From Protonemura montana (taxonomy: Eukaryota > Arthropoda > Insecta > Plecoptera > Nemouridae): a stretch of 64,000 bases of DNA. Location: assembly GCA_947568835.1 (NCBI GenBank), contig OX387605.1:992001-1056000 (forward strand), written 5' to 3'. Of the stretch, positions 1-64,000 are shown in pieces (positions within the stretch are counted from its first letter, which is position 1; each line of letters starts with the position of its first letter). Below the pieces are notes generated by a model, which saw nothing but the letters and a program-made list of their open reading frames with translations, did not search any database and was not told the DNA's origin. A program made the translations under genes and the position numbers.

Positions 1-699
1 AACGGATAACTTTATGTTATGCATCTGCACAGAAAGACTGTATGGATCTGTTTGAGTGAGTATGACCATGTACTTGTACAGTACATGTCCATAATTTAAT
101 TTTAATACGTTCCTAGTGCCTACTTGTGTCTAAATCTAGTCTAAATCTAGCTGGCCTAGATTTAGTTCTGTCCAATACAATCTTGCAATAACAAGATCAC
201 AGCAGAAAAATAAAATCAAGCCAGCAAAAAGCAAAAAAATATCCACTCTGGTATCTACCTACATTGACACTTGCACCATCCATAATTTTACATTCATTTT
301 TACAAATCACGAACAGAAAATGTTCCCTACCTATCTTGTTTGCAACATCCATTTGTAATTAGGATTAAACTTATATAAAAGTCTTAATTTGTGATGTAAT
401 TTTCATGTAATGGGTTATGTATGTCCCTCGTGTCCCTTGTGAATACACCTCGTATAGGAATTGCAAAAACTGGTCAAAAATAGCTGGAAATAGTTTTAAT
501 TTGTACATAATTTCTTAGCACAACCAAACATCATCAAATCTACGGTGATTCGATGGGGTTTCCATAATGAATTTTATCTCAAACAAGCTTGCAAGGAAAG
601 ATTTTGACAGTTTTAAAACGATGCCAAACCACAAAATTTTCTCGAAACTTACTTTTTGTCGTTATAAAGTCATTTTTTGGCTGCTTTATATGTTTTCAG
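1..699. other. AT-rich DNA without recognised features
   Basis: No convincing ORF, RNA gene or tandem repeat seen. Confidence 0.5.
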
Positions 700-935
700 T
701 AAGATCTGGTAGAGATTTAACAGGCAATTAATACGTTTTGCTCTGTAAGGAAGATTTCAAGAAATCATGGCTGGCAACCTTTTGACAGCTAATTTAATTT
801 GTTTTTGAATTGTCACCATGGCCACCTTGGAATTACAGAGTTTCCACAATGCAGTGACCTCCAGTCACATATGCGGCAAATTTCTATACAGAGAATGGGT
901 TTCAAAACATGAAAAGGCAAATCATATGAAAATTT
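700..935 (+). repeat. Dispersed repeat related to 21640-21830
   Basis: Both copies have tttcaagaaatcatg, tttgacagctaa, acagagtttccacaatgcag and gcggcaaattt in the same order, clearly diverged. Confidence 0.75.
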
Positions 936-942
936 ACAGCTG

Positions 943-1003
943 AGACGCTCAGACGCTAAGACGCTAAGACGCTAAGACGCTCAGACGCTCAGACGCTAAG
1001 ACG
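943..1003 (+). repeat. 10-bp minisatellite (agacgctaag)
   Basis: About six tandem 10-bp units alternating agacgctaag and agacgctcag. Confidence 0.9.
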
Positions 1004-1534
1004 GCTGGAAATGGTTTTAATTTGCACATTTTATTGTGGGCACGACTTTATGTGTTATTTATACGAAGATTCGATCGATTTCAACAGATGCTGTCATTTA
1101 AAACAGACTGGCAGGGAAATATTCTTACACGTTTCAAACATGAACTTACAATTTCATGGATATAAACTTACTTTGGTCAAGATCAAGTCTCTTGGTGTGT
1201 GATTTACATGTTTTTCATAATAATTAGCAGAAATTTGACTAGTTTTTAATTAGTTTTGCACTCTTTAACAGATTTTTGACAGCTCTATTTTGACTTCATT
1301 TCTTTTTCAATTCATCATCTTGCCATGAAACCACTTGCCGTGATGCGGTGACCATGGAAGTGACTCGGGTGGAAAATCGGTGACCTTCTTTGGACTCATT
1401 TCTACTTTATAGCATTAGGTTTATAGCATTCGTAGCATTAGGTACCAAGTTAGAGGAAATTTTAAACTGGCTTTTTTAATTGCGAAGTAAAAATGACTAA
1501 TTTCCCGATGTCTACTTTGTCCGACGCACTGATT

Positions 1535-1775
1535 TGACATCTGGTCATGCGGCACTGGTCTAATGGCGTCGGTGAATGAGTGGATGATGATGACCCTAAC
1601 CTAGCCTAGAAGGTAGGAGGGGAAACCCGGTGCCGGCACGTAGCCTACTCCTGTCGAAGACCAAGGGGACTACCGGCTTAACATCCCTTCCGAAGGACGG
1701 TACAACGCGAACAACAGGATTCCTCCACAAATCCTTGCTGTCGAGAGGTTGATAAGCAAGGCGAGTGAAGTTGCT
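1535..1775 (-). mobile_element. SINE body (5S-headed family), reverse orientation
   Basis: It shares the tract cctagcctagaaggtaggag through the 'cgaacaacaggattcc' region with copies at 16515-16740, 29040-29330 and 44700-44920. It is contiguous with the 91-bp head array at 1776. Confidence 0.85.
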
Positions 1776-2615
1776 GTCCTAACTTTCATCCCTCCAACCT
1801 CTCTCCCGAACAGAACTGGTCATGTGTATGATGGTCACCCTTCCAATACCTGACCCAGCGCAGTGTTGCTTAACTTTCATCCCTCCAACCTCTCTCCCGA
1901 ACAGAACTGGTCATGTGTATGATGGTCACCCATCCAATACCTGACCCAGCGCAGTGTTGCTTAACTTTCATCCCTCCAACCTCTCTCCCGAACAGAACTG
2001 GTCATGTGTATGATGGTCGCCCATCCAATACCTGACCCAGCGCAGTGTTGCTTAACTTTCATCCCTCCAACCTCTCTCCCGAACAGAACTGGTCATGTGT
2101 ATGATGGTCACCCATCCAATACCTGACCCAGCGCAGTGTTGCTTAACTTTCATCCCTCCAACCTCTCTCCCGAACAGGAATGGTCATGTGTATGATGGTC
2201 ACCCATCCAATACCTGACCCAGCGCAGTGTTGCTTAACTTTCATCCCTCCAACCTCTCTCTTAAACAGAACTGATCATGTGTATGATGGTCACCCATCCG
2301 ATACCTGACCCAGCGCAGTGTTGCTTAACTTTCATCCCTCCAACCTCTCTCCCGAACAGAACTGGTCATGTGTATGATGGTCAACCATCCAATACCTGAC
2401 CCAGCGCAGTGTTGCTTAACTTTCATCCCTCCAACCTCTCTCCCGAACAGAACTGGTCATGTGTATGATGGTCACCCATCCAACACCTGATCCAGCACAG
2501 TGTTGCTTAACTTTCATCCCTCCAACCTCTCTCCCGAACAGAACTGGTCATGTGTATGATGGTCACCCATCCAATACCTGACTCAGCGCAGTGTTGCTTA
2601 ATTTTCATTTCTCCA
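1776..2615 (-). repeat. 91-bp array derived from a 5S-rRNA-like SINE head
   Basis: About nine 91-bp units in reverse orientation. Read on the minus strand each contains agttaagcaacactgcgctg followed by ggtattggatgggtgacc, resembling the internal A box and C box of 5S rRNA. Confidence 0.9.
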
Positions 2616-2639
2616 ACTCTAAACAATTGAGATTTTTTT

Positions 2640-3500
2640 TTTTTTTTTGCTTTTTTATGGATTTCTTTTTCGAAAACCTGTGGGACGCCAGCAATCATAT
2701 TTGGCGTCTCGAACACATCCAGCAAAGTTTTCTAAATATTCGTATGATAAAATAGAGATTTGTACAAATAACGATGTCATTATTGTATCTCAGAAGCCCG
2801 TATGGCCACTTTATTTAAATTTGCTCATTACTTTAGCTTGGACTGACCGCAGAAAATACAGAAAGAAACGCACTTTTTTTATATTATTATCAGAGTGACA
2901 TTTATTTTGTGAGCTCTTTTGCTGTGAGGAAGTTCATACAACCGCTCCTTGTCACTTCCTTGTCACTTCCTTGCCACTTCCTCGAGGAAGCGTCCTCGTC
3001 TTGTCACGAACAGTCACGCTTCAGGTTGGTTCATTCACGGCACGTTCGTCACGTGACTAATTGACCGGAAGCTCAAAACAACAAACCTCGAAGTAAGCAA
3101 CGATAACTCAAAACAATAAACAAAACTGTACCAACAAATGCAATATTTACAACAAGTTGCTTGCATTGTAAGCGATATTACCAGTGAGCTGTTGAACATA
3201 GGCCCTGCACGGCAATACCCCCTTTAAACAACAAGCATTAACACTCCTTTCAGCGAATATACTATTTGTATTTAAATCTGAAGATTACTTTCGCGGAGGT
3301 GTTTCAAAGCAAGTGACTGCAGTGTTAGGTCGCTCACGTTTTGAGTTGGGTAAGTGCCTTTTAGTGTCAATACCGATCATATGTGTTAAATGGTACATTT
3401 AAGCGTTAATGAGCATTTACGCTTAGAAATTAATTTTTCACCATAGACTTTAAACTGTAGTATGAATTGAAATTGATCTATTTAAAAGAATTATCTGAAA
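2640..3500. other. Intergenic DNA upstream of the B4GALT-like gene
   Basis: Contains a T run at 2631-2648 and a short imperfect repeat of cttgtcacttc near 2948-2985. Otherwise unremarkable. Confidence 0.5.
3301..3349 (+). other. Possible upstream non-coding exon end for the B4GALT-like gene
   Basis: A strong donor consensus, ttgg|gtaagt, lies after 3349. Because coding exon 1 begins with an acceptor, some 5' exon must exist upstream; this is the best donor I noticed, but nothing else supports it. Confidence 0.2.
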
Positions 3501-3631
3501 ATGTAGATTTGCAATTAATTATCTAAGATTTGTGGCTTTTCGCGCGGCGCGATCTGCGAGCTGAGTACGATTCTCTTGTAGAGTACTGTCTTTCCCTGCG
3601 GCCGCTCCGTTGGCCAAAGTCACCAAAAGTC

Positions 3632-3890
3632 TATCCCCTCCCTGCCCTATCCCCTCCCTGCCCTATCCCCTCTCTGCCCTATCCCCTCCCTGCCCTATCA
3701 CCTCCCTGCCCTATCCCCTCCCTGCCCTATCACCTCCCTGTCCTATCCCCTCCCTGCCCTATCACCTCCCTGTCCTATCACCTCCCTGCCCTATCACCTC
3801 CCTGTCCTATCCCCTCCCTGCCCTATCCCCTCCCTGCCCTATCACCTCCCTGCCCTACCCCCTCCCTGCCCTATCCCCTATCCGCTCAGA
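3632..3890 (+). repeat. 16-bp minisatellite (cccctccctgccctat)
   Basis: About 16 pyrimidine-rich units upstream of the B4GALT-like gene. They create long Pro/Ser-rich ORFs that are not genes. Confidence 0.93.
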
Positions 3891-3899
3891 GCGGCACTG

Positions 3900-4800
3900 C
3901 ACGAAAATATGCAACATGCTAATTACATACCTGCGGTAATTCACTTACCGTGGCTAAACGAATAATCTTATCATAAAGCCAAATTATTTCAACACAGAGG
4001 AAGAATGGAGGACTTTACTCAAATTATTTGAATTTTATCTGATGAGAGGTTTGTCCAGGTGCTAGGGGTTGAAAAAGCACTACGGGTTATTTCTTATGGG
4101 AGTTTGTATTCTAAGCACCCAAGCTGAAAAACACGGACTTTGGCAATTTCTACACGGACGGCCGTGGACACGCGAGATATTTTTTATAATCCAAATGTCA
4201 TAATTAAATCTTCCAAATCGATAATAAAAATTAATTTTGAAGGGTAAATGCCGCTTTCAGATTTGCGTTAAGATTTGCACACAATTCAAACTAATCGCGT
4301 GCCAACACGTGTTATCTGACTGCCATTGAATGTCTGTTTTTATTTTTAAAAGTAATTCATTATCAAATCAATTGACATAATTGAAGCTAGGCCAATTGAC
4401 ACGCCTTCTGATCGAGTAGATTAGCCGCTATCAGGAGGTACTGGCTCATATCGGTCTAACTGGTCCAGACAAAGTTTGTAGAACTAGTCTGTGACATACT
4501 TTGGAGCTAGGACCTCGGCGTTAGGACCTCGGAGTTAGTCTAGCACCCACCCAGGTTAGGTGCGTCCCGTGGCCGTGTGGGGCACCCACTGTTGACCACT
4601 CGAACTAATCTATGTAAGTCTACATGCATTACCACGAGCGAGATCGCGTTTATGTTGCCAATATTTAGACTTGACTTATCTTCATCCTTTTGTTACCTAC
4701 TTAAGATAGTGACTACTGCTATCCATGCCGGATTTCAGACACAAGGTCGCTTGCTTGTGCAATACGGACTGTCACTTGAAGGTAGCGTGGTTGTCTACTG
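3900..4800. other. Unassigned DNA upstream of the B4GALT-like gene
   Basis: Probably intronic or 5' flanking. No coding signal; short tandem ggacctcgg steps occur near 4509-4535. Confidence 0.45.
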
Positions 4801-4814
4801 CCCTGTCCCATCGA

Positions 4815-5640
4815 GCTCTGCCTAACGTGGACCCTGCCCCCATGTCCCATGTCTCAGCCTTGCCTGGACCCTGCCCCCATGTCCCATCGAGCCCTGCCTA
4901 ACGTGGACCCTGCCCCCATGTCCCATGTCTCAGCCTTGCCTGGACCCTGCCCCCATGTCCCATCGAGCCCTGCCTAACGTGGACCCTGCCCCCATGTCCC
5001 ATGTCTCGTGTCCCAGCCTTGCCTGGACCCTGCCCCCATGTCCCATGTCTCGTGTCCCAGCCTTGCCTGGACCCTGCCCCCATGTCCCAGCCTTGCCTGG
5101 ACCCTGCCCCCATGTCCCATGTCCCATGTCCCAGCCTTGCCTGGACCCTGCCCCCATGTCCCATGTCCCAGCCTTGCCTGGACCCTGCCCCCATATCCCA
5201 TGTCCCAGCCTTGCCTGGACCCTGCCCCCATGTCCCATGTCTCAGCCTTGCCTGGACCCTGCCCCCACGTCCCATGTCCCAGTCTTGCCTGGACCCTGCC
5301 CCCATGTCTCATGTCCCAGCCTTGCCTGGACCCTGCCCCCATGTCCCATGTCCCATGTCCCAGCCTTGCCTGGACCCTGCCCCCATGTCCCATGTCCTAG
5401 CCTTGCCTGGGACCCTGCCCCCATGTCCCATGTCCCGTGTCCCAGCCTTGCCTGGACCCTGCCCCATGTCCCATGTCTCGTGTCCCAGCCTTGCCTGGAC
5501 CCTGCCCCCATGTCCCATGTCCTAGCCTTGCCTGGACCCTGCCCCCAAGTCCCGTGTCCCAACCTTGCCTGGACCCTGCTCCCATGTCCCATGTCCCATG
5601 TCCCAGCCTTGCCTGGACCCTGCCCCCATGTCCCATCACG
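4815..5640 (+). repeat. GC-rich minisatellite directly 5' of B4GALT-like exon 1
   Basis: Units of roughly 36-45 bp built from cagccttgcctggaccctgc and a variable number of catgtcc steps. It ends about 30 bases before the acceptor at 5669 and makes frames open on both strands. Confidence 0.93.
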
Positions 5641-5669
5641 CCCTGTCTAACGTGTACTTTCACTTGCAG

Positions 5670-6054
5670 CTCTAGCGCGTGGCCGGACGTAGAGAGTTTG
5701 ATGACGCCAGCGCCGGGCCAGTCGTGGGTTGCCGCGAACTTCTTCAAGCTGCTCGTGGTGGCGGTGCTGGTCCTGGCCGCGTTGCAGTACACGTTCAGTA
5801 CGATCTACGAGAGCAAGCAGCTCGACGCGCTGTTCGGTCTGAATGTCAGCGTACATGACACGAGGCCGTCGCGTGCCCGCGCACGTGGCCTTATCTTCAA
5901 CGAGACGGTCGCTGAAATGCCGGCCTCGGTGTCAGCTAACAGTACCCTGGCGCCGCCTGGTATGCCTGGCAGCAACTTAACCAGCACGACTGTAGCGGTT
6001 GCTGGGCGACCGCTCTGTCCGCCAATACCTCCGGACCTTGAGGGGCCAATCAAG
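5670..6054 (+). CDS. B4GALT-like exon 1 (short 5'UTR plus cytoplasmic tail, anchor and stem)
   Basis: An acceptor (cacttgcag) ends at 5669, so a non-coding exon probably lies upstream. Coding begins at ATG 5701 and ends at the donor aag|gtgggt after 6054. Confidence 0.85.
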
Positions 6055-8916
6055 GTGGGTGGGCGGCTCACACGTGTCCATCAGCTCTTGTAGATCTTCC
6101 TATCACCAGGGCTTATTACACTACGCTAGAGCTTTAACTAATTCTATGTTATAACAAAAACTATTACAAATGGGTTTTCAATGCTAAGTAAAGAACAACT
6201 AAATTTCCCAACGTTTCGTAACTTGTACCTGTTACTTTAGGGTAAGAGCAGTCCTGGCAATTTTCCAATAACAAAAGAACCACACAAAATAGTAAGATAT
6301 ATAAAAATTAGCTAAGAATAAATCATGTAGACATGAGTCTCAAAACCATCATAATTCTATGTTCTCTGATGCTTCACTTTAGTAACAAATAGCGGTGAAG
6401 GATCAAGATCCAATCAACGCTGATTGCCCCGGAAAGAACCTAACGATCCACAAGTTGAATCTGAGACCACGATGTTGTTTGTTAACATTTCATCTTTATC
6501 ACTGATTCAAGGAATCAGTTTCTTCTCTCCAGTGACAATAGCAACAGCCAGTACAGTTTTACAGTTTTACTGTTAGAAACATTTTTTAAAACTATGTAAG
6601 GTCCAACACCCACTGGGAATATTTTGGGATCGTTTGGTTATTTTTCAGCATTTTGATCCGAAAGTTGTTGCTTTATTTTTACACCTTCATTGTTTACATC
6701 TTTGATTATAATTGATATAAATATCTCAGGTTACAGAACAATTATTTACAGAGAATTTTATTTTGCAATGAAACGCGCGTTTGAAACTCATCAAGTTCGG
6801 AACACGTTGCGTGTAAAACACTTGACATGTTGGGTGTTAGAGACAGCGGGCTAACTTTGGTGCAAACATAACCTCCAAGATATTTGTGTGCCACAGGTTC
6901 TCCGCACTGCACCACCAATGGCCGAGCTTGAGCGACAGTTCCCAATGCTGGAGCCGGGCGGCCGGTACCGTCCCTCCACTTGCCAGTCTCGGGACCGCGT
7001 GGCCGTGGTCGTCTCATACCGCGACCGAGAGCAGCACCTGCGCGTTTTCCTCACCAACCTGCACCCGTTGCTACAGCGACAGCAGCTTGACTACGGCATC
7101 TTCGTAGTGGAGCAGGCGGGCACGGGACCGTTCAACCGAGCCATGCTCATGAACGTCGGGTTCGTTGAGGCGCTCAAGCTCTACGACTTCGACTGCTTCG
7201 TGTTCCACGACGTTGACCTCCTGCCCGAGGACGATCGCAACCTCTACACGTGTCCCGAGCAGCCGAGACACATGTCCGTAGCCGTCAACGTTTTCCGATA
7301 CAAGCTGCCGTACGGAGACTTGTTCGGTGGCGTCAGCGCACTCACGAGATCTCAGTTCCAGGTACAGCAATATGCACAAGCATAGCACACAAGGATGTTA
7401 AAACTTGGTTATCATATGGGACTGCACACAGTTGACATGGGAATAAGCACAAGCATAGCACACAAGGATCTTAAAACTTGGTTATCATATGGGACTGCAC
7501 ACAATTGACATAGCGATAAGCACAAGCATAGCACACAAGGATGTTAAAACTTGGTTATCATATGGGACTGCACACAATTGACATAGCAATAAGCACAAGC
7601 ATAGCACACAAGGATCTTAAAACTTGGTCATCATATGGGACTGCACACAATTGACATAGCAATAAGCACAAGCATAGCACACAAGGATATTTAAACTTGG
7701 TTATCATATGGGACTGCACACAATTGACATAGCAATAAGCACAAGCATAGCACACAAGGATCTTAAAACTTGGGTATCATATGGGACTGCACACAATTGA
7801 CATAGCAATAAGCACAAGCATAGCACACAAGGATCTTAAAACTTGGTTATCATATGGGACTGCACACAATTGACATAGCAATAAGCACAAGCATAGCACA
7901 CAAGGATCTTAAAACCTGGTTATCATATGGGACTGCACACAATTGACATAGCAATAAGCACAAGCATAGCACACAAGGATGTTAAAACTTGGTTATCATA
8001 TGGGACTGCACACAATTGACATAGCAATAAGCACAAGCATAGCACACAAGGATGTTAAAACTTGGTCATCATATGGGACTGCACACAATTGACATGGCAA
8101 TAAGCACAAGCATAGCACACAAGGATCTTAAAACTTGGTTATCATATGGGACTGCACACAATTGACATAGCAATAAGCACAAGCATAGCACACAAGGATG
8201 TTAAAACTTGGTTATCATATGGGACTGCACACAATTGACATAGCAATAAGCACAAGCATAGCACACAAGGATGTTAAAACTTGGTTATCATATGGGACTG
8301 CACACAATTGACATAGCAATAAGCACAAGCATAGCACACAAGGATGTTAAAACTTGGTTATCATATGGGACTGCACACAATTGACATAGCAATAAGCACA
8401 AGCATAGCACACAAGGATGTTAAAACTTGGTCATCATATGGGACTGCACACAATTGACATGGCAATAAGCACAAGCATAGCACACAAGGATCTTAAAACT
8501 TGGTTATCATATGGGACTGCACACAATTGACATAGCAATAAGCACAAGCATAGCACACAAGGATCTTAAAACTAGGTTATCACATGGAACTGCACACAAT
8601 TGACACGTTCTTTACGTTCCAGGCAGTCAACGGGTTCAGCAACATGTTCTGGGGCTGGGGCGGCGAAGACGACGACATGTCCAACCGGGTCAAGTACTTC
8701 GGGTTCCACATCTCACGCTACCCGGTCAACATCGCCCGGTACAAGATGCTGACGCACAAGAAGGAGAAGCCGAACCCCAAGCGCTACCAGTATCTCAACA
8801 CCGGGCAGAAGAGATTCCGTACCGACGGGCTCAACAGCTTGCGTTACACTCGCAAGGCTGTGACTTTGAATCACCTGTACACGCACCTGCTGGTCGAGTT
8901 GCAGGCGCCCAGCTGA
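5701..8916 (+). CDS. Beta-1,4-galactosyltransferase family enzyme (B4GALT/B4GALNACT-like), complete, 3 exons
   Basis: Coding exons join 5701-6054, 6897-7361 and 8623-8916 (about 370 aa), all junctions in phase 0 with GT-AG sites. The product looks like a type II Golgi enzyme that transfers a sugar from a UDP donor to terminal GlcNAc. Seen: a membrane anchor near residues 14-32, a stem with several N-x-S/T sites, the family motif CPPIPPDLEGPIK before the first junction, FNRA near 197, the metal-binding DVD at 223-225, GWGGEDDD at 284-291, a later MLTHKKE matching the metal-binding His region, and the ending LYTHLLVELQAPS. Length and motif order match the family. Residue 260, in LPYGDLFGG, is Leu where mammalian B4GALT1 has Tyr289; established work on that position links Ile/Leu to GalNAc transfer, so a LacdiNAc-forming enzyme is plausible. 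The ATG at 5701 gives the anchor at the usual place. Confidence 0.93.
6152..6352. repeat. Dispersed repeat of the 'tcccaacgtttcgtaac' family
   Basis: It shares actatt...gggttttcaatgctaagt and aaatttcccaacgtttcg with copies at 17.4, 25.9, 31.6, 38.7, 45.4, 45.9, 47.7 and 61.6 kb. It lies in B4GALT-like intron 1. Confidence 0.85.
6897..7361 (+). CDS. B4GALT-like exon 2 (catalytic core, DVD motif)
   Basis: The acceptor ccacag precedes 6897 and the donor cag|gtacag follows 7361. It is 155 codons in one open frame and encodes VAVVVSYRDREQHL, FNRAML, FHDVDLLPEDD and LPYGDLFGGVSAL. Confidence 0.93.
7366..8612 (+). repeat. 73-bp minisatellite filling B4GALT-like intron 2
   Basis: About 17 units (core ataagcacaagcatagcaca). 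The first copy begins at the splice donor and the last abuts the acceptor region of exon 3. Confidence 0.95.
8623..8916 (+). CDS. B4GALT-like exon 3 (GWGGEDDD motif to stop)
   Basis: The acceptor gttccag precedes 8623 and the stop TGA is at 8914-8916. It encodes GWGGEDDD and SDGLNSLTY-like TDGLNSLRY, the conserved C-terminal half of the family fold. Confidence 0.93.
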   Translation, partial: AVNGFSNMFWGWGGEDDDMSNRVKYFGFHISRYPVNIARYKMLTHKKEKPNPKRYQYLNTGQKRFRTDGLNSLRYTRKAVTLNHLYTHLLVELQAPS

Positions 8917-8924
8917 TGGAGTGC

Positions 8925-9430
8925 CCTTGCCAAGTTCTGGCAGCTGCCAGGCTAGGCAATAATACCTTGCCAAGTTCTGGCAGCTGCCAGGCTAGGCAAT
9001 AATACCTTGCCAAGTTCTGGCAGCTGCCAGGCTAGGCACTGATACCTTGCCAAGTTCTGGTAGCTGCCAGGCTAGGCACTGATACCTTGCCTCCAGGCTA
9101 GGCAATAATACCTTGCCTCCAGGCTAGGCAATAATACTCTTGCCAAGTTCTGGCAGCTGTCAGGCTAGGCAATGATACCTTGCCTCCAGGCTAGGCAATA
9201 ATACCTTGCCTCCAGGCTAGGCAATAATACTCTTGCTAAGTTCTGGCAGCTGCCAGGCTAGGCAATAATACCCTTGCTAAGTTCTGGCAGCTGCCAGGCT
9301 AGGCAATAATACCTTGCCAAGTTCTGGCAGCTGCCAGAACTTTGCTATGATACCTTGTCTCTATGCTAGGCAATAATCCCCTTGCCTCCAGGCTAGGCAA
9401 TGATCCCACTCTATGCTAGGCAATGATCCC
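8925..9430 (+). repeat. Minisatellite in the presumed 3'UTR of the B4GALT-like gene
   Basis: Units of about 45 bp (core ttctggcagctgccaggcta then ggcaataatac) with shorter 23-bp variants start within ten bases of the stop codon. Confidence 0.9.
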
Positions 9431-10920
9431 TTTAATTCATAGGCCTTGTGAAAAGATAAAAGGATTAACATTGGAGTAAACAAGGCTAGAACGAAGGAAC
9501 AATCCCGTTCCAAGAAAGAAAATTGAGAAATTTGGAGAATTTGGAAGATGGTTTGTTGTCGTTATCTTCAATGTTTGCTAAGCTGCATTCCCTCTGTCTT
9601 TCCGTCTTTACCACAATGAATATCCAGCCTCGTTGCACTCTATTTTCATTGGAGGGTTGAACGAAACGGTGCAAATCGTGGGACTGATGACGAAAGAAGC
9701 TGGAAAAGCCGAGCAGAATCCAGTGACTTTGAGTCTGTCGAAGTGGCTCTCTGCAGCCGCCGGGCTCCAATGAGATGGAAGATGAAATAGTTTGGTTTGT
9801 CATGGCAACCGTGTGGTCTTGCTCTCGGTATTTTACTAATTTATTTTGCTCTCGCCCGTAGAACGCCTGCTTGGCTCGATGCAGGCGCTACGTTTGCGTA
9901 TTTCTTGACAAATAATGCTCAAACCTGTAGACGCCTGCCTACCTCTCATCGTGCGACCATCTGTCGTCGTGATTTTGATATTGATATTAAAGTTTGGGCT
10001 CAGAAACTCCTAAACGTGGATCGGTGGTGGTGAGACCGTGAACCAAACGAAATACTGGCTCGGACCAAAATAGTTCTTAAAATGACAGTCGTACTAATTT
10101 ATTATTTTAGCTGCTGTTTAAAACATGTGGAGAAAGTGCGGTTTTTCAGGCGTTAATGGAGCTTGTGTTTTGCCCGATTTAAAACGTAGAGCGTCTTGGA
10201 ATTAGGGAGTTGGGCGAATGAACGTTGGGACTTGCCGCTCGTTGTAAGCCGATTGTTTGGGCTTCACGAAGGTTAGAATCGGTGCGTTATACTAAAATTT
10301 CGACCGAGTGTTTAGAAATCGATGCTGGAAAGTGTTTGCGATCGGTGGGATTCGTCAAGGTGATAGTAAGGTATCGTTTCGAGACGTTGTTTTGTTAGAA
10401 TTGGTAGTTACTGGTACCAATTATAAACTAAACCAGAGTGTCAAATCTTGTCAAATGAGTGTAGTAGTTACCAATGTCAGTAGCTGGTATTACTGCGCTA
10501 TTTTTCTTGTATTGTGGTGTCTGCTAGGATTTATTAGTTTCGTATGTCGTCCTTAGTCTAGCCGGTGATTAATCATTTCCGAACCCAGAGCCAGGTAAGA
10601 TAGAGTCGGATTCCTAAACGTTGTATTTTGGCTGCAGCCGATCAGAAAATGTTCCATGATTCCTGTTCAGATTGCAAGATTTCTGATGAAGGCGGCAACT
10701 GCATCTGACAGAAATAGTACTTAGCTTAGAATTATACTTAACCTATCAGCTGATTACTAGAGAAGTATACACATTGTAAATAAAGTATTTAAATATTATT
10801 ACCGTGCCTGTAATCCCACCGATGGGGAAGTCCATCCTTGTTTTCCTAACATGAAAGCATGTTGTCCTAAATCTCCACCGGCTCTTATAATGACAAAAGT
10901 AGGTGTATATTTGCGCGTCT
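9431..10920. other. Intergenic DNA between B4GALT-like gene and the 45-bp array
   Basis: Mixed composition with some CpG. Short ORFs do not resemble proteins. A possible donor, ccag|gtaaga, sits near 10593; a non-coding 5' exon of SPEF2 cannot be excluded. Confidence 0.4.
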
Positions 10921-11866
10921 TTCCATATCAAGTGCCCGTCACTCAAAACCTTCACTATCAGGTCATTCCATATCAAGTGCCCGTCGCTCAAAACCTTCAC
11001 TATCAGGTCATTCCATATCAAGTGCCCGTCACTCAAAACCTTCACTATCAGGTCATTCCATATCAAGTGCCCGTCGCTCAAAACCTTCACTATCAGGTCA
11101 TTCCATATCAAGTGCCTGTCACTCAAAACCTTCACTATCAGGTCATTCCATATCAAGTGCCCGTCACTCAAAACCTTCACTATCAGGTCATTCCATATCA
11201 AGTGCCCGTCACTCAAAACCTTCACTATCAGGTCATTCCATATCAAGTGCCCGTCACTCAAAACCTTCACTATCAGGTCATTCCATATCAAGTGCCCGTC
11301 ACTCAAAACCTTTACTATCAGGTCATTCCATATCAAGTGCCCGTCACTCAAAACCTTCACTATCAGGTCATTCCATATCAAGTGCCCGTCACTCAAAACC
11401 TTCACCATCAGGTCATTCCATATCAAGTGCCTGTCACTCAAAACCTTCACTATCAGGTCATTCCATATCAAGTGCTCGTCACTCAAAACCTTCACTATCA
11501 GGTCATTCCATATCAAGTGCCCGTCACTTAAAACCTTCACTATCAGGTCATTCCATATCAAGTGCCCGTCACTCAAAACCTTCACCATCAGGTCATTCCA
11601 TATCAAGTGCCTGTCACTCAAAACCTTCACTATCAGGTCATTCCATATCAAGTGCTCGTCACTCAAAACCTTCACTATCAGGTCATTCCATATCAAGTGC
11701 CCGTCACTCAAAACCTTCACTATCAGGTCATTCCATATCAAGTGCCCGTCACTCAAAACCTTCACTATCAGGTCATTCCATTTCAAGTGCCCGTCACTCA
11801 AAACCTTCACTACCAGGTCATTCCATATCAAGTGCCTGTCACTCAAAACCTTTACTATCTCAGAAT
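10921..11866 (+). repeat. 45-bp minisatellite between B4GALT-like gene and SPEF2
   Basis: 21 near-identical units (core ttccatatcaagtgcccgtc). Because 45 is a multiple of three, long frames stay open on both strands; codon patterns give no sign of selection. Confidence 0.95.
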
Positions 11867-11869
11867 TTT

Positions 11870-13073
11870 ACAAAATTTTCAAGAGATTTTGAACACTGGA
11901 AATAACAACCTATCTTAAAATGTTTTTGCCATACGCCTAGCGGTTTGCCCGTGGCAGGAGATGGAAAAACCAAATATTTTACTTTTTGCCCCGCACGGCA
12001 ACTCACTATATTCACTCTAGCGTTTGAACAAATAAACTTAAAAGAATAGGACTTGTTCTAGAATGATAATCAAGCTGTAATTAACAAGAAAAAGTACATT
12101 AATTGCTTACTTATCAAGTTTAGGGGTGAAAAAAATCCACCCTTAAATTTCAACCCTTAATAATTCATGAAGTAATTTTTTTTTTCTGAAAATGTTTTTT
12201 TTTTCAAGTATCTCCTGCTTATTATCTCTTCTTTAAATAAAATGAATCATTAACAGCCGTCTGATCAGAAGTTATGATTTTTTTATTGTATAGATGTGTA
12301 TGCATTTAGTTGTGTTTCTGCACGTCTGTTAGCATGGTCCATGCAAATCTCCCGTCAAGTTATGGATTATATAATTTTTCATTTTAAAAATTGTTTGTGC
12401 TTCAAAGGTTATTTTTACTCGCTCTTTTTTCGTGTCACTCGGACCGATCACTCTTCGAAATCGAAATTTTGAAAAACCAATTTTCTTATAAGGAATGTGT
12501 CCTTGAACTAGTCTGTAACTTGAATAGTTCCTTAGATATCGGCTAAAATACGGAACTAAGGTCATAAAGAAGTTCATATCTTCCAAATTAGTTGGCATAC
12601 ATTTTCAAAATAATCATTTTGTGCATTTGGTGACTTGGGTAACAAACTCGGCAATTTTGAAAAGAATTTAAGATGTGAATGTCAAAAAATTGTTTCCAAT
12701 TGTGCCGTTTTGATGTGAAATGACCCTGGCTCGTTTAAATTTTAATGTAACCTGATCGTTTACTGGTCTGACAATTAAATTATTTTTCTATCTGCTCCTC
12801 AAGACTAGAAATATCTGATTGTAGTTTATGTATTTTTTTTTTTTTTTTTCAAAAAATAATTCTGACATTCTAGAATTGTTTTTGAGAAGGCGGTGACCTA
12901 TGACGTAGATGTTTTGAGTAACAGCAGAATCACACTGACAGTTGAAACTGACAGATGAGTAAACAAGATGAGTGTCAAATCATCGAGCAAAGCTCGGCTA
13001 AACATTTCAAATAAACAATTAACAAATTCCAGCGAAACACTTATCCCTCGGATGTAAAAACAGTGCAGGAAAA
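11870..13073. other. AT-rich 5' flank of SPEF2
   Basis: Contains T runs near 12178 and 12833-12850 and no recognised TATA or other promoter element. The SPEF2 promoter probably lies here. Confidence 0.4.
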
Positions 13074-15281
13074 ATGAATGAAATATTGCAGAGATGGCTC
13101 AGCACGAGGTTGGGGGTGATTTTCGATATGGATCCTCTGTTTTTTGGCGTCCATGTAAGCGATGGAATACTCCTGGGACGTTTGCTACACAGCTACGACA
13201 TTATAAACGCCGAGCAACTTCAACAGATCGTGACAGCAAGCGACGCAGGATCAAGGTTTTTAAATTTAAAGCTTCTACACAAATGGCTCGAGTATATCGG
13301 CGTGGAATGCGACGACAACACGCTACGGGAGATCGCGGATCGAGTGGGGTCGACAGCTATTCGCCTCTTTTATCAAATATTTCTGTGTCTTGAGAATTCA
13401 GACCAAGCACATTTCGTGGATCAACAGAAGAAGGCGGATTGCGTGAGCGAGATGTTATCACGGTTTCATGTCGCTCGAATGCCATCTCTGCGAGGCTCAA
13501 GTACCACGCACTCGATATCGACGGTGAGGAGCATTCTTTACAGGCCATTTGTCGAAAGAAATGACTTGATTGAGAAGCACAAAAAGAAATTCGAGGATGT
13601 CAAGCGACTGTGCAGGGAAAATCAGAGGAAATTTGACAAAAAACAAGAACCGAAAATGTATTTCGAGTATGTGGAAAAACCGGAGGACATTGACCGACCG
13701 TCGAGTATTTCAGTGGAGATGAAAACAGAGATCGATGAAATGAATGAGCGGTTGAGCGCAGACGACAACGAAGAGATGGACTTTTCGTATTCGCAGTTGC
13801 AAATGTTGGGCGAGCGAGTGAAGGTATACGACGCATCATGCGGCTGCGTGAACCCAAACAACGCCAGGGAGTTCATCAAGCAATTGCACCAGAAGACGAG
13901 GAAAGAGGCCGCCACGCGTATGTTCGAGTTACAGATGCAGAACTTGTTGGCCAAGGAGCTGTGGCGGAAGCTGATCGACGCGCAGGAGCAAGAACTAGAC
14001 AATCTGATCACCAAGAAGCTACTGAAACAATCGCAGTATGAAAAACAGATGACAACCAAGTTGTTTCAAGTGCGTCATGAGAAGAAGTTGGTCGCCGAGA
14101 ACCGAGCGCTAGTCGAGCGGATGTTCATTGCAAGACGCGACCAAGAATTTAGCGACGCGTTGGACCGCGAACGCAACGAGGTTGCCGAACAAAGGCAGAT
14201 AAACGCCTACGAGGGCGACCGCAACCGTGAGCTACACGCCAAGCTGTACGCCGAGAAGATGCAGCTCAGATACGAGAAGCACTACGACATGTGCATGGAC
14301 GTCATGGAGGCGTTTGTCGAGCTCGCCGCCAAGGCCGCCGACTACCGCGAGCAGAACGAGAACGTCATTCCGAACAAGATCTGGAACGAGTGGAAGGAGA
14401 TCTTCATCAAGAACCAACCGATCTTCGAGCTGATCGAGGACGTCGAGAAGATCGTCGACGACGAGTACGCCAAGGAAATGGAGGAGATCGTACTCGCCGA
14501 GTTCGGTCGACAGGACGTGTTGAACGAGCACGATCTGCGAGAGTACTTGGGTTTGGTCGGCCCGTGGCTACTAGAGGAGGTTTGTCCAGAGGTTTCTGGT
14601 GACGCCGAGGTACAGACAGTGCTCGGCTTCATCGTGCATCGTCTCCTCGACCTCAAGTATCCGTTGCCGCCGCCTCCCAAGCCTGCCGAACTGCCGCCGA
14701 TGGACGCCGCCGCCATCGTGGTAGGCGTCGAGAGTCCCGAGGTGCTCGAGACGTTGCATCAGTTGCTAGCCAAGCGGCAGATCGCCGTCGTGTTGCTAGA
14801 GGACGCCGTCAACTTCTGTCTGGAGGCGTTTCAGAAGGAGATGGCGGTGGTACGCGACATTGACCTGCGACTCTGCCAGGCGACCAAACATGCGCTGGAC
14901 GAAATCAAGAGTGCGCCGACCTCGAAAGTTAGCAAGCAAGAGAAGAAGCAGGCGAAGAAGAACAAGGCGGACAAGAAGGAGAAGAAGAAAATGGAGAAGA
15001 AACTCGAGAAGAAAAAGGGCAAGGCTGGCAAGGCTGGCAAAGGGAAGAAAGAGAAGGCGTTGACGGAAGAGGTGATAGTGGATATTTATGAGGGTGTCCC
15101 GCGTGAGGAAAAGGAGACGCAGACTCCGCGAATGATCCCTGACGATGACCCTCTGCTCAGCTGGACGGCGTCCCTTGGGCAACAAGCGTTCGACGTTCTC
15201 TGCATGGGCGAGCAGATTCCAGATTCATTGTTGGTCAACATGCTGGTCGAGCTGCTCAAAGCCAAGGGGCCCGACATGAAG
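13074..15281 (+). CDS. SPEF2: SPEF2 exon 1 (CH-like domain, coiled coil, start of adenylate-kinase-like region)
   Basis: This 2,208-base exon has 736 codons and starts at the first ATG of the frame. It ends at the donor gacatgaag|gtaacg. The CH-like domain, a long EK-rich coiled coil and the Lys-rich linker all lie here. Confidence 0.93.
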
Positions 15282-18200
15282 GTAACGTAGCATTTTATTA
15301 TTATTACCAACACTATAACCGTCTCAAAATTAATGCCCAAATGGGCATTTTTTTTTCATTGCCCCGTTGGGGCATCAATTTTTGAGACTGTTATAGTGTT
15401 GATAATAATAAAATACCCCGCGCATTGCAAGCGTTTGCAATTTAAATCAGATATCATCCTAATACAAATGCTGTGACGTGTCGCTTGTTTTTATTGTTGG
15501 TTCCTGACATTGCTTTACACTACGCGGTCTCTCGTCCTAAGTGCACTCCAAGGAAATCAATTAATCACGTTCTAATTAGACCCCATTTAATGTCCTTCTA
15601 GTCAAGGATTGGCAAGATAATAAAACAATTAGCTGAGAAACATGGATACAAGATATTTTCACAAAAGTATAATTGAAGTGACTCGATATTTTTTTAAATT
15701 AAAATTGCCTCTTCTATGACTTACCCTTCCCACCACTCGTTTTCTGAACTCCACTGCACTTGCATCTGGTATTTCCTGCGTTACAAATTACCCAAAAATA
15801 CTGGAAAGTAGCTTCTGTCCAATGAAAATAGAAAAAAAAACTTTAAAATCTGTATCTATCTGAGATACACTGTAACTTATCTGTAACTTATCTATCTGAG
15901 ATACAATATAAAGATACTTTATAAAAAAGGTATTTCATATCTACAGATACCAATACTTTAGTATCTTGCGATACCTATCTCCTGCTACTTGTATGGGAGG
16001 TTTTTAAGTTTAAGGCGGTACTTGATAGTTACTCTGTTTCTCCTCTGGCTTAAATATCCCCTTGTACCTGCAACTAACTCACGAGGTCACCACGACCCAA
16101 CGGTTTGGCGTGTTGGAAACACCGGTCCTCGTTAGATCACCGCAGTTAAGCAACACTACGCTGAGTCAGGTATTGGATAGGTGACCATCATACACATGAC
16201 CAGTTCTGTTCGGGAGAGAGGTTGGAGGGATGAAAGTTAAGCAACACTGCGCTGGGTCAGGTATTGGATGGGTGACCATCATACACATGACCAGTTCTGT
16301 TCGGGAGAGAGGTTGGAGGGATGAAAGTTAAGCAACACTGCGCTGGGTCAGGTATTGGATGGGTGACCATCATACACATGACCAGTTCTGTTCGGGAGAG
16401 AGGTTGGAGGGATGAAAGTTAAGCAACATTGCGCTGGGTCAGGTATTGGATGGGTGACCATCATACACATGACCAGTTCTGTTTGGGAGAGAGGTTGGAG
16501 GGATGAAAGTTAGTACAGCAACTTCACTCGCCTTGCTTATCAACCTCTCGACAGCATGGATTTGTGGAGGAATCCTGTTGTTCACGTTGTAGCGTCCTTC
16601 GGAAGGGACGTTAACCCGGTGATCCCCTTGGTCTTCGACAGGAGTAGGCTACGTGCCGGCACCGGGTTTCCCCTCCTCCCTTCTAGGCTAGGTTAGGTTC
16701 ATCATCATCCACTCATCAAACAAGTGCCGCATGACTAGACTTGTAAACAGAACGTCTTCTCAGGGCTGGGTAATCTTCAACTTCCCGGTGAGCTACGAGC
16801 AGGCGTCGTTGTTAGAGGAGGTCCTCACGGGCCGACGACTGCCGAGCACAGAACCCCTGGAGCCAGAGACTGTTGAGGTGATCGAAGAAATCGAAGAGCG
16901 GACCATTGATGAGACTTCTGAAGAGGTACAGCACCTTCCTTGTCTGACAGCAACCAGTTTGATATTCACTGAGAAAATGCATACCAGTGAATTGAAATGT
17001 TTTATTTGTTAAAAGCGAATATCTGTAATGTGTACCTACCTACCTATATGAAGGTATGCAGAGTCTATGATATCCATGACATAGACAGCCTAGTTATTGC
17101 ATGTGTTGGTATTTGTATGTTTTTATTTAGCATTTTGCTATTCTATTGCATTACATTTGTGTCATATGTTGCCTTACATTTCTACTAAATTCATTGACAT
17201 TTCTACTTTTTCTAATCTTTGCAGGTCACTTTTTATATTCTCTTATGCCTAAGTAAATTATTTCCCACATTTATCCATTTTATTTACAATCTTACATTCA
17301 TACCTTGTTCTATAACTAATTTCTTTAAACTATAACCTATTTTTTAAATAGTTTCCGCTGCCTAAAGTCAAAAATGTTAAAAATAATGTAACAAAATTAG
17401 TTATAAGTCTTTGCACAGGGCATAAGGATTAACAAACACTATTTGAAATGGGTTTTGAATGCTAAGTAAAGGACAGCTATATTACTGAGCATTCAAAATA
17501 GTTTTTGTTAAAACTATTGCTAAGTTTAAATCAAGTAGACATGAGTCTAAAAACCATCATAAAGGGCATTCGGATGATCAAACTATGGAGTCATATGGGA
17601 CTGCATTTGCCACATTTAGGCTACATTTAGGCTACATTTAGACTATATTTGGGCTATATTTGGGCTATATTTGGACTATATTTGGGCTATATTTGGGCTA
17701 TATTTGAGCTATATTTGGGCTATATTTGGGCTATATTTGAGCTATATTTGGGCTATATTTGGGCTATATTTGGGCTGTATTTAGGCTGTATTCAGGCTGT
17801 ATTCAGGCTGTATTCAGGCTGTATTCAGGCTGTATTCAGGCTGTATTCAGGCTGTATTCAGGCTGTATTCAGGCTGTATTCAGGCTGTATTCAGGCTGTA
17901 TTCAGGCTGTATTCAGGCTGTATTCAGGCTGTATTCAGGCTGTATTCAGGCTGTATTCAGGCTGTATTCAGGCTATATTCAGGCTATATTCAGGCTGTAT
18001 TCAGGCTGTATTCAGGCTGTATTCAGGCTGTATTCAGGCTGTATTCAGGCTGTATTCAGGCTGTATTCAGGCTGTATTCAGGCTGTATTCAGGCTGTATT
18101 CAGGCTGTATTCAGGCTGTATTCAGGCTGTATTCAGGCTGTATTCAGGCTGTATTCAGGCTATATTCAGGCTGTATTCAGGCTGTATTCAGGCTGTATTC

Positions 18201-21200
18201 AGGCTATATTCAGGCTGTATTCAGGCTGTATTTAGGCTGTATTCAGGCTGTATTCAGGCTGTATTCAGGCTGTATTCAGGCTGTATTCAGGCTGTATTAA
18301 GGCTGTATTCAGGCTGTATTAAGGCTGTATTCAGGCTGTATTCAGGCTGTATTAAGGCTGTATTCAGGCTGTATTCAGGCTGTATTCAGGCTGTATTCAG
18401 GCTGTATTCAGGCTGTATTCAGGCTGTATTCAGGCTGTATTCAGGCTGTATTCAGGCTGTATTCAGGCTGTATTCAGGCTGTATTCAGGCTGTATTCAGG
18501 CTGTATTCAGGCTGTATTCAGGCTGTATTCAGGCTGTAATCAGGCTGTATTCAGGCTGTATTCAGGCTGTATTCAGGCTGTATTCAGGCTGTATTCAGGC
18601 TTTATTCAGGCAATACCATGCCTAGATACTTTACACACGGTCCTCGTTTCAGATCGTACCACTGCCCGAGTTACGGGTGTCCAAGCTTGTACCAAACACT
18701 CTACCTCCAGCACCGACCGACGAGTTCCGCACTTACTTCACCGCGTACATAGCCGCCAAGAAGGCCGAAGTGGAGGGCGAACCATTCCAAGAAGTGATCG
18801 TCGAGGAGGCCCTGACTCCACTAGAAAACGTATACACAGATCAGGGCATCAACTACGACTTCTTCTATCGAACCCTCGACTTCGCGACACTGAAACAGTT
18901 GGCTAAACTGATTGTCGGCGACATGCAACTACCACTGAAGACGTCGGTTGAACTCTTCGGCGACGTCATCGACGAGGTGGAGAAAGCGTTCGCGCAGTCG
19001 CAGCAGTTGGCGAAGAAGGTGACAGACGTAAAGCAGGTGGCCGGGAAGGTCCGCAAGAAAGGGAAGAAGGAGAAAGAGGGTTCAAAGAAGTCGGTGAAAG
19101 AAAGTGCTGCCACAGAGCCAACAGCTGTAGAGACGGAGGGCAAGGAAGGCAAGAAGAAAGGGAAAGGGACGAAGGAGGGTAAAGGTAAAGGGGAAAAGGG
19201 GAACAAGAAGAAAGAAAAAGGCAGCAAGGGCGACAAAAAGAAGGGTAAATCCAAAGAGAAGGAGCAAGAAGAAGTGGTTGTCGAAGTGTTACCGATAGAA
19301 GAGCCTCCAGAGGAGCCCGTCATAGATCAGATACCAGCGCCTAGCGAGAGCGTCGAGCGATCTCTGACGCCTCCACCGCCTCCCAAGCCAGGTGACGACG
19401 GCTGGCAGTTCACCTGTCTCGAGTTAACGCCCCCCGAAGTACGCGACGCCATGGCAACCATGTGGCAGAACATGGAGGAGGTGTTCGTGGACGACTTCAA
19501 AGAGCTATTCTTCTTAAAACGTGTCTATCACGCCAAGATCATCCCCTATCTGAACCACGTGCAGCGCGAGATCTCCGAGTTTATCCGACGACCGGATACC
19601 AAGCAGGATCACGTGTTCACCTTCCAGATCCGGTACAACGAGATCGACGAGGAGTTGCGTCCAGACTTGGAGATGAAGAACGAGCTCTATTGTCGTCTGG
19701 CCGAACTGCGCAGTCTCCTCTGGAACATGTGCGACGCACGCAAGCGCGAGGCCGAAGTGCAACGACGCACTTTGATTGCTGATGATTGGGTCAGCGAGGA
19801 GTTGTGCTGTTTGACCAACATCCTGGCCATCGCCATGGAACTAGAGGTGGGCGTCACCTTTTATAGACCATGTAGCTCTAGGTGGCCGTGGAACTAGAGG
19901 TGGGCGTCACCTTTTATAGACGATGTAGCTCTAGGTGGCCGTGGAACTAGAGGTGGGCGTCACCTTTTATAGACGATGTAGCTCTAGGTGGCCGTGGAAC
20001 TAGAGGTGGGCGTCACCTTTTATAGACCATGTAGCTCTAGGTGGCCGTGGAACTAGAGGTGGGCGTCACCTTTTATAGACCTTGTAGCTCTAGGTGGCCG
20101 TGGAACTAGAGGTGGGCGTCACCTTTTATAGACCATGTAGCTCTAGGTGGCCGTGGAACTAGAGGTGGGCGTCACCTTTTATAGACCTTGTAGCTCTAGG
20201 TGGCCGTGGAACTAGAGGTGGGCGTCACCTTTTATAGACCTTGTAGCTCTAGGTGGCCGTGGAACTAGAGGTGGGCGTGACCTGGTGTTGCCATGTAGCT
20301 CTAGGTGGGCGTGTCCTGGTATCACCATGTAGATCTAGGTGGGCGTGTCCTGGTATCACCATGTAGATCTAGGTGGGCGTGTCCTGGTATCAGCATGTAG
20401 CTCTAGGTGGGCGTGTCCTTGTATCACCATGTAGATCTAGGTGGGCGTGTCCTAGTATCACCATGTAGCTCTAAGTGGGCGTGACCTTGTATCACCATGT
20501 AGCTCTAGGTGGGCGTGACCTTGTATCACCAGGTAGCTCTAAGTGGGCGTGTCCTTGTATCACCATGTAGCTCTAGGTAGGCGTGACCTGGTATCACCAT
20601 GTAGATCTAGGTGGGCGTGTCCTGGTATCACCATGTAGCTCTAGGTGGGCGTGTCCTAGTATCACCATGTAGCTCTAGGTGGGCGTGTCCTGGTATCACC
20701 ATGTAGCTCAAGGTGGGCGTGACCTTGTATCACCAGGTAGCTCAAGGTGGGCGTGTCCTTGTATCACCATGTAGCTCTAGGTGGGTGTGTCCTGGTATCA
20801 CCTTGTAGATCTAGGTGGGCGTGTCCTGGTATCACCATGTAGCTCTAGGTGGGCGCGTCCTAGTATCACCATGTAGCTCTAGGTGGCCGTGGAACTAGAG
20901 GTGGGCGTGACCTGGTGTTGACATGGAACTAGAGGTGGGCGTGACCTTTTATAGACAATGTAGCTCTAGGTGGGCGTGACCCTTTATTAACCTTATATAA
21001 AAGCTTTAAATTGCGATGTTCAACTTTTTTAGTTTGTCTCTGGCTGCTGGCTGGGGTAACATTTTTTTCTGTACATGTTGATGGAAATTGCGAAATTTGG
21101 TTAAAAACGTGTGCAATTGGGTTATAATTGTTCAAAATTAAAATCTCAACACTATTGTGACACTTTGAGGGTGATTTAAAAGCGTTTTTTTGGTGAAATA

Positions 21201-24200
21201 TTGATAATTATGTTTGAAATTTCCTGCCTAGGAAAATTGGAGCCATGTCTCACAGTTCGATTTTTATTTGATTCAAAACTTGCCTTTTACTCACCCGCAG
21301 CAGCTCGGTAATACTCTTCATGCATGCCTATGAAAGTTATTGAAGAAATTGAGCCCAAACGCTGTTATTTACGTTCGTTTTACGTAAAATATAAATAATT
21401 TTGCAAAAAGTTTGACAGATGCATTCATTTGTTTGGTTTTTTGACCACTGCAGGGTGAACGAATTCTTAAACTTATCTTTGTGGCAGTGCATTCAGGATA
21501 TTCAAACGTCAATGTCAATGTCAACGTCAATGTCAAATTCTTTTAAAAATCTCTAGAACTGAAGGGAAATAAATGACAGAACTGAAATATTGTTGGTGTC
21601 TTGGCTAGCAAGATTGGCTAGCCCAGATTGTAAAAGGTATTTCACAAGTTTCACCCTCTAAGAAAAATTTCAAGAAATCATGCACGAAAATTTTTTGACA
21701 GCTAACGTCGTTTGTTTTCGAAATTGTCATCGTAGTCACTTTGGAATTCACAGAGTTTCCACAATGCAGTAACCCCGAGTGACATAAGCGGCAAATTTCA
21801 AACAAAATAAACGGGGGTACTGTATGGTATTGCATGGTACTTTTGGTTGTGGTCTTATTCAAACTAAAATGCCAACTTTCTCAAAATCTAAAGCGGCCGT
21901 AGGCAGCGGGTACTGCTAGTATAACATGTAGCTCTAGGTGGGCGTGTCCTTGTATCACAATGTAGCTCTAGGTGGGCGTGTCCTAGTATCACCATGTGGC
22001 TCTAGGTGGGCGTGTCCTGGAATCGCCAAGGTGGATGTGACCTTGAACCAAGATATTGCCTCTACTGCAGGTGAACCGGAGCGCCGATACGTTGCAACTA
22101 ATCAACGACTACTACCTGACGATGCTGGCGAAGGATTTGCCTGACACACGACTTGCCAAGATGCACGCTGCAAGGCTCCACTTGGACCCCGAGGAAGTCG
22201 AGGAGGCTGGAGGCGAAGTCCACACATGTGTGACCAGCACAAAGCTTCCACTTGAAGAGGAGCGCATGCGCGGACGTCGCGCTAAAGAAGTCACTAAGAC
22301 GCTGCTCACCGACGTCGACAGCGATGCCAGCGTCGCGACGCCGTTCCACGAGTTTATCAGCGAGACGACGCTTTCTTTGGCTGGGCACGTAAAGAAACTG
22401 CAGGACACACAGGTAGATGAACCAGTTTTATACAATTATATTCACTTTGATTGTTTTTAGACTCAAATCTACTTGATTTATCCATCCAATACCTGACCCA
22501 GCGCAGTGTTGCTTAACTTTCATCCCTCCAACCTCTCTCCTGAACAGAACTGGTCATGTGTATGATGGTCACCCATCCAATACCTGACTCAGCGCAGTGT
22601 TGCTTAACTTTCATCCCTCCAACCTCTCTCCCAAACAGAACTGGTCATGTATATAATGGTCACCCATCCAATACCTGACCCAGTGCAGTGTTGCTTAACT
22701 TTCATCCCTCCAACCTCTCTCCCGAACAGAACTGGTCATGTGTATGATGGTCACCCATCCAATACCTGACCCAGCGCAGTGTTGCTTAACTTTCATCCCT
22801 CCAACCTCTCTCCCGAACAGAACTGGTCATGTGTATGATGGTCACCCATCCAATACCTGACTCAGCGCAGTGTTACTTAACTTTCATCCCTCCAACCTCT
22901 CTCCCAAACAGAACTGGTCATGTGTATGATGGTCACCCATCCAATACCTGACTCACCGCAGTGTTGCTTAACTTTCATCCCCCCAACCTCTCTCCCGAAC
23001 AGAACTGGTCATGTGTATGATGGTCACCCATCCAATACCTGACCCAGCGCAGTGTTGCTTAACTTTCATCCCTCCAACCTCTCTCCCGAACGGAACTGGT
23101 CATGTGTATGATGGTCATCCATCCAATACCTGACTCAGCGCAGTGTTGCTTAACTTTCATCCCTCCAACCTCTCTCCCGAACAGAACTGGTCATGTGTAT
23201 GATGGTCAACCATCCAATACCTGACTCACCGCAGTGTGGCTTAACTTTCATCCCTCCAACCTCTCTCCCGAACAGAACTGGTCATGTGTATGATGGTCAC
23301 CAATCCAATACCTGACTCACCGCAGTGTTGCTTAACTTTCATTCCTCCAACCTCTCTCCCGAACAGAACTGGTCATGTGTATGATGATCACCCATCCAAT
23401 ACCTGACTCAGCGCAGTGTTGCTTAACTTTCATTCCTCCAACCTCTCTCCCGAACAGAACTGGTCATGTGTATGATGGTCACCCATCCAATACCTGACCC
23501 AGCGCAGTGTTGCTTAACTTTCATCCCTCCAATCTCTCTCCCGAACAGAACTGGTCATGTGTATGATGGTCACCCATCCAATACCTGACTCAGCGCAGTG
23601 TTGCTTAACTTTCATCCCTCCAACCTCTCTCCCAAACAGAACTGGTCATGTATATAATGGTCACCCATCCAATACCTGACCCAGTGCAGTGTTGCTTAAC
23701 TTTCATCCCTCCAACCTCTCTCCCGAACAGAACTGGTCATGTGTTTGATGGTCACCCATCCAATACCTGACCCAGCGCAGTGTTGCTTAACTTTCATCCC
23801 TCCAACCTCTCTCCCGAACAGAACTGGTCATGTGTATGATGGTCACCCATCCAATACCTGACTCACCGCAGTGTTGCTTAACTTTCATTCCTCCAACCTC
23901 TTTCCCGAACAGAACTGGTCATGTGTATGATGGTCACCCATCCAATACCTGACCCAGCGCAGTGTTGCTTAACTTTCATCCCTCCAACCTCTCTCCCGAA
24001 CAGAACTAGTCATGTGTATGATGGTCACCCATCCAATACCTGACTCACCGCAGTGTTGCTTAACTTTCATTCCTCCAACCTCTCTCCCGAACAGAGCTGG
24101 TCATGTGTATGATGGTCACCCATCCAATACCTGACCCAGCGCAGTGTTGCTTAACTTTCATGCCTCCAACCTCTCTCCTGAACAGAACTGGTCATGTGTA

Positions 24201-27200
24201 TGATGGTCACCCATCCAATACCTGACCCAGCGCAGTGTTGCTTAACTTTCATTCCTCCAACCTCTCTCCCGAACAGAACTGGTCATGTGTATGATGGTCA
24301 CCCATCCAATACCTAATCCAGTGCAGTGTTGCTTAACTTTCATTCCTCCAACCTCTCTCCCGAACAGAACTGGTCATGTGTATGATGGTCACCCATCCAA
24401 TACCTGACTCACCGCAGTGTTGCTTAACTTTCATTCCTCCAACCTCTCTCCCGAACAGAACTGGTCATGTGTATGATGGTCACCCATCCAGTACCTGACC
24501 CAGCGCAGTGTTTCTTAACTTTCATCCCTCCAACCTCTCTCCCGAACAGAACTGGTCATGTGTATGATGGTCACTCATCCAATACCTGACCCAGCGTAGT
24601 GTTGTTTAACTTTCATCCCTCCGAACAGAACTGGTCATGTGTATGATGGTCACCCATCCAGTACCTGACCTAGCGCAGTGTTGCTTAACTTTCATCCCTC
24701 CAACCTCTCTCCCGAACAGAACTGGTCATGTGTATGATGGTCACCCATCCAGTACCTGACCCAGCGCAGTGTTGCTTAACTTTCATCCCTCCAACCTCTC
24801 TCCCGAACAGAACTGGTCATGTATATGATGGTCACCCATCCAGTACCTGACTCAGCGCAGTGTTGCTTAACTTTCATCCCTCCAACCTCTCTCCCGAACA
24901 GAACTGGTCATGTGTATGATGGTCACCCATCCAATACCTGACCCAGCGCAGTGTTGCTTAACTTTCATCCCTCCAACCTCTCTCCCGAACAGAACTGGTT
25001 ATGTGTATGATGGTCACCCATCCAGTACCTGACCCAGCGCAGTGTTGCTTAACTTTCATCCCTCCAACCTCTCTCCCGAACAGAACTGGTCATGTGTATG
25101 ATGGTCACCCATCCAATACCTTACCCAGCGCAGTGTTGCTTAACTTTTATCCCTCGAACCTCTCTCCCGAACAGAACTGGTCATGTTTATGATGGTCACC
25201 CATCTAATCAATGCTGTAAATTATAAGTCATGGCCTAACTTGTTATTAGATGGACGTGCTGAAGAAGCAACGCTCGATTCCTCCACCGAAGCCCCAGTTG
25301 AAGGCTAAGTTGAAAGGTAAAGCTAAGGGTAAAAGCAAGGCGGCGTCAACAACGCAAGCCAGCGATGCACCTGCTCCAGTACGTGGTACCAAGGAAATGT
25401 TCGAGGAATGGGAGGCGGTGCTATTGAACGAGGTGGATCGTGTTCACGCGCGCCTGCAGGTGCTAGAAGCTCGGGCCTCGACTGATCTCAGTCAGGTGGT
25501 GGCCGCCGCCAGGAAGACGTTTCATCGCCTTAGTGACGAGATCGAGTCGCGGTACGAACGCGAGATCGCCAGCATAGACGTCCTTGTCAAGGTGGAGACA
25601 TTGATACAAAGAGGACCATTTAGATTTGATATCTTATTTAAATTGCAAACGCTTGCAATGCGCGGGGTATTTTATTATTATCAACACTATAACCGTCTCA
25701 AAAATTGATGCCCAAACGGGGACTCAATTTGTGAGACGTTTGTTCATAATAATAAAAAATGCCGGTTTATACGATCTGCTATTGAACTACCGTTACAAAT
25801 GCAAGGATATGTTGCGTATGATTTTAAAATTATATCGTTGACATGCGCCTTTTGATTGACAATTTATTATGGAAACAACTGTGGGAACAAAAATGATTAC
25901 TGTCCGAATTGTGCCTGAAGGTTGTTTCCAGACTCATGTCTACTTGGTGTAAACATAGCACTAGTTTTAACAAAAACTATTTCAACTGGGTTTTCAATGC
26001 TAAGTGAAGAACAACTAAATTTCCCAACGTTTCGTAACTTGCACCTGTTACTTTATCAAGGGTAAGAGCAGTCCTGACAATTTTCCAATAACAAAAGAAC
26101 CACATAAAATTATAACAATTACCAAGTTCAAGCTTCCTAAATGCATCTAAATAAAATAATCAGGGTCAATAACTTAAAAACTAATGTATTTTGTATTTTC
26201 TGAAATAAAATCCCGAACAACTTTGTGCCTGTAGGTGTTCAGCAACGCTATCGAGGAGGAACTGCCGATCCAACAGGAATGCGTCCTGGAGCAGGACACG
26301 TTCTTCGTCCGCCAGAAGGTGCTGTTATTCCCCGATCCTCCCCCGCCCCCACCAATACCACTCTGCGAGCGCCTCCTGGACTCGGAGTTCCGTATCGGAG
26401 ATCTACTAGCATTGCATCAAAAGATGGCCAGCATTGTATCAGCTCCGTACCTTCCCACGCGTGCCTTTGTCTCGATCTTGGACGACGTGATCACGTGCCG
26501 TGCCTCCGAGGGCGAGGTAGTTGTGCTACCTGCCACGTGGAACGTTGCGATCGCAGATGTGCCGCCAATAGTGACCGCGATCTTCGGTGCTACCGAGTAC
26601 GTCGACTGGAAGGACTTTGTTGTCTACGCGCTCGACTTGCGCTATCCGACGTCGCAGGAGATCTTAATGCATCGGGAACAGTTCAACAGATTCGATCCGG
26701 AGGTACGTTCCTGGATAGAGCATAACATCCAGCCAGCTCATCTCAAATAACATGGATAGAGCATAGGATCTAGTCAGCTCATCTCAAATAACATGGATGG
26801 AGCATAGGATCCAACCAGCTGATCTCAAATAACCTGGATAGAGCATAGGATCCAGCCAGCTGATCTCAAATAACATGGATAGAACATAGGATCCAGCCAG
26901 CTGATCTCAAATAACCTGGATAGAACATAGGATCCAGCCAGCTGATCTCAAATAACCTGGATAGAGCATAGGATCCAACCAGCTGATCTCAAATAACCTG
27001 GATAGAGCATAGGATCCAGCCAGCTGATCTCAAACAACCTGGATAGAGCATAGGATCCAGCCAGCTGATCTCAAATAACCTAGGTAGAGCATAGGATCCA
27101 ACCAGCTGATCTCAAATAACCTGGATGGAGCATAGGATCCAGCCAGCTGATCTCAAATAACCTGGATAGAGCATAGGATCCAGTCAGCTAATCTCAAATA

Positions 27201-30200
27201 ACCTGGATAGAGCATAGGATTAAGCCAGCTGATCTCAAATAACCTGGATAGAGCATAGGATCTAGCCAGCTGATCTCAAATAACCTGGATATAGCATAGG
27301 ATCCAGCCAGCTGATCTTAAATAACCTGGATAGAACATAGGATCCAGCCAACTGATCTCAAATAACCTGGATAGAGCATAGGATCCAGCCAGCTGATCTC
27401 AAATAACCTGGATAGAGCATAGGATCCAGCCAGCTGATCTCAAATAACCTGGATAGAACATAGGATCCAGCCAGCTGATCTCAAATAACCTGGGTAGAGC
27501 ATAGGATCCAGCCAGCTGATCTCTAATAACCTGGATAGAACATAGGATCCAGCCAGCTGATCTCAAATAACCTGGATAGAGCATAGGATCCAGCCAGCTG
27601 ATCTCAAATAACCTGGATAGAACATAGGATCCAGCCAACTGATCTCAAATAACCTGGATAGAGCATTGGTTCACCATGGCAACCGCTACCTGTGGCTATT
27701 GAAGGTGATTGTTGGTTGGTCACCAGCTGACAGAGGCTGTGAGCTACGACGACTTTATGCGCGTGCGCCTGTGGTTCGAGGAGCGTGACGTTGAGGACCA
27801 ACAAGAGGCGCTGCGTCTCACCCTCGTGAAGCAGCTGCTGTTTACCATGTTCAAGGTTAGCACACCAACAATGACCGACCTTTATAATCGTGTTTACCTT
27901 AAGATGCAGTTTAGTTTGCTCGCTATGTTATATTGTAGTCTGTTTCACACACCCTATTTGCTGGATTACTAATATGAGTTTGGTTTGGTGAAGTGGTTCA
28001 GAGCAGTGGGTGAATGTTGTGGTGAGTTTCGGATTTGCTCTGTTGTGATTGAATTGTGGTTCTAAAAAGGACCTAAAAAGTCGACGTTTCATCGGCGTTG
28101 GCGCCGACATCTTCAGGACTTCAGTCCTGAAGAGCGACTTTTTAGGTCCTATTTAGGACTACAAGTCAATCAAAACAGAGCAAATCCGAAACTCACCACA
28201 ACAATATATATTTGTTGAAATTCTTTGGTCAGACTCAATCTAAACTTCAACTGGTATAGGAGTTTGATGTCACCTAACCTTACGATGACAAAAAGACGAT
28301 TATCCTACTGCTAACATATACCATGCCACTGAGGGCTTGTATAGGACTTTCTTGGTCGACTAGACTTGTCATGCTATTGATTGCTATCCTATTATAAATG
28401 ATCCACACATATTCTGCCCCTCGGCAAGGAGCTGGGCCAGTGGTTGGGTCTATGACTGGGTCTATGACTGGGTCTATGGTCTATGGTTGGGTCTATGACT
28501 GGGTCTATGACTAGGTCTATGGTTGGGTCTATGACTGGGTCTATGGTCTATGACTGGGTCTATGGCTGGGTCTATGGCTGGGTCTATGGCTGGGTCTATG
28601 ACTGGGTCTATGACTCGGTCTATGACTGGGTCTATGGTCTATGACTGGGTCTATGACTGGGTCTATGATCTATGACTGGGTTTATGACTGGGTCTATGAC
28701 TGGGCCTATGACTGGGTCTATGACTATGGTCTATGGCTGGGTCTATGACTGGGTCTATGGTCTATGGGTTCCAGGTTGACGACACTAGATGTCACTATAC
28801 CACGCTGCTTCTCTACTTCTGCAAGGACGAGGACCCCGCGGTGGGATTCGCCAAGGCACTCACGCTCTCGCTAGGCTTGCGCGTGCTGATCACCGAGGAA
28901 GAATACCAAGTATTTTTATTTTGTATTTTATGAGCTGTTGTTGAATTCCACGTTTCAATGTTTCAACATTGTCATCTGTTGCTGTCTTACTTAACATATA
29001 TATATAACCAAGCTCGCACAAACCTAACAATCTCTATGAAAGTTAGTACAGCAACTTCACTCGCCTTGCTTATCAACCTCTCGACAGCAACTTCACTCGC
29101 CTTGCTTATCAACCTCACGACAGCATGGATTTGTGGAGGAATCCTGTTGTTCGCGTTGTACCGTCCTTCGGAAGGGACATTAAGCCGGTGGTCCCCTTGG
29201 TGCTCTTCGACAGGAGTAGGCTACGTGCCGGCACCGGGTTTCCCCTCCTCCCTTCTAGGCTAGGTTAGGTTCATCATCATCCACTCATTGACCGACGCCA
29301 TTAGACCAGTGCCACATGACCAGATGTCAAAACAGTGCTATGTTAAACATCACAAATAATATAATAATAAGATAAAATAATCTAAATTATAAAACTCTTC
29401 TTGCTCAGCTTGAAATGGCACATGGACCACAATCCACAAATCTTAGCACAAAGTCCATTAATTAAAAAATGTTGTGAGAAAAAAGAGAAAGATGTTGGCA
29501 CCACTTTACTCAGCACCAAGGGACCGTGCCTATGATGAGTGGGAGGAGCTAAAGTAAGCTGCAGGGCTGCCAACTAAACAGTCTGCTCTGCGCGCTGCCT
29601 TGCGTGAGGCTGCCGAACTAATCGTTGGGTCATTGTAGACTTACCAAGACGACGGGCTGTCAGAAAGCGCTAGCGTCGCCGTCCGCAACGCCATCTACTT
29701 GGCCGTGGAAGAGCTGATCGACGAAGTGGTGAACGAGGTAACTAAACCGACCAATAACTACATTATAATATTGTAGTTACAACAATAACAACACCGCCAT
29801 CTTGTTTGGTTGTCAAGGTGATCGAGATCGTGGCTGGCATAACGATCAAGGAAGTACTGGACGAGACGGAAGGCGGTGACGTCGCGACGCCGGTGAACGA
29901 CGACTGGTCGACGCACGTGCCGAGCACGACGCCAGACGACGCCGACGACGCCGACACGACGCCCACGTGTCCGACGAGCAGCGAGCGTGACGTCACGGTG
30001 GAGGCGGCGTCGCGACGCTCGGTGCTCGTCGAGAACGTCGAGTCTGGTGGCGTCGCCGAGGAGTGCGGTGGCTTGTACCCGTGCACGCCCTACTTGAGCT
30101 TCGGCACCGTTCTTAACTTGCTCGCCGTCACCATGCCGTGGCAGGACTGGCAGGTCTCATAACCCCCCCCCCCCCCCCAAACCCCCTATTCCTGTAGATC

Positions 30201-31184
30201 TGAATCCCCTATTCCTTTAGCTCTGAACCCCCTATTCCTGTAGCTCTGAACCCCCTATTCCTGTAGCTCTGAATCCCCTATTCCTTTAGCTCTGAACCCC
30301 CTATTCCTGTAGCTCTGAACCCCCTATTCCTGTAGCTCTGAATCCCCTATTCCTGTAGATCTGAATCCCTTATTCCTGTAGATCTGAATCCCCTATTCCT
30401 GTAGCTCTGAATCCCCTATTCCTTTAGCTCTGAATCCCCTATTCCTTTAGCTCTGAATCCCCTATTCCTGTAGCTCTGAATCCCCTATTCCTGTAGCTCT
30501 GAATCCCCTATTCCTGTAGCTCTGAACCCCCTATTCCAGTAGCTCTGAACCCCCTATTCCTGTAGCTCTGAATCCCCTATTCCAGTAGCTCTGAACCCCC
30601 TATTCCTGTAGCTCTGAATCCCCTATTCCTGTAGCTCTGAATCCCCTATTCCTGTAGCTCTGAACCCCCTATTCCTGTAGATCTGAATCCCCTATTCCTG
30701 TAGCTCTGAATCCCCTATTCCTGTAGCTCTGAACCCCCTATTCCTGTAGCTCTGAACCCCCTATTCCTGTAGCTCTGAATCCCCTATTCCTATAGATCTG
30801 AGTCCCCTATTCCTGTAGCTCTGAATCCCCTATTCCTGTAGCTCTGAACCCCCTATTCCTGTAGCTCTGAACCCCCTATTCCTGTAGCTCTGAATCCCCT
30901 ATTCCTGTAGATCTGAATCCCCTATTCCTGTAGTTTTGATTGAAGTTTTGTCCCCTACTTTATAGGCTCGTATGGAATCTGACAGTGGCAGTTTGAGCGT
31001 CCAGCTGGAGGCAGCATTCGATGAACTGTCACCTGTCCAAGGAGGCGGCGGCGGGAAGCGAAGGGTGCTGGCCTATGAACTGTTACGTCACCCTTATGTC
31101 CACGCCCTTCTCCACCGCGTCAACAAGTTCCGAGCTGTTGTACTGAGCCACGTCGTACAACACCAAGTACATCCTGTCAGCTGA
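13074..31184 (+). CDS. SPEF2: SPEF2 homologue (sperm flagellar protein 2, axonemal central-pair protein), complete, 11 exons
   Basis: Exons join 13074-15281, 16764-16925, 18653-19846, 22071-22412, 25250-25591, 26235-26702, 27727-27855, 28775-28909, 29639-29737, 29818-30153 and 30966-31184. All are phase 0, giving about 1,877 aa; human SPEF2 is of similar length. SPEF2 (CPC1 in Chlamydomonas) is a central-pair projection protein needed for cilia and sperm flagella. Seen: an N-terminal CH-like domain (residues 1-110, beginning MNEILQRWL), long charged coiled coil (about 170-430), a Lys-rich linker (about 620-660), an adenylate-kinase-like segment across exons 1-3 with GWVIFNFPVSYEQASLLEE in exon 2, a second Lys-rich linker in exon 3, and Leu/acid-rich C-terminal exons. 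The canonical P-loop is not visible. Polyadenylation signals AATAAA follow at 31233 and about 31261. A LITAF-type gene converges from the right. Confidence 0.92.
15289..15440. repeat. Foldback element built of two opposed SINE tails
   Basis: The tract ttattattattaccaacact at 15296 is mirrored by gtgttgataataataaa near 15397, with atgcccaaatgggcat at the centre. It lies at the start of SPEF2 intron 1 and would form a long hairpin. Similar opposed tails occur at 25618-25765. Confidence 0.85.
16092..16740 (+). mobile_element. 5S-rRNA-derived SINE with amplified head
   Basis: The head (16092-16190) reads like 5S rRNA, including caccggtcctcgttagatca and ggtattggataggtgacc. The last 91 bases repeat about four times to 16510, then the SINE body runs to about 16740. 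It ends just upstream of SPEF2 exon 2. Confidence 0.85.
16764..16925 (+). CDS. SPEF2: SPEF2 exon 2
   Basis: It lies between the acceptor tcttctcag and the donor gaagag|gtacag. It encodes GWVIFNFPVSYEQASLLEE, which corresponds to the GW...FP...QA.LLEE signature of the adenylate-kinase-like domain in vertebrate SPEF2. A SINE with a 91-bp array sits directly upstream. Confidence 0.88.
17435..17565. repeat. Internally deleted copy of the 'tcccaacgtttcg' family
   Basis: Only the outer arms remain (gggttttgaatgctaagtaa and ctgagcattcaaaatagttt), head to head. Confidence 0.75.
17600..18612 (+). repeat. 11-bp minisatellite in SPEF2 intron 2
   Basis: About 90 units, first tttgggctata then ggctgtattca, ending about 40 bases before the acceptor of exon 3. 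Confidence 0.96.
18653..19846 (+). CDS. SPEF2: SPEF2 exon 3
   Basis: The acceptor cgtttcag is immediately downstream of an 11-bp minisatellite. 398 codons include a Lys/Gly-rich linker and an acidic C-terminal region. The donor is gaactagag|gtgggc, a junction that is itself tandemly amplified downstream. Confidence 0.9.
19838..20280 (+). repeat. 53-bp array that duplicates the SPEF2 exon 3 splice donor
   Basis: The sequence gaactagag|gtgggcgtca at the exon 3 junction recurs every 53 bases (19838, 19891 and on) for about eight to nine copies. Confidence 0.93.
20281..20995 (+). repeat. 34-bp minisatellite continuing the SPEF2 intron 3 array
   Basis: Units catgtagctctaggtgggcg then tgtcctggtatcac, period 34. 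About 20 copies, with three more at 21920-22030 next to exon 4. Confidence 0.92.
21640..21925 (+). repeat. Dispersed repeat, second copy
   Basis: Related to 700-935. Its right end (ggcagcgggtactgctagta) reappears reversed near 43725-43750. Confidence 0.75.
21920..22030 (+). repeat. Outlying copies of the 34-bp minisatellite
   Basis: Three units separated from the main array by about 920 bases of other repeat DNA. Confidence 0.88.
22071..22412 (+). CDS. SPEF2: SPEF2 exon 4
   Basis: 114 codons between tctactgcag and cacacag|gtagat. The frame continues exon 3 (AMELE|VNRSADTLQLINDYY), a pattern that fits the SPEF2 helical region. Confidence 0.9.
22478..25207 (-). repeat. 91-bp 5S-SINE-head array filling SPEF2 intron 4
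   Basis: About 30 tandem 91-bp units, reverse orientation, occupy nearly the whole intron 22413-25249. Rare variants (atgtatataatgg at 22647 and 23648) are exactly 1,001 bases apart, 11 units, indicating block duplication. Confidence 0.95.
25250..25591 (+). CDS. SPEF2: SPEF2 exon 5
   Basis: 114 codons between ttgttattag and gtcaag|gtggag. A basic linker is followed by an amphipathic helical segment. Confidence 0.85.
25618..25765. repeat. Second foldback copy of the SINE-tail element
   Basis: It shares aaattgcaaacgcttgcaat and its flanks with 15415-15450 in reverse orientation. It lies in SPEF2 intron 5. Confidence 0.8.
25915..26215. repeat. Dispersed 'tcccaacgtttcg' family copy
   Basis: Nearly identical to 31595-31880, including the 3' part ccaagttcaagcttcctaaa. 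It lies in SPEF2 intron 5. Confidence 0.88.
26235..26702 (+). CDS. SPEF2: SPEF2 exon 6
   Basis: 156 codons between cctgtag and ccggag|gtacgt. It includes a Pro run and an EF-hand-like/WDW-type stretch ending YVDWKDFVVYALDLRYPT. The following intron is a 41-bp array. Confidence 0.88.
26709..27670 (+). repeat. 41-bp minisatellite filling SPEF2 intron 6
   Basis: About 23 units (core gagcataggatccagccagc) start about seven bases inside the intron. Confidence 0.95.
27727..27855 (+). CDS. SPEF2: SPEF2 exon 7
   Basis: 43 codons between ggtcaccag and ttcaag|gttagc. The encoded text YDDFMRVRLWFEERD continues the C-terminal region in phase. Confidence 0.85.
28015..28206. repeat. Foldback element with hammerhead-like core
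   Basis: Outer arms (ggtgagtttcggatttgctc and its reverse near 28180-28200) enclose inner arms ggacctaaaaagtcg/cgactttttaggtcc. The centre, read on the minus strand, has CTGAAGA (28116-28110), a GC-rich hairpin and GAAACGTC (28090-28083). Confidence 0.85.
28437..28770 (+). repeat. 12-bp minisatellite abutting the SPEF2 exon 8 acceptor
   Basis: About 27 units of gggtctatgact with shortened ggtctat steps. The last unit merges into the acceptor gggttccag. Confidence 0.93.
28775..28909 (+). CDS. SPEF2: SPEF2 exon 8
   Basis: 45 codons between gggttccag and taccaa|gtattt. The acceptor is preceded directly by a 12-bp minisatellite. Confidence 0.8.
29030..29365 (+). mobile_element. SINE body copy (5S-headed family, head missing)
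   Basis: It begins with a two-fold 36-bp motif (cagcaacttcactcgccttg...), continues through the common body and ends in (AAT)n near 29360. It lies in SPEF2 intron 8. Confidence 0.85.
29639..29737 (+). CDS. SPEF2: SPEF2 exon 9
   Basis: 33 codons between cattgtag and aacgag|gtaact. It is too short to be seen as an ORF by itself but is in phase with both neighbours. Confidence 0.78.
29818..30153 (+). CDS. SPEF2: SPEF2 exon 10
   Basis: 112 codons between ggttgtcaag and tggcag|gtctca. It carries an Asp/Thr-rich low-complexity middle and ends VTMPWQDWQ. Confidence 0.82.
30165..30945 (+). repeat. 23-bp minisatellite filling SPEF2 intron 10
   Basis: A poly-C run (30165-30178) is followed by about 33 units of ccctattcctgtagctctga. 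Each unit looks like a pyrimidine tract plus AG. Confidence 0.95.
30966..31184 (+). CDS. SPEF2: SPEF2 exon 11 (terminal)
   Basis: The acceptor ctactttatag precedes 30966 and the stop TGA ends at 31184. It encodes 72 residues ending HVVQHQVHPVS. Polyadenylation signals follow within about 80 bases. Confidence 0.82.
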   Translation, partial: ARMESDSGSLSVQLEAAFDELSPVQGGGGGKRRVLAYELLRHPYVHALLHRVNKFRAVVLSHVVQHQVHPVS

Positions 31185-31293
31185 TTGACTCAACTAATGA
31201 CTCAGCTTGCATTATTCGTTTTATGTTCCAAAAATAAAGGAAATGATAATTTTGTGGCACAATAAATTTGTTAGAATTTCGCTGCGTTGTCGT

Positions 31294-31563
31294 TTAGTTC
31301 ATATGACTTTGTCCCGTGATGATTGATTGTTCCGTGTCGTCGTCGCGGCTGCTGCCACTAGAAGCGGATAACGACGCCGATTTGACGCTCGTGGCGACGT
31401 CGCCTGGCGTCGGTGGGCGCTGAAGACGTCCTTCGCGGGCGTCGTATGTACCGACATAATGGCGGCAGCGCGGACAGAAGATGTTAACCACGGCCACGTC
31501 GGCGATACCAGCAAAACACACGGGCCAGCACATGAGCACGCAGAGCGCTCCTAGTGGTGACTT
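31294..31563 (-). CDS. LITAF-like gene exon 3 (hydrophobic segment, second CxxC, stop)
   Basis: The acceptor gattacag precedes 31563. The exon encodes KSPLGALCVLMCWPVCF and FCPRCRHYVGTYD and ends at 31294. Confidence 0.85.
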   Translation of the reverse strand, partial: KSPLGALCVLMCWPVCFAGIADVAVVNIFCPRCRHYVGTYDAREGRLQRPPTPGDVATSVKSASLSASSGSSRDDDTEQSIITGQSHMN

Positions 31564-33195
31564 CTGTAATCATTTACCAAGCTTGTTGATTTCTAGAATC
31601 ATGTCTACTTGATGTAAACTTAGCGCTAGTTTTAATAAAAACTATTTCAACTGGGTTTTCAATGCTAAGTGAAGAACAACTAAATTTCCCAACGTTTCGT
31701 AACTTGTACCTGTTACTTTATCAAGGGTAAGAGCAGTCATGACAATTTTCCAATAACAAAAGAACCACATAAAATTATAACAATTACCAAGTTCAAGCTT
31801 CCTAAATGCATCTCAATAAAATAATCAGGGTCAATAACTCAAAAACTAATGTACTTTGTATTTTCTGAAATAAAATCCCGAACTATAGGACTGCCTTGGA
31901 GCTCCGGGTTCGTACCTTGCAGCCCTGGGTTCGTACCTTGGTTTCTTGCTGTGGCGTCAACGGGACATTAGCGCTGCCGCAGCTGTTGCATGTGACTTTG
32001 CCAGGACCTCGACCTCTTGCCTTGCCTCCAGTGAAACGCCTCTCATTGAACGGGCACGCGGTGGTTCGTTGTAAGTTCGGTCGACGCCCGGTGGACTTCT
32101 CCGGCTCGTGGAAGCCGTGCTCGGGGGTGGCGGGGGTGGTAGAGGGGGTGGAGGCGGTGGAGGGGGTGGAGGGGGTGGAGTGGGTGGATACCCGGTACGC
32201 AACCACCGACACCTGGGAGTGGAATTAAGATAGAATGAAGGATGGATGCACCTGAAATCCTAGCTAAAAAGATGAGTAGGGACAATACAGTATCTAATCT
32301 ACCTGATTTGTTGTGCAAAACCAAGCTATTATAAATGCAATAATTGCATAACCTAAGTACCCTAATGGCGGCGGTGATTGAATGGCTGAATATGAGGGTA
32401 GTGATGAACTTAGCCTAGCCTAGAAGGGAGGAGGGGAAACCTCTCTCCTGAACAGAACTGGTTATGTGTATGATGGGCACCCATCCAATACCTGACCCAG
32501 TGCAGTGTTGCTTAACTTTCATCCCTCCAACCTCTCTCCCGAACAGAACTGGTCATGTGTATGATGGTCATCCATCCAATACCTGACCCAGCGCAGTGTT
32601 GCTTAACTTTCATTCCTCCAACCTATCTCCCAAACAGAACTGGTCATGTGTATGATGGTCACCCATCCAATACCTGACTCAGCGCAGTGTTGCTTAACTT
32701 TCATCCCTCCAACCTATCTCCCAAACAGAACTGGTCATGTGTATGATGGTCATCCATCCAATACCTGACCCAGCACAGTGTTGCGCTGGGTCTGGTATTG
32801 GAAGGGACGTTAAGTCGGTGGTCCCCTTAGTGCTCTTCTACAAGAGTAGGCTACATGCCGGCACCAGGTTTCCCCTCCTCCCTTCTAGGCTAGGTTAGGT
32901 TCATCATCATCCACTCATTCACCGACGCCATTAGACCAGTGCCGCATGGCCAGATGACAAAACAGTGCGTTGTTAAACACCACAAATAATAATAATAATC
33001 CTATGTATGCTTGAAGTTACAGGGAAATGACTGCATGTTTTTATCTCGTCCCCCGGGCACTAAGACCGGGTTCCTATAGTAGTTACCTACCTGAGAGTGA
33101 GCGTCGTGCAGGTGTCTCACTAGTTGGCCCGAGGTGTCGCCAGTGGCGTATGGGATCTCTACGCCACACACTGGACACTGGGCTCTCAAGGGCAT
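31294..33195 (-). CDS. LITAF-domain protein with N-terminal zinc-finger-like segment, 3 exons
   Basis: Exons on the minus strand run 33195-33091, 32212-31937 and 31563-31294 (about 216 aa, all phase 0). LITAF-domain proteins are small zinc-binding, membrane-associated endosomal/lysosomal proteins. Seen: an N-terminal CPVCG...LVRHLHDAH segment (CxxC then HxxxxH), a Thr/Pro-rich linker, then VTCNSCGSANVP (first CxxC), a hydrophobic Cys-rich stretch GALCVLMCWPVCFAGIA, and FCPRCRHYVGTYD, matching the LITAF ending HxCPxCxxxxGTY. The tail is Ser/Asp-rich. ATG at 33195 was chosen as the first Met before the finger; an earlier exon cannot be excluded. The intron 32213-33090 holds inverted SINE copies. 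It converges on SPEF2, with about 110 bases between stops. The family call is solid; the combination with the N-terminal finger is inference from phase. Confidence 0.78.
31595..31880. repeat. Dispersed 'tcccaacgtttcg' family copy
   Basis: It fills most of intron 2 of the LITAF-like gene and is nearly identical to 25915-26215. Confidence 0.88.
31937..32212 (-). CDS. LITAF-like gene exon 2 (Pro/Thr-rich linker, first CxxC)
   Basis: The acceptor actcccag precedes 32212. 92 codons end at the donor accaag|gtacga. A second identical donor lies 21 bases further at 31916, adding seven residues in frame if used. The CxxC is in VTCNSCGS. Confidence 0.75.
32345..33000. mobile_element. Inverted SINE pair with 91-bp head array
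   Basis: A reverse SINE 3' fragment (about 32350-32440) abuts about four reverse 91-bp units (32440-32795). A forward SINE body (about 32805-33000) follows, ending in an (AAT)n tail. The whole unit lies in intron 1 of the LITAF-like gene. Confidence 0.8.
33091..33195 (-). CDS. LITAF-like gene exon 1 (CxxC...HxxxxH segment)
   Basis: It encodes MPLRAQCPVCGVEIPY onward through HLHDAHSQ, then the donor cag|gtaggt at 33091. The spacing of the two Cys and two His suggests a small zinc finger. Confidence 0.68.
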
Positions 33196-33284
33196 CGAGC
33201 TCTTGGCGGTGCAAGATGCACCCCCTTGTTGTTGCCAGGCAACTATAACCACAGACCACCGTCACAGACCACCATTGTTGTCTT

Positions 33285-34130
33285 GCTTCGACAAACAGCT
33301 TCTAAACAGCGCTCAACAGACTTCTTAGAAGCACTAGACAGGAAAGATGACGCAATGGGCCTCCTCTGAGACTAGAAAAAAGCGTTCGATACAGTGAATC
33401 ATTTAAAAAAATTGCGGCGGGTTGTTTTCTAATCAAAAAGATGATTGAAATTCCTAAACTCCCAAAAGCGTTAACTCTTTACTATGGTTATATCCGTGCA
33501 AGAATTCAATACGGTATTATCCTATGGGGAAGTACACGACACGCAAAAAGGCTCTTTATGTGACAGAAACGTGCCGTAAAATATTTGGCAGGCGCTAGCT
33601 TCAACCCTTGTTTTATAAAGATACTTGTGTGACCCATTTCAAGGGCTGCCTTGTTTGTATATTGTTTTACATGATTTTATATGCTAGGTACCAGGATAGT
33701 TTTAAAACACAAGATAACCAGTCAAGCGCGGTAATATTGGCAAGAGCAAGGACGTTAGGTGACCCTGGACCTTAACAAACCCAATATCAGCTGAGGTCAA
33801 CCACTAACCAACATAATGTACAGGCAGGGATAAAATTAAACAATGCGCTACCCTCTCATCGACGAATTATTAACGGCAAAGAATTCAAATGTAAATTGAA
33901 ATCATTATTAGTAGATCAATGTTTCTATACCTTTAAAGAATTCTGTCCTCATTATTAATAAAGTTTTAATACACGGCAAATGCCAATGACAGCCGCATTG
34001 TATTCTAGATTTATGATACTTATTATGTATGTTATATTATGTACTGTACATTACATGACGTCTCAACATCTGTAAAAGATCACTTTAAAATAAACATTTA
34101 TTATTATTCTTATTATTATTATTATTATTA
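33285..34130 (+). pseudogene. Decayed non-LTR retrotransposon fragment (reverse transcriptase remnants)
   Basis: Translations in shifting frames give KKAFDTVNH near 33375-33400, then YYGYIRARIQYGIILWGS near 33480-33535 followed by QKRAVKYLAG, the C-terminal LINE blocks. Stops and frameshifts are many. The piece ends in an (ATT)n tract near 34095-34130. Confidence 0.7.
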
Positions 34131-34134
34131 ATAA

Positions 34135-34895
34135 CCCCACTGGCGACTTTGAAAAAACATAGGAATTCCAGGAATTGCAAACAGATGGATTGAATCCTTC
34201 CTCAAAGACAGGAGACAAATCGTACACATTGCGGGAAACACAGGAAACGAATACTCGGACGCCCTACTTTTCATACTGCTGTCAAACGCCTTGCCAAACA
34301 GACTTAAATAAAATAAAACTATAATATTGTACGGCGATGACATCTCCTATGTAATCAGTGAAGATTACTGTCCAATCAGGCCGTGAAGGAAATGTGCGCT
34401 GACAGCAAAGAATTGAACCTGTTCTTGAGCGAGAAGAAGACGTTGTCACGAATAAAGTACAATAGCAGCCTCCTGATACAACTAGAAGGTTTATCCCTTG
34501 AAGAAGTCAAAGTAACGAAGCTTCTTGGGGTCATTATCACAAAATAATCTTGACTGGAGGCCTCACATAACCAAATCACACCGAACATCTCATCAGGACT
34601 TTTTCTGCTAGGAAGACTCATGAGAATTCCCACACGTGCCGCTGTTAAAATGGTATATTTTGCGTTCATCCACTCGGCCATCCAATACGCAATAGAACTC
34701 TAAGACTATTCTCTGCACGCGAGAAGATCTTTCACGCTTCAAAAGAAGGCGATGCGTATTTTATCCAACTCGAGTCACGGCCCCCGTGCAACGGTATTTT
34801 ACAAAGACTCTTGTCGCCCACTTTTTAAACAGTTGAAGATTTTAACTGTAACATGTGTGTATTTGATTCCTATCAACACCGTCCTAAAAATTGAT
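34135..34895 (+). pseudogene. Second decayed non-LTR reverse transcriptase fragment
   Basis: Broken frames give IANRWIESFLKDRRQIVHIAG, a degenerate GDD-like ILYGDD, SEKKT, VKVTKLLGVIIT and YFAFIHSAIQYAIEL. These follow the order of reverse-transcriptase blocks 4 to 9 with several stops. Confidence 0.72.
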
Positions 34896-34897
34896 GC

Positions 34898-35040
34898 CCA
34901 AACGGGTTTCTCCTCCTCCCTTCTAGGCTAGGTTAGGTTCATCATCTTCATCCACTCATTCACCGACGCCATTATACCAGTGCCGCATGGCCAGTTGTCA
35001 AAACATTGCGTCTTTAAACACCACAAAAATAAAATAAATC
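34898..35040 (+). mobile_element. SINE 3' fragment
   Basis: It matches the common SINE 3' region (cctcccttctaggctaggtt onward) and ends near caccacaaaaataaaataaa. Confidence 0.8.
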
Positions 35041-35212
35041 AAATATGAGCGATCGCTTATCACTAGTAGTGAAACCAGATGGCCTCCTACCCTCCATCGC
35101 CGACATCTCCGCGGGTGGGCGTTGCTAGGGGCGTTGCAAGGGGCGTAACCCTTGGCACCCACTGTTCACTGCCAGCGCCAGGCAGTTGGCAATTGTATGC
35201 TGAACATCCAAC

Positions 35213-35295
35213 ATGGACCAACGTCTACAGCTGCCGACAACGCTGCTGCTTTGGGCGCTGGCAACGCAGGTGCACCTCGTGGCAGCGCTTACACA
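35213..35295 (+). CDS. CUBN: Cubilin-like exon 1 (signal peptide)
   Basis: ATG 35213 starts [20 protein letters not shown], a basic start followed by a hydrophobic core ending near VAA. The donor aca ca|gtaagt leaves two bases (ca) that pair with the single a opening exon 2 to give Gln, exactly the residue expected before PSLAS. Confidence 0.8.
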
Positions 35296-38200
35296 GTAAG
35301 TTCCTCTGGGCTATCAAACAATAGGGCGTGGTCAGTTAAGTTAGCTAGATCACAAAAAAGATTAAAAAAAAGGAGTGTTTTTGCACTAATTATACACCTT
35401 TTTGCTCCCCGTAAAACCAAATTTTCTTGTAAGATCACCGAAGTTAAACAACACTGTGCTGAGTCAGGTATTGGATGTGTGACCATCATACACATGACTA
35501 GTTCTGTTCAGGAGAGAGGTTGGAGGGATGAAAGTTAAGCAACACTGCGCTGAGTCAGGTATTGGATGTGTGACCATCATACACATGACCAGTTCTGTTC
35601 AGGAGAGAGGTTGGAGGGATGAAAGTTAAGCAACACTACGCTGGGTCAGGTATTGGATGGGTAACCATCATACACATGACCAGTTCTGTTCGGGAGAGAG
35701 GTTGGAGGGATGAAAGTTAAGCAACACTGCGCTGGGTCAGGTATTGGATGGGTAACCATCATACACATGACCGGTTCTGTTCGGGAGAGAGATTGGAGGG
35801 ATGAAAGTTAAGCAACACTGCGCTGAGTCAGGTATTGGATGGGTGACCATCATACACATGACCAGTTCTGTTCGGGAGAGAGATTGGAGGGATGAAAGTT
35901 AAGCAACACTGCGCTGAGTCAGGTATTGGATGTGTGACCATCATACACATGACCAGTTCTGTTCGGGAGAGAGGTTGGAGGGATGAAAGTTAAGCAACAC
36001 TGCGCTGGGTCAGGTATTGGATGGGTAACCATCATACACATGACCGGTTCTGTTCGGGAGAGAGATTGGAGGGATGAAAGTTAAGCAACACTGCGCTGGG
36101 TCAGGTATTGGATGGGTAACCATCATACACATGACCAGTTCTGTTCGGGAGAGAGGTTGGAGGGATGAAAGTTAAGCAACACTGCGCTGGGTCAGGTATT
36201 GGATGGGTAACCATCATACACATGACCGGTTCTGTTCGGGAGAGAGATTGGAGGGATGAAAGTTAAGCAACACTGCGCTGAGTCACGTATTGGATGGGTG
36301 ACCATCATACACATGACCAGTTCTGTTCGGGAGAGAGATTGGAGGGATGAAAGTTAAGCAACACTGCGCTGAGTCAGGTATTGGATGTGTGACCATCATA
36401 CACATGACCAGTTCTGTTCGGGAGAGAGGTTGGAGGGATGAAAGTTAAGCAACACTGCGCTGGGTCAGGTATTGGATGGGTAACCATCATACACATGACC
36501 GGTTCTGTTCGGGAGAGAGATTGGAGGGATGAAAGTTAAGCAACACTGCGCTGGGTCAGGTATTGGATGGGTAACCATCATACACATGACCAGTTCTGTT
36601 CGGGAGAGAGGTTGGAGGGATGAAAGTTAAGCAACACTGCGCTGGGTCAGGTATTGGATGGGTAACCATCATACACATGACCGGTTCTGTTCGGGAGAGA
36701 GATTGGAGGGATGAAAGTTAAGCAACACTGCGCTGAGTCACGTATTGGATGGGTGACCACAGTGGTTAATTTGTAACGATCAAGGTGGGTTCGCTCTCAA
36801 TTGAATTCAGGTGCTGTTCTAGATCGTGTGTTTTCTTGGGGGGAACAAGGAAGCCGTGCCAAAAGTAAAAAAAACATTGAAAAAATTTCTATACTCTCGC
36901 TATGCTTTGTCGGCGCTGCCTGACAAAGGCTAGCGTTGCCTGAACTTAGCGAAGACCAACGAACGGCTTGGCGTGTTGGAAACGCTATGAATAAAGTATC
37001 CAATGCTACAGACCCCCTTGATTTTGGCGAGTTAAGCAATACGTCGTTAAGCAATGCGTCGTTAAGCTAGAAAAGATCTTCGGTTTGAGCCACCCCCTGT
37101 TAAAACTGTGGACGGATTGCTGATTTACTTGACTATTACAGACCGAGCCTTGCGTCACAGAATGGACACCTGCTGCTAGTGGCGGGCGAGGGCAGAAACA
37201 TCTCATTGACCACCAGTGGCGCCGGCTGCGTAAACGTCAACGGCGAGAACCTCGTGCTTATCGCTAAGATGGTAAGCTTTCCTTGGAAGCAACTAGTAGT
37301 GCACCCGCTCCCTATAAAACCAATTATTCTCGTTAGATCACCTAAGTTAAGCAGCACTGCCCTGGGTCAGGTATTGGATGGGTGACCATCATATACATGA
37401 CCAGTTCTGTTCGGGAGAGCGGTTGGAGGGATGAAAGTTAAGCAACACTGCGCTGGGTCAGGTATTGGATGGGTGACCATCATACACATGACCAGTTCTG
37501 TTCGGGAGAGCGGTTGGAGGGATGAAAGTTAAGCAACACTGCGCTGGGTCAGGTATTGGATGAGTGACCATCATACACATGACCAGTTCTGTTCGGGAGA
37601 GAGGTTGGAGGGATGAAAGTTAAGCAACACTGCGCTGGGTCAGGTATTGGATGGGTGACCATCATACACATGACCAGTTCTGTTTGGGAGAGAGGTTGGA
37701 GGGATGAAAGTTAAGCAACACTGCGCTGAGTCAGGTATTGAATGGGTGACCATCATACACAAGACCAGTTCTGTTCAGGAGAGAGGTTGGAGGGATGAAA
37801 GTTAGTGCAGTAACTTCACTCGCCTTGCTTATCAACCTCTCGACAGCATCGTTAAGCTGGAAATTAAGGTGACCTGGACCCAAAAAAATGTAAAAAAAAA
37901 TGTATTTATTTTTTTAATTGATGTCTTAGCTTTTGAAACATATCACAATGATTATTGTAGTATTATTATTAAAATAACACGAATTTTTTATTCAGATCGA
38001 TTCGCAAAACATTTAAAAAATATGGCAGCCACTTTTTGAATATTACAGCCAATTTTTGTTCATTTTTAAATCCTTCGTAATTCTGTTCTGATGAAAATAT
38101 CCTGATGATACAAATTTTAAATTGTTGCGCCAACATTCGTCATCGCAACTGCAGTGTTTTATTTCGCTCGGAAGTGTGGGAACCCCAGTTCTTCAATCTT

Positions 38201-41200
38201 GTCTTTGAATCTCTCTTCGATCGTTTTATTTGGTTTTGTTTGTGCCATATTCGATAATGCCTCGTAGCTTACGTTTAACGAAGAAGCAAAAGCAAGGCTT
38301 TCAGAAAAAATCAGTTTTCAAGCCTCGACATGTTGTAGTAGAGACCACCTCAAGTGTTCGAGTTACTGCTGCAGAAGCTAAAGTTGGGTTAGATAGGTAC
38401 ACGTGGTACCAGTCGCTCAATAATTTTTGGTTCAAATACTGCCAGAACGTTTGTGCTTTCACGAAAAATTAGGACAAATATCGTGCACAAATATGTACCC
38501 TATGAAAGAACTGCGATTATCTTGGCTCGCAGTTTATTTTGTATTGATAATAATAATAATTATTATTGTCCATTTGCATCATAAAAACATTATAAAGACA
38601 GTCATCAAATTAAAATTATAATTTACATTATACATTTTATACTAACTATGTAAAAATAAAACACACTTCAATGCATGGCTACTCAGAAACTGTCGCTCGA
38701 AATCAACCAGCATTTTTTAGAAAAACTATTTGAACTGGGTTTTGAATGCTAAGTAAAGGGCTACTAAATTTCCCGACGTTTCGTAACATATACTAGTTAC
38801 TTCTTCAGAGGTTTGAGCAGTCCTTATTGTTTAGGTATGGGTACGTTGTACAGGACACATATGAAGTGATAACACTAGAGGTACATTACGTAATGTAACT
38901 GCAATAATAGTTTTTCTAAAAACTTGTGCTAAGGATAAATTAAGTAGACATGAGTCTAAAAACCATCATCAACCAGCATTCTTTGCAGTTGTTCAGAACA
39001 ACAATTATTTTATTTTCAATTATTTTATTTTATTTTTTGGTTGTTCGAAAACCAACATGGTTTTTGGAAGGGGTACTCATGTGAATCCTCACTAGCCTGC
39101 TTTACACAAGAATTAGCAGAGGAGCTGGACAAAGGGGGGCAAGTGGACGCTATTCTGCTGGATTTCTCAAAGGCTTTCGATGTGGTTCCCCACAAGCTAC
39201 TCATTGAAAAGTTTGCAGCCATGGGATTGGACTCGCGGGTGGTAAATTGGATACAAGCTTTTCTCACTGGGCGAACACAGGTAGTAGAAGTAGGAAATTC
39301 GAAGTCCACACCCGCCCATGTCACATCAGGCGTAGTACAGGGAACGGTATTGGGACCAACACTGTTCATAGGATTCATAAACAGCATAGCTCAAAATACT
39401 GCTTCACGAGTCCGCCTCTTTGCAGACGACTGCATCCTTTACTCAGCAATTAAATGTAAGGCAGACTCAGAAAAACTTCAAATTGACCTAACCCAAATCA
39501 ACAAATGGGTACAAGAAAATGGCATGAAACTGAACAACGCAAAAACAAACATTATAAGTTTTACAAGAAAAAAAAAGAGTATCGACACATCGTATGTACT
39601 GGATGGAGCGCACATACCAAAAAGTGACTCTGTCAAATACTTAGGTGTCACTCTCACCCAGGATCTCAGTTGGAATAACCATATCACCAAAATGGTATCA
39701 AGAGCAAAGCGGAACACAAACTTCATCGAGCGAAACTTAAAAGGTAGCGCCCTGAAAACCAAGGAGCACGCTTACAAATGTCTCATCCGACCTACAATAG
39801 AGTATTGCTCAGGAGTGTGGGACCCTCACTCAGATGCACAAACACATTTAGTAGAAATGGTTCAGAGAAGAGCAGCGAGATTTGTGACCAACAAGATGAA
39901 ACGCTGGTCCAAGGCAAAGAAGAAACCTTGGACTAGTGTAACAAAAATCTTGGCGATGCTCCAATGGCCATCACTGGTTGACAGAAGACGCTCAGTCCGA
40001 CTACGGTACCTCTTCAAAGCCCTCTCTGGAGAACCGGCATGGAAAGAACTCGCAGAGCGTGTCAAGACAAGAACATTCGCTGGGAGAGGAGACCACGACA
40101 GAAAACTGTTTCTGCCCAGGTACAAGACGGACCTGGGTCGTTTCTCATTGATTGGCAGAACAATAAGAGATTGGAACAATATCCCCAGAAAGAAAATGAG
40201 TAAAATCAAATCTGCAAAAGACTTTTAGTTACCTACCACGAGTATTACAAAACTACTTAATCTAGTTTTCTAGTTAATCTAGTTTTTAAATCTACAATTT
40301 ATTGCAACCAACAGGAAGAAAAATGTGTTCATTCCATTTAATGTTTTCCAAAGTTGTAAATAAACTCCTATTCTATTCTATTCTATTCTATTCTATTCTA
40401 AATTAAAAATTTAATAAATACTTTCATTGCAAAATTTTGACGTTTTTAAAGTACCGTTGAATTAAATTCCTGATTTCCACGGTTACTTTTTATTTTCTAA
40501 ATCACTTCATATGTGTCCTGTACAACGTACCCATACAAGTTTCATGTCATTTGGTTTAATGTCATTTGGTTGATTATTTATTTGTTTTTACAAAATACAT
40601 TGTTAAACAATTAATTTAATATAATATATCAAATACTTTTTACAATTATTACTAAGCCTAGTAACTATTTCTAGGTGAGACAAACTAATTAAGAAATGAG
40701 TGATTGCTTGGCTGTGAATTCTCTGATGGAGTTCGGTGATAATTTAAGAAAGTGTTCTTTTAATCTTGAGTTGAATTTGGAAGTCTGTGAGACATTTAAT
40801 CTGATTCGGAAGGAAGTTAAACAATGCAATAGCAGCATTTTTTGGTAATTTTTCAGACAGTCGGGGTCTAAATAACTTAATAATATGACTAATTTCTTTA
40901 CCTCTAGTGTACATAGGGTTTATTTTCCTTTACACTGCCGTCACCTATAGCTCATGTCATAGTTTCATGTCATTTCCCCAATGAACCCATTCAGCATATG
41001 TGAACCTTGGTCCTGTTGGGCAACTTCGGGTCTTGTGTTAAGAGATTGCTTTCTGTTCAGGCACGTAATGCAAGCCAGACGGTGACTCGACTGCGCAGTG
41101 TCACGTGGCCTGCACTGGAGCTGAACGTGCAGAATCTCCTGGCTGCAGTCGAGGGACCTCGAGGACTCAAACGTCGTGTGGCGGTCATTGAAGAGGGCGT

Positions 41201-44200
41201 GGCCAATGGAACCACATCGGGGCCAAGTCGGGTGAGGACAACACAACCCTGCAGGGCAACGCCCTAGAAATAAATAGCAGGGAACTTAGAAACTATTTGA
41301 AATCTGAGTTGCAAAAGCTTGCAATGCACGGGGCATTTAATTATTATTACACTATAACCGTCTCCCCGATCTCCACCTATCGTGGGTGTTGCTCTAACCA
41401 ATTGAGCTACTTGAACCCCGATCTCCACCTATCGTGGGTGTTGCTCTAACCAATTGAGCTACTTGGACCCCGATCTCCACCTGTCGTGGGTGTTGCTCTA
41501 ACCAATTGAGCTACTTGAACCCCGATCTCCACCTATCGTGGGTGTTGCTCTAACCAATTGAGCTACTTGGACCCCGATCTCCACCTGTCGCGGGTGTTGC
41601 TCTAACCAATTAAGCTACTTGGACCCCGATCTCCACCTGTCGTGGGTGTTGCTCTAACCAATTGAGCTACTTGGACCCCGATCTCCACCTGTCGTGGGTG
41701 TTGCTCTAACCAATTGAGCTACTTGAACCCCGATCTCCACCTATCGTGGGTGTTGCTCTAACCAATTGAGCTACTTGGACCCCGATCTCCACCTGTCGCG
41801 GGTGTTGCTCTAACCAATTGAGCTACTTGGACACTGGCTTTTTGATACGATTTTAGTGTATTATAGTGTCCAGGTAGCTCAATTGGTTAGAGCAACACCC
41901 GCGACAGGTGGAGATGGGGGTTCAAGTCCCCGGTTGGACATCAATTTTTGAGACGGTAGCAGTGCTCAAAATAATAATTAAAGAGAATGATCAGCATTGG
42001 AGCCTTGTTAAGTCCTGGCTGGTGTTCTGCAGGGAGCCAACGTGGCTCAGCGCCTGCGTGTGACTGCTCTAACGCGGCGTGTGTTCACACTGGAGCGACA
42101 AGTACGTGAACTGCGTGCGCTGCTCACGGCCAACGAGTGTTCCAGCAACCCGTGCCGTAACGGCGGCGAATGCCAGGATAAATACAACGGCTTCGTGTGT
42201 CATTGCCCGGATCAGTGGAAGGTAAGCAAAGCAAATCAAACTTTTATTTGTATTGTATTGTATTGTATTGTATTGTATTTATTATCCCGTTGACTAGTAC
42301 ATTGTACATGGTATGGGTATCGTCAATGATTATGATTATGATTATGCTATGTGATATGATTATGCTATGATTATGCGTATGGTTAGAATAGAATAATTTT
42401 ATATGATCATATGATACATGTAGATGAGTGGTGAAGGATAAATGATGTTTAAATAATAATAATAATGATGGTATGGTTTTGGTGAATGATGGTGAAAGAT
42501 ATGATACAGATATGATACAGATATGATACAGTTATGATACAGATATGATACAGGGTTAGATGTTGGGAGGCTGGGTCTATGGTCTAGGTACAGTTAGAGT
42601 TTGGTGGTGGGATGGAGGCTAATGGGAGGTGTCATGATTGAGGTATTCTGAGAGGGTATAGAAGGGGTGTTGGATTAGGAAGGACTTAAGCTGGCTTTCA
42701 AACGATGTGAGGGAGGTTGAACTGACGATTGAGGCTGGGAGTTTGTTGTAGATTATTGTGCAGATGTAGTGGGTAGTGGGGTTGTACATAACAGGCCGGT
42801 CTGATTGTTAGGGTTGTACATTACAGCCCGGTCTGATTGTAAGGGTTGTACATTACAGCCCGGTCTGATTGTAAGGGTTGTACATTACAGGCCGGTCTGA
42901 TTGTTAGGGTTGTACATTACAGCCCGGTCTGATTGTAAGGGTTGTACATTACAGCCCGGTCTGATTGTAAGGGTTGTACATTACAGCCCGGTCTGATTGT
43001 AAGGGTTGTACATTACAGCCCGGTCTGATTGTAAGGGTTGTACATTACAGCCCGGTCTGATTGTAAGGGTTGTACATTACAGCCCGGTCTGATTGTAAGT
43101 GTTGTACATTACAGCCCGGTCTGATTGTAAGGGTTGTACATTACAGCCCGGTCTGATTGTAAGGGTTGTACATTACAGCCCGGTCTGATTGTAAGGGTTG
43201 TACATTACAGCCCGGTCTGATTGTAAGGGTTGTACATTACAGCCCGGTCTGATTGTAAGTGTTGTACATTACAGCCCGGTCTGATTGTAAGGGTTGTACA
43301 TTACAGCCCGGTCTGATTGTAAGGGTTGTACATTACAGCCCGGTCTGATTGTAAGGGTTGTACATTACAGCCCGGTCTGATTGTAAGGGTTGTAGATTAC
43401 AGCCCGGTCTGATTGTAAGGGTTGTACATTACAGCCCGGTCTGATTGTAAGGGTTGTACATTACAGCCCGGTCTGATTGTAAGTGTTGTACATTACAGCC
43501 CGGTCTGATTGTAAGTGTTGTACATTACAGCCCGGTCTGATTGTAAGGGTTGTACATTGAGTAATCGAAGTTGAAGACAAGTACGACGGTTGCTTATAAA
43601 GGACGCCCAGTTTGCGATCCCAACTTTGTCAAGTTGCCACTCACTTGAGTCCCGAGGTTGACCCAGAACGGTCACTTTCTAATCGGAATCCAAAGACAGA
43701 CTGATTTAAGTGTTTAATGAATACTAGCAGTACCCGCTGCCTAACAGCTGCAGTTGATGTTGAGGGTGTGGGCATTTTGGTTTAAACTGTCCACATTATA
43801 AACAATCCATACAACATCGACGACTTTCTCGAGTTTTCTTTGATGCCCTATCCAAATTCTCTAAAAAAGACCACAGCTAAAAGTACCATGCAATACCATG
43901 CAGTACTATAGAATTCCATAGAATAACATAGAATACCATAGAACTCCATAGAATACCATAGAATACCATAGAATAGAATAGAATAGAATAGAATAGAATA
44001 GAATAGAATAGAATACCATAGAATCCAAAGACAGACTGATTTAAGTGTTTAATGAATATAACCTATATCTGAAATGTAATCAATTTACAATAACAAAGAT
44101 ATTTAGAGACTGAAGTTTAATTTTATGTAACTATTATTGCCATCACTCGTCTGTGTTAAAGGAGAAGAAAACAAGCTCAGAGGTAAATCTGCCAGACTGG

Positions 44201-47200
44201 CTTGGGGCTTTGATAGATTAATTATAAATTAATTAACTGACATTAACGAACTGTTCTTCTGATCCGCAGGGCGTAGTCTGCGATAAGGACGTAAATGAAT
44301 GCGCTAATTTTGCCGGCACAGACCTCGGCTGTCAGAACGGTGCCACCTGCCTCAACAAACCTGGCACGTACGAGTGAGTAACAGACAGGAGGTTGATAAA
44401 CAAGACTAGGGAAGTTGCTGTACTAACTTTCATCCCTAACAACTTCACTCGCCTTGCTTGGCAACCTCTCGACAGCAACTTCACTCGCCTTGCTTATCAA
44501 CCTCTCGACAGCAACTTCACTCGCCTTGCTTATCAACCTCTCGACAGCAACTTCACTCGCATTGCTTATCAACCTCTCGACAGCAACTTCACTCGCCTTG
44601 CTTATCAACCTCTCGACAGCAACTTCACTCGTCTTGCTTATCAACCTCTCGACAGCAACTTCACTTGCCTTGCTTATCAACCTCTCGACAGCAACTTCAC
44701 TCGCCTTGCTTATCAACCTCTCGACACCATGGATTTGTGCAGGAATCCTGTTGTTCGCGTTGTACCGTCCTTCGGAAGGGACGTTAAGCCGGTGGTCCCC
44801 TTGGTCTTCGACAGGAGTAGGCTACGTGCCAGCACCGGGTTTCCCCTCCTCCCTTCTAGGCTAGGTTAGGTTCATCATCATCCACTCATTCACCGACGCC
44901 ATTAGACCAGTATTACCACTAAACCATCAGAATTATTACTACTATTATCATTATAACTGTATTTTAATAATATTACTTTTATGTACTATCTTGCCAATCC
45001 GTAACGGGATTCATGGCTTGTAAATGTTTATTTTTATTCAAGCCAATAAAGGAAATCAACAATGAAACTTGTCGCAGGTGCACCTGCGCCCCCGGATGGT
45101 TTGGTGTCCACTGCACGCGACGGAACGACGACTGCTCCCAGGGATCGAACCAGGACCTTTGCGGCCACGGCCTCTGCATCACCCAGGAGCCGAAGGGGTT
45201 CGCCTGCATCTGTGATCAGGTTCGTGCCTGGACCTGAACCGTTCGTGCCTGGACCTGAACCAAGAGCAGCAATGTTCACTTTGCACGGGAAGAATTCATG
45301 GCAACATCTTAAAATAGAACCGTTAGAGAGATAATAATATGTGGTTTGCTGATTCCTTTGCAAATACTTACTTCCAACCTGTCAGTTCAAACCTTAACAA
45401 AAACTATTTTAACTGGGTTTTCAATGCTAAGTGAAGAACAACTGAATTTCCCAACGTTTCGTAACTTGTACCTGTTACTTTATCAAGGGTAAAAGCAAGG
45501 GTTTACAGGTAAAAGTTACGAAACGTTGGGAAATTCAGTTGTTCTTCACTTAGCATTCAAAACCCAGTTGTGCTAGTTTTTGTTAAAACTAGTGCTAAGT
45601 TTACATCAAGTAGACATGAGTCTAAAAACTATCATAGTTCAAACCTAGTTTTTTGAAATGTAGTGAAATCAGGGCAAGCTACGTTGTGATGGCGACGTGT
45701 TTTTGTTGTGAAGTCCGCCATTTTGTCAAGTCTCAGCGTTGGTGTTGACAGTTGCTGTGATGTGATGAACTTTTTGCCCCAACAAAGACTTCTTCACAAC
45801 AGCACTGACATTATCAGGATCAGATCGCGTCCTAGAGCTCTTCACCATTCCAAGTCTTACCGTATTTTGAAGAAGCACTTGTCAGTTGATTGTTTTTAGA
45901 CTCATGTCTACTTGATGTAAACTTAGCACTAGTTTTAACAAAAACTATTTCAACTGGGTTTTCAATGCTAAGTAAAGGGCTACATTTTGTTTAGATGCAT
46001 TTAGGAAGCTTGAACCAGGTAATTGTTATAATTTTATGTGGTTCTTTTTTTATTGGAAAATTGTCAGGACTGCTCTTACCCTTGATAAAGTAACAGGTAC
46101 AAGTTACGAAACGTTGGGAAATTTAGTTGTTCTTCACTTAGCATTGAAAACCCAGTTGAAATAGTTTTTGTTAAGCACTCGACACTTTACTGTGGCGACG
46201 TGTTTTCTCTGTCAAGTCTAAGCCCGTTACCGTGGCGATGTGTTTTTGTCGTGAAGTCAGCCATTTTGTCAAGTCTTGCCGTGTGTTTCTACGCAGGGCT
46301 GGACTACGGATGGAGTCACCAAGGTGTGTTCTACCGACGTGAACGAATGCGCAGGCGCCAACCCGCCGTGCTCGCGCAACCCACCTGTCGCCTGCGTGAA
46401 CCTGCGCGGGTCATTCCGCTGCGCAGCTTGTCCAACAGGTAGCGGGCAATTGGCAGCCTTGCAAGGGATCGGGCATTGGATTTGTTTTTATTTTCCTCTC
46501 AACATTAACATAGTAATTGTGTAGGCATCATCAGTAATACCGTTGAGTGTAGGTTCTAGGTAGAGAAACAACGTCAATGTTACAGTCTCTGCGTGAAAGA
46601 TGGCCGCCAAATGACTACCTTTCCGACAAACATGCAGAGTACCGGAACATCACGTTAAGTGGAGCCACTGTCGTATGAAATTTAATTTCGATATTTCTCG
46701 TAGGTTACTCGCTTTTTAATATCGTTACATGTATATCAATTGTTGGGGTAAACATTGATGGAGATTTTTTAAGCATGAAAAGTCTCAAAAGGGAGTTAAC
46801 CTACGAGAATTCAAATAAGTACTTACGAGAATTCTTTGATATTGCTTGGTATTCGAAGACAGAACTGAACTTGAAAACTTGCTACCAACTCGCCAAATCT
46901 TTGTGGCTCAGTAGATTTTTGGATCAAATTTCAAATAAGTTGTCTCTGTTACTCCCAAGTTTTTTCCTAACCTAACTTTGATCGTACCTGCAGTGAACGA
47001 CGGTGGCACTTTTTATTTACCCTGGGTAACATGTCACAATGTTCATATCAAAAGTTGGTCTTTATTTGCAGTATACTTAAGTAGGTTGGGTTTATATAAC
47101 ATTGGGCTTTAGAAAAATAATAATAATATAATATTTATTTGTTTATTGTCATTTAGAACATATACACGATATTTCAGTCATTTTTTTAAAATTAAATGGT

Positions 47201-50200
47201 ACAATATTCTTTGACAGTATAAAAACATCTCTCAATTAAAAACTCTTTTATGCTATTACTCAGTGCCTGTCCTTGTTTTTCCCTTGATAAAATTAGGTAG
47301 GGCATTATAAAGTTTTGCACCGGCAACATCTGGGTCTTTCTTTGTTATATCAAGTTTTATTTTCTTTAGTTCTGAATATGATTGTAACGTTGCTTCCCCC
47401 GTTGCCCGCCAGGTTTTGCCGGCGACGGCTTCTACTGCGGTGACGTGGACGAGTGTGTGACCAGCAACGGTGGCTGCTCAACCCTGGTGACCTGCATCAA
47501 CACCCACGGCTCCCGAGTCTGCACTCCCTGCCCTCCTGGGTATTACGGCGACGGCACGCGTTGTGCCTTCGTGGGCGGTCCTTGCGCCACAAACAACGGA
47601 GGATGTCATCCCAACGCCATCTGCACGGATAACTCAGGTACTATTACTTTGTTCTTAATTGTTTTTCATGTCTACTTGATGTAAACTTAGCAATAGTTTT
47701 AAGAAAAACTATTTCAACTGGGTTTTGAATGCTAAGTGAAGGGCTACTAAATTTAGTAATCTAAAAATGAAAAGTTATTATTATTATTTTATTATTATTA
47801 TTTATTCATTTAAATTTAGAAATTTAGTATCCCTTTACTTGGCATTCAAAACCCATTTCAAATAGTTTTTCTCTTACATCTCGTTGATTTTTATTTATTT
47901 ATTTATTTGGCCAGCTGACAGGTACTTAGTAATTGTACGAGTCTTAATTTAACGTAATTTAGACAGAGATGACGTAATAAAAAGTATAATAATCATACCA
48001 GCGTTGAGTGCAGGTTCTCGGTAGAGAAACAACGTCAATGTTACAGTCTCTACGTGAAAGATGGCCGCCAAATGACTACCTTACCGACAAAAATGCAGAG
48101 TACCGGAACATCACGTTAAGTGGAGCCACTGTTGTATGAAATTTAATTTCAATATTTCTCGTTGGTTAACTCGCTTTTGTGACTTTTCATGCTCAAAAGA
48201 TCTCCGTCAATGTTTACCTCAACGATTGATAAACACGTAACGATATTCAATGTAAGAGCAAGGTAAGGACAAGCCCAGGCACCTTCAGGTCACAAAAGCG
48301 AGTTAAACTACGAGAAATATTGAAATTAAATCTCATACGACAGTGGCTCCACTTAACTTGATGTTCCGGTACTCTGCATTTTTGTCGGTAAGGTAGTTAT
48401 TTGGCGGCCATCTTACACGCAGAGACTGTAACATTGACGTTGTTTCTCGACCTAGAACCTACACTCAACGACATTGAGCTTGAGAACTCGAAAGGCTCGA
48501 AAGCTAAGTGTGTACCTACTAACTATTCATTCTACTTGCTAGGCCTAGTTACTTGCACCTACATCCTACTTGCTAGGCCTAGTTACTTGCACCTACATCC
48601 TACTTGCTAGACCTAGTTACTTGCACCTATATCCTACTTGCTAGGCCTAGTTACTTGCACGTACATCCTACTTGCTAGACCTAGTTACTTGCACCTACAT
48701 CCTACTTGCTAGGCCTAGTTACTTGCACCTACATCCTACTTGCTAGACCTAGTTACTTGCACCTATATCCTACTTGCTAGGCCTAGTTACTTGCACCTAC
48801 ATCCTACTTGCTAGGCCTAGTTACTTGCACCTACATCCTACTTGCTAGACCTAGTTACTTGCACCTACATCCTACTTGCTAGGCCTAGTTACTTGCACGT
48901 ACATCCTACTTGCTAGACCTAGTTACTAGCACCTACATCCTACTTGCTAGGCCTAGTTACTTGCACCTACATCCTACTTGCTAGGCCTAGTTACTTGCAC
49001 CTACATCCTACTTGCTAGACCTAGTTACTTGCACCTACATCCTACTTGCTAGACCTAGTTACTAGGCACCTACATCCTACTTGCTAGGCCTAGTTACTTG
49101 CACCTACATCCTACTTGCTAGGCCTAGTTACTTGGCACCTACATCCTACTTGCTAGACCTAGTTACTTGCACCTACATCCTACTTGCTAGGCCTAGTTAC
49201 TTGCACCTACATCCTACTTGCTAGGCCTAGTTACTTGCACCTACATCCTACTTGCTAGGCCTAGTTACTTGCACCTACATCCTACTTGCTAGACCTAGTT
49301 ACTTGCACCTACATCCTACTTGCTAGACCTAGTTACTTGCACCTACATCCTACTTGCTAGGCCTAGTTACTTGCACCTACATCCTACTTGCTAGACCTAG
49401 TTACTTGCACCTACATCCTACTTGCTAGACCTAGTTACTAGGCACCTACATCCTACTTGCTAGGCCTAGTTACTTGCACCTACATCCTACTTGCTAGGCC
49501 TAGTTACTTGCACCTACATCCTACTTGCTAGACCTAGTTACTTGCACCTACATCCTACTTGCTAGACCTAGTTACTTGCACCTACATCCTACTTGCTAGG
49601 CCTAGTTACTTGGCACCTACATCCTACTTGCTAGACCTAGTTACTTGCACCTACATCCTACTTGCTAGGCCTAGTTACTTGCACCTACATCCTACTTGCT
49701 AGGCCTAGTTACTTGCACCTACATCCTACTTGCTAGGCCTAGTTACTTGCACCTACATCCTACTTGCTAGACCTAGTTACTTGCACGTACATCCTACTTG
49801 CTAGGCCTAGTTACTTGCACCTACATCCTACTTGCTAGACCTAGTTACTTGCACCTACATCCTACTTGCTAGGCCTAGTTACTTGCACCTACATCCTACT
49901 TGCTAGACCTAGTTACTTGGCACCTACATCCTACTTGCTAGGCCTAGTTACTTGCACGTACATCCTACTTGCTAGGCCTAGTTACTTGCACCTACATCCT
50001 ACTTGCTAGACCTAGTTACTTGCACCTACATCCTACTTGCTAGGCCTAGTTACTTGCACGTACATCCTACTTGCTAGACCTAGTTACTTGCACGTACATC
50101 CTACTTGCTAGGCCTAGTTACTTGCACGTACATCCTACTTGCTAGACCTAGTTACTTGCACCTACATCCTACTTGCTAGGCCTAGTTACTTGGCACCTAC

Positions 50201-53200
50201 ATCCTACTTGCTAGGCCTAGTTACTTGCACCTACATCCTACTTGCTAGGCCTAGTTACTTGCACCTACATCCTACTTGCTAGGCCTAGTTACTTGCAAGT
50301 ACATCCTACTTGCTAGACCTAGTTACTTGCACCTACATCCTACTTGCTAGGCCTAGTTACTTGCACCTACATCCTACTTGCTAGACCTAGTTACTTGCAC
50401 CTACATCCTACTTGCTAGACCTAGTTACTAGGCACCTACATCCTACTTGCTAGGCCTAGTTACTTGCACCTACATCCTACTTGCTAGGCCTAGTTACTTG
50501 GCACCTACATCCTACTTGCTAGACCTAGTTACTTGCACCTACATCCTACTTGCTAGGCCTAGTTACTTGCACCTACATCCTACTTGCTAGGCCTAGTTAC
50601 TTGCACCTACATCCTACTTGCTAGGCCTAGTTACTTGCACCTACATCCTACTTGCTAGACCTAGTTACTTGCACCTACATCCTACTTGCTAGACCTAGTT
50701 ACTTGCACCTACATCCTACTTGCTAGGCCTAGTTACTTGCACCTACATCCTACTTGCTAGACCTAGTTACTTGCACCTACATCCTACTTGCTAGACCTAG
50801 TTACTAGGCACCTACATCCTACTTGCTAGGCCTAGTTACTTGCACCTACATCCTACTTGCTAGGCCTAGTTACTTGCACCTACATCCTACTTGCTAGACC
50901 TAGTTACTTGCACCTACATCCTACTTGCTAGACCTAGTTACTTGCACCTACATCCTACTTGCTAGGCCTAGTTACTTGGCACCTACATCCTACTTGCTAG
51001 ACCTAGTTACTTGCACCTACATCCTACTTGCTAGGCCTAGTTACTTGCACCTACATCCTACTTGCTAGGCCTAGTTACTTGCACCTACATCCTACTTGCT
51101 AGGCCTAGTTACTTGCACCTACATCCTACTTGCTAGACCTAGTTACTTGCACGTACATCCTACTTGCTAGGCCTAGTTACTTGCACCTACATCCTACTTG
51201 CTAGACCTAGTTACTTGCACCTACATCCTACTTGCTAGGCCTAGTTACTTGCACCTACATCCTACTTGCTAGACCTAGTTACTTGGCACCTACATCCTAC
51301 TTGCTAGGCCTAGTTACTTGCACGTACATCCTACTTGCTAGGCCTAGTTACTTGCACCTACATCCTACTTGCTAGACCTAGTTACTTGCACCTACATCCT
51401 ACTTGCTAGGCCTAGTTACTTGCACGTACATCCTACTTGCTAGACCTAGTTACTTGCACGTACATCCTACTTGCTAGGCCTAGTTACTTGCACGTACATC
51501 CTACTTGCTAGACCTAGTTACTTGCACCTACATCCTACTTGCTAGGCCTAGTTACTTGGCACCTACATCCTACTTGCTAGGCCTAGTTACTTGCACCTAC
51601 ATCCTACTTGCTAGGCCTAGTTACTTGCACCTACATCCTACTTGCTAGGCCTAGTTACTTGCAAGTACATCCTACTTGCTAGACCTAGTTACTTGCACCT
51701 ATATCCTACTTGCTAGGCCTAGTTACTTGCAAGTACATCCTACTTGCTAGACCTAGTTACTTGCACCTACATCCTACTTGCTAGGCCTAGTTACTTGCAC
51801 CTACATCCTACTTGCTAGGCCTAGTTACTTGCACCTACATCCTACTTGCTAGGCCAAGTTACTTGCACGCACATCCTACTTGCTAGACCTAGTTACTTGC
51901 ACGTACATCCTACTTGCTAGACCTAGTTACTTGCACGTACATCCTACTTGCTAGACCTAGTTACTTGCACCTACATCCTACTTGCTAGACCTAGTTACTT
52001 GCACCTACATCCTACTTGCTAGGCCTAGTTACTTGCACGTACATCCTACTTGCTAGACCTAGTTACTTGCACCTACATCCTACTTGCTAGACCTAGTTAC
52101 TTGCACCTACATCCTACTTGCTAGACCTAGTTACTTGCACCTACATCCTACTTGCTAGGCCTAGTTACTTGCACGTACATCCTACTTGCTAGACCTAGTT
52201 ACTTGCACCTACATCCTACTTGCTAGACCTAGTTACTTGCACGTACATCCTACTTGCTAGACCTAGTTACTTGCACGTACATCCTACTTGCTAGACCTAG
52301 TTACTTGCACGTACATCCTACTTGCTAGACCTAGTTACTTGCACCTACATCCTACTTGCTAGGCCTAGTTACTTGGCACCTACATCCTACTTGCTAGGCC
52401 TAGTTACTTGCACGTACATCCTACTTGCTAGGCCTAGTTACTTGCACGTACATCCTACTTGCTAGACCTAGTTACTTGCACCTACATCCTACTTGCTAGA
52501 CCTAGTTACTTGCACGTACATCCTACTTGCTAGACCTAGTTACTTGGCACCTACATCCTACTTGCTAGACCTAGTTACTTGCACCTACATCCTACTTGCT
52601 AGACCTAGTTACTTGCACCTACATCCTACTTGCTAGACCTAGTTACTTGCACCTACATCCTACTTGCTAGACCTAGTTACTTGCACGTACATCCTACTTG
52701 CTAGACCTAGTTACTTGCACCTACATCCTACTTGCTAGGCCTAGTTACTTGCACCTACATCCTACTTGCTAGACCTAGTTACTTGCACCTATATCCTACT
52801 TGCTAGGCCTAGTTACTTGCACGTACATCCTACTTGCTAGGCCTAGTTACTTGCACGTACATCCTACTTGCTAGGCCTAGTTACTTGCACCTACATCCTA
52901 CTTGCTAGACCTAGTTACTTGCACCTACATCCTACTTGCTAGACCTAGTTACTTGCACCTACATCCTACTTGCTAGACCTAGTTACTTGCACCTGCATCC
53001 TACTTGCTAGGCCTAGTTACTTGCACCTTTATCCTACTTGCTAGACCTAGTTACTTGCACCTACATCCTACTTGCTAGGCCTAGTTACTTGCACCTACAT
53101 CCTACTTGCTAGACCTAGTTACTTGCACGTACATCCTACTTGCTAGGCCTAGTTACTTGCACCTACATCCTACTTGCTAGACCTAGTTACTTGCACCTAC

Positions 53201-56200
53201 ATCCTACTTGCTAGACCTAGTTACTTGCACCTACATCCTACTTGCTAGACCTAGTTACTTGCACGTACATCCTACTTGCTAGACCTAGTTACTTGCACGT
53301 ACATCCTACTTGCTAGACCTAGTTACTTGCACCTACATCCTACTTGCTAGACCTAGTTACTTGGCACCTACATCCTACTTGCTAGGCCTAGTTACTTGCA
53401 CCTACATCCTACTTGCTAGACCTAGTTACTTGCACCTACATCCTACTTGCTAGACCTAGTTACTTGCACGTACATCCTACTTGCTAGGCCTAGTTACTTG
53501 CACCTACATCCTACTTGCTAGGCCTAGTTACTTGCACGTACATCCTACTTGCTAGGCCTAGTTACTTGCACCTACATCCTACTTGCTAGACCTAGTTACT
53601 TGCACGTACATCCTACTTGCTAGGCCTAGTTACTTGCACCTACATCCTACTTGCTAGGCCTAGTTACTTGCACGTACATCCTACTTGCTAGACCTAGTTA
53701 CTTGCACGTACATCCTACTTGCTAGACCTAGTTACTTGGCACCTACATCCTACTTGCTAGACCTAGTTACTTGCACCTACATCCTACTTGCTAGGCCTAG
53801 TTACTTGCACCTACATCCTACTTGCTAGGCCTAGTTACTTGCACCTACATCCTACTTGCTAGACCTAGTTACTTGCACCTACATCCTACTTGCTAGGCCT
53901 AGTTACTTGCACGTACATCCTACTTGCTAGACCTAGTTACTTGCACGTACATCCTACTTGCTAGACCTAGTTACTTGCACCTATATCCTACTTGCTAGAC
54001 CTAGTTACTTGCACGTACATCCTACTTGCTAGACCTAGTTACTTGCACCTACATCCTACTTGCTAGACCTAGTTACTTGCACCTACATCCTACTTGCTAG
54101 GCCTAGTTACTTGCACGTACATCCTACTTGCTAGGCCTAGTTACTTGCACCTACATCCTACTTGCTAGGCCTAGTTACTAGCACCTACATCCTACTTGCT
54201 AGGCCTAGTTACTTGCACGTTCATCCTACTTGCTAGGCCTAGTTACTTGCACCTACATCCTACTTGCTAGGCCTAGTTACTTGCACCTACATCCTACTTG
54301 CTAGGCCTAGTTACTTGCACCTACATCCTACTTGCTAGGCCTAGTTACTTGCACGTACATCCTATTTGCTAGGCCTAGTTACTTGCACCTACATCCTACT
54401 TGCTAGACCTAGTTACTTGCACCTACATCCAGTGATGTATTCGTAAAATTTTTAGTGGGGGTACGCAAAAATGACCTAATATTTGTGTCGGTTGGGCGGG
54501 GGAGGGGGGGGGGGGGGGAGGAGGAGACCCAAGGTGAATGCACCGAAAGAGTGGGAAATAGGGGGCTTTGGGTGCAGCTCTAAGTGCATTTTTATTCTAA
54601 GGTTTTTTTGGAGTCAGTCTACGAGTTTACGATGAAATTGGGCTTGGAATGACCCAAACCAAATTTTGGTTTTTTAAGAGGAGCAAGGCCCCAAAGGGAA
54701 CGCAAATCCACTTGCTTCCTCTTCTGCATCTTGAATTGAACCAACTCGTCCAGTGCGGCTCGTATGTTGCAATTAGGTTATTGTTTGTATTTTTGTCTTT
54801 CCTGCGAATTCTTATTATTTGAAGTGGGCTTGCTTCTGAGAGCTTGCACCACCGTGCGACGCCGCGAAAGCGGCTACCGACTTCCCTACGTGATAATAGT
54901 AATACGGTTCTAACTAACCCCTTTGTTGTGAGTCGCGACGCCGACATAATTCCAGTCTACCTACTCTTAGTACGTTCGCATACAGTGTCATTCTTGCTAG
55001 GTCTATTTTTAAGTAAGTGAATTATTAGGAATGAAACCCTTAACTGGAATATTTTCGTCTTGAAAATAAAGAGGTGCACGATATTTCGAATAATCATAAT
55101 TTAATACTGGGTTCCCGTGCGTTCACCTGCGTTCCCTCAAAAATGCAAAGTGGGGGTACGGCCAAAAATAAAATTAATAGTGGGTGGACTGCGTACACCC
55201 ACGTGTATTGACCAATACATCACTGCCTACATCCTACTTGCTAGACCTAGTTACTTGCACGTACATCCTACTTGCTAGGCCTAGTTACTTGCACGTACAT
55301 CCTACTTGCTAGACCTAGTTACTTGCACCTACATCCTACTTGCTAGGCCTAGTTACTTGCACCTACATCCTACTTGCTAGACCTAGTTACTTGGCACCTA
55401 CATCCTACTTGCTAGGCCTAGTTACTAGCACCTACATCCTACTTGCTAGACCTAGTTACTTGCACCTACATCCTACTTGCTAGACCTAGTTACTTGCACC
55501 TACATCCTACTTGCTAGACCTAGTTACTTGCACCTACATCCTACTTGCTAGACCTAGTTACTTGCACCTACATCCTACTTGCTAGACCTAGTTACTTGCA
55601 CGTACATCCTACTTGCTAGGCCTAGTTACTTGCACGTACATCCTACTTGCTAGGCCTAGTTACTTGCACGTACATCCTACTTGCTAGGCCTAGTTACTAG
55701 CACCTACATCCTACTTGCTAGGCCTAGTTACTTGCACGTACATCCTACTTGCTAGGCCTAGTTACTTGCACCTACATCCTACTTGCTAGGCCTAGTTACT
55801 TGCACGTACATCCTACTTGCTAGACCTAGTTACTTGCACCTACATCCTACTTGCTAGACCTAGTTACTTGCACGTACATCCTCCTTGCTAGACCTAGTTA
55901 CTTGCACCTACATCCTACTTGCTAGACCTAGTTACTTGCACCTACATCCTACTTGCTAGGCCTAGTTACTTGCACGTACATCCTACTTGCTAGGCCTAGT
56001 TACTTGCACCTACATCCTACTTGCTAGGCCTAGTTACTTGCACCTACATCCTACTTGCTAGGCCTAGTTACTTGCACCTACATCCTACTTGCTAGGCCTA
56101 GTTACTTGCACCTACATCCTACTTGCTAGACTTAGTTACTTGCACGTACATCCTACTTGCTAGGCCTAGTTACTTGCACGTACATCCTACTTGCTAGGCC

Positions 56201-59200
56201 TAGTTACTTGCACGTACATCCTACTTGCTAGGCCTAGTTACTTGCACGTACATCCTACTTGCTAGACCTAGTTACTTGCACGTACATCCTACTTGCTAGG
56301 CCTAGTTACTTGCACCTACATCCTACTTGCTAGACCTAGTTACTTGCACCTACATCCTACTTGCTAGGCCTAGTTACTTGCACGTACATCCTACTTGCTA
56401 GGCCTAGTTACTTGCACCTACATCCTACTTGCTAGGCCTAGTTACTTGCACCTACATCCTACTTGCTAGGCCTAGTTACTTGCACGTACATCCTACTTGC
56501 TAGACCTAGTTACTTGCACCTACATCCTACTTGCTAGACCTAGTTACTTGCACCTACATCCTACTTGCTAGACCTAGTTACTTGCACCTACATCCTACTT
56601 GCTAGGCCTAGTTACTTGCACCTACATCCTACTTGCTAGGCCTAGTTACTTGCACGTACATCCTACTTGCTAGACCTAGTTACTTGCACCTACATCCTAC
56701 TTGCTAGGCCTAGTTACTAGCACCTACATCCTACTTGCTAGGCCTAGTTACTTGCACCTACATCCTACTTGCTAGACCTAGTTACTTGCACGTACATCCT
56801 ACTTGCTAGGCCTAGTTACTTGCACCTACATCCTACTTGCTAGACCTAGTTACTTGCACCTACATCCTACTTGCTAGGCCTAGTTACTTGCACGTACATC
56901 CTACTTGCTAGACCTAGTTACTTGCACCTACATCCTACTTGCTAGGCCTAGTTACTTGCACGTACATCCTACTTGCTAGGCCTAGTTACTTGCACCTACA
57001 TCCTACTTGCTAGACCTAGTTACTTGCACGTACATCCTACTTGCTAGGCCTAGTTACTTGCACGTACATCCTACTTGCTAGACCTAGTTACTTGCACCTA
57101 TATCCTACTTGCTAGACCTAGTTACTTGCACGTACATCCTACTTGCTAGACCTAGTTACTTGCACGTACATCCTACTTGCTAGGCCTAGTTACTTGCACG
57201 TACATCCTACTTGCTAGACCTAGTTACTTGCACCTACATCCTACTTGCTAGACCTAGTTACTTGCACCTACATCCTACTTGCTAGACCTAGTTACTTGGC
57301 ACCTACATCCTACTTGCTAGACCTAGTTACTTGCACGTACATCCTACTTGCTAGACCTAGTTACTTGCACGTACATCCTACTTGCTAGGCCTAGTTACTT
57401 GCACGTACATCCTACTTGCTAGACCTAGTTACTTGCACCTACATCCTACTTGCTAGACCTAGTTACTTGCACCTTCATCCTACTTGCTAGGCCTAGTTAC
57501 TTGCACCTACATCCTACTTGCTAGGCCTAGTTACTTGCACGTACATCCTACTTGCTAGACCTAGTTACTTGCACCTACATCCTACTTGCTAGACCTAGTT
57601 ACTTGCACCTACATCCTACTTGCTAGGCCTAGTTGGCACCTACATCCTACTTGCTAGGCCTAGTTACTTGCACGTACATCCTACTTGCTAGGCCTAGTTA
57701 CTTGCACGTACATCCTACTTGCTAGGCCTAGTTACTTGCACCTACATAATTCTATGGAGAAATTCCAAACAAGATGAGCTGATGAAGACACATGAAATCA
57801 TGTTTGCATTTTCAATTCTTGGTCTGTCAACTTGAAAACATTTGAGGGACTAAATATGTATTCTATTTACAATGGATAAAAATCAAATGGGAGCATATGA
57901 AAATGATCACTTTGGGAAAATGTGGCCGCAACACCTGCAGGTGTGCAGACCCGAAGATCTTGTCTGACATCCGGCTTTGCATTGACTTGACGATCTCTTC
58001 TCTTCCCCTGGCAGCCGTCAGCTCCACCTACGTGTCCTGCAGATGCTTGTCTGGTTTCACTGGGTTGGGCGTCGGCCCACTAGGCTGCACTGCTGATCTG
58101 CCCGACGTTGAGGGTCGAGATCCGTGTACTGCTAAACCGTGCGGAGCTGGACGCTGCGTGAGCAGCCGCGGTTCATTCAGCTGCGTTTGTCCCGCGGGAC
58201 TGACAGGTGAGAACACTTGCTTAGAGGTTCCACCAGCAGATAGGTTTGTTCGGGTTCGGATTGTACGATGAAGTAGGCATCTATTTTTATTTATTTTATT
58301 TATTTATTTATTTCAATCCATAACATACATACTTATTTGCAGTTATACATTGTTAAAAATGTAAAACATTCTCTAAAATCTTGTAAAATCTGGAGCAATC
58401 ACAGGTGTGAGGACTTCCAGGGTAACTTGAACTCAAGGAAGTACCTGTAAGTACTTGTAAAGTAAGTACTAAGTGAGTGTAAGCTTACAGGGTTTGACCA
58501 GCAGACAGGTTAGGTCGGGTTCAGATTGTAAAATCTGTAAAAATTCTTGTAAAATCTGGAGCAATTTCACTTGCCCCGAACAAATATTTTGTTGCTTTTT
58601 TGTTTGCGCTCTAGCTGCCGAACGCCTGCTTCGATTTGAACCAAATTTGCAGTGCACGTTGTTGTCTTGGCAATTTGAACATCATGTGATTTTCAACAAA
58701 ATCGGTTGAATTTTTTTGATACTATTTAAAGTTCAGTTACATTTTCAGTCGTATATATCGTCATTGGAGTTTTGAAGTCGAAAGTATTTGATATTTTCCC
58801 ACCGAACTTTACAAAGATGTAAAAAGACATCGAATTTAAGTAGTTGTGAAGTTTTTGAGCCCGGGTGGGTTTCCTTTCTCTTTTAATTCAAACATTTCCG
58901 GCTTAATTTTGTCACATTTGGCCGTTGCTATGGTAAACAACGAGTCATCAAGTGCTTGACAACAGTTTGAAAAATGATGACGTCATCACAGCCTTCTATA
59001 ATGTCTCCTCTACTTTCCATTCCATATTGTAGATTCCTCTAAATATTCTCAACAAATGAAGTGTCATCCAGGTGGCACTGACTCGGTACTTGCTGGACCC
59101 AAAACACAGAACCTAACCTAACTTAACCTAACCTAACCTAACCTAACCTAACCTCTGAAACATGTCACCTGTCAGAATTGCCCACCAAGGACATGCATTG

Positions 59201-62200
59201 CAATTCCTTTTCTAGAGTTAACCTGATGGGAAGGGGTGGGGCTAGGTTACGCGAGTTGGCAACACAGCTTAGATGGTCGAGTCGAGACGGGTTGAAATGT
59301 TGACACCTGACAAGATGGACATGAATCGAACTCCAAGTGGCTGTGATTGTTCCAGGTCCACGTTGTGAGAGGCAGACTGACGCCTGCGCTAGTTCTCCGT
59401 GCTCGAACGGTGCAACGTGCAACGTCACCGCCACCGGCTTCCGGTCAGTAAACGACGACCCTCGACAACTGCTAGCGGTTGCCATGGAGATACTTCGAAG
59501 CCAAAGCGGCCATCTTGGGAGTCCCTGATTTTCAGTTCTCTAAAAGACCCAACGTTGACTTGACTCTGTATGGGATCCATAGGGCCGTGTCTTCACTTGG
59601 CAGAGTTATTTGTGTCCATCCTAGAGATTTTCACAAAATATTTTGGAGATTTTCATGCGCGACAGGTGGAGATTGGGGTCCAAGTAGCTCAATTGGTTAG
59701 AGCAACACCCGCGACAGGTGGAGATCGGGGTCCAAGTAGCTCAATTGGTTAGAGCAACACCCGGGACAGGTGGAGATCGGGGTCCAAGTAGCTCAATTGG
59801 TTAGAGCAACACCTGCGACAGGTGGAGATTGGGGTCCAAGTAGCTCAACTGGTTAGAGCAACACCCGCGACAGGTGGAGATCGGGGTCCAAGTAGCTCAA
59901 TTGGTTAGAGCAACACCCGCGACAGGTGGAGATCGGGGTCCAAGTAGCTCAATTAGTTAGAGCACCACCCGCGACAGGTAGAGATCGGGGTCCAAGTAGC
60001 TCAATTGGTTAGAGCAACACCCGCGACAGGTGGAGATCGGGGTCCAAGTAGCTCAATTGGTTAGAGCAACACCTGCGACAGGTGGAGATTGGGGTCCAAG
60101 TAGCTCAATTGGTTAGAGCAACACCCGCGACAGGTGGAGATCGGGGTCCAAGTAGCTCAATTGGTTAGAGCAACTCCCGCGACAGGTGGAGATCGGGGTC
60201 CAAGTAGCTCAATTGGTTAGAGCAACACCCGCGACAGGTGGAGATCGGGGTCCAAGTAGCTCAATTGGTTAGAGCAACACCCGCGACAGGTGGAGATCGG
60301 GGTCCAAGTAGCTCAATTGGTTAAAGCAACACCCGCGACAGGTGGAGATCGGGGTCCAAGTAGCTCAATTGGTTAGAGCAACACCCGTGACAGGTGGAGA
60401 TCGGGGTCCAAGTAGCTCAATTGGTTAGAGCAACACCTGCGACAGGTAGAGATTGGGGTCCAAGTAGCTCAATTGGTTAGAGCAACACCCGCGACAGGTG
60501 GAAATCGGGGTTCAAGTAGCTCGATTGGTTAGAGCAACACCCGCGACAGGTGGAGATCGGGGTCCAAGTAGCTCAATTGGTTAGAGCAACACCCGCGACA
60601 GGTGGAGATCGGGGTCCAAGTAGCTCAATTGGTTAGAGCAACACCCGCGACAGGTGGAGATCGGGGTCCAAGTAGCTCAATTGGTTAAAGCAACACCCGC
60701 GACAGGTGGAGATCGGGGTCCAAGTAGCTCAATTGGTTAGAGCAACACCCGCGACAGGTGAAGATCGGGGTTCGAGTAGCTCAATTGGTTAGAGCAACAC
60801 CCGTGACAGGTGGAGATCGGGGTCCAAGTAGCTCAATTGGTTAGAGCAACACCTCCGACAGGTGGAGATCGGGGTCCAAGTAGCTCAATTGGTTAGAGCA
60901 ACACCCGCGACAGGTGAAGATCGGGGTTCGAGTAGCTCAATTGGTTAGAGCAACACCCGTGACAGGTGGAGATCGGGGTCCAAGTAGCTCAATTGGTTAG
61001 AGCAACACCTCCGACAGGTGGAGATCGGGGTCCAAGTAGCTCAATTGGTTAGAGCAACACCCGCGACAGGTGGAGATCGGGGTTCGAGTCCCTGATGGGG
61101 CATCAATTTTTAAGACGTTTACAGTGTTGATAATAATAAAATACCAGCATGTTTTGAAAGTTTTTTGTCGACTCCCACTTACCGAATATAAAACTGTGCA
61201 CCATGTACCAATACGTCAACGTGTTCACGTACAGATGCACCTGCCCCCCGGGCTACGCTGGCGACACCTGTGCAGATCAGCAGCAAGCTTGCGGTAATCG
61301 GATCCGAGGGCAGTCTGGTTCGGTCAAGTACCCAAACAGTCCATCAGGAGCGCCGTACTCTGCCCGCGTCAGCTGCGCTTGGGTCCTTCAAGTGAACACC
61401 AGCCACGTTGTCAACGTCACATTCTCCAGCTTTCACCTCGAGAGCTCCACAGGTTGCAGTTACGACTGGCTTCAGGTTGGTTCGTTATTATTCTACCAGT
61501 CCCTAACCCTAACCCTAACCCTTACCCTTACCCTTACCCTTACCCTTACCCTTACCCTATTCCCATCCCATCTCATTGCAAAGAAAATTATCTAAAGTAA
61601 ACAACAAATACTTCTGATCAGTATGATGGTTATAGACTCATGTCTACTTGATGTAAACTTAGCACTAGTTTTAACAAAAACTATTTCAACTGGGTTTTGA
61701 ATGCTAAGTGAAGAACAACTGAATTTCCCAACGTTTCATAACTTGCACCTGTTACTTTATCAAGGACTGCTCTAACCCTTGATAAAGTAACCGGTACAAG
61801 TTACGAAACGTTGGGAAATTTAGTTGTTCTTAACTTAGCATTGAAAACCCAGTTGAAATAGTTTTTATTAAAACTAGTGCTAAGTTTACATCAAGTGGAC
61901 ATGAGTCTGGAAACCATCACTATCTCCTTCCCCAGTCCCTATCCCTGTTGAAGTCTAGGAAAACCAGTTCATCGAGTGCATTGGAGTGTAAACTTGATGT
62001 AACGTTGCTAGTGTCTATAAACTATATGCGTTCAGACAGATTCATCTGATTCTTATGACAGGTCAGTAACATTTAAACCTTGTTAATGTTTTGGGTTCAC
62101 TACGTCAGCTGCCCTCGGGGAAGTTAAGCCGGTGGTCCCCTTGGTGCTCTTCGACAGGAGTAGGCTACGTGCCGGCACCAGGTTTCCCCTCCTCCCTTCT

Positions 62201-63423
62201 AGGCTAGGTTAGGTTCATCATCATCCACTCATTCACCGACGCCATTAGACCAGTGCCACATGGCACGTTGTCAAAACAGTGCGTCGTTAAACACCACAAA
62301 TCAATCGATGCACTGTCATGTAATTCAGTTCCCTGCCACCAGGTGAACGATGGCGACACTGCAGGCGACCACCTGCTGGGGAAGTTTTGCGGACGTCGTG
62401 AGCCTTTCAGCGTCGTGTCAACGTCGAACAAGATTTACCTCTGGTTCCGCTCCGATCAGACGATCGGCAAAGACGGCTTCGAGTTCTCGTGGAACGCAAC
62501 AGAACCCAGTGAGTTCGGTTTTATTATTTTTTTGATTAGTAACTAACACCAATAGTTGGGTGGTTTGGTACAGATTCAGCAGAATGTACGGACTTATTTT
62601 TAAAATGAACATAAATACAAAGTATGATCAATTAAAGTACCTAATAATTAAGTTAAATATGGATTAAACTGTGAGTGTAGGTTCTAGGTAGAGAAACAAC
62701 GTCAATGTTACAGTCTCTGCGTGAAAGATGGCCGCCAAATGACTACCTTACCGACAAAAATGCAGAGTACCAGAACATCACGTTAAGTGGAGCCACCGTC
62801 GTATGAGATTTAATTTTGATATTTCTCGTAGGTTAACTCGCTTTTTAATATCGTTACGTGTTTATCAATCGTTGAGGTAAACATTGATGGAGATCTTTTT
62901 AAGCATGAAAAGTCACAAAAGCGAGTTAACCTACGAGAAATATCGAAATTAAATTTCATACGACAGTGGCTCCACTTAACGTGATGTTCCCGTACTCTGC
63001 ATTTTTGTCGGTAAGGTAGTCATTTGGCGGCCATCTTTCACGCAGAGACTGTAACATTGACGTTGTTTCTAGAACCTGCACACTCAACGGTTAATCCATT
63101 TATAACAAAGATAACAGTAACTATGAGTGAGTAATAGTTGAATAGTTGGTTCCGGTTCGTGGGGTCGTGTGACCTTGTTTGACCCTTGTTTGACCCTTGT
63201 TTGACCCTTGTTTGACCCTTGTCCATCTTGTGCAGAATGCGGCGGTGAGATCCTGGTAGCAAGTCACGGCTCCCTGTCGTCTCCCGGAGCTCCCGGGAAT
63301 TATCCACCTGACCGTGACTGCATCTGGTTGCTTCGAGCTCCCAACTCCAAGCGTCTGCAGTTTCACTTCTTCTCGCTGATGTTGGAAGCTTCGGGGGATG
63401 ACTGCACAAACGACTACCTGGCG
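35213..63423 (+). CDS. CUBN: Cubilin homologue, 5' part (signal peptide, coiled coil, 8 EGF, CUB1, start of CUB2); continues beyond window
   Basis: Thirteen exons chain in compatible phase: 35213-35295, 37142-37271, 41061-41231, 42033-42221, 44270-44373, 45078-45219, 46297-46438, 47413-47637, 58015-58206, 59356-59443, 61235-61475, 62343-62508, 63236-63423. Cubilin is a large peripheral endocytic receptor (8 EGF then 27 CUB domains in vertebrates) that works with amnionless to take up proteins. Seen: a hydrophobic signal peptide, the N-terminal pattern [20 protein letters not shown] resembling mammalian cubilin, a heptad-rich segment before the first EGF (trimerisation region), exactly eight EGF modules, two with the DVNEC/DVDEC calcium-binding start, then CUB1 beginning ACGNRI and CUB2 beginning CGGEIL. 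No furin-type RxKR site is visible in the part seen. The remaining CUB domains are off the right edge. Confidence 0.92.
35430..36760 (+). repeat. 91-bp 5S-SINE-head array with 455-bp higher-order period
   Basis: About 14.6 units fill cubilin-like intron 1. The variant ccggttctg occurs at 35771, 36044, 36226, 36499 and 36681, giving intervals 273, 182, 273, 182; that is a 455-bp period of five units. Confidence 0.95.
36765..36985 (+). repeat. Dispersed repeat, copy A
   Basis: Its reverse complement is found at 63680-63870: the tract from taacgatcaaggtgggttcg to ggctagcgttgcctgaactt is shared. Confidence 0.85.
37142..37271 (+). CDS. CUBN: Cubilin-like exon 2 (N-terminal region)
   Basis: It lies between ctattacag and aagatg|gtaagc. 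It encodes [19 protein letters not shown] and a Gly/Asn-rich stretch comparable to the segment after the propeptide of mammalian cubilin. Confidence 0.82.
37335..37850 (+). repeat. 91-bp 5S-SINE-head array, short
   Basis: About five units plus a short SINE body fragment follow cubilin-like exon 2. The first unit starts with cgttagatcacctaagttaa, the 5S-like box. Confidence 0.9.
38258..38403 (+). other. Unidentified short basic ORF, possibly a remnant exon
   Basis: ATG at 38258 starts [20 protein letters not shown], a Lys-rich peptide of about 48 residues before a possible donor at gatag|gtacac. I do not recognise it. It lies in cubilin-like intron 2 among repeats and could be a mobile-element remnant or chance. 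Confidence 0.2.
38690..38972. repeat. Dispersed foldback/Penelope-like repeat with hammerhead-like core
   Basis: It shares the family end 'gtagacatgagtctaaaaac' and the mid motif cgacgtttcgtaac. On the minus strand CTGAAGA (38808-38802) is followed by the stem GTAAC/GTTAC and GAAACGTC (38782-38775). Confidence 0.8.
39041..40228 (+). mobile_element. Non-LTR retrotransposon (CR1/L2/Jockey-like), 5'-truncated, open reverse transcriptase ORF
   Basis: A 395-codon uninterrupted frame encodes a reverse transcriptase from its middle palm to its C-terminus. Seen: NQHGFWKG at the left end, [26 protein letters not shown], the catalytic [27 protein letters not shown], and the C-terminal [11 protein letters not shown] and [10 protein letters not shown] blocks typical of this LINE group. 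No endonuclease domain or ATG precedes it, so the copy is truncated. The frame has not decayed, suggesting a fairly recent insertion. A short (ATTCT)n tract near 40371-40405 probably marks its 3' end. It lies in intron 2 of the cubilin-like gene, same strand. Confidence 0.9.
41061..41231 (+). CDS. CUBN: Cubilin-like exon 3 (coiled-coil region)
   Basis: 57 codons between ctgttcag and agtcgg|gtgagg. Regular hydrophobic spacing ([13 protein letters not shown]) suggests the N-terminal helix. Confidence 0.8.
41369..41853 (-). repeat. 52-bp tRNA-derived array, reverse orientation
   Basis: About nine to ten units, reverse complement of the 59.7-61.1 kb array. A reversed SINE tail (about 41306-41368) lies on its left and a forward SINE on its right. 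Confidence 0.93.
41868..41985 (+). mobile_element. tRNA-derived SINE with intact A and B boxes
   Basis: The tRNA-like part, 41868-41940, has acceptor arms GTCCAG/TTGGAC, an A box TAGCTCAATTGG and a perfect B box GGTTCAAGTCC. The anticodon loop lacks U33, so it is unlikely to be a working tRNA. The tail is the common caatttttgagacggt type. Confidence 0.8.
42033..42221 (+). CDS. CUBN: Cubilin-like exon 4 (coiled coil and EGF1)
   Basis: 63 codons between gttctgcag and tggaag|gtaagc. A heptad pattern ([19 protein letters not shown]) runs into EGF1, [12 protein letters not shown]...CHCPDQWK. Confidence 0.92.
42249..42282 (+). repeat. (TTGTA)n simple repeat
   Basis: Six to seven units of the 5-bp motif just inside cubilin-like intron 4. 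Confidence 0.85.
42780..43558 (+). repeat. 32-bp minisatellite in cubilin-like intron 4
   Basis: About 24 units of ggttgtacattacagcccgg plus tctgattgtaag. Confidence 0.95.
43895..44022 (+). repeat. Simple repeat (GAATA)n and related
   Basis: Tracts of catagaata and gaatagaatagaata lie in cubilin-like intron 4. Weak similarity at 43715-43900 to the 21.8-kb repeat precedes it. Confidence 0.85.
44270..44373 (+). CDS. CUBN: Cubilin-like exon 5 (EGF2, first half)
   Basis: It starts after gatccgcag and encodes [14 protein letters not shown], a calcium-binding EGF start. It ends in phase 2 at tacga|gtgagt. Confidence 0.88.
44385..44925 (+). mobile_element. SINE copy with 36-bp tandem expansion
   Basis: About eight units of 36 bp (44432-44730, core cgacagcaacttcactcgcc) precede the SINE body. 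The expanded block is the segment just after the 5S-like head in other copies. Confidence 0.88.
45078..45219 (+). CDS. CUBN: Cubilin-like exon 6 (EGF2 second half, EGF3 first half)
   Basis: It lies between cttgtcgcag and gatcag|gttcgt. It completes EGF2 ([12 protein letters not shown]) and encodes [17 protein letters not shown], matching the DDCEGGS-type third EGF of cubilin. Confidence 0.9.
45385..45640. repeat. Inverted-repeat copy of the 'tcccaacgtttcg' family
   Basis: Two opposed arms meet near 45500: the left reads aatttcccaacgtttcgtaa and the right reads ttacgaaacgttgggaaatt. Confidence 0.88.
45895..46175. repeat. Inverted-repeat copy of the 'tcccaacgtttcg' family
   Basis: It begins agactcatgtctacttgatg and ends cccagttgaaatagtttttg. 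It lies beside the 45.4-kb copy in cubilin-like intron 6. Confidence 0.85.
46297..46438 (+). CDS. CUBN: Cubilin-like exon 7 (EGF3 end, EGF4)
   Basis: It lies between tctacgcag and ccaacag|gtagcg, ending in phase 1. It encodes [20 protein letters not shown] and an EGF with C.ACPTG. Confidence 0.9.
46535..46815. repeat. Partial copy of a foldback/MITE family
   Basis: It begins gttgagtgtaggttctaggt and carries aaagatggccgccaaatgac. Only the left arm of the palindrome seen at 47990-48480 is present, with a short piece of the centre. Confidence 0.8.
47413..47637 (+). CDS. CUBN: Cubilin-like exon 8 (EGF4 end, EGF5, EGF6 start)
   Basis: It lies between gcccgccag and aactcag|gtacta. It encodes [18 protein letters not shown] and [11 protein letters not shown], diagnostic of the middle cubilin EGFs. 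Confidence 0.92.
47660..47885. repeat. Dispersed 'tcccaacgtttcg' family copy, internally deleted
   Basis: Outer arms catgtctacttgatgtaaac and ggcattcaaaacccatttca remain around an AT-rich centre. Confidence 0.75.
47990..48480. repeat. Foldback/MITE element with about 200-bp inverted arms
   Basis: The left arm (gttgagtgcaggttctcggt, then aagatggccgccaaatgact) is mirrored by the right arm ending aacctacactcaacg. No transposase is visible. Confidence 0.87.
48520..54429 (+). repeat. 34-bp satellite array, left block
   Basis: Units of the type CTTGCTAGRCCTAGTTACTT plus GCACSTACATCCTA repeat with 34-bp period (occasionally 35). Variants differ at ctagac/ctaggc and cacct/cacgt. The array fills most of the 10.4-kb intron between cubilin-like exons 8 and 9. 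Half of the units carry the 10-bp palindrome CTAGGCCTAG. Confidence 0.97.
54430..55225 (+). mobile_element. Non-autonomous hAT-like DNA transposon inside a satellite
   Basis: The ends are exact inverted repeats, CAGTGATGTATT and AATACATCACTG, of the CAGNG type seen in hAT elements. The 8-bp CCTACATC lies directly outside each end (54422-54429 and 55226-55233), the hAT target-duplication length. The 796-bp body has a G-rich run near 54499-54518 and no recognisable transposase. Confidence 0.82.
55226..57748 (+). repeat. 34-bp satellite array, right block
   Basis: The same 34-bp family resumes after the hAT-like insertion and ends near 57748. Together the two blocks hold roughly 245 to 250 units. 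Confidence 0.97.
58015..58206 (+). CDS. CUBN: Cubilin-like exon 9 (EGF6 end, EGF7)
   Basis: It lies between cccctggcag and ctgacag|gtgaga, after a 10.4-kb intron. It encodes CRCLSGFTG, then [14 protein letters not shown]...CVCPAGLTG. Confidence 0.9.
59113..59155 (+). repeat. (CCTAA)n tract, arthropod-type telomere motif
   Basis: About nine units of the 5-bp motif, with one cttaa variant, in cubilin-like intron 9. Confidence 0.9.
59356..59443 (+). CDS. CUBN: Cubilin-like exon 10 (EGF8, first half)
   Basis: A short exon between ttgttccag and cttccg|gtcagt. It encodes [20 protein letters not shown] and ends in phase 2. Confidence 0.87.
59657..61090 (+). repeat. 52-bp array derived from a tRNA-like SINE head
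   Basis: About 27 units of 52 bp, each with tagctcaattggttagagca (Pol III A-box type) and cgacaggtggagatcggggt. Only the final copy continues into an intact B box, ggttcgagtcc (about 61081), and a SINE tail. It fills cubilin-like intron 10. Confidence 0.95.
61080..61145 (+). mobile_element. tRNA-derived SINE 3' tail
   Basis: The B box is followed by catcaatttttaagacg and a (ATA)n-type end. The same tail occurs at 15355-15440 and 41940-41985 and, reversed, near 25660-25715. Confidence 0.75.
61235..61475 (+). CDS. CUBN: Cubilin-like exon 11 (EGF8 end, CUB1 first half)
   Basis: It lies between cacgtacag and cttcag|gttggt. [12 protein letters not shown] closes EGF8 and [10 protein letters not shown] opens CUB1, which continues to [18 protein letters not shown]. 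Confidence 0.92.
61500..61558 (+). repeat. (CCCTAA)/(CCCTTA)n tract
   Basis: Three ccctaa units followed by about six cccttac-type units directly after the exon 11 donor. Confidence 0.9.
61625..61920. repeat. Inverted-repeat copy of the 'tcccaacgtttcg' family
   Basis: Long opposed arms meet near 61770 and end in 'tcaagtggacatgagtct'. It lies in cubilin-like intron 11. Confidence 0.88.
62105..62310 (+). mobile_element. SINE 3' half copy
   Basis: It matches the body from gttaagccggtggtcccctt to the caccacaaat tail and lies in cubilin-like intron 11. Confidence 0.82.
62343..62508 (+). CDS. CUBN: Cubilin-like exon 12 (CUB1 second half)
   Basis: It lies between ctgccaccag and gaaccca|gtgagt, ending in phase 1. 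It encodes [17 protein letters not shown] and [16 protein letters not shown], the second half of a CUB fold. Confidence 0.92.
62668..63092. repeat. Foldback/MITE element, third copy
   Basis: It starts tgagtgtaggttctaggtag and ends tagaacctgcacactcaacg. It lies in cubilin-like intron 12. Confidence 0.87.
63173..63224 (+). repeat. 11-bp repeat (tttgacccttg) beside the exon 13 acceptor
   Basis: About 4.5 units end ten bases before the acceptor cttgtgcag. Confidence 0.9.
63236..63423 (+). CDS. CUBN: Cubilin-like exon 13 (CUB2 first half)
   Basis: It lies between cttgtgcag and ctggcg|gtgggt. It encodes [20 protein letters not shown] and DDCTNDYLA. The exon break falls where CUB1 is also broken. 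The next exon is beyond the window. Confidence 0.9.
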
Positions 63424-63639
63424 GTGGGTGAAGGAACCTTCAAGTTATTCTGGGCGTACGCTCGTACGTTGATTATTCCGGGAAAAGTTTGGTCTGCTCT
63501 ATATTTAAATTCAAGAAACACGCGTTATTTTTACGTGTTGGTGAACATTTTATTTGGAAATGGCATTCAGCGGAACGTAGGTAAATTCACAGAATCTTAT
63601 CATTCTGAAAAATAAATGCCTAATGCACAAGCTCATAAT

Positions 63640-63870
63640 TATGACAACGCAAAGCGATAGCAAGGCTAAGCTTAGCTAAGCTCAGGCAACGCTAGCCTTT
63701 GTCAGGCAGCGCCGACAAAGCATAGCGAGAGTATAGAAATTGTTTCAATGTTTTGCAACATCAGGCACGGCTTCCTTGTTCCCCCCAAGAAAACACACGA
63801 TCTAGAACAGCACCTGAATTCAATTGAGAGCGTACCCACCTTGATCGTTACAAATGAACCACTGTAGGAA
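63640..63870 (-). repeat. Dispersed repeat, copy B (reverse)
   Basis: Reverse-complement relative of 36765-36985, sharing gcagcgccgacaaagcatag and cacacgatctagaacagcac. Confidence 0.85.
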
Positions 63871-64000
63871 TCTGCTGCAGACTGGATTTAATATCTAGAG
63901 GTGGTTGTCAAACTCAAGCAGGTTTTGCCAAGCAAATGAAACGTTGACAAGTGGCCAGTTTATCAACCAAAGTATTTAAAAATAAAACTATTTCTGAAAC

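Follow-up and report, generated by a model that had tools for sequence, protein, structure and literature searches.

SINE-derived satellites (sSat) of squamates are composed of units of about 70-290 nt taken from head and body parts of a SINE, and they lie at dispersed loci, in few to hundreds of copies, with leading or trailing SINE ends; in snakes the unit includes promoter box B (PMC10702118; this and the other sources are cited for the portions of text available). In those portions, the existence of SINE-derived satellites in organisms other than squamates is treated as an open question. An invertebrate satellite with a SINE segment, PcH-sat, which derives from Nin-SINE, has been described in the limpet Patella caerulea (PMC11121367), and each unit of the frog satellite PcP190 contains a 5S-like part (PMC11675491). 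HaSE3 of Helicoverpa (PMC3272025) and SINE3 (cited in PMC4698564) have a 5S head with boxes A, IE and C, an unrelated body and a LINE-type 3' tail. In Alu- and B1-derived minisatellites, and in the Haber-Louis short-repeat mechanism, short direct repeats, of 5-10 bp in review, flank the future unit (PMC6947457, PMC3389668).

Here we describe tandem arrays of a 91-bp unit in a 64,000-nt window of Protonemura montana (OX387605.1), the window being the whole stretch of DNA analysed. As in squamates (PMC10702118), the units are cut from part of a SINE, are dispersed and adjoin SINE ends, but squamate sSat SINEs have tRNA heads, whereas the present head is 5S-like, with its box A-to-C stretch as the basis of the unit. 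PcH-sat differs in using the 3' part of its SINE, without Pol III boxes, in being mainly pericentromeric and in making up about 10% of the genome (PMC11121367). PcP190 has a unit of about 190 bp with a 120-bp 5S-like region (PMC11675491) and, according to a cited title, derives from 5S rDNA and not from a SINE. The element described below has the 5S head and unrelated body of HaSE3 and SINE3, and may have their LINE-type 3' tail; for those two, the available text describes no tandem arrays (the word 'tandem' is absent from that of PMC3272025). Its junction repeats resemble those of Alu and B1 minisatellites, which involve other SINE families, in mammals.

Arrays, head and body of the element

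TRF identified six arrays of one 91-bp unit, totalling 6,061 bp, with the unit on the minus strand in A, C and D and on the plus strand in B, E and F:

1780-2617, minus strand: array A, with 9.2 copies and a 5' edge that falls within a unit, around position 79 (TRF, flanks)
16144-16512, plus strand: array B, 4.1 copies, four full units (TRF)
22482-25208, minus strand: array C, 30.1 copies, neither head nor body attached (TRF, sequence, flanks)
32438-32784, minus strand: array D, 3.8 copies, rearranged, joined by inversion at one end and by a deletion at GGTT at the other (TRF, sequence)
35441-36759, plus strand: array E, 14.5 copies, without body, with a 5-unit higher-order pattern (TRF, lag analysis)
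37344-37804, plus strand: array F, 5.1 copies (TRF)

The first-pass annotation had reported 91-bp tandem units at six loci on both strands, which TRF reproduces with three arrays per strand, and its span for array C (22478-25207) agrees with ours within 4 bp. Its term 'satellite' suits the tandem arrangement and less so the scale: with 4-30 copies per locus, dispersed loci and one array inside an inferred intron, these are arrays of minisatellite scale, for which 'satellite' is generous. Tandem arrays of every kind, counting the larger ones, make up 41% of the window, and TRF also found an AACCT run at 59110, a slight hint of arthropod DNA.

We cut 64 full units (9 from A, 4 from B, 29 from C, 3 from D, 14 from E and 5 from F), excluding partial end units from the counts; unit D03 runs into the body and was masked in the variation analyses. 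The consensus unit, AGTTAAGCAACACTGCGCTGGGTCAGGTATTGGATGGGTGACC followed by 48 bp, consists of the box A-to-C half of 5S (44 bp) and a 47-bp linker. The comparison used mollusc-like, human and Drosophila forms of 5S. Aligned with a 5S sequence without gaps, the 5S half is identical at 34 of 44 positions and keeps the 5S spacing of box A, IE and box C, in line with the A-box and C-box sequence noted earlier in the units; the linker has no 5S similarity. For the 44-bp half, none of 1,000 shuffles did as well against mollusc-like 5S, and the margin was narrow against human (2/1,000) and Drosophila 5S (4/1,000). For head plus half (16096-16190), no shuffle in 1,000 did as well against mollusc-like or Drosophila 5S and 17 did against human. 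Upstream of array B lies a longer 5S-like stretch:

16096-16143, plus strand: 48-bp 5S-like head of locus B, upstream of box A (Rfam 5S_rRNA over 16096-16214; sequence)

On sequence grounds, the 5S-likeness of this head is not chance. The annotation had staked its proposal on 5S similarity at 16092-16190, and Rfam 5S_rRNA matches 16096-16214 with 46.7 bits (gathering 38; E 1.5e-6). The window held no further Rfam 5S match, E up to 5 included, and array E alone (35.4 kb) gave none up to E 10, so the link between the bare unit and 5S rests on the locus B copy and direct alignment.

Pieces of a common non-5S body are present at eight loci of the window (blastn, alignment). These and the head remnants are:

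1541-1777, minus strand: SINE body continuing from array A, 95.5% identical to body B over 202 bp (blastn; alignment)
16513-16740, plus strand: SINE body after array B (blastn to other copies, alignment)
29046-29288, plus strand: SINE copy G, without 91-bp array, with a 36-bp body segment in tandem at 29048-29125 (TRF, blastn)
32402-32441, minus strand: SINE body piece, deletion-joined to array D (blastn, 95% over 40 bp)
32800-32951, plus strand: SINE body in orientation opposite to array D (blastn, 90.8% over 119 bp; alignment)
34903-34992, plus strand: SINE body 3' fragment (blastn, alignment)
35426-35440, plus strand: probable 15-bp 5S-head remnant before array E (26/30 match to locus B across the junction, 15 of the 30 in the array)
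37329-37343, plus strand: 15-bp 5S-head remnant before array F (27/30 match to locus B across the junction, 15 of the 30 in the array)
37805-37849, plus strand: first 45 bp of SINE body after array F, 95.6% to body B
44389-44889, plus strand: SINE copy H, in which an inverted body start precedes a 36-bp body array at 44440-44726 and body follows (TRF, blastn, sequence)
62118-62265, plus strand: SINE body 3' fragment, then the element's 3' end (blastn, tail pattern)

Locus B is collinear, running from 48 bp of 5S head through four units into the body, as had been claimed for this 16.1-kb copy and as the Rfam match and shared body now confirm. The annotation would also have been refuted by arrays that never adjoin SINE bodies elsewhere, which is not the case here: A and F run into the same body at a junction identical to that of B, and D has body pieces attached at either end. 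The collinear copy and these joins uphold its view that the arrays stem from the 5S-like head, with the amendment that the unit also includes linker. A 5S-headed SINE-like element is present, with one copy that has head, array and nearly whole body, and several fragments. Like 5S-derived SINEs it has a 5S head with boxes A, IE and C and a dispersed common body with simple-repeat tail (AAT-type 3' tails in D and G; the 62118 copy is without such a repeat). As in SINE-derived satellites and minisatellites, the unit is a contiguous part of the SINE, and five of the six arrays still adjoin head or body (E through the 15-bp head remnant alone), the exception being C.

Three tail patterns were absent near the window's one RT reading frame (38960-40228), and the partner LINE may lie elsewhere. 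Searches of viral contigs with the unit (two exact patterns) and a body pattern, of phages with a stretch of array C and of plasmids with the SINE body gave no match in these collections, which hold little animal DNA. A 23-base match of the body pattern to a Rickettsia contig (genome contigs) had no SINE around it and was taken as chance. Searching literature text for the letters of the SINE central domain returned no SINE paper among the matches listed.

Origin and age of the arrays

In the locus B copy, AGTTA is present at both unit ends, 91 bp apart. The exact word shared at the 91-bp junction is 5 bp long at B and 6 bp at F; a shared word of at least 5 bp at this distance occurs at 0.59% of 34,467 non-array positions. 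For the separate 36-bp array within this SINE's body, the shared word is ACAGCA, 6 bp long (0.43% of 35,732 positions). Because AGTTA lies at both breakpoints, the array is likely to have begun with slippage or unequal exchange at this short direct repeat.

From these sequences we consider it highly probable that the arrays are SINE-derived minisatellites that arose by duplication at AGTTA, became multi-unit early, later lost head or body in places and carry their boxes as passengers. In the source SINE, the two AGTTA words, spaced by 91 bp, would have allowed the slippage or unequal exchange that made the first tandem duplication, and more of the same would have lengthened the array. SINE copies would have spread already carrying a multi-unit array, or gained it very soon after insertion. 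Head and body would then have been lost by deletion, or the array moved as bare DNA (locus C; the body of E), and the Pol III boxes would be passengers of the duplicated segment, not the cause of the array. As the window contains no copy with head, single unit and body, we infer the pre-array state. Retrotransposition of array-bearing copies is likewise reconstructed, since A, B, D, G, H, I, J and the boundaries of array C (E and F being outside this test) showed no convincing target-site duplication; the longest shared word, 9 bp at A, was 36 bp off the boundary. All conclusions come from one window, a small sample.

Unit variation bears on when the arrays grew. A, B, C and F have an identical locus consensus, from which D and E each depart at a single position (in E, 8 of 14 units do so). 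The search for changes present in at least 80% of a locus's units covered A, B, C, E and F and gave none. The bodies differ by 2-4% (changes at A 5/237, B 8/228, F 2/45). Had each array expanded in place, independently and late, from a single-unit SINE copy, 8.0-9.2 founder changes would be expected across A, B and F, and none was observed (Poisson P 1e-4 to 3e-4); the test is sensitive to its input, with 3.7 expected (P 0.024) once the 45-bp body at F and the odd 3' end of body B are left out. One consensus at four loci (A, B, C and F), without founder changes despite body differences, makes it probable that the arrays had several units when they inserted or soon afterwards. Shared polymorphism also argues against growth in place: 16 of the 23 variants found in at least two units are common to several loci, with G21A at all six, and divergence within loci (0.042) nearly equals that between loci (0.046; permutation p 0.09). 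There is some locus structure, the nearest neighbour lying in the same locus at a frequency of 0.55 versus 0.28 by shuffling. Late growth is favoured by private variants that have spread in C (C18G, T30C) and E (G37T, G40A, A59G), by the 5-unit pattern of E and by the many other minisatellites in the window. Units of A, B and F are also slightly less diverged than their bodies (31/1,638 versus 15/510 changed), a non-significant difference (Fisher p 0.16) that tilts towards a degree of growth or homogenisation at a later time. On balance, we think it unlikely that every array grew late and independently in place.

Three further comparisons concerned the array ends. First units were not significantly more diverged than random units of their own locus (p 0.12). 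A 'last unit' divergence test (p 0.0008) was discarded because two partial units included 12 bp of flank, and the presence of A21 in leading units at three of four loci (A, B and E versus F, with C and D left out; P 0.044) was too weak to use.

Array C, the bare array, occupies 2,727 of the 2,837 bp of an inferred intron:

22413-25249, plus strand: inferred SPEF2-like intron, with GT...AG boundaries and open frame before and after

Pfam SPEF2_D5 and SPEF2_C matches flank this intron farther out; among solved structures, neither the exon after it nor the exon piece at 16731-16970 found a match. C and E are without SINE body, which calls for either a DNA-level route or later loss in both. Insertion of bare arrays (C, perhaps E) as extrachromosomal circles or by template switching, not retrotransposition, is a less likely route that still deserves some weight: array C begins and ends in near-equal unit phase (about 29 and 37), a whole unit number plus 9 bp, and its edge unit carries ATTAGATGG, which recurs inverted at the intron 3' splice site 36 bp away. 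By our own estimate, equal phase has about a one-in-nine chance of arising by accident, and flank deletion could yield it too. Bare arrays, and the existence of 5S-derived satellites such as PcP190 (PMC11675491, in the portions available), would also fit a 5S-rDNA-derived satellite that pre-existed and was later captured by a SINE as a new head. At locus B, the 48 bp of upstream 5S precede the first unit and recur before no other, and the body follows the last unit alone, both in unit register, as internal duplication predicts. In addition, the linker half is not 5S and continues into the SINE body at A, B and F, unlike what direct derivation from 5S rDNA, in the manner of PcP190, would give, as judged against mollusc-like, human and Drosophila 5S. 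We therefore hold prior existence of the satellite to be very improbable, and prefer duplication within the SINE.

Pol III boxes in the units

The annotation had further counted up to 30 potential Pol III type-1 promoters per array. Several features would suit units that are type-1 internal control regions under selection, making transcripts or titrating TFIIIA. Box A-to-C spacing is that of 5S, no unit has a TTTT terminator in the sense direction (the first TTTT lies 72-596 bp past the arrays), box A has only 8 deviations in 64 units (6 of 91 same-length windows have 8 or fewer), and the 5S-like PcP190 satellite is transcribed in frogs (PMC11675491, in the portions available). The pattern of variation speaks against such selection. 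Deviation per site is 0.030 in the 5S half and 0.020 in the linker; 27 of 44 sites vary in the former and 21 of 47 in the latter, with 33 and 22 distinct variants, an excess that we do not interpret as greater variability of the 5S half (Fisher p 0.14 for variable sites). Ranked from the least variable of 91 windows, with box limits that we set ourselves, box C and the intermediate element stand at 71 and 89 by deviations and at 89 and 82 by distinct variants, and box A at 39 by the latter. The unit has none of the 5S that precedes box A, and retroposed 5S promoters, which rely on signals upstream of them, are presumably weak or silent (PMC3272025, available text). RNA folding of three sequences gave none clearly better than shuffles (z -1.22 for the unit, 0.88 for the head copy, -0.72 for an array D stretch). 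With a 5S half no better conserved than the linker and the upstream part missing, the promoter claim finds no support, and selection on the units as working promoters is scarcely to be expected.

SVA elements carry a VNTR and offer an analogue for insertion of an array-bearing SINE. By this analogy, the SINE could move as a multi-promoter element with a variable number of 5S-type control regions, inserting with its arrays; extra regions may raise its own transcription, and detached arrays would persist as intron-filling minisatellites. We regard this as improbable.

A 5S-headed SINE as a source of tandem DNA

What is new here is the 5S-headed SINE as array source, SINE-derived satellites being already known in squamates and a limpet. 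The arrays join two lines of work, on satellites from SINEs and on satellites from 5S sequence, and bear on the question, raised in PMC10702118, of SINE-derived satellites outside squamates, to which the limpet case (PMC11121367) is also a published contribution, as far as the available portions of both go. A single stretch of DNA lets one follow how a mobile element probably gave rise to a tandem array and this to a bare intronic one, and it includes the probable starting repeat. The arrays also form a natural experiment in whether tandem arrangement activates retroposed 5S control regions, which singly are presumably silent.

Six arrays of a 91-bp unit and their SINE

To locate tandem repeats we used TRF, and each of the six positions given in the first-pass annotation held an array of 91-bp units, three on the plus strand and three on the minus strand; that annotation likewise placed units on both strands. 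Together the arrays span 6,061 bp of the window, and 64 full units were cut from them, partial end units being excluded:

A, 1780-2617, minus strand, 9 full units
B, 16144-16512, plus strand, 4 full units
C, 22482-25208, minus strand, 29 full units
D, 32438-32784, minus strand, 3 full units
E, 35441-36759, plus strand, 14 full units
F, 37344-37804, plus strand, 5 full units

The 5S-like half of the unit runs from box A to box C over 44 bp, including the final A of the preceding linker, and is identical to a mollusc-like 5S at 34/44 positions without gaps; the remaining 47 bp have no 5S similarity. Against human and Drosophila 5S, 2 and 4 of 1,000 shuffles, respectively, did as well, a narrow margin in both cases. 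The similarity of the head at the 16.1-kb copy to 5S rRNA, on which the proposed origin had been staked beforehand, was significant (Rfam 5S_rRNA, 16096-16214, 46.7 bits, E 1.5e-6). With the cutoff relaxed to E 5, the rest of the window gave no 5S hit, and array E alone drew no Rfam match of any kind; one unit holds only half of 5S.

At locus B, a 48-bp 5S head leads into four units and then the SINE body, confirming the order described for this copy. Arrays A and F enter the same body at the identical point, so that arrays adjoin SINE bodies elsewhere too. Head remnants of 15 bp precede E and F, which, unlike B, have ~22 bp more in common upstream. Locus D is rearranged, with an inverted body on one side and a deletion join at GGTT on the other. 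Because heads, bodies or remnants join every array but C, SINE sequence adjoins five of the six. Array C lacks both; it fills 2,727 of the 2,837 bp of an inferred intron (22413-25249) of a SPEF2-like gene and is joined to no SINE head or body.

At 32380-32960, SINE body pieces in opposite orientation flank array D, with a short palindromic join. At 25200-25253, an edge unit of array C contains ATTAGATGG; an inverted partner of this sequence lies 36 bp from it, across the 3' splice site. A 15-bp word resembling box A, GTTAAGCAATACGTC, is repeated 2.5 times at 37031-37067, soon after a 5S-head fragment (36962-36983).

Timing of array growth

Loci A, B, C and F had one and the same unit consensus, without a difference in its 91 positions; E differed at one position, carried by 8 of its 14 units, and D, with three units only, also at one. 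Divergence was 0.042 within loci vs 0.046 between loci (permutation p 0.09), and 16 of 23 recurrent variants were common to more than one locus, G21A occurring in all six. The bodies at A, B and F carry 5/237, 8/228 and 2/45 changes from the body consensus. Late growth from one unit predicts about 8-9 founder changes (differences from consensus carried by at least 80% of a locus's units) at these three loci, and we observed none (P 1e-4 to 3e-4; without F and the odd 3' end of B, 3.7 expected, P 0.024). Because founder changes were expected and none is present, the arrays were probably already multi-unit at insertion or soon after. Counting against this reading, units in these three loci have diverged slightly less than their bodies (31/1,638 vs 15/510, p 0.16), nearest-neighbour units come from one locus at a frequency of 0.55 vs 0.28 by shuffling, private variants have spread in C and in E, and array E has a 5-unit pattern. 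These observations indicate that growth in place continued as well. We infer that array-bearing copies spread by retrotransposition; the eight places tested showed no clear target-site duplication.

Array birth and the Pol III control region

At B, AGTTA occurs at the start of box A and at the linker end, where it continues into the body, a whole number of units apart; at F the corresponding common word is AAGTTA. Before the array formed, the two AGTTA words would have lain one unit apart. Matches of at least 5 bp between points 91 bp apart occur at 0.59% of 34,467 non-array positions. A second array type of the SINE consists of a 36-bp body segment (44440-44726; ~2 copies at 29048-29125) that is bounded by ACAGCA in a SINE copy lacking that array, against a null of at least 6-bp matches at 0.43% of 35,732 positions. 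Birth at such short direct repeats would correspond to the Haber-Louis route described in a review (PMC6947457). The SINE copy at 44389-44889 has an inverted body start beside its 36-bp array, like 5'-inverted retrotransposon insertions.

The first-pass annotation regarded the units as potential Pol III promoters. Box spacing is that of 5S and all arrays lack TTTT in the sense direction, but the 5S half, judged by unit variants in the six arrays, shows no sign of constraint relative to the linker. It has 33 distinct variants on 44 sites vs 22 on 47 linker sites, and 27/44 vs 21/47 variable sites, an excess that is not significant, since Fisher p is 0.14 and 20/91 circular shifts of the 44-site stretch had as many deviations. 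Box A has few deviations (8; 6/91 windows as low) but an unremarkable number of distinct variants (rank 39); the more variable windows include those of box C and the intermediate element.

Other elements and SINE-derived satellites

Two 52-bp arrays, at 41364-41832 and 59658-61083, are built from a tRNA-like 5' part (box A side) and have tRNA-like matches beside them (41868-41940 and 61030-61102; Rfam tRNA, 35.8 and 37.3 bits). Judged by sequence, they parallel the 5S arrays with a different Pol III head. They adjoin sequence that elsewhere is an inverted repeat, GCAAACGCTTGCAATGCGCGGGG...TATTTTATTATTATCAACACTATAAC, which as it stands resembles a foldback or MITE-like DNA element; related sequence lies at:

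15298-15438
25645-25708
41311-41365
61103-61139

Long hairpins with matches to Rfam miRNA precursor families at 28009-28212 (MIR5998, E 6e-10, 58.7 bits, far under the gathering score of 180) and 62783-62977 (MIR7996, E 4e-7, 56.4 bits, far under 119) are probably foldback elements. Nine AACCT copies (59110-59154; TTAGG on the opposite strand) and a CCCTTA run (61501-61558) lie near EGF- and CUB-domain reading frames. Near a reverse-transcriptase reading frame (38960-40228; Pfam RVT_1, E 1.6e-28), none of three SINE tail patterns was found.

SINE-derived satellites are already known. Those described in squamates stem from tRNA-related SINEs, their occurrence elsewhere being left open (PMC10702118), whereas the source here is a 5S-headed SINE. 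A limpet satellite derives from a Nin-SINE (PMC11121367), a 5S-like frog satellite is transcribed (PMC11675491), moths have a 5S-headed SINE (PMC3272025), and mollusc satellites show abrupt junctions and links to mobile elements (PMC5139131); further context is given in PMC4233971, PMC12692304, PMC3389668 and PMC4698564. Because titles and abstract openings of the open-licence papers among the matches listed mention no satellite from a 5S-headed SINE, we call this source new, with reserve.

The longest array in the window has a 34-bp unit and extends over 9.2 kb (48528-57747). Merged, all tandem arrays, the 91-bp ones included (period at least 9, length at least 100 bp, at least 3 copies), number 23 and cover 26,293 bp, or 41% of the window. 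The simplest reading is that this genome, at least here, is prone to minisatellites, the SINE being one among several seeds.
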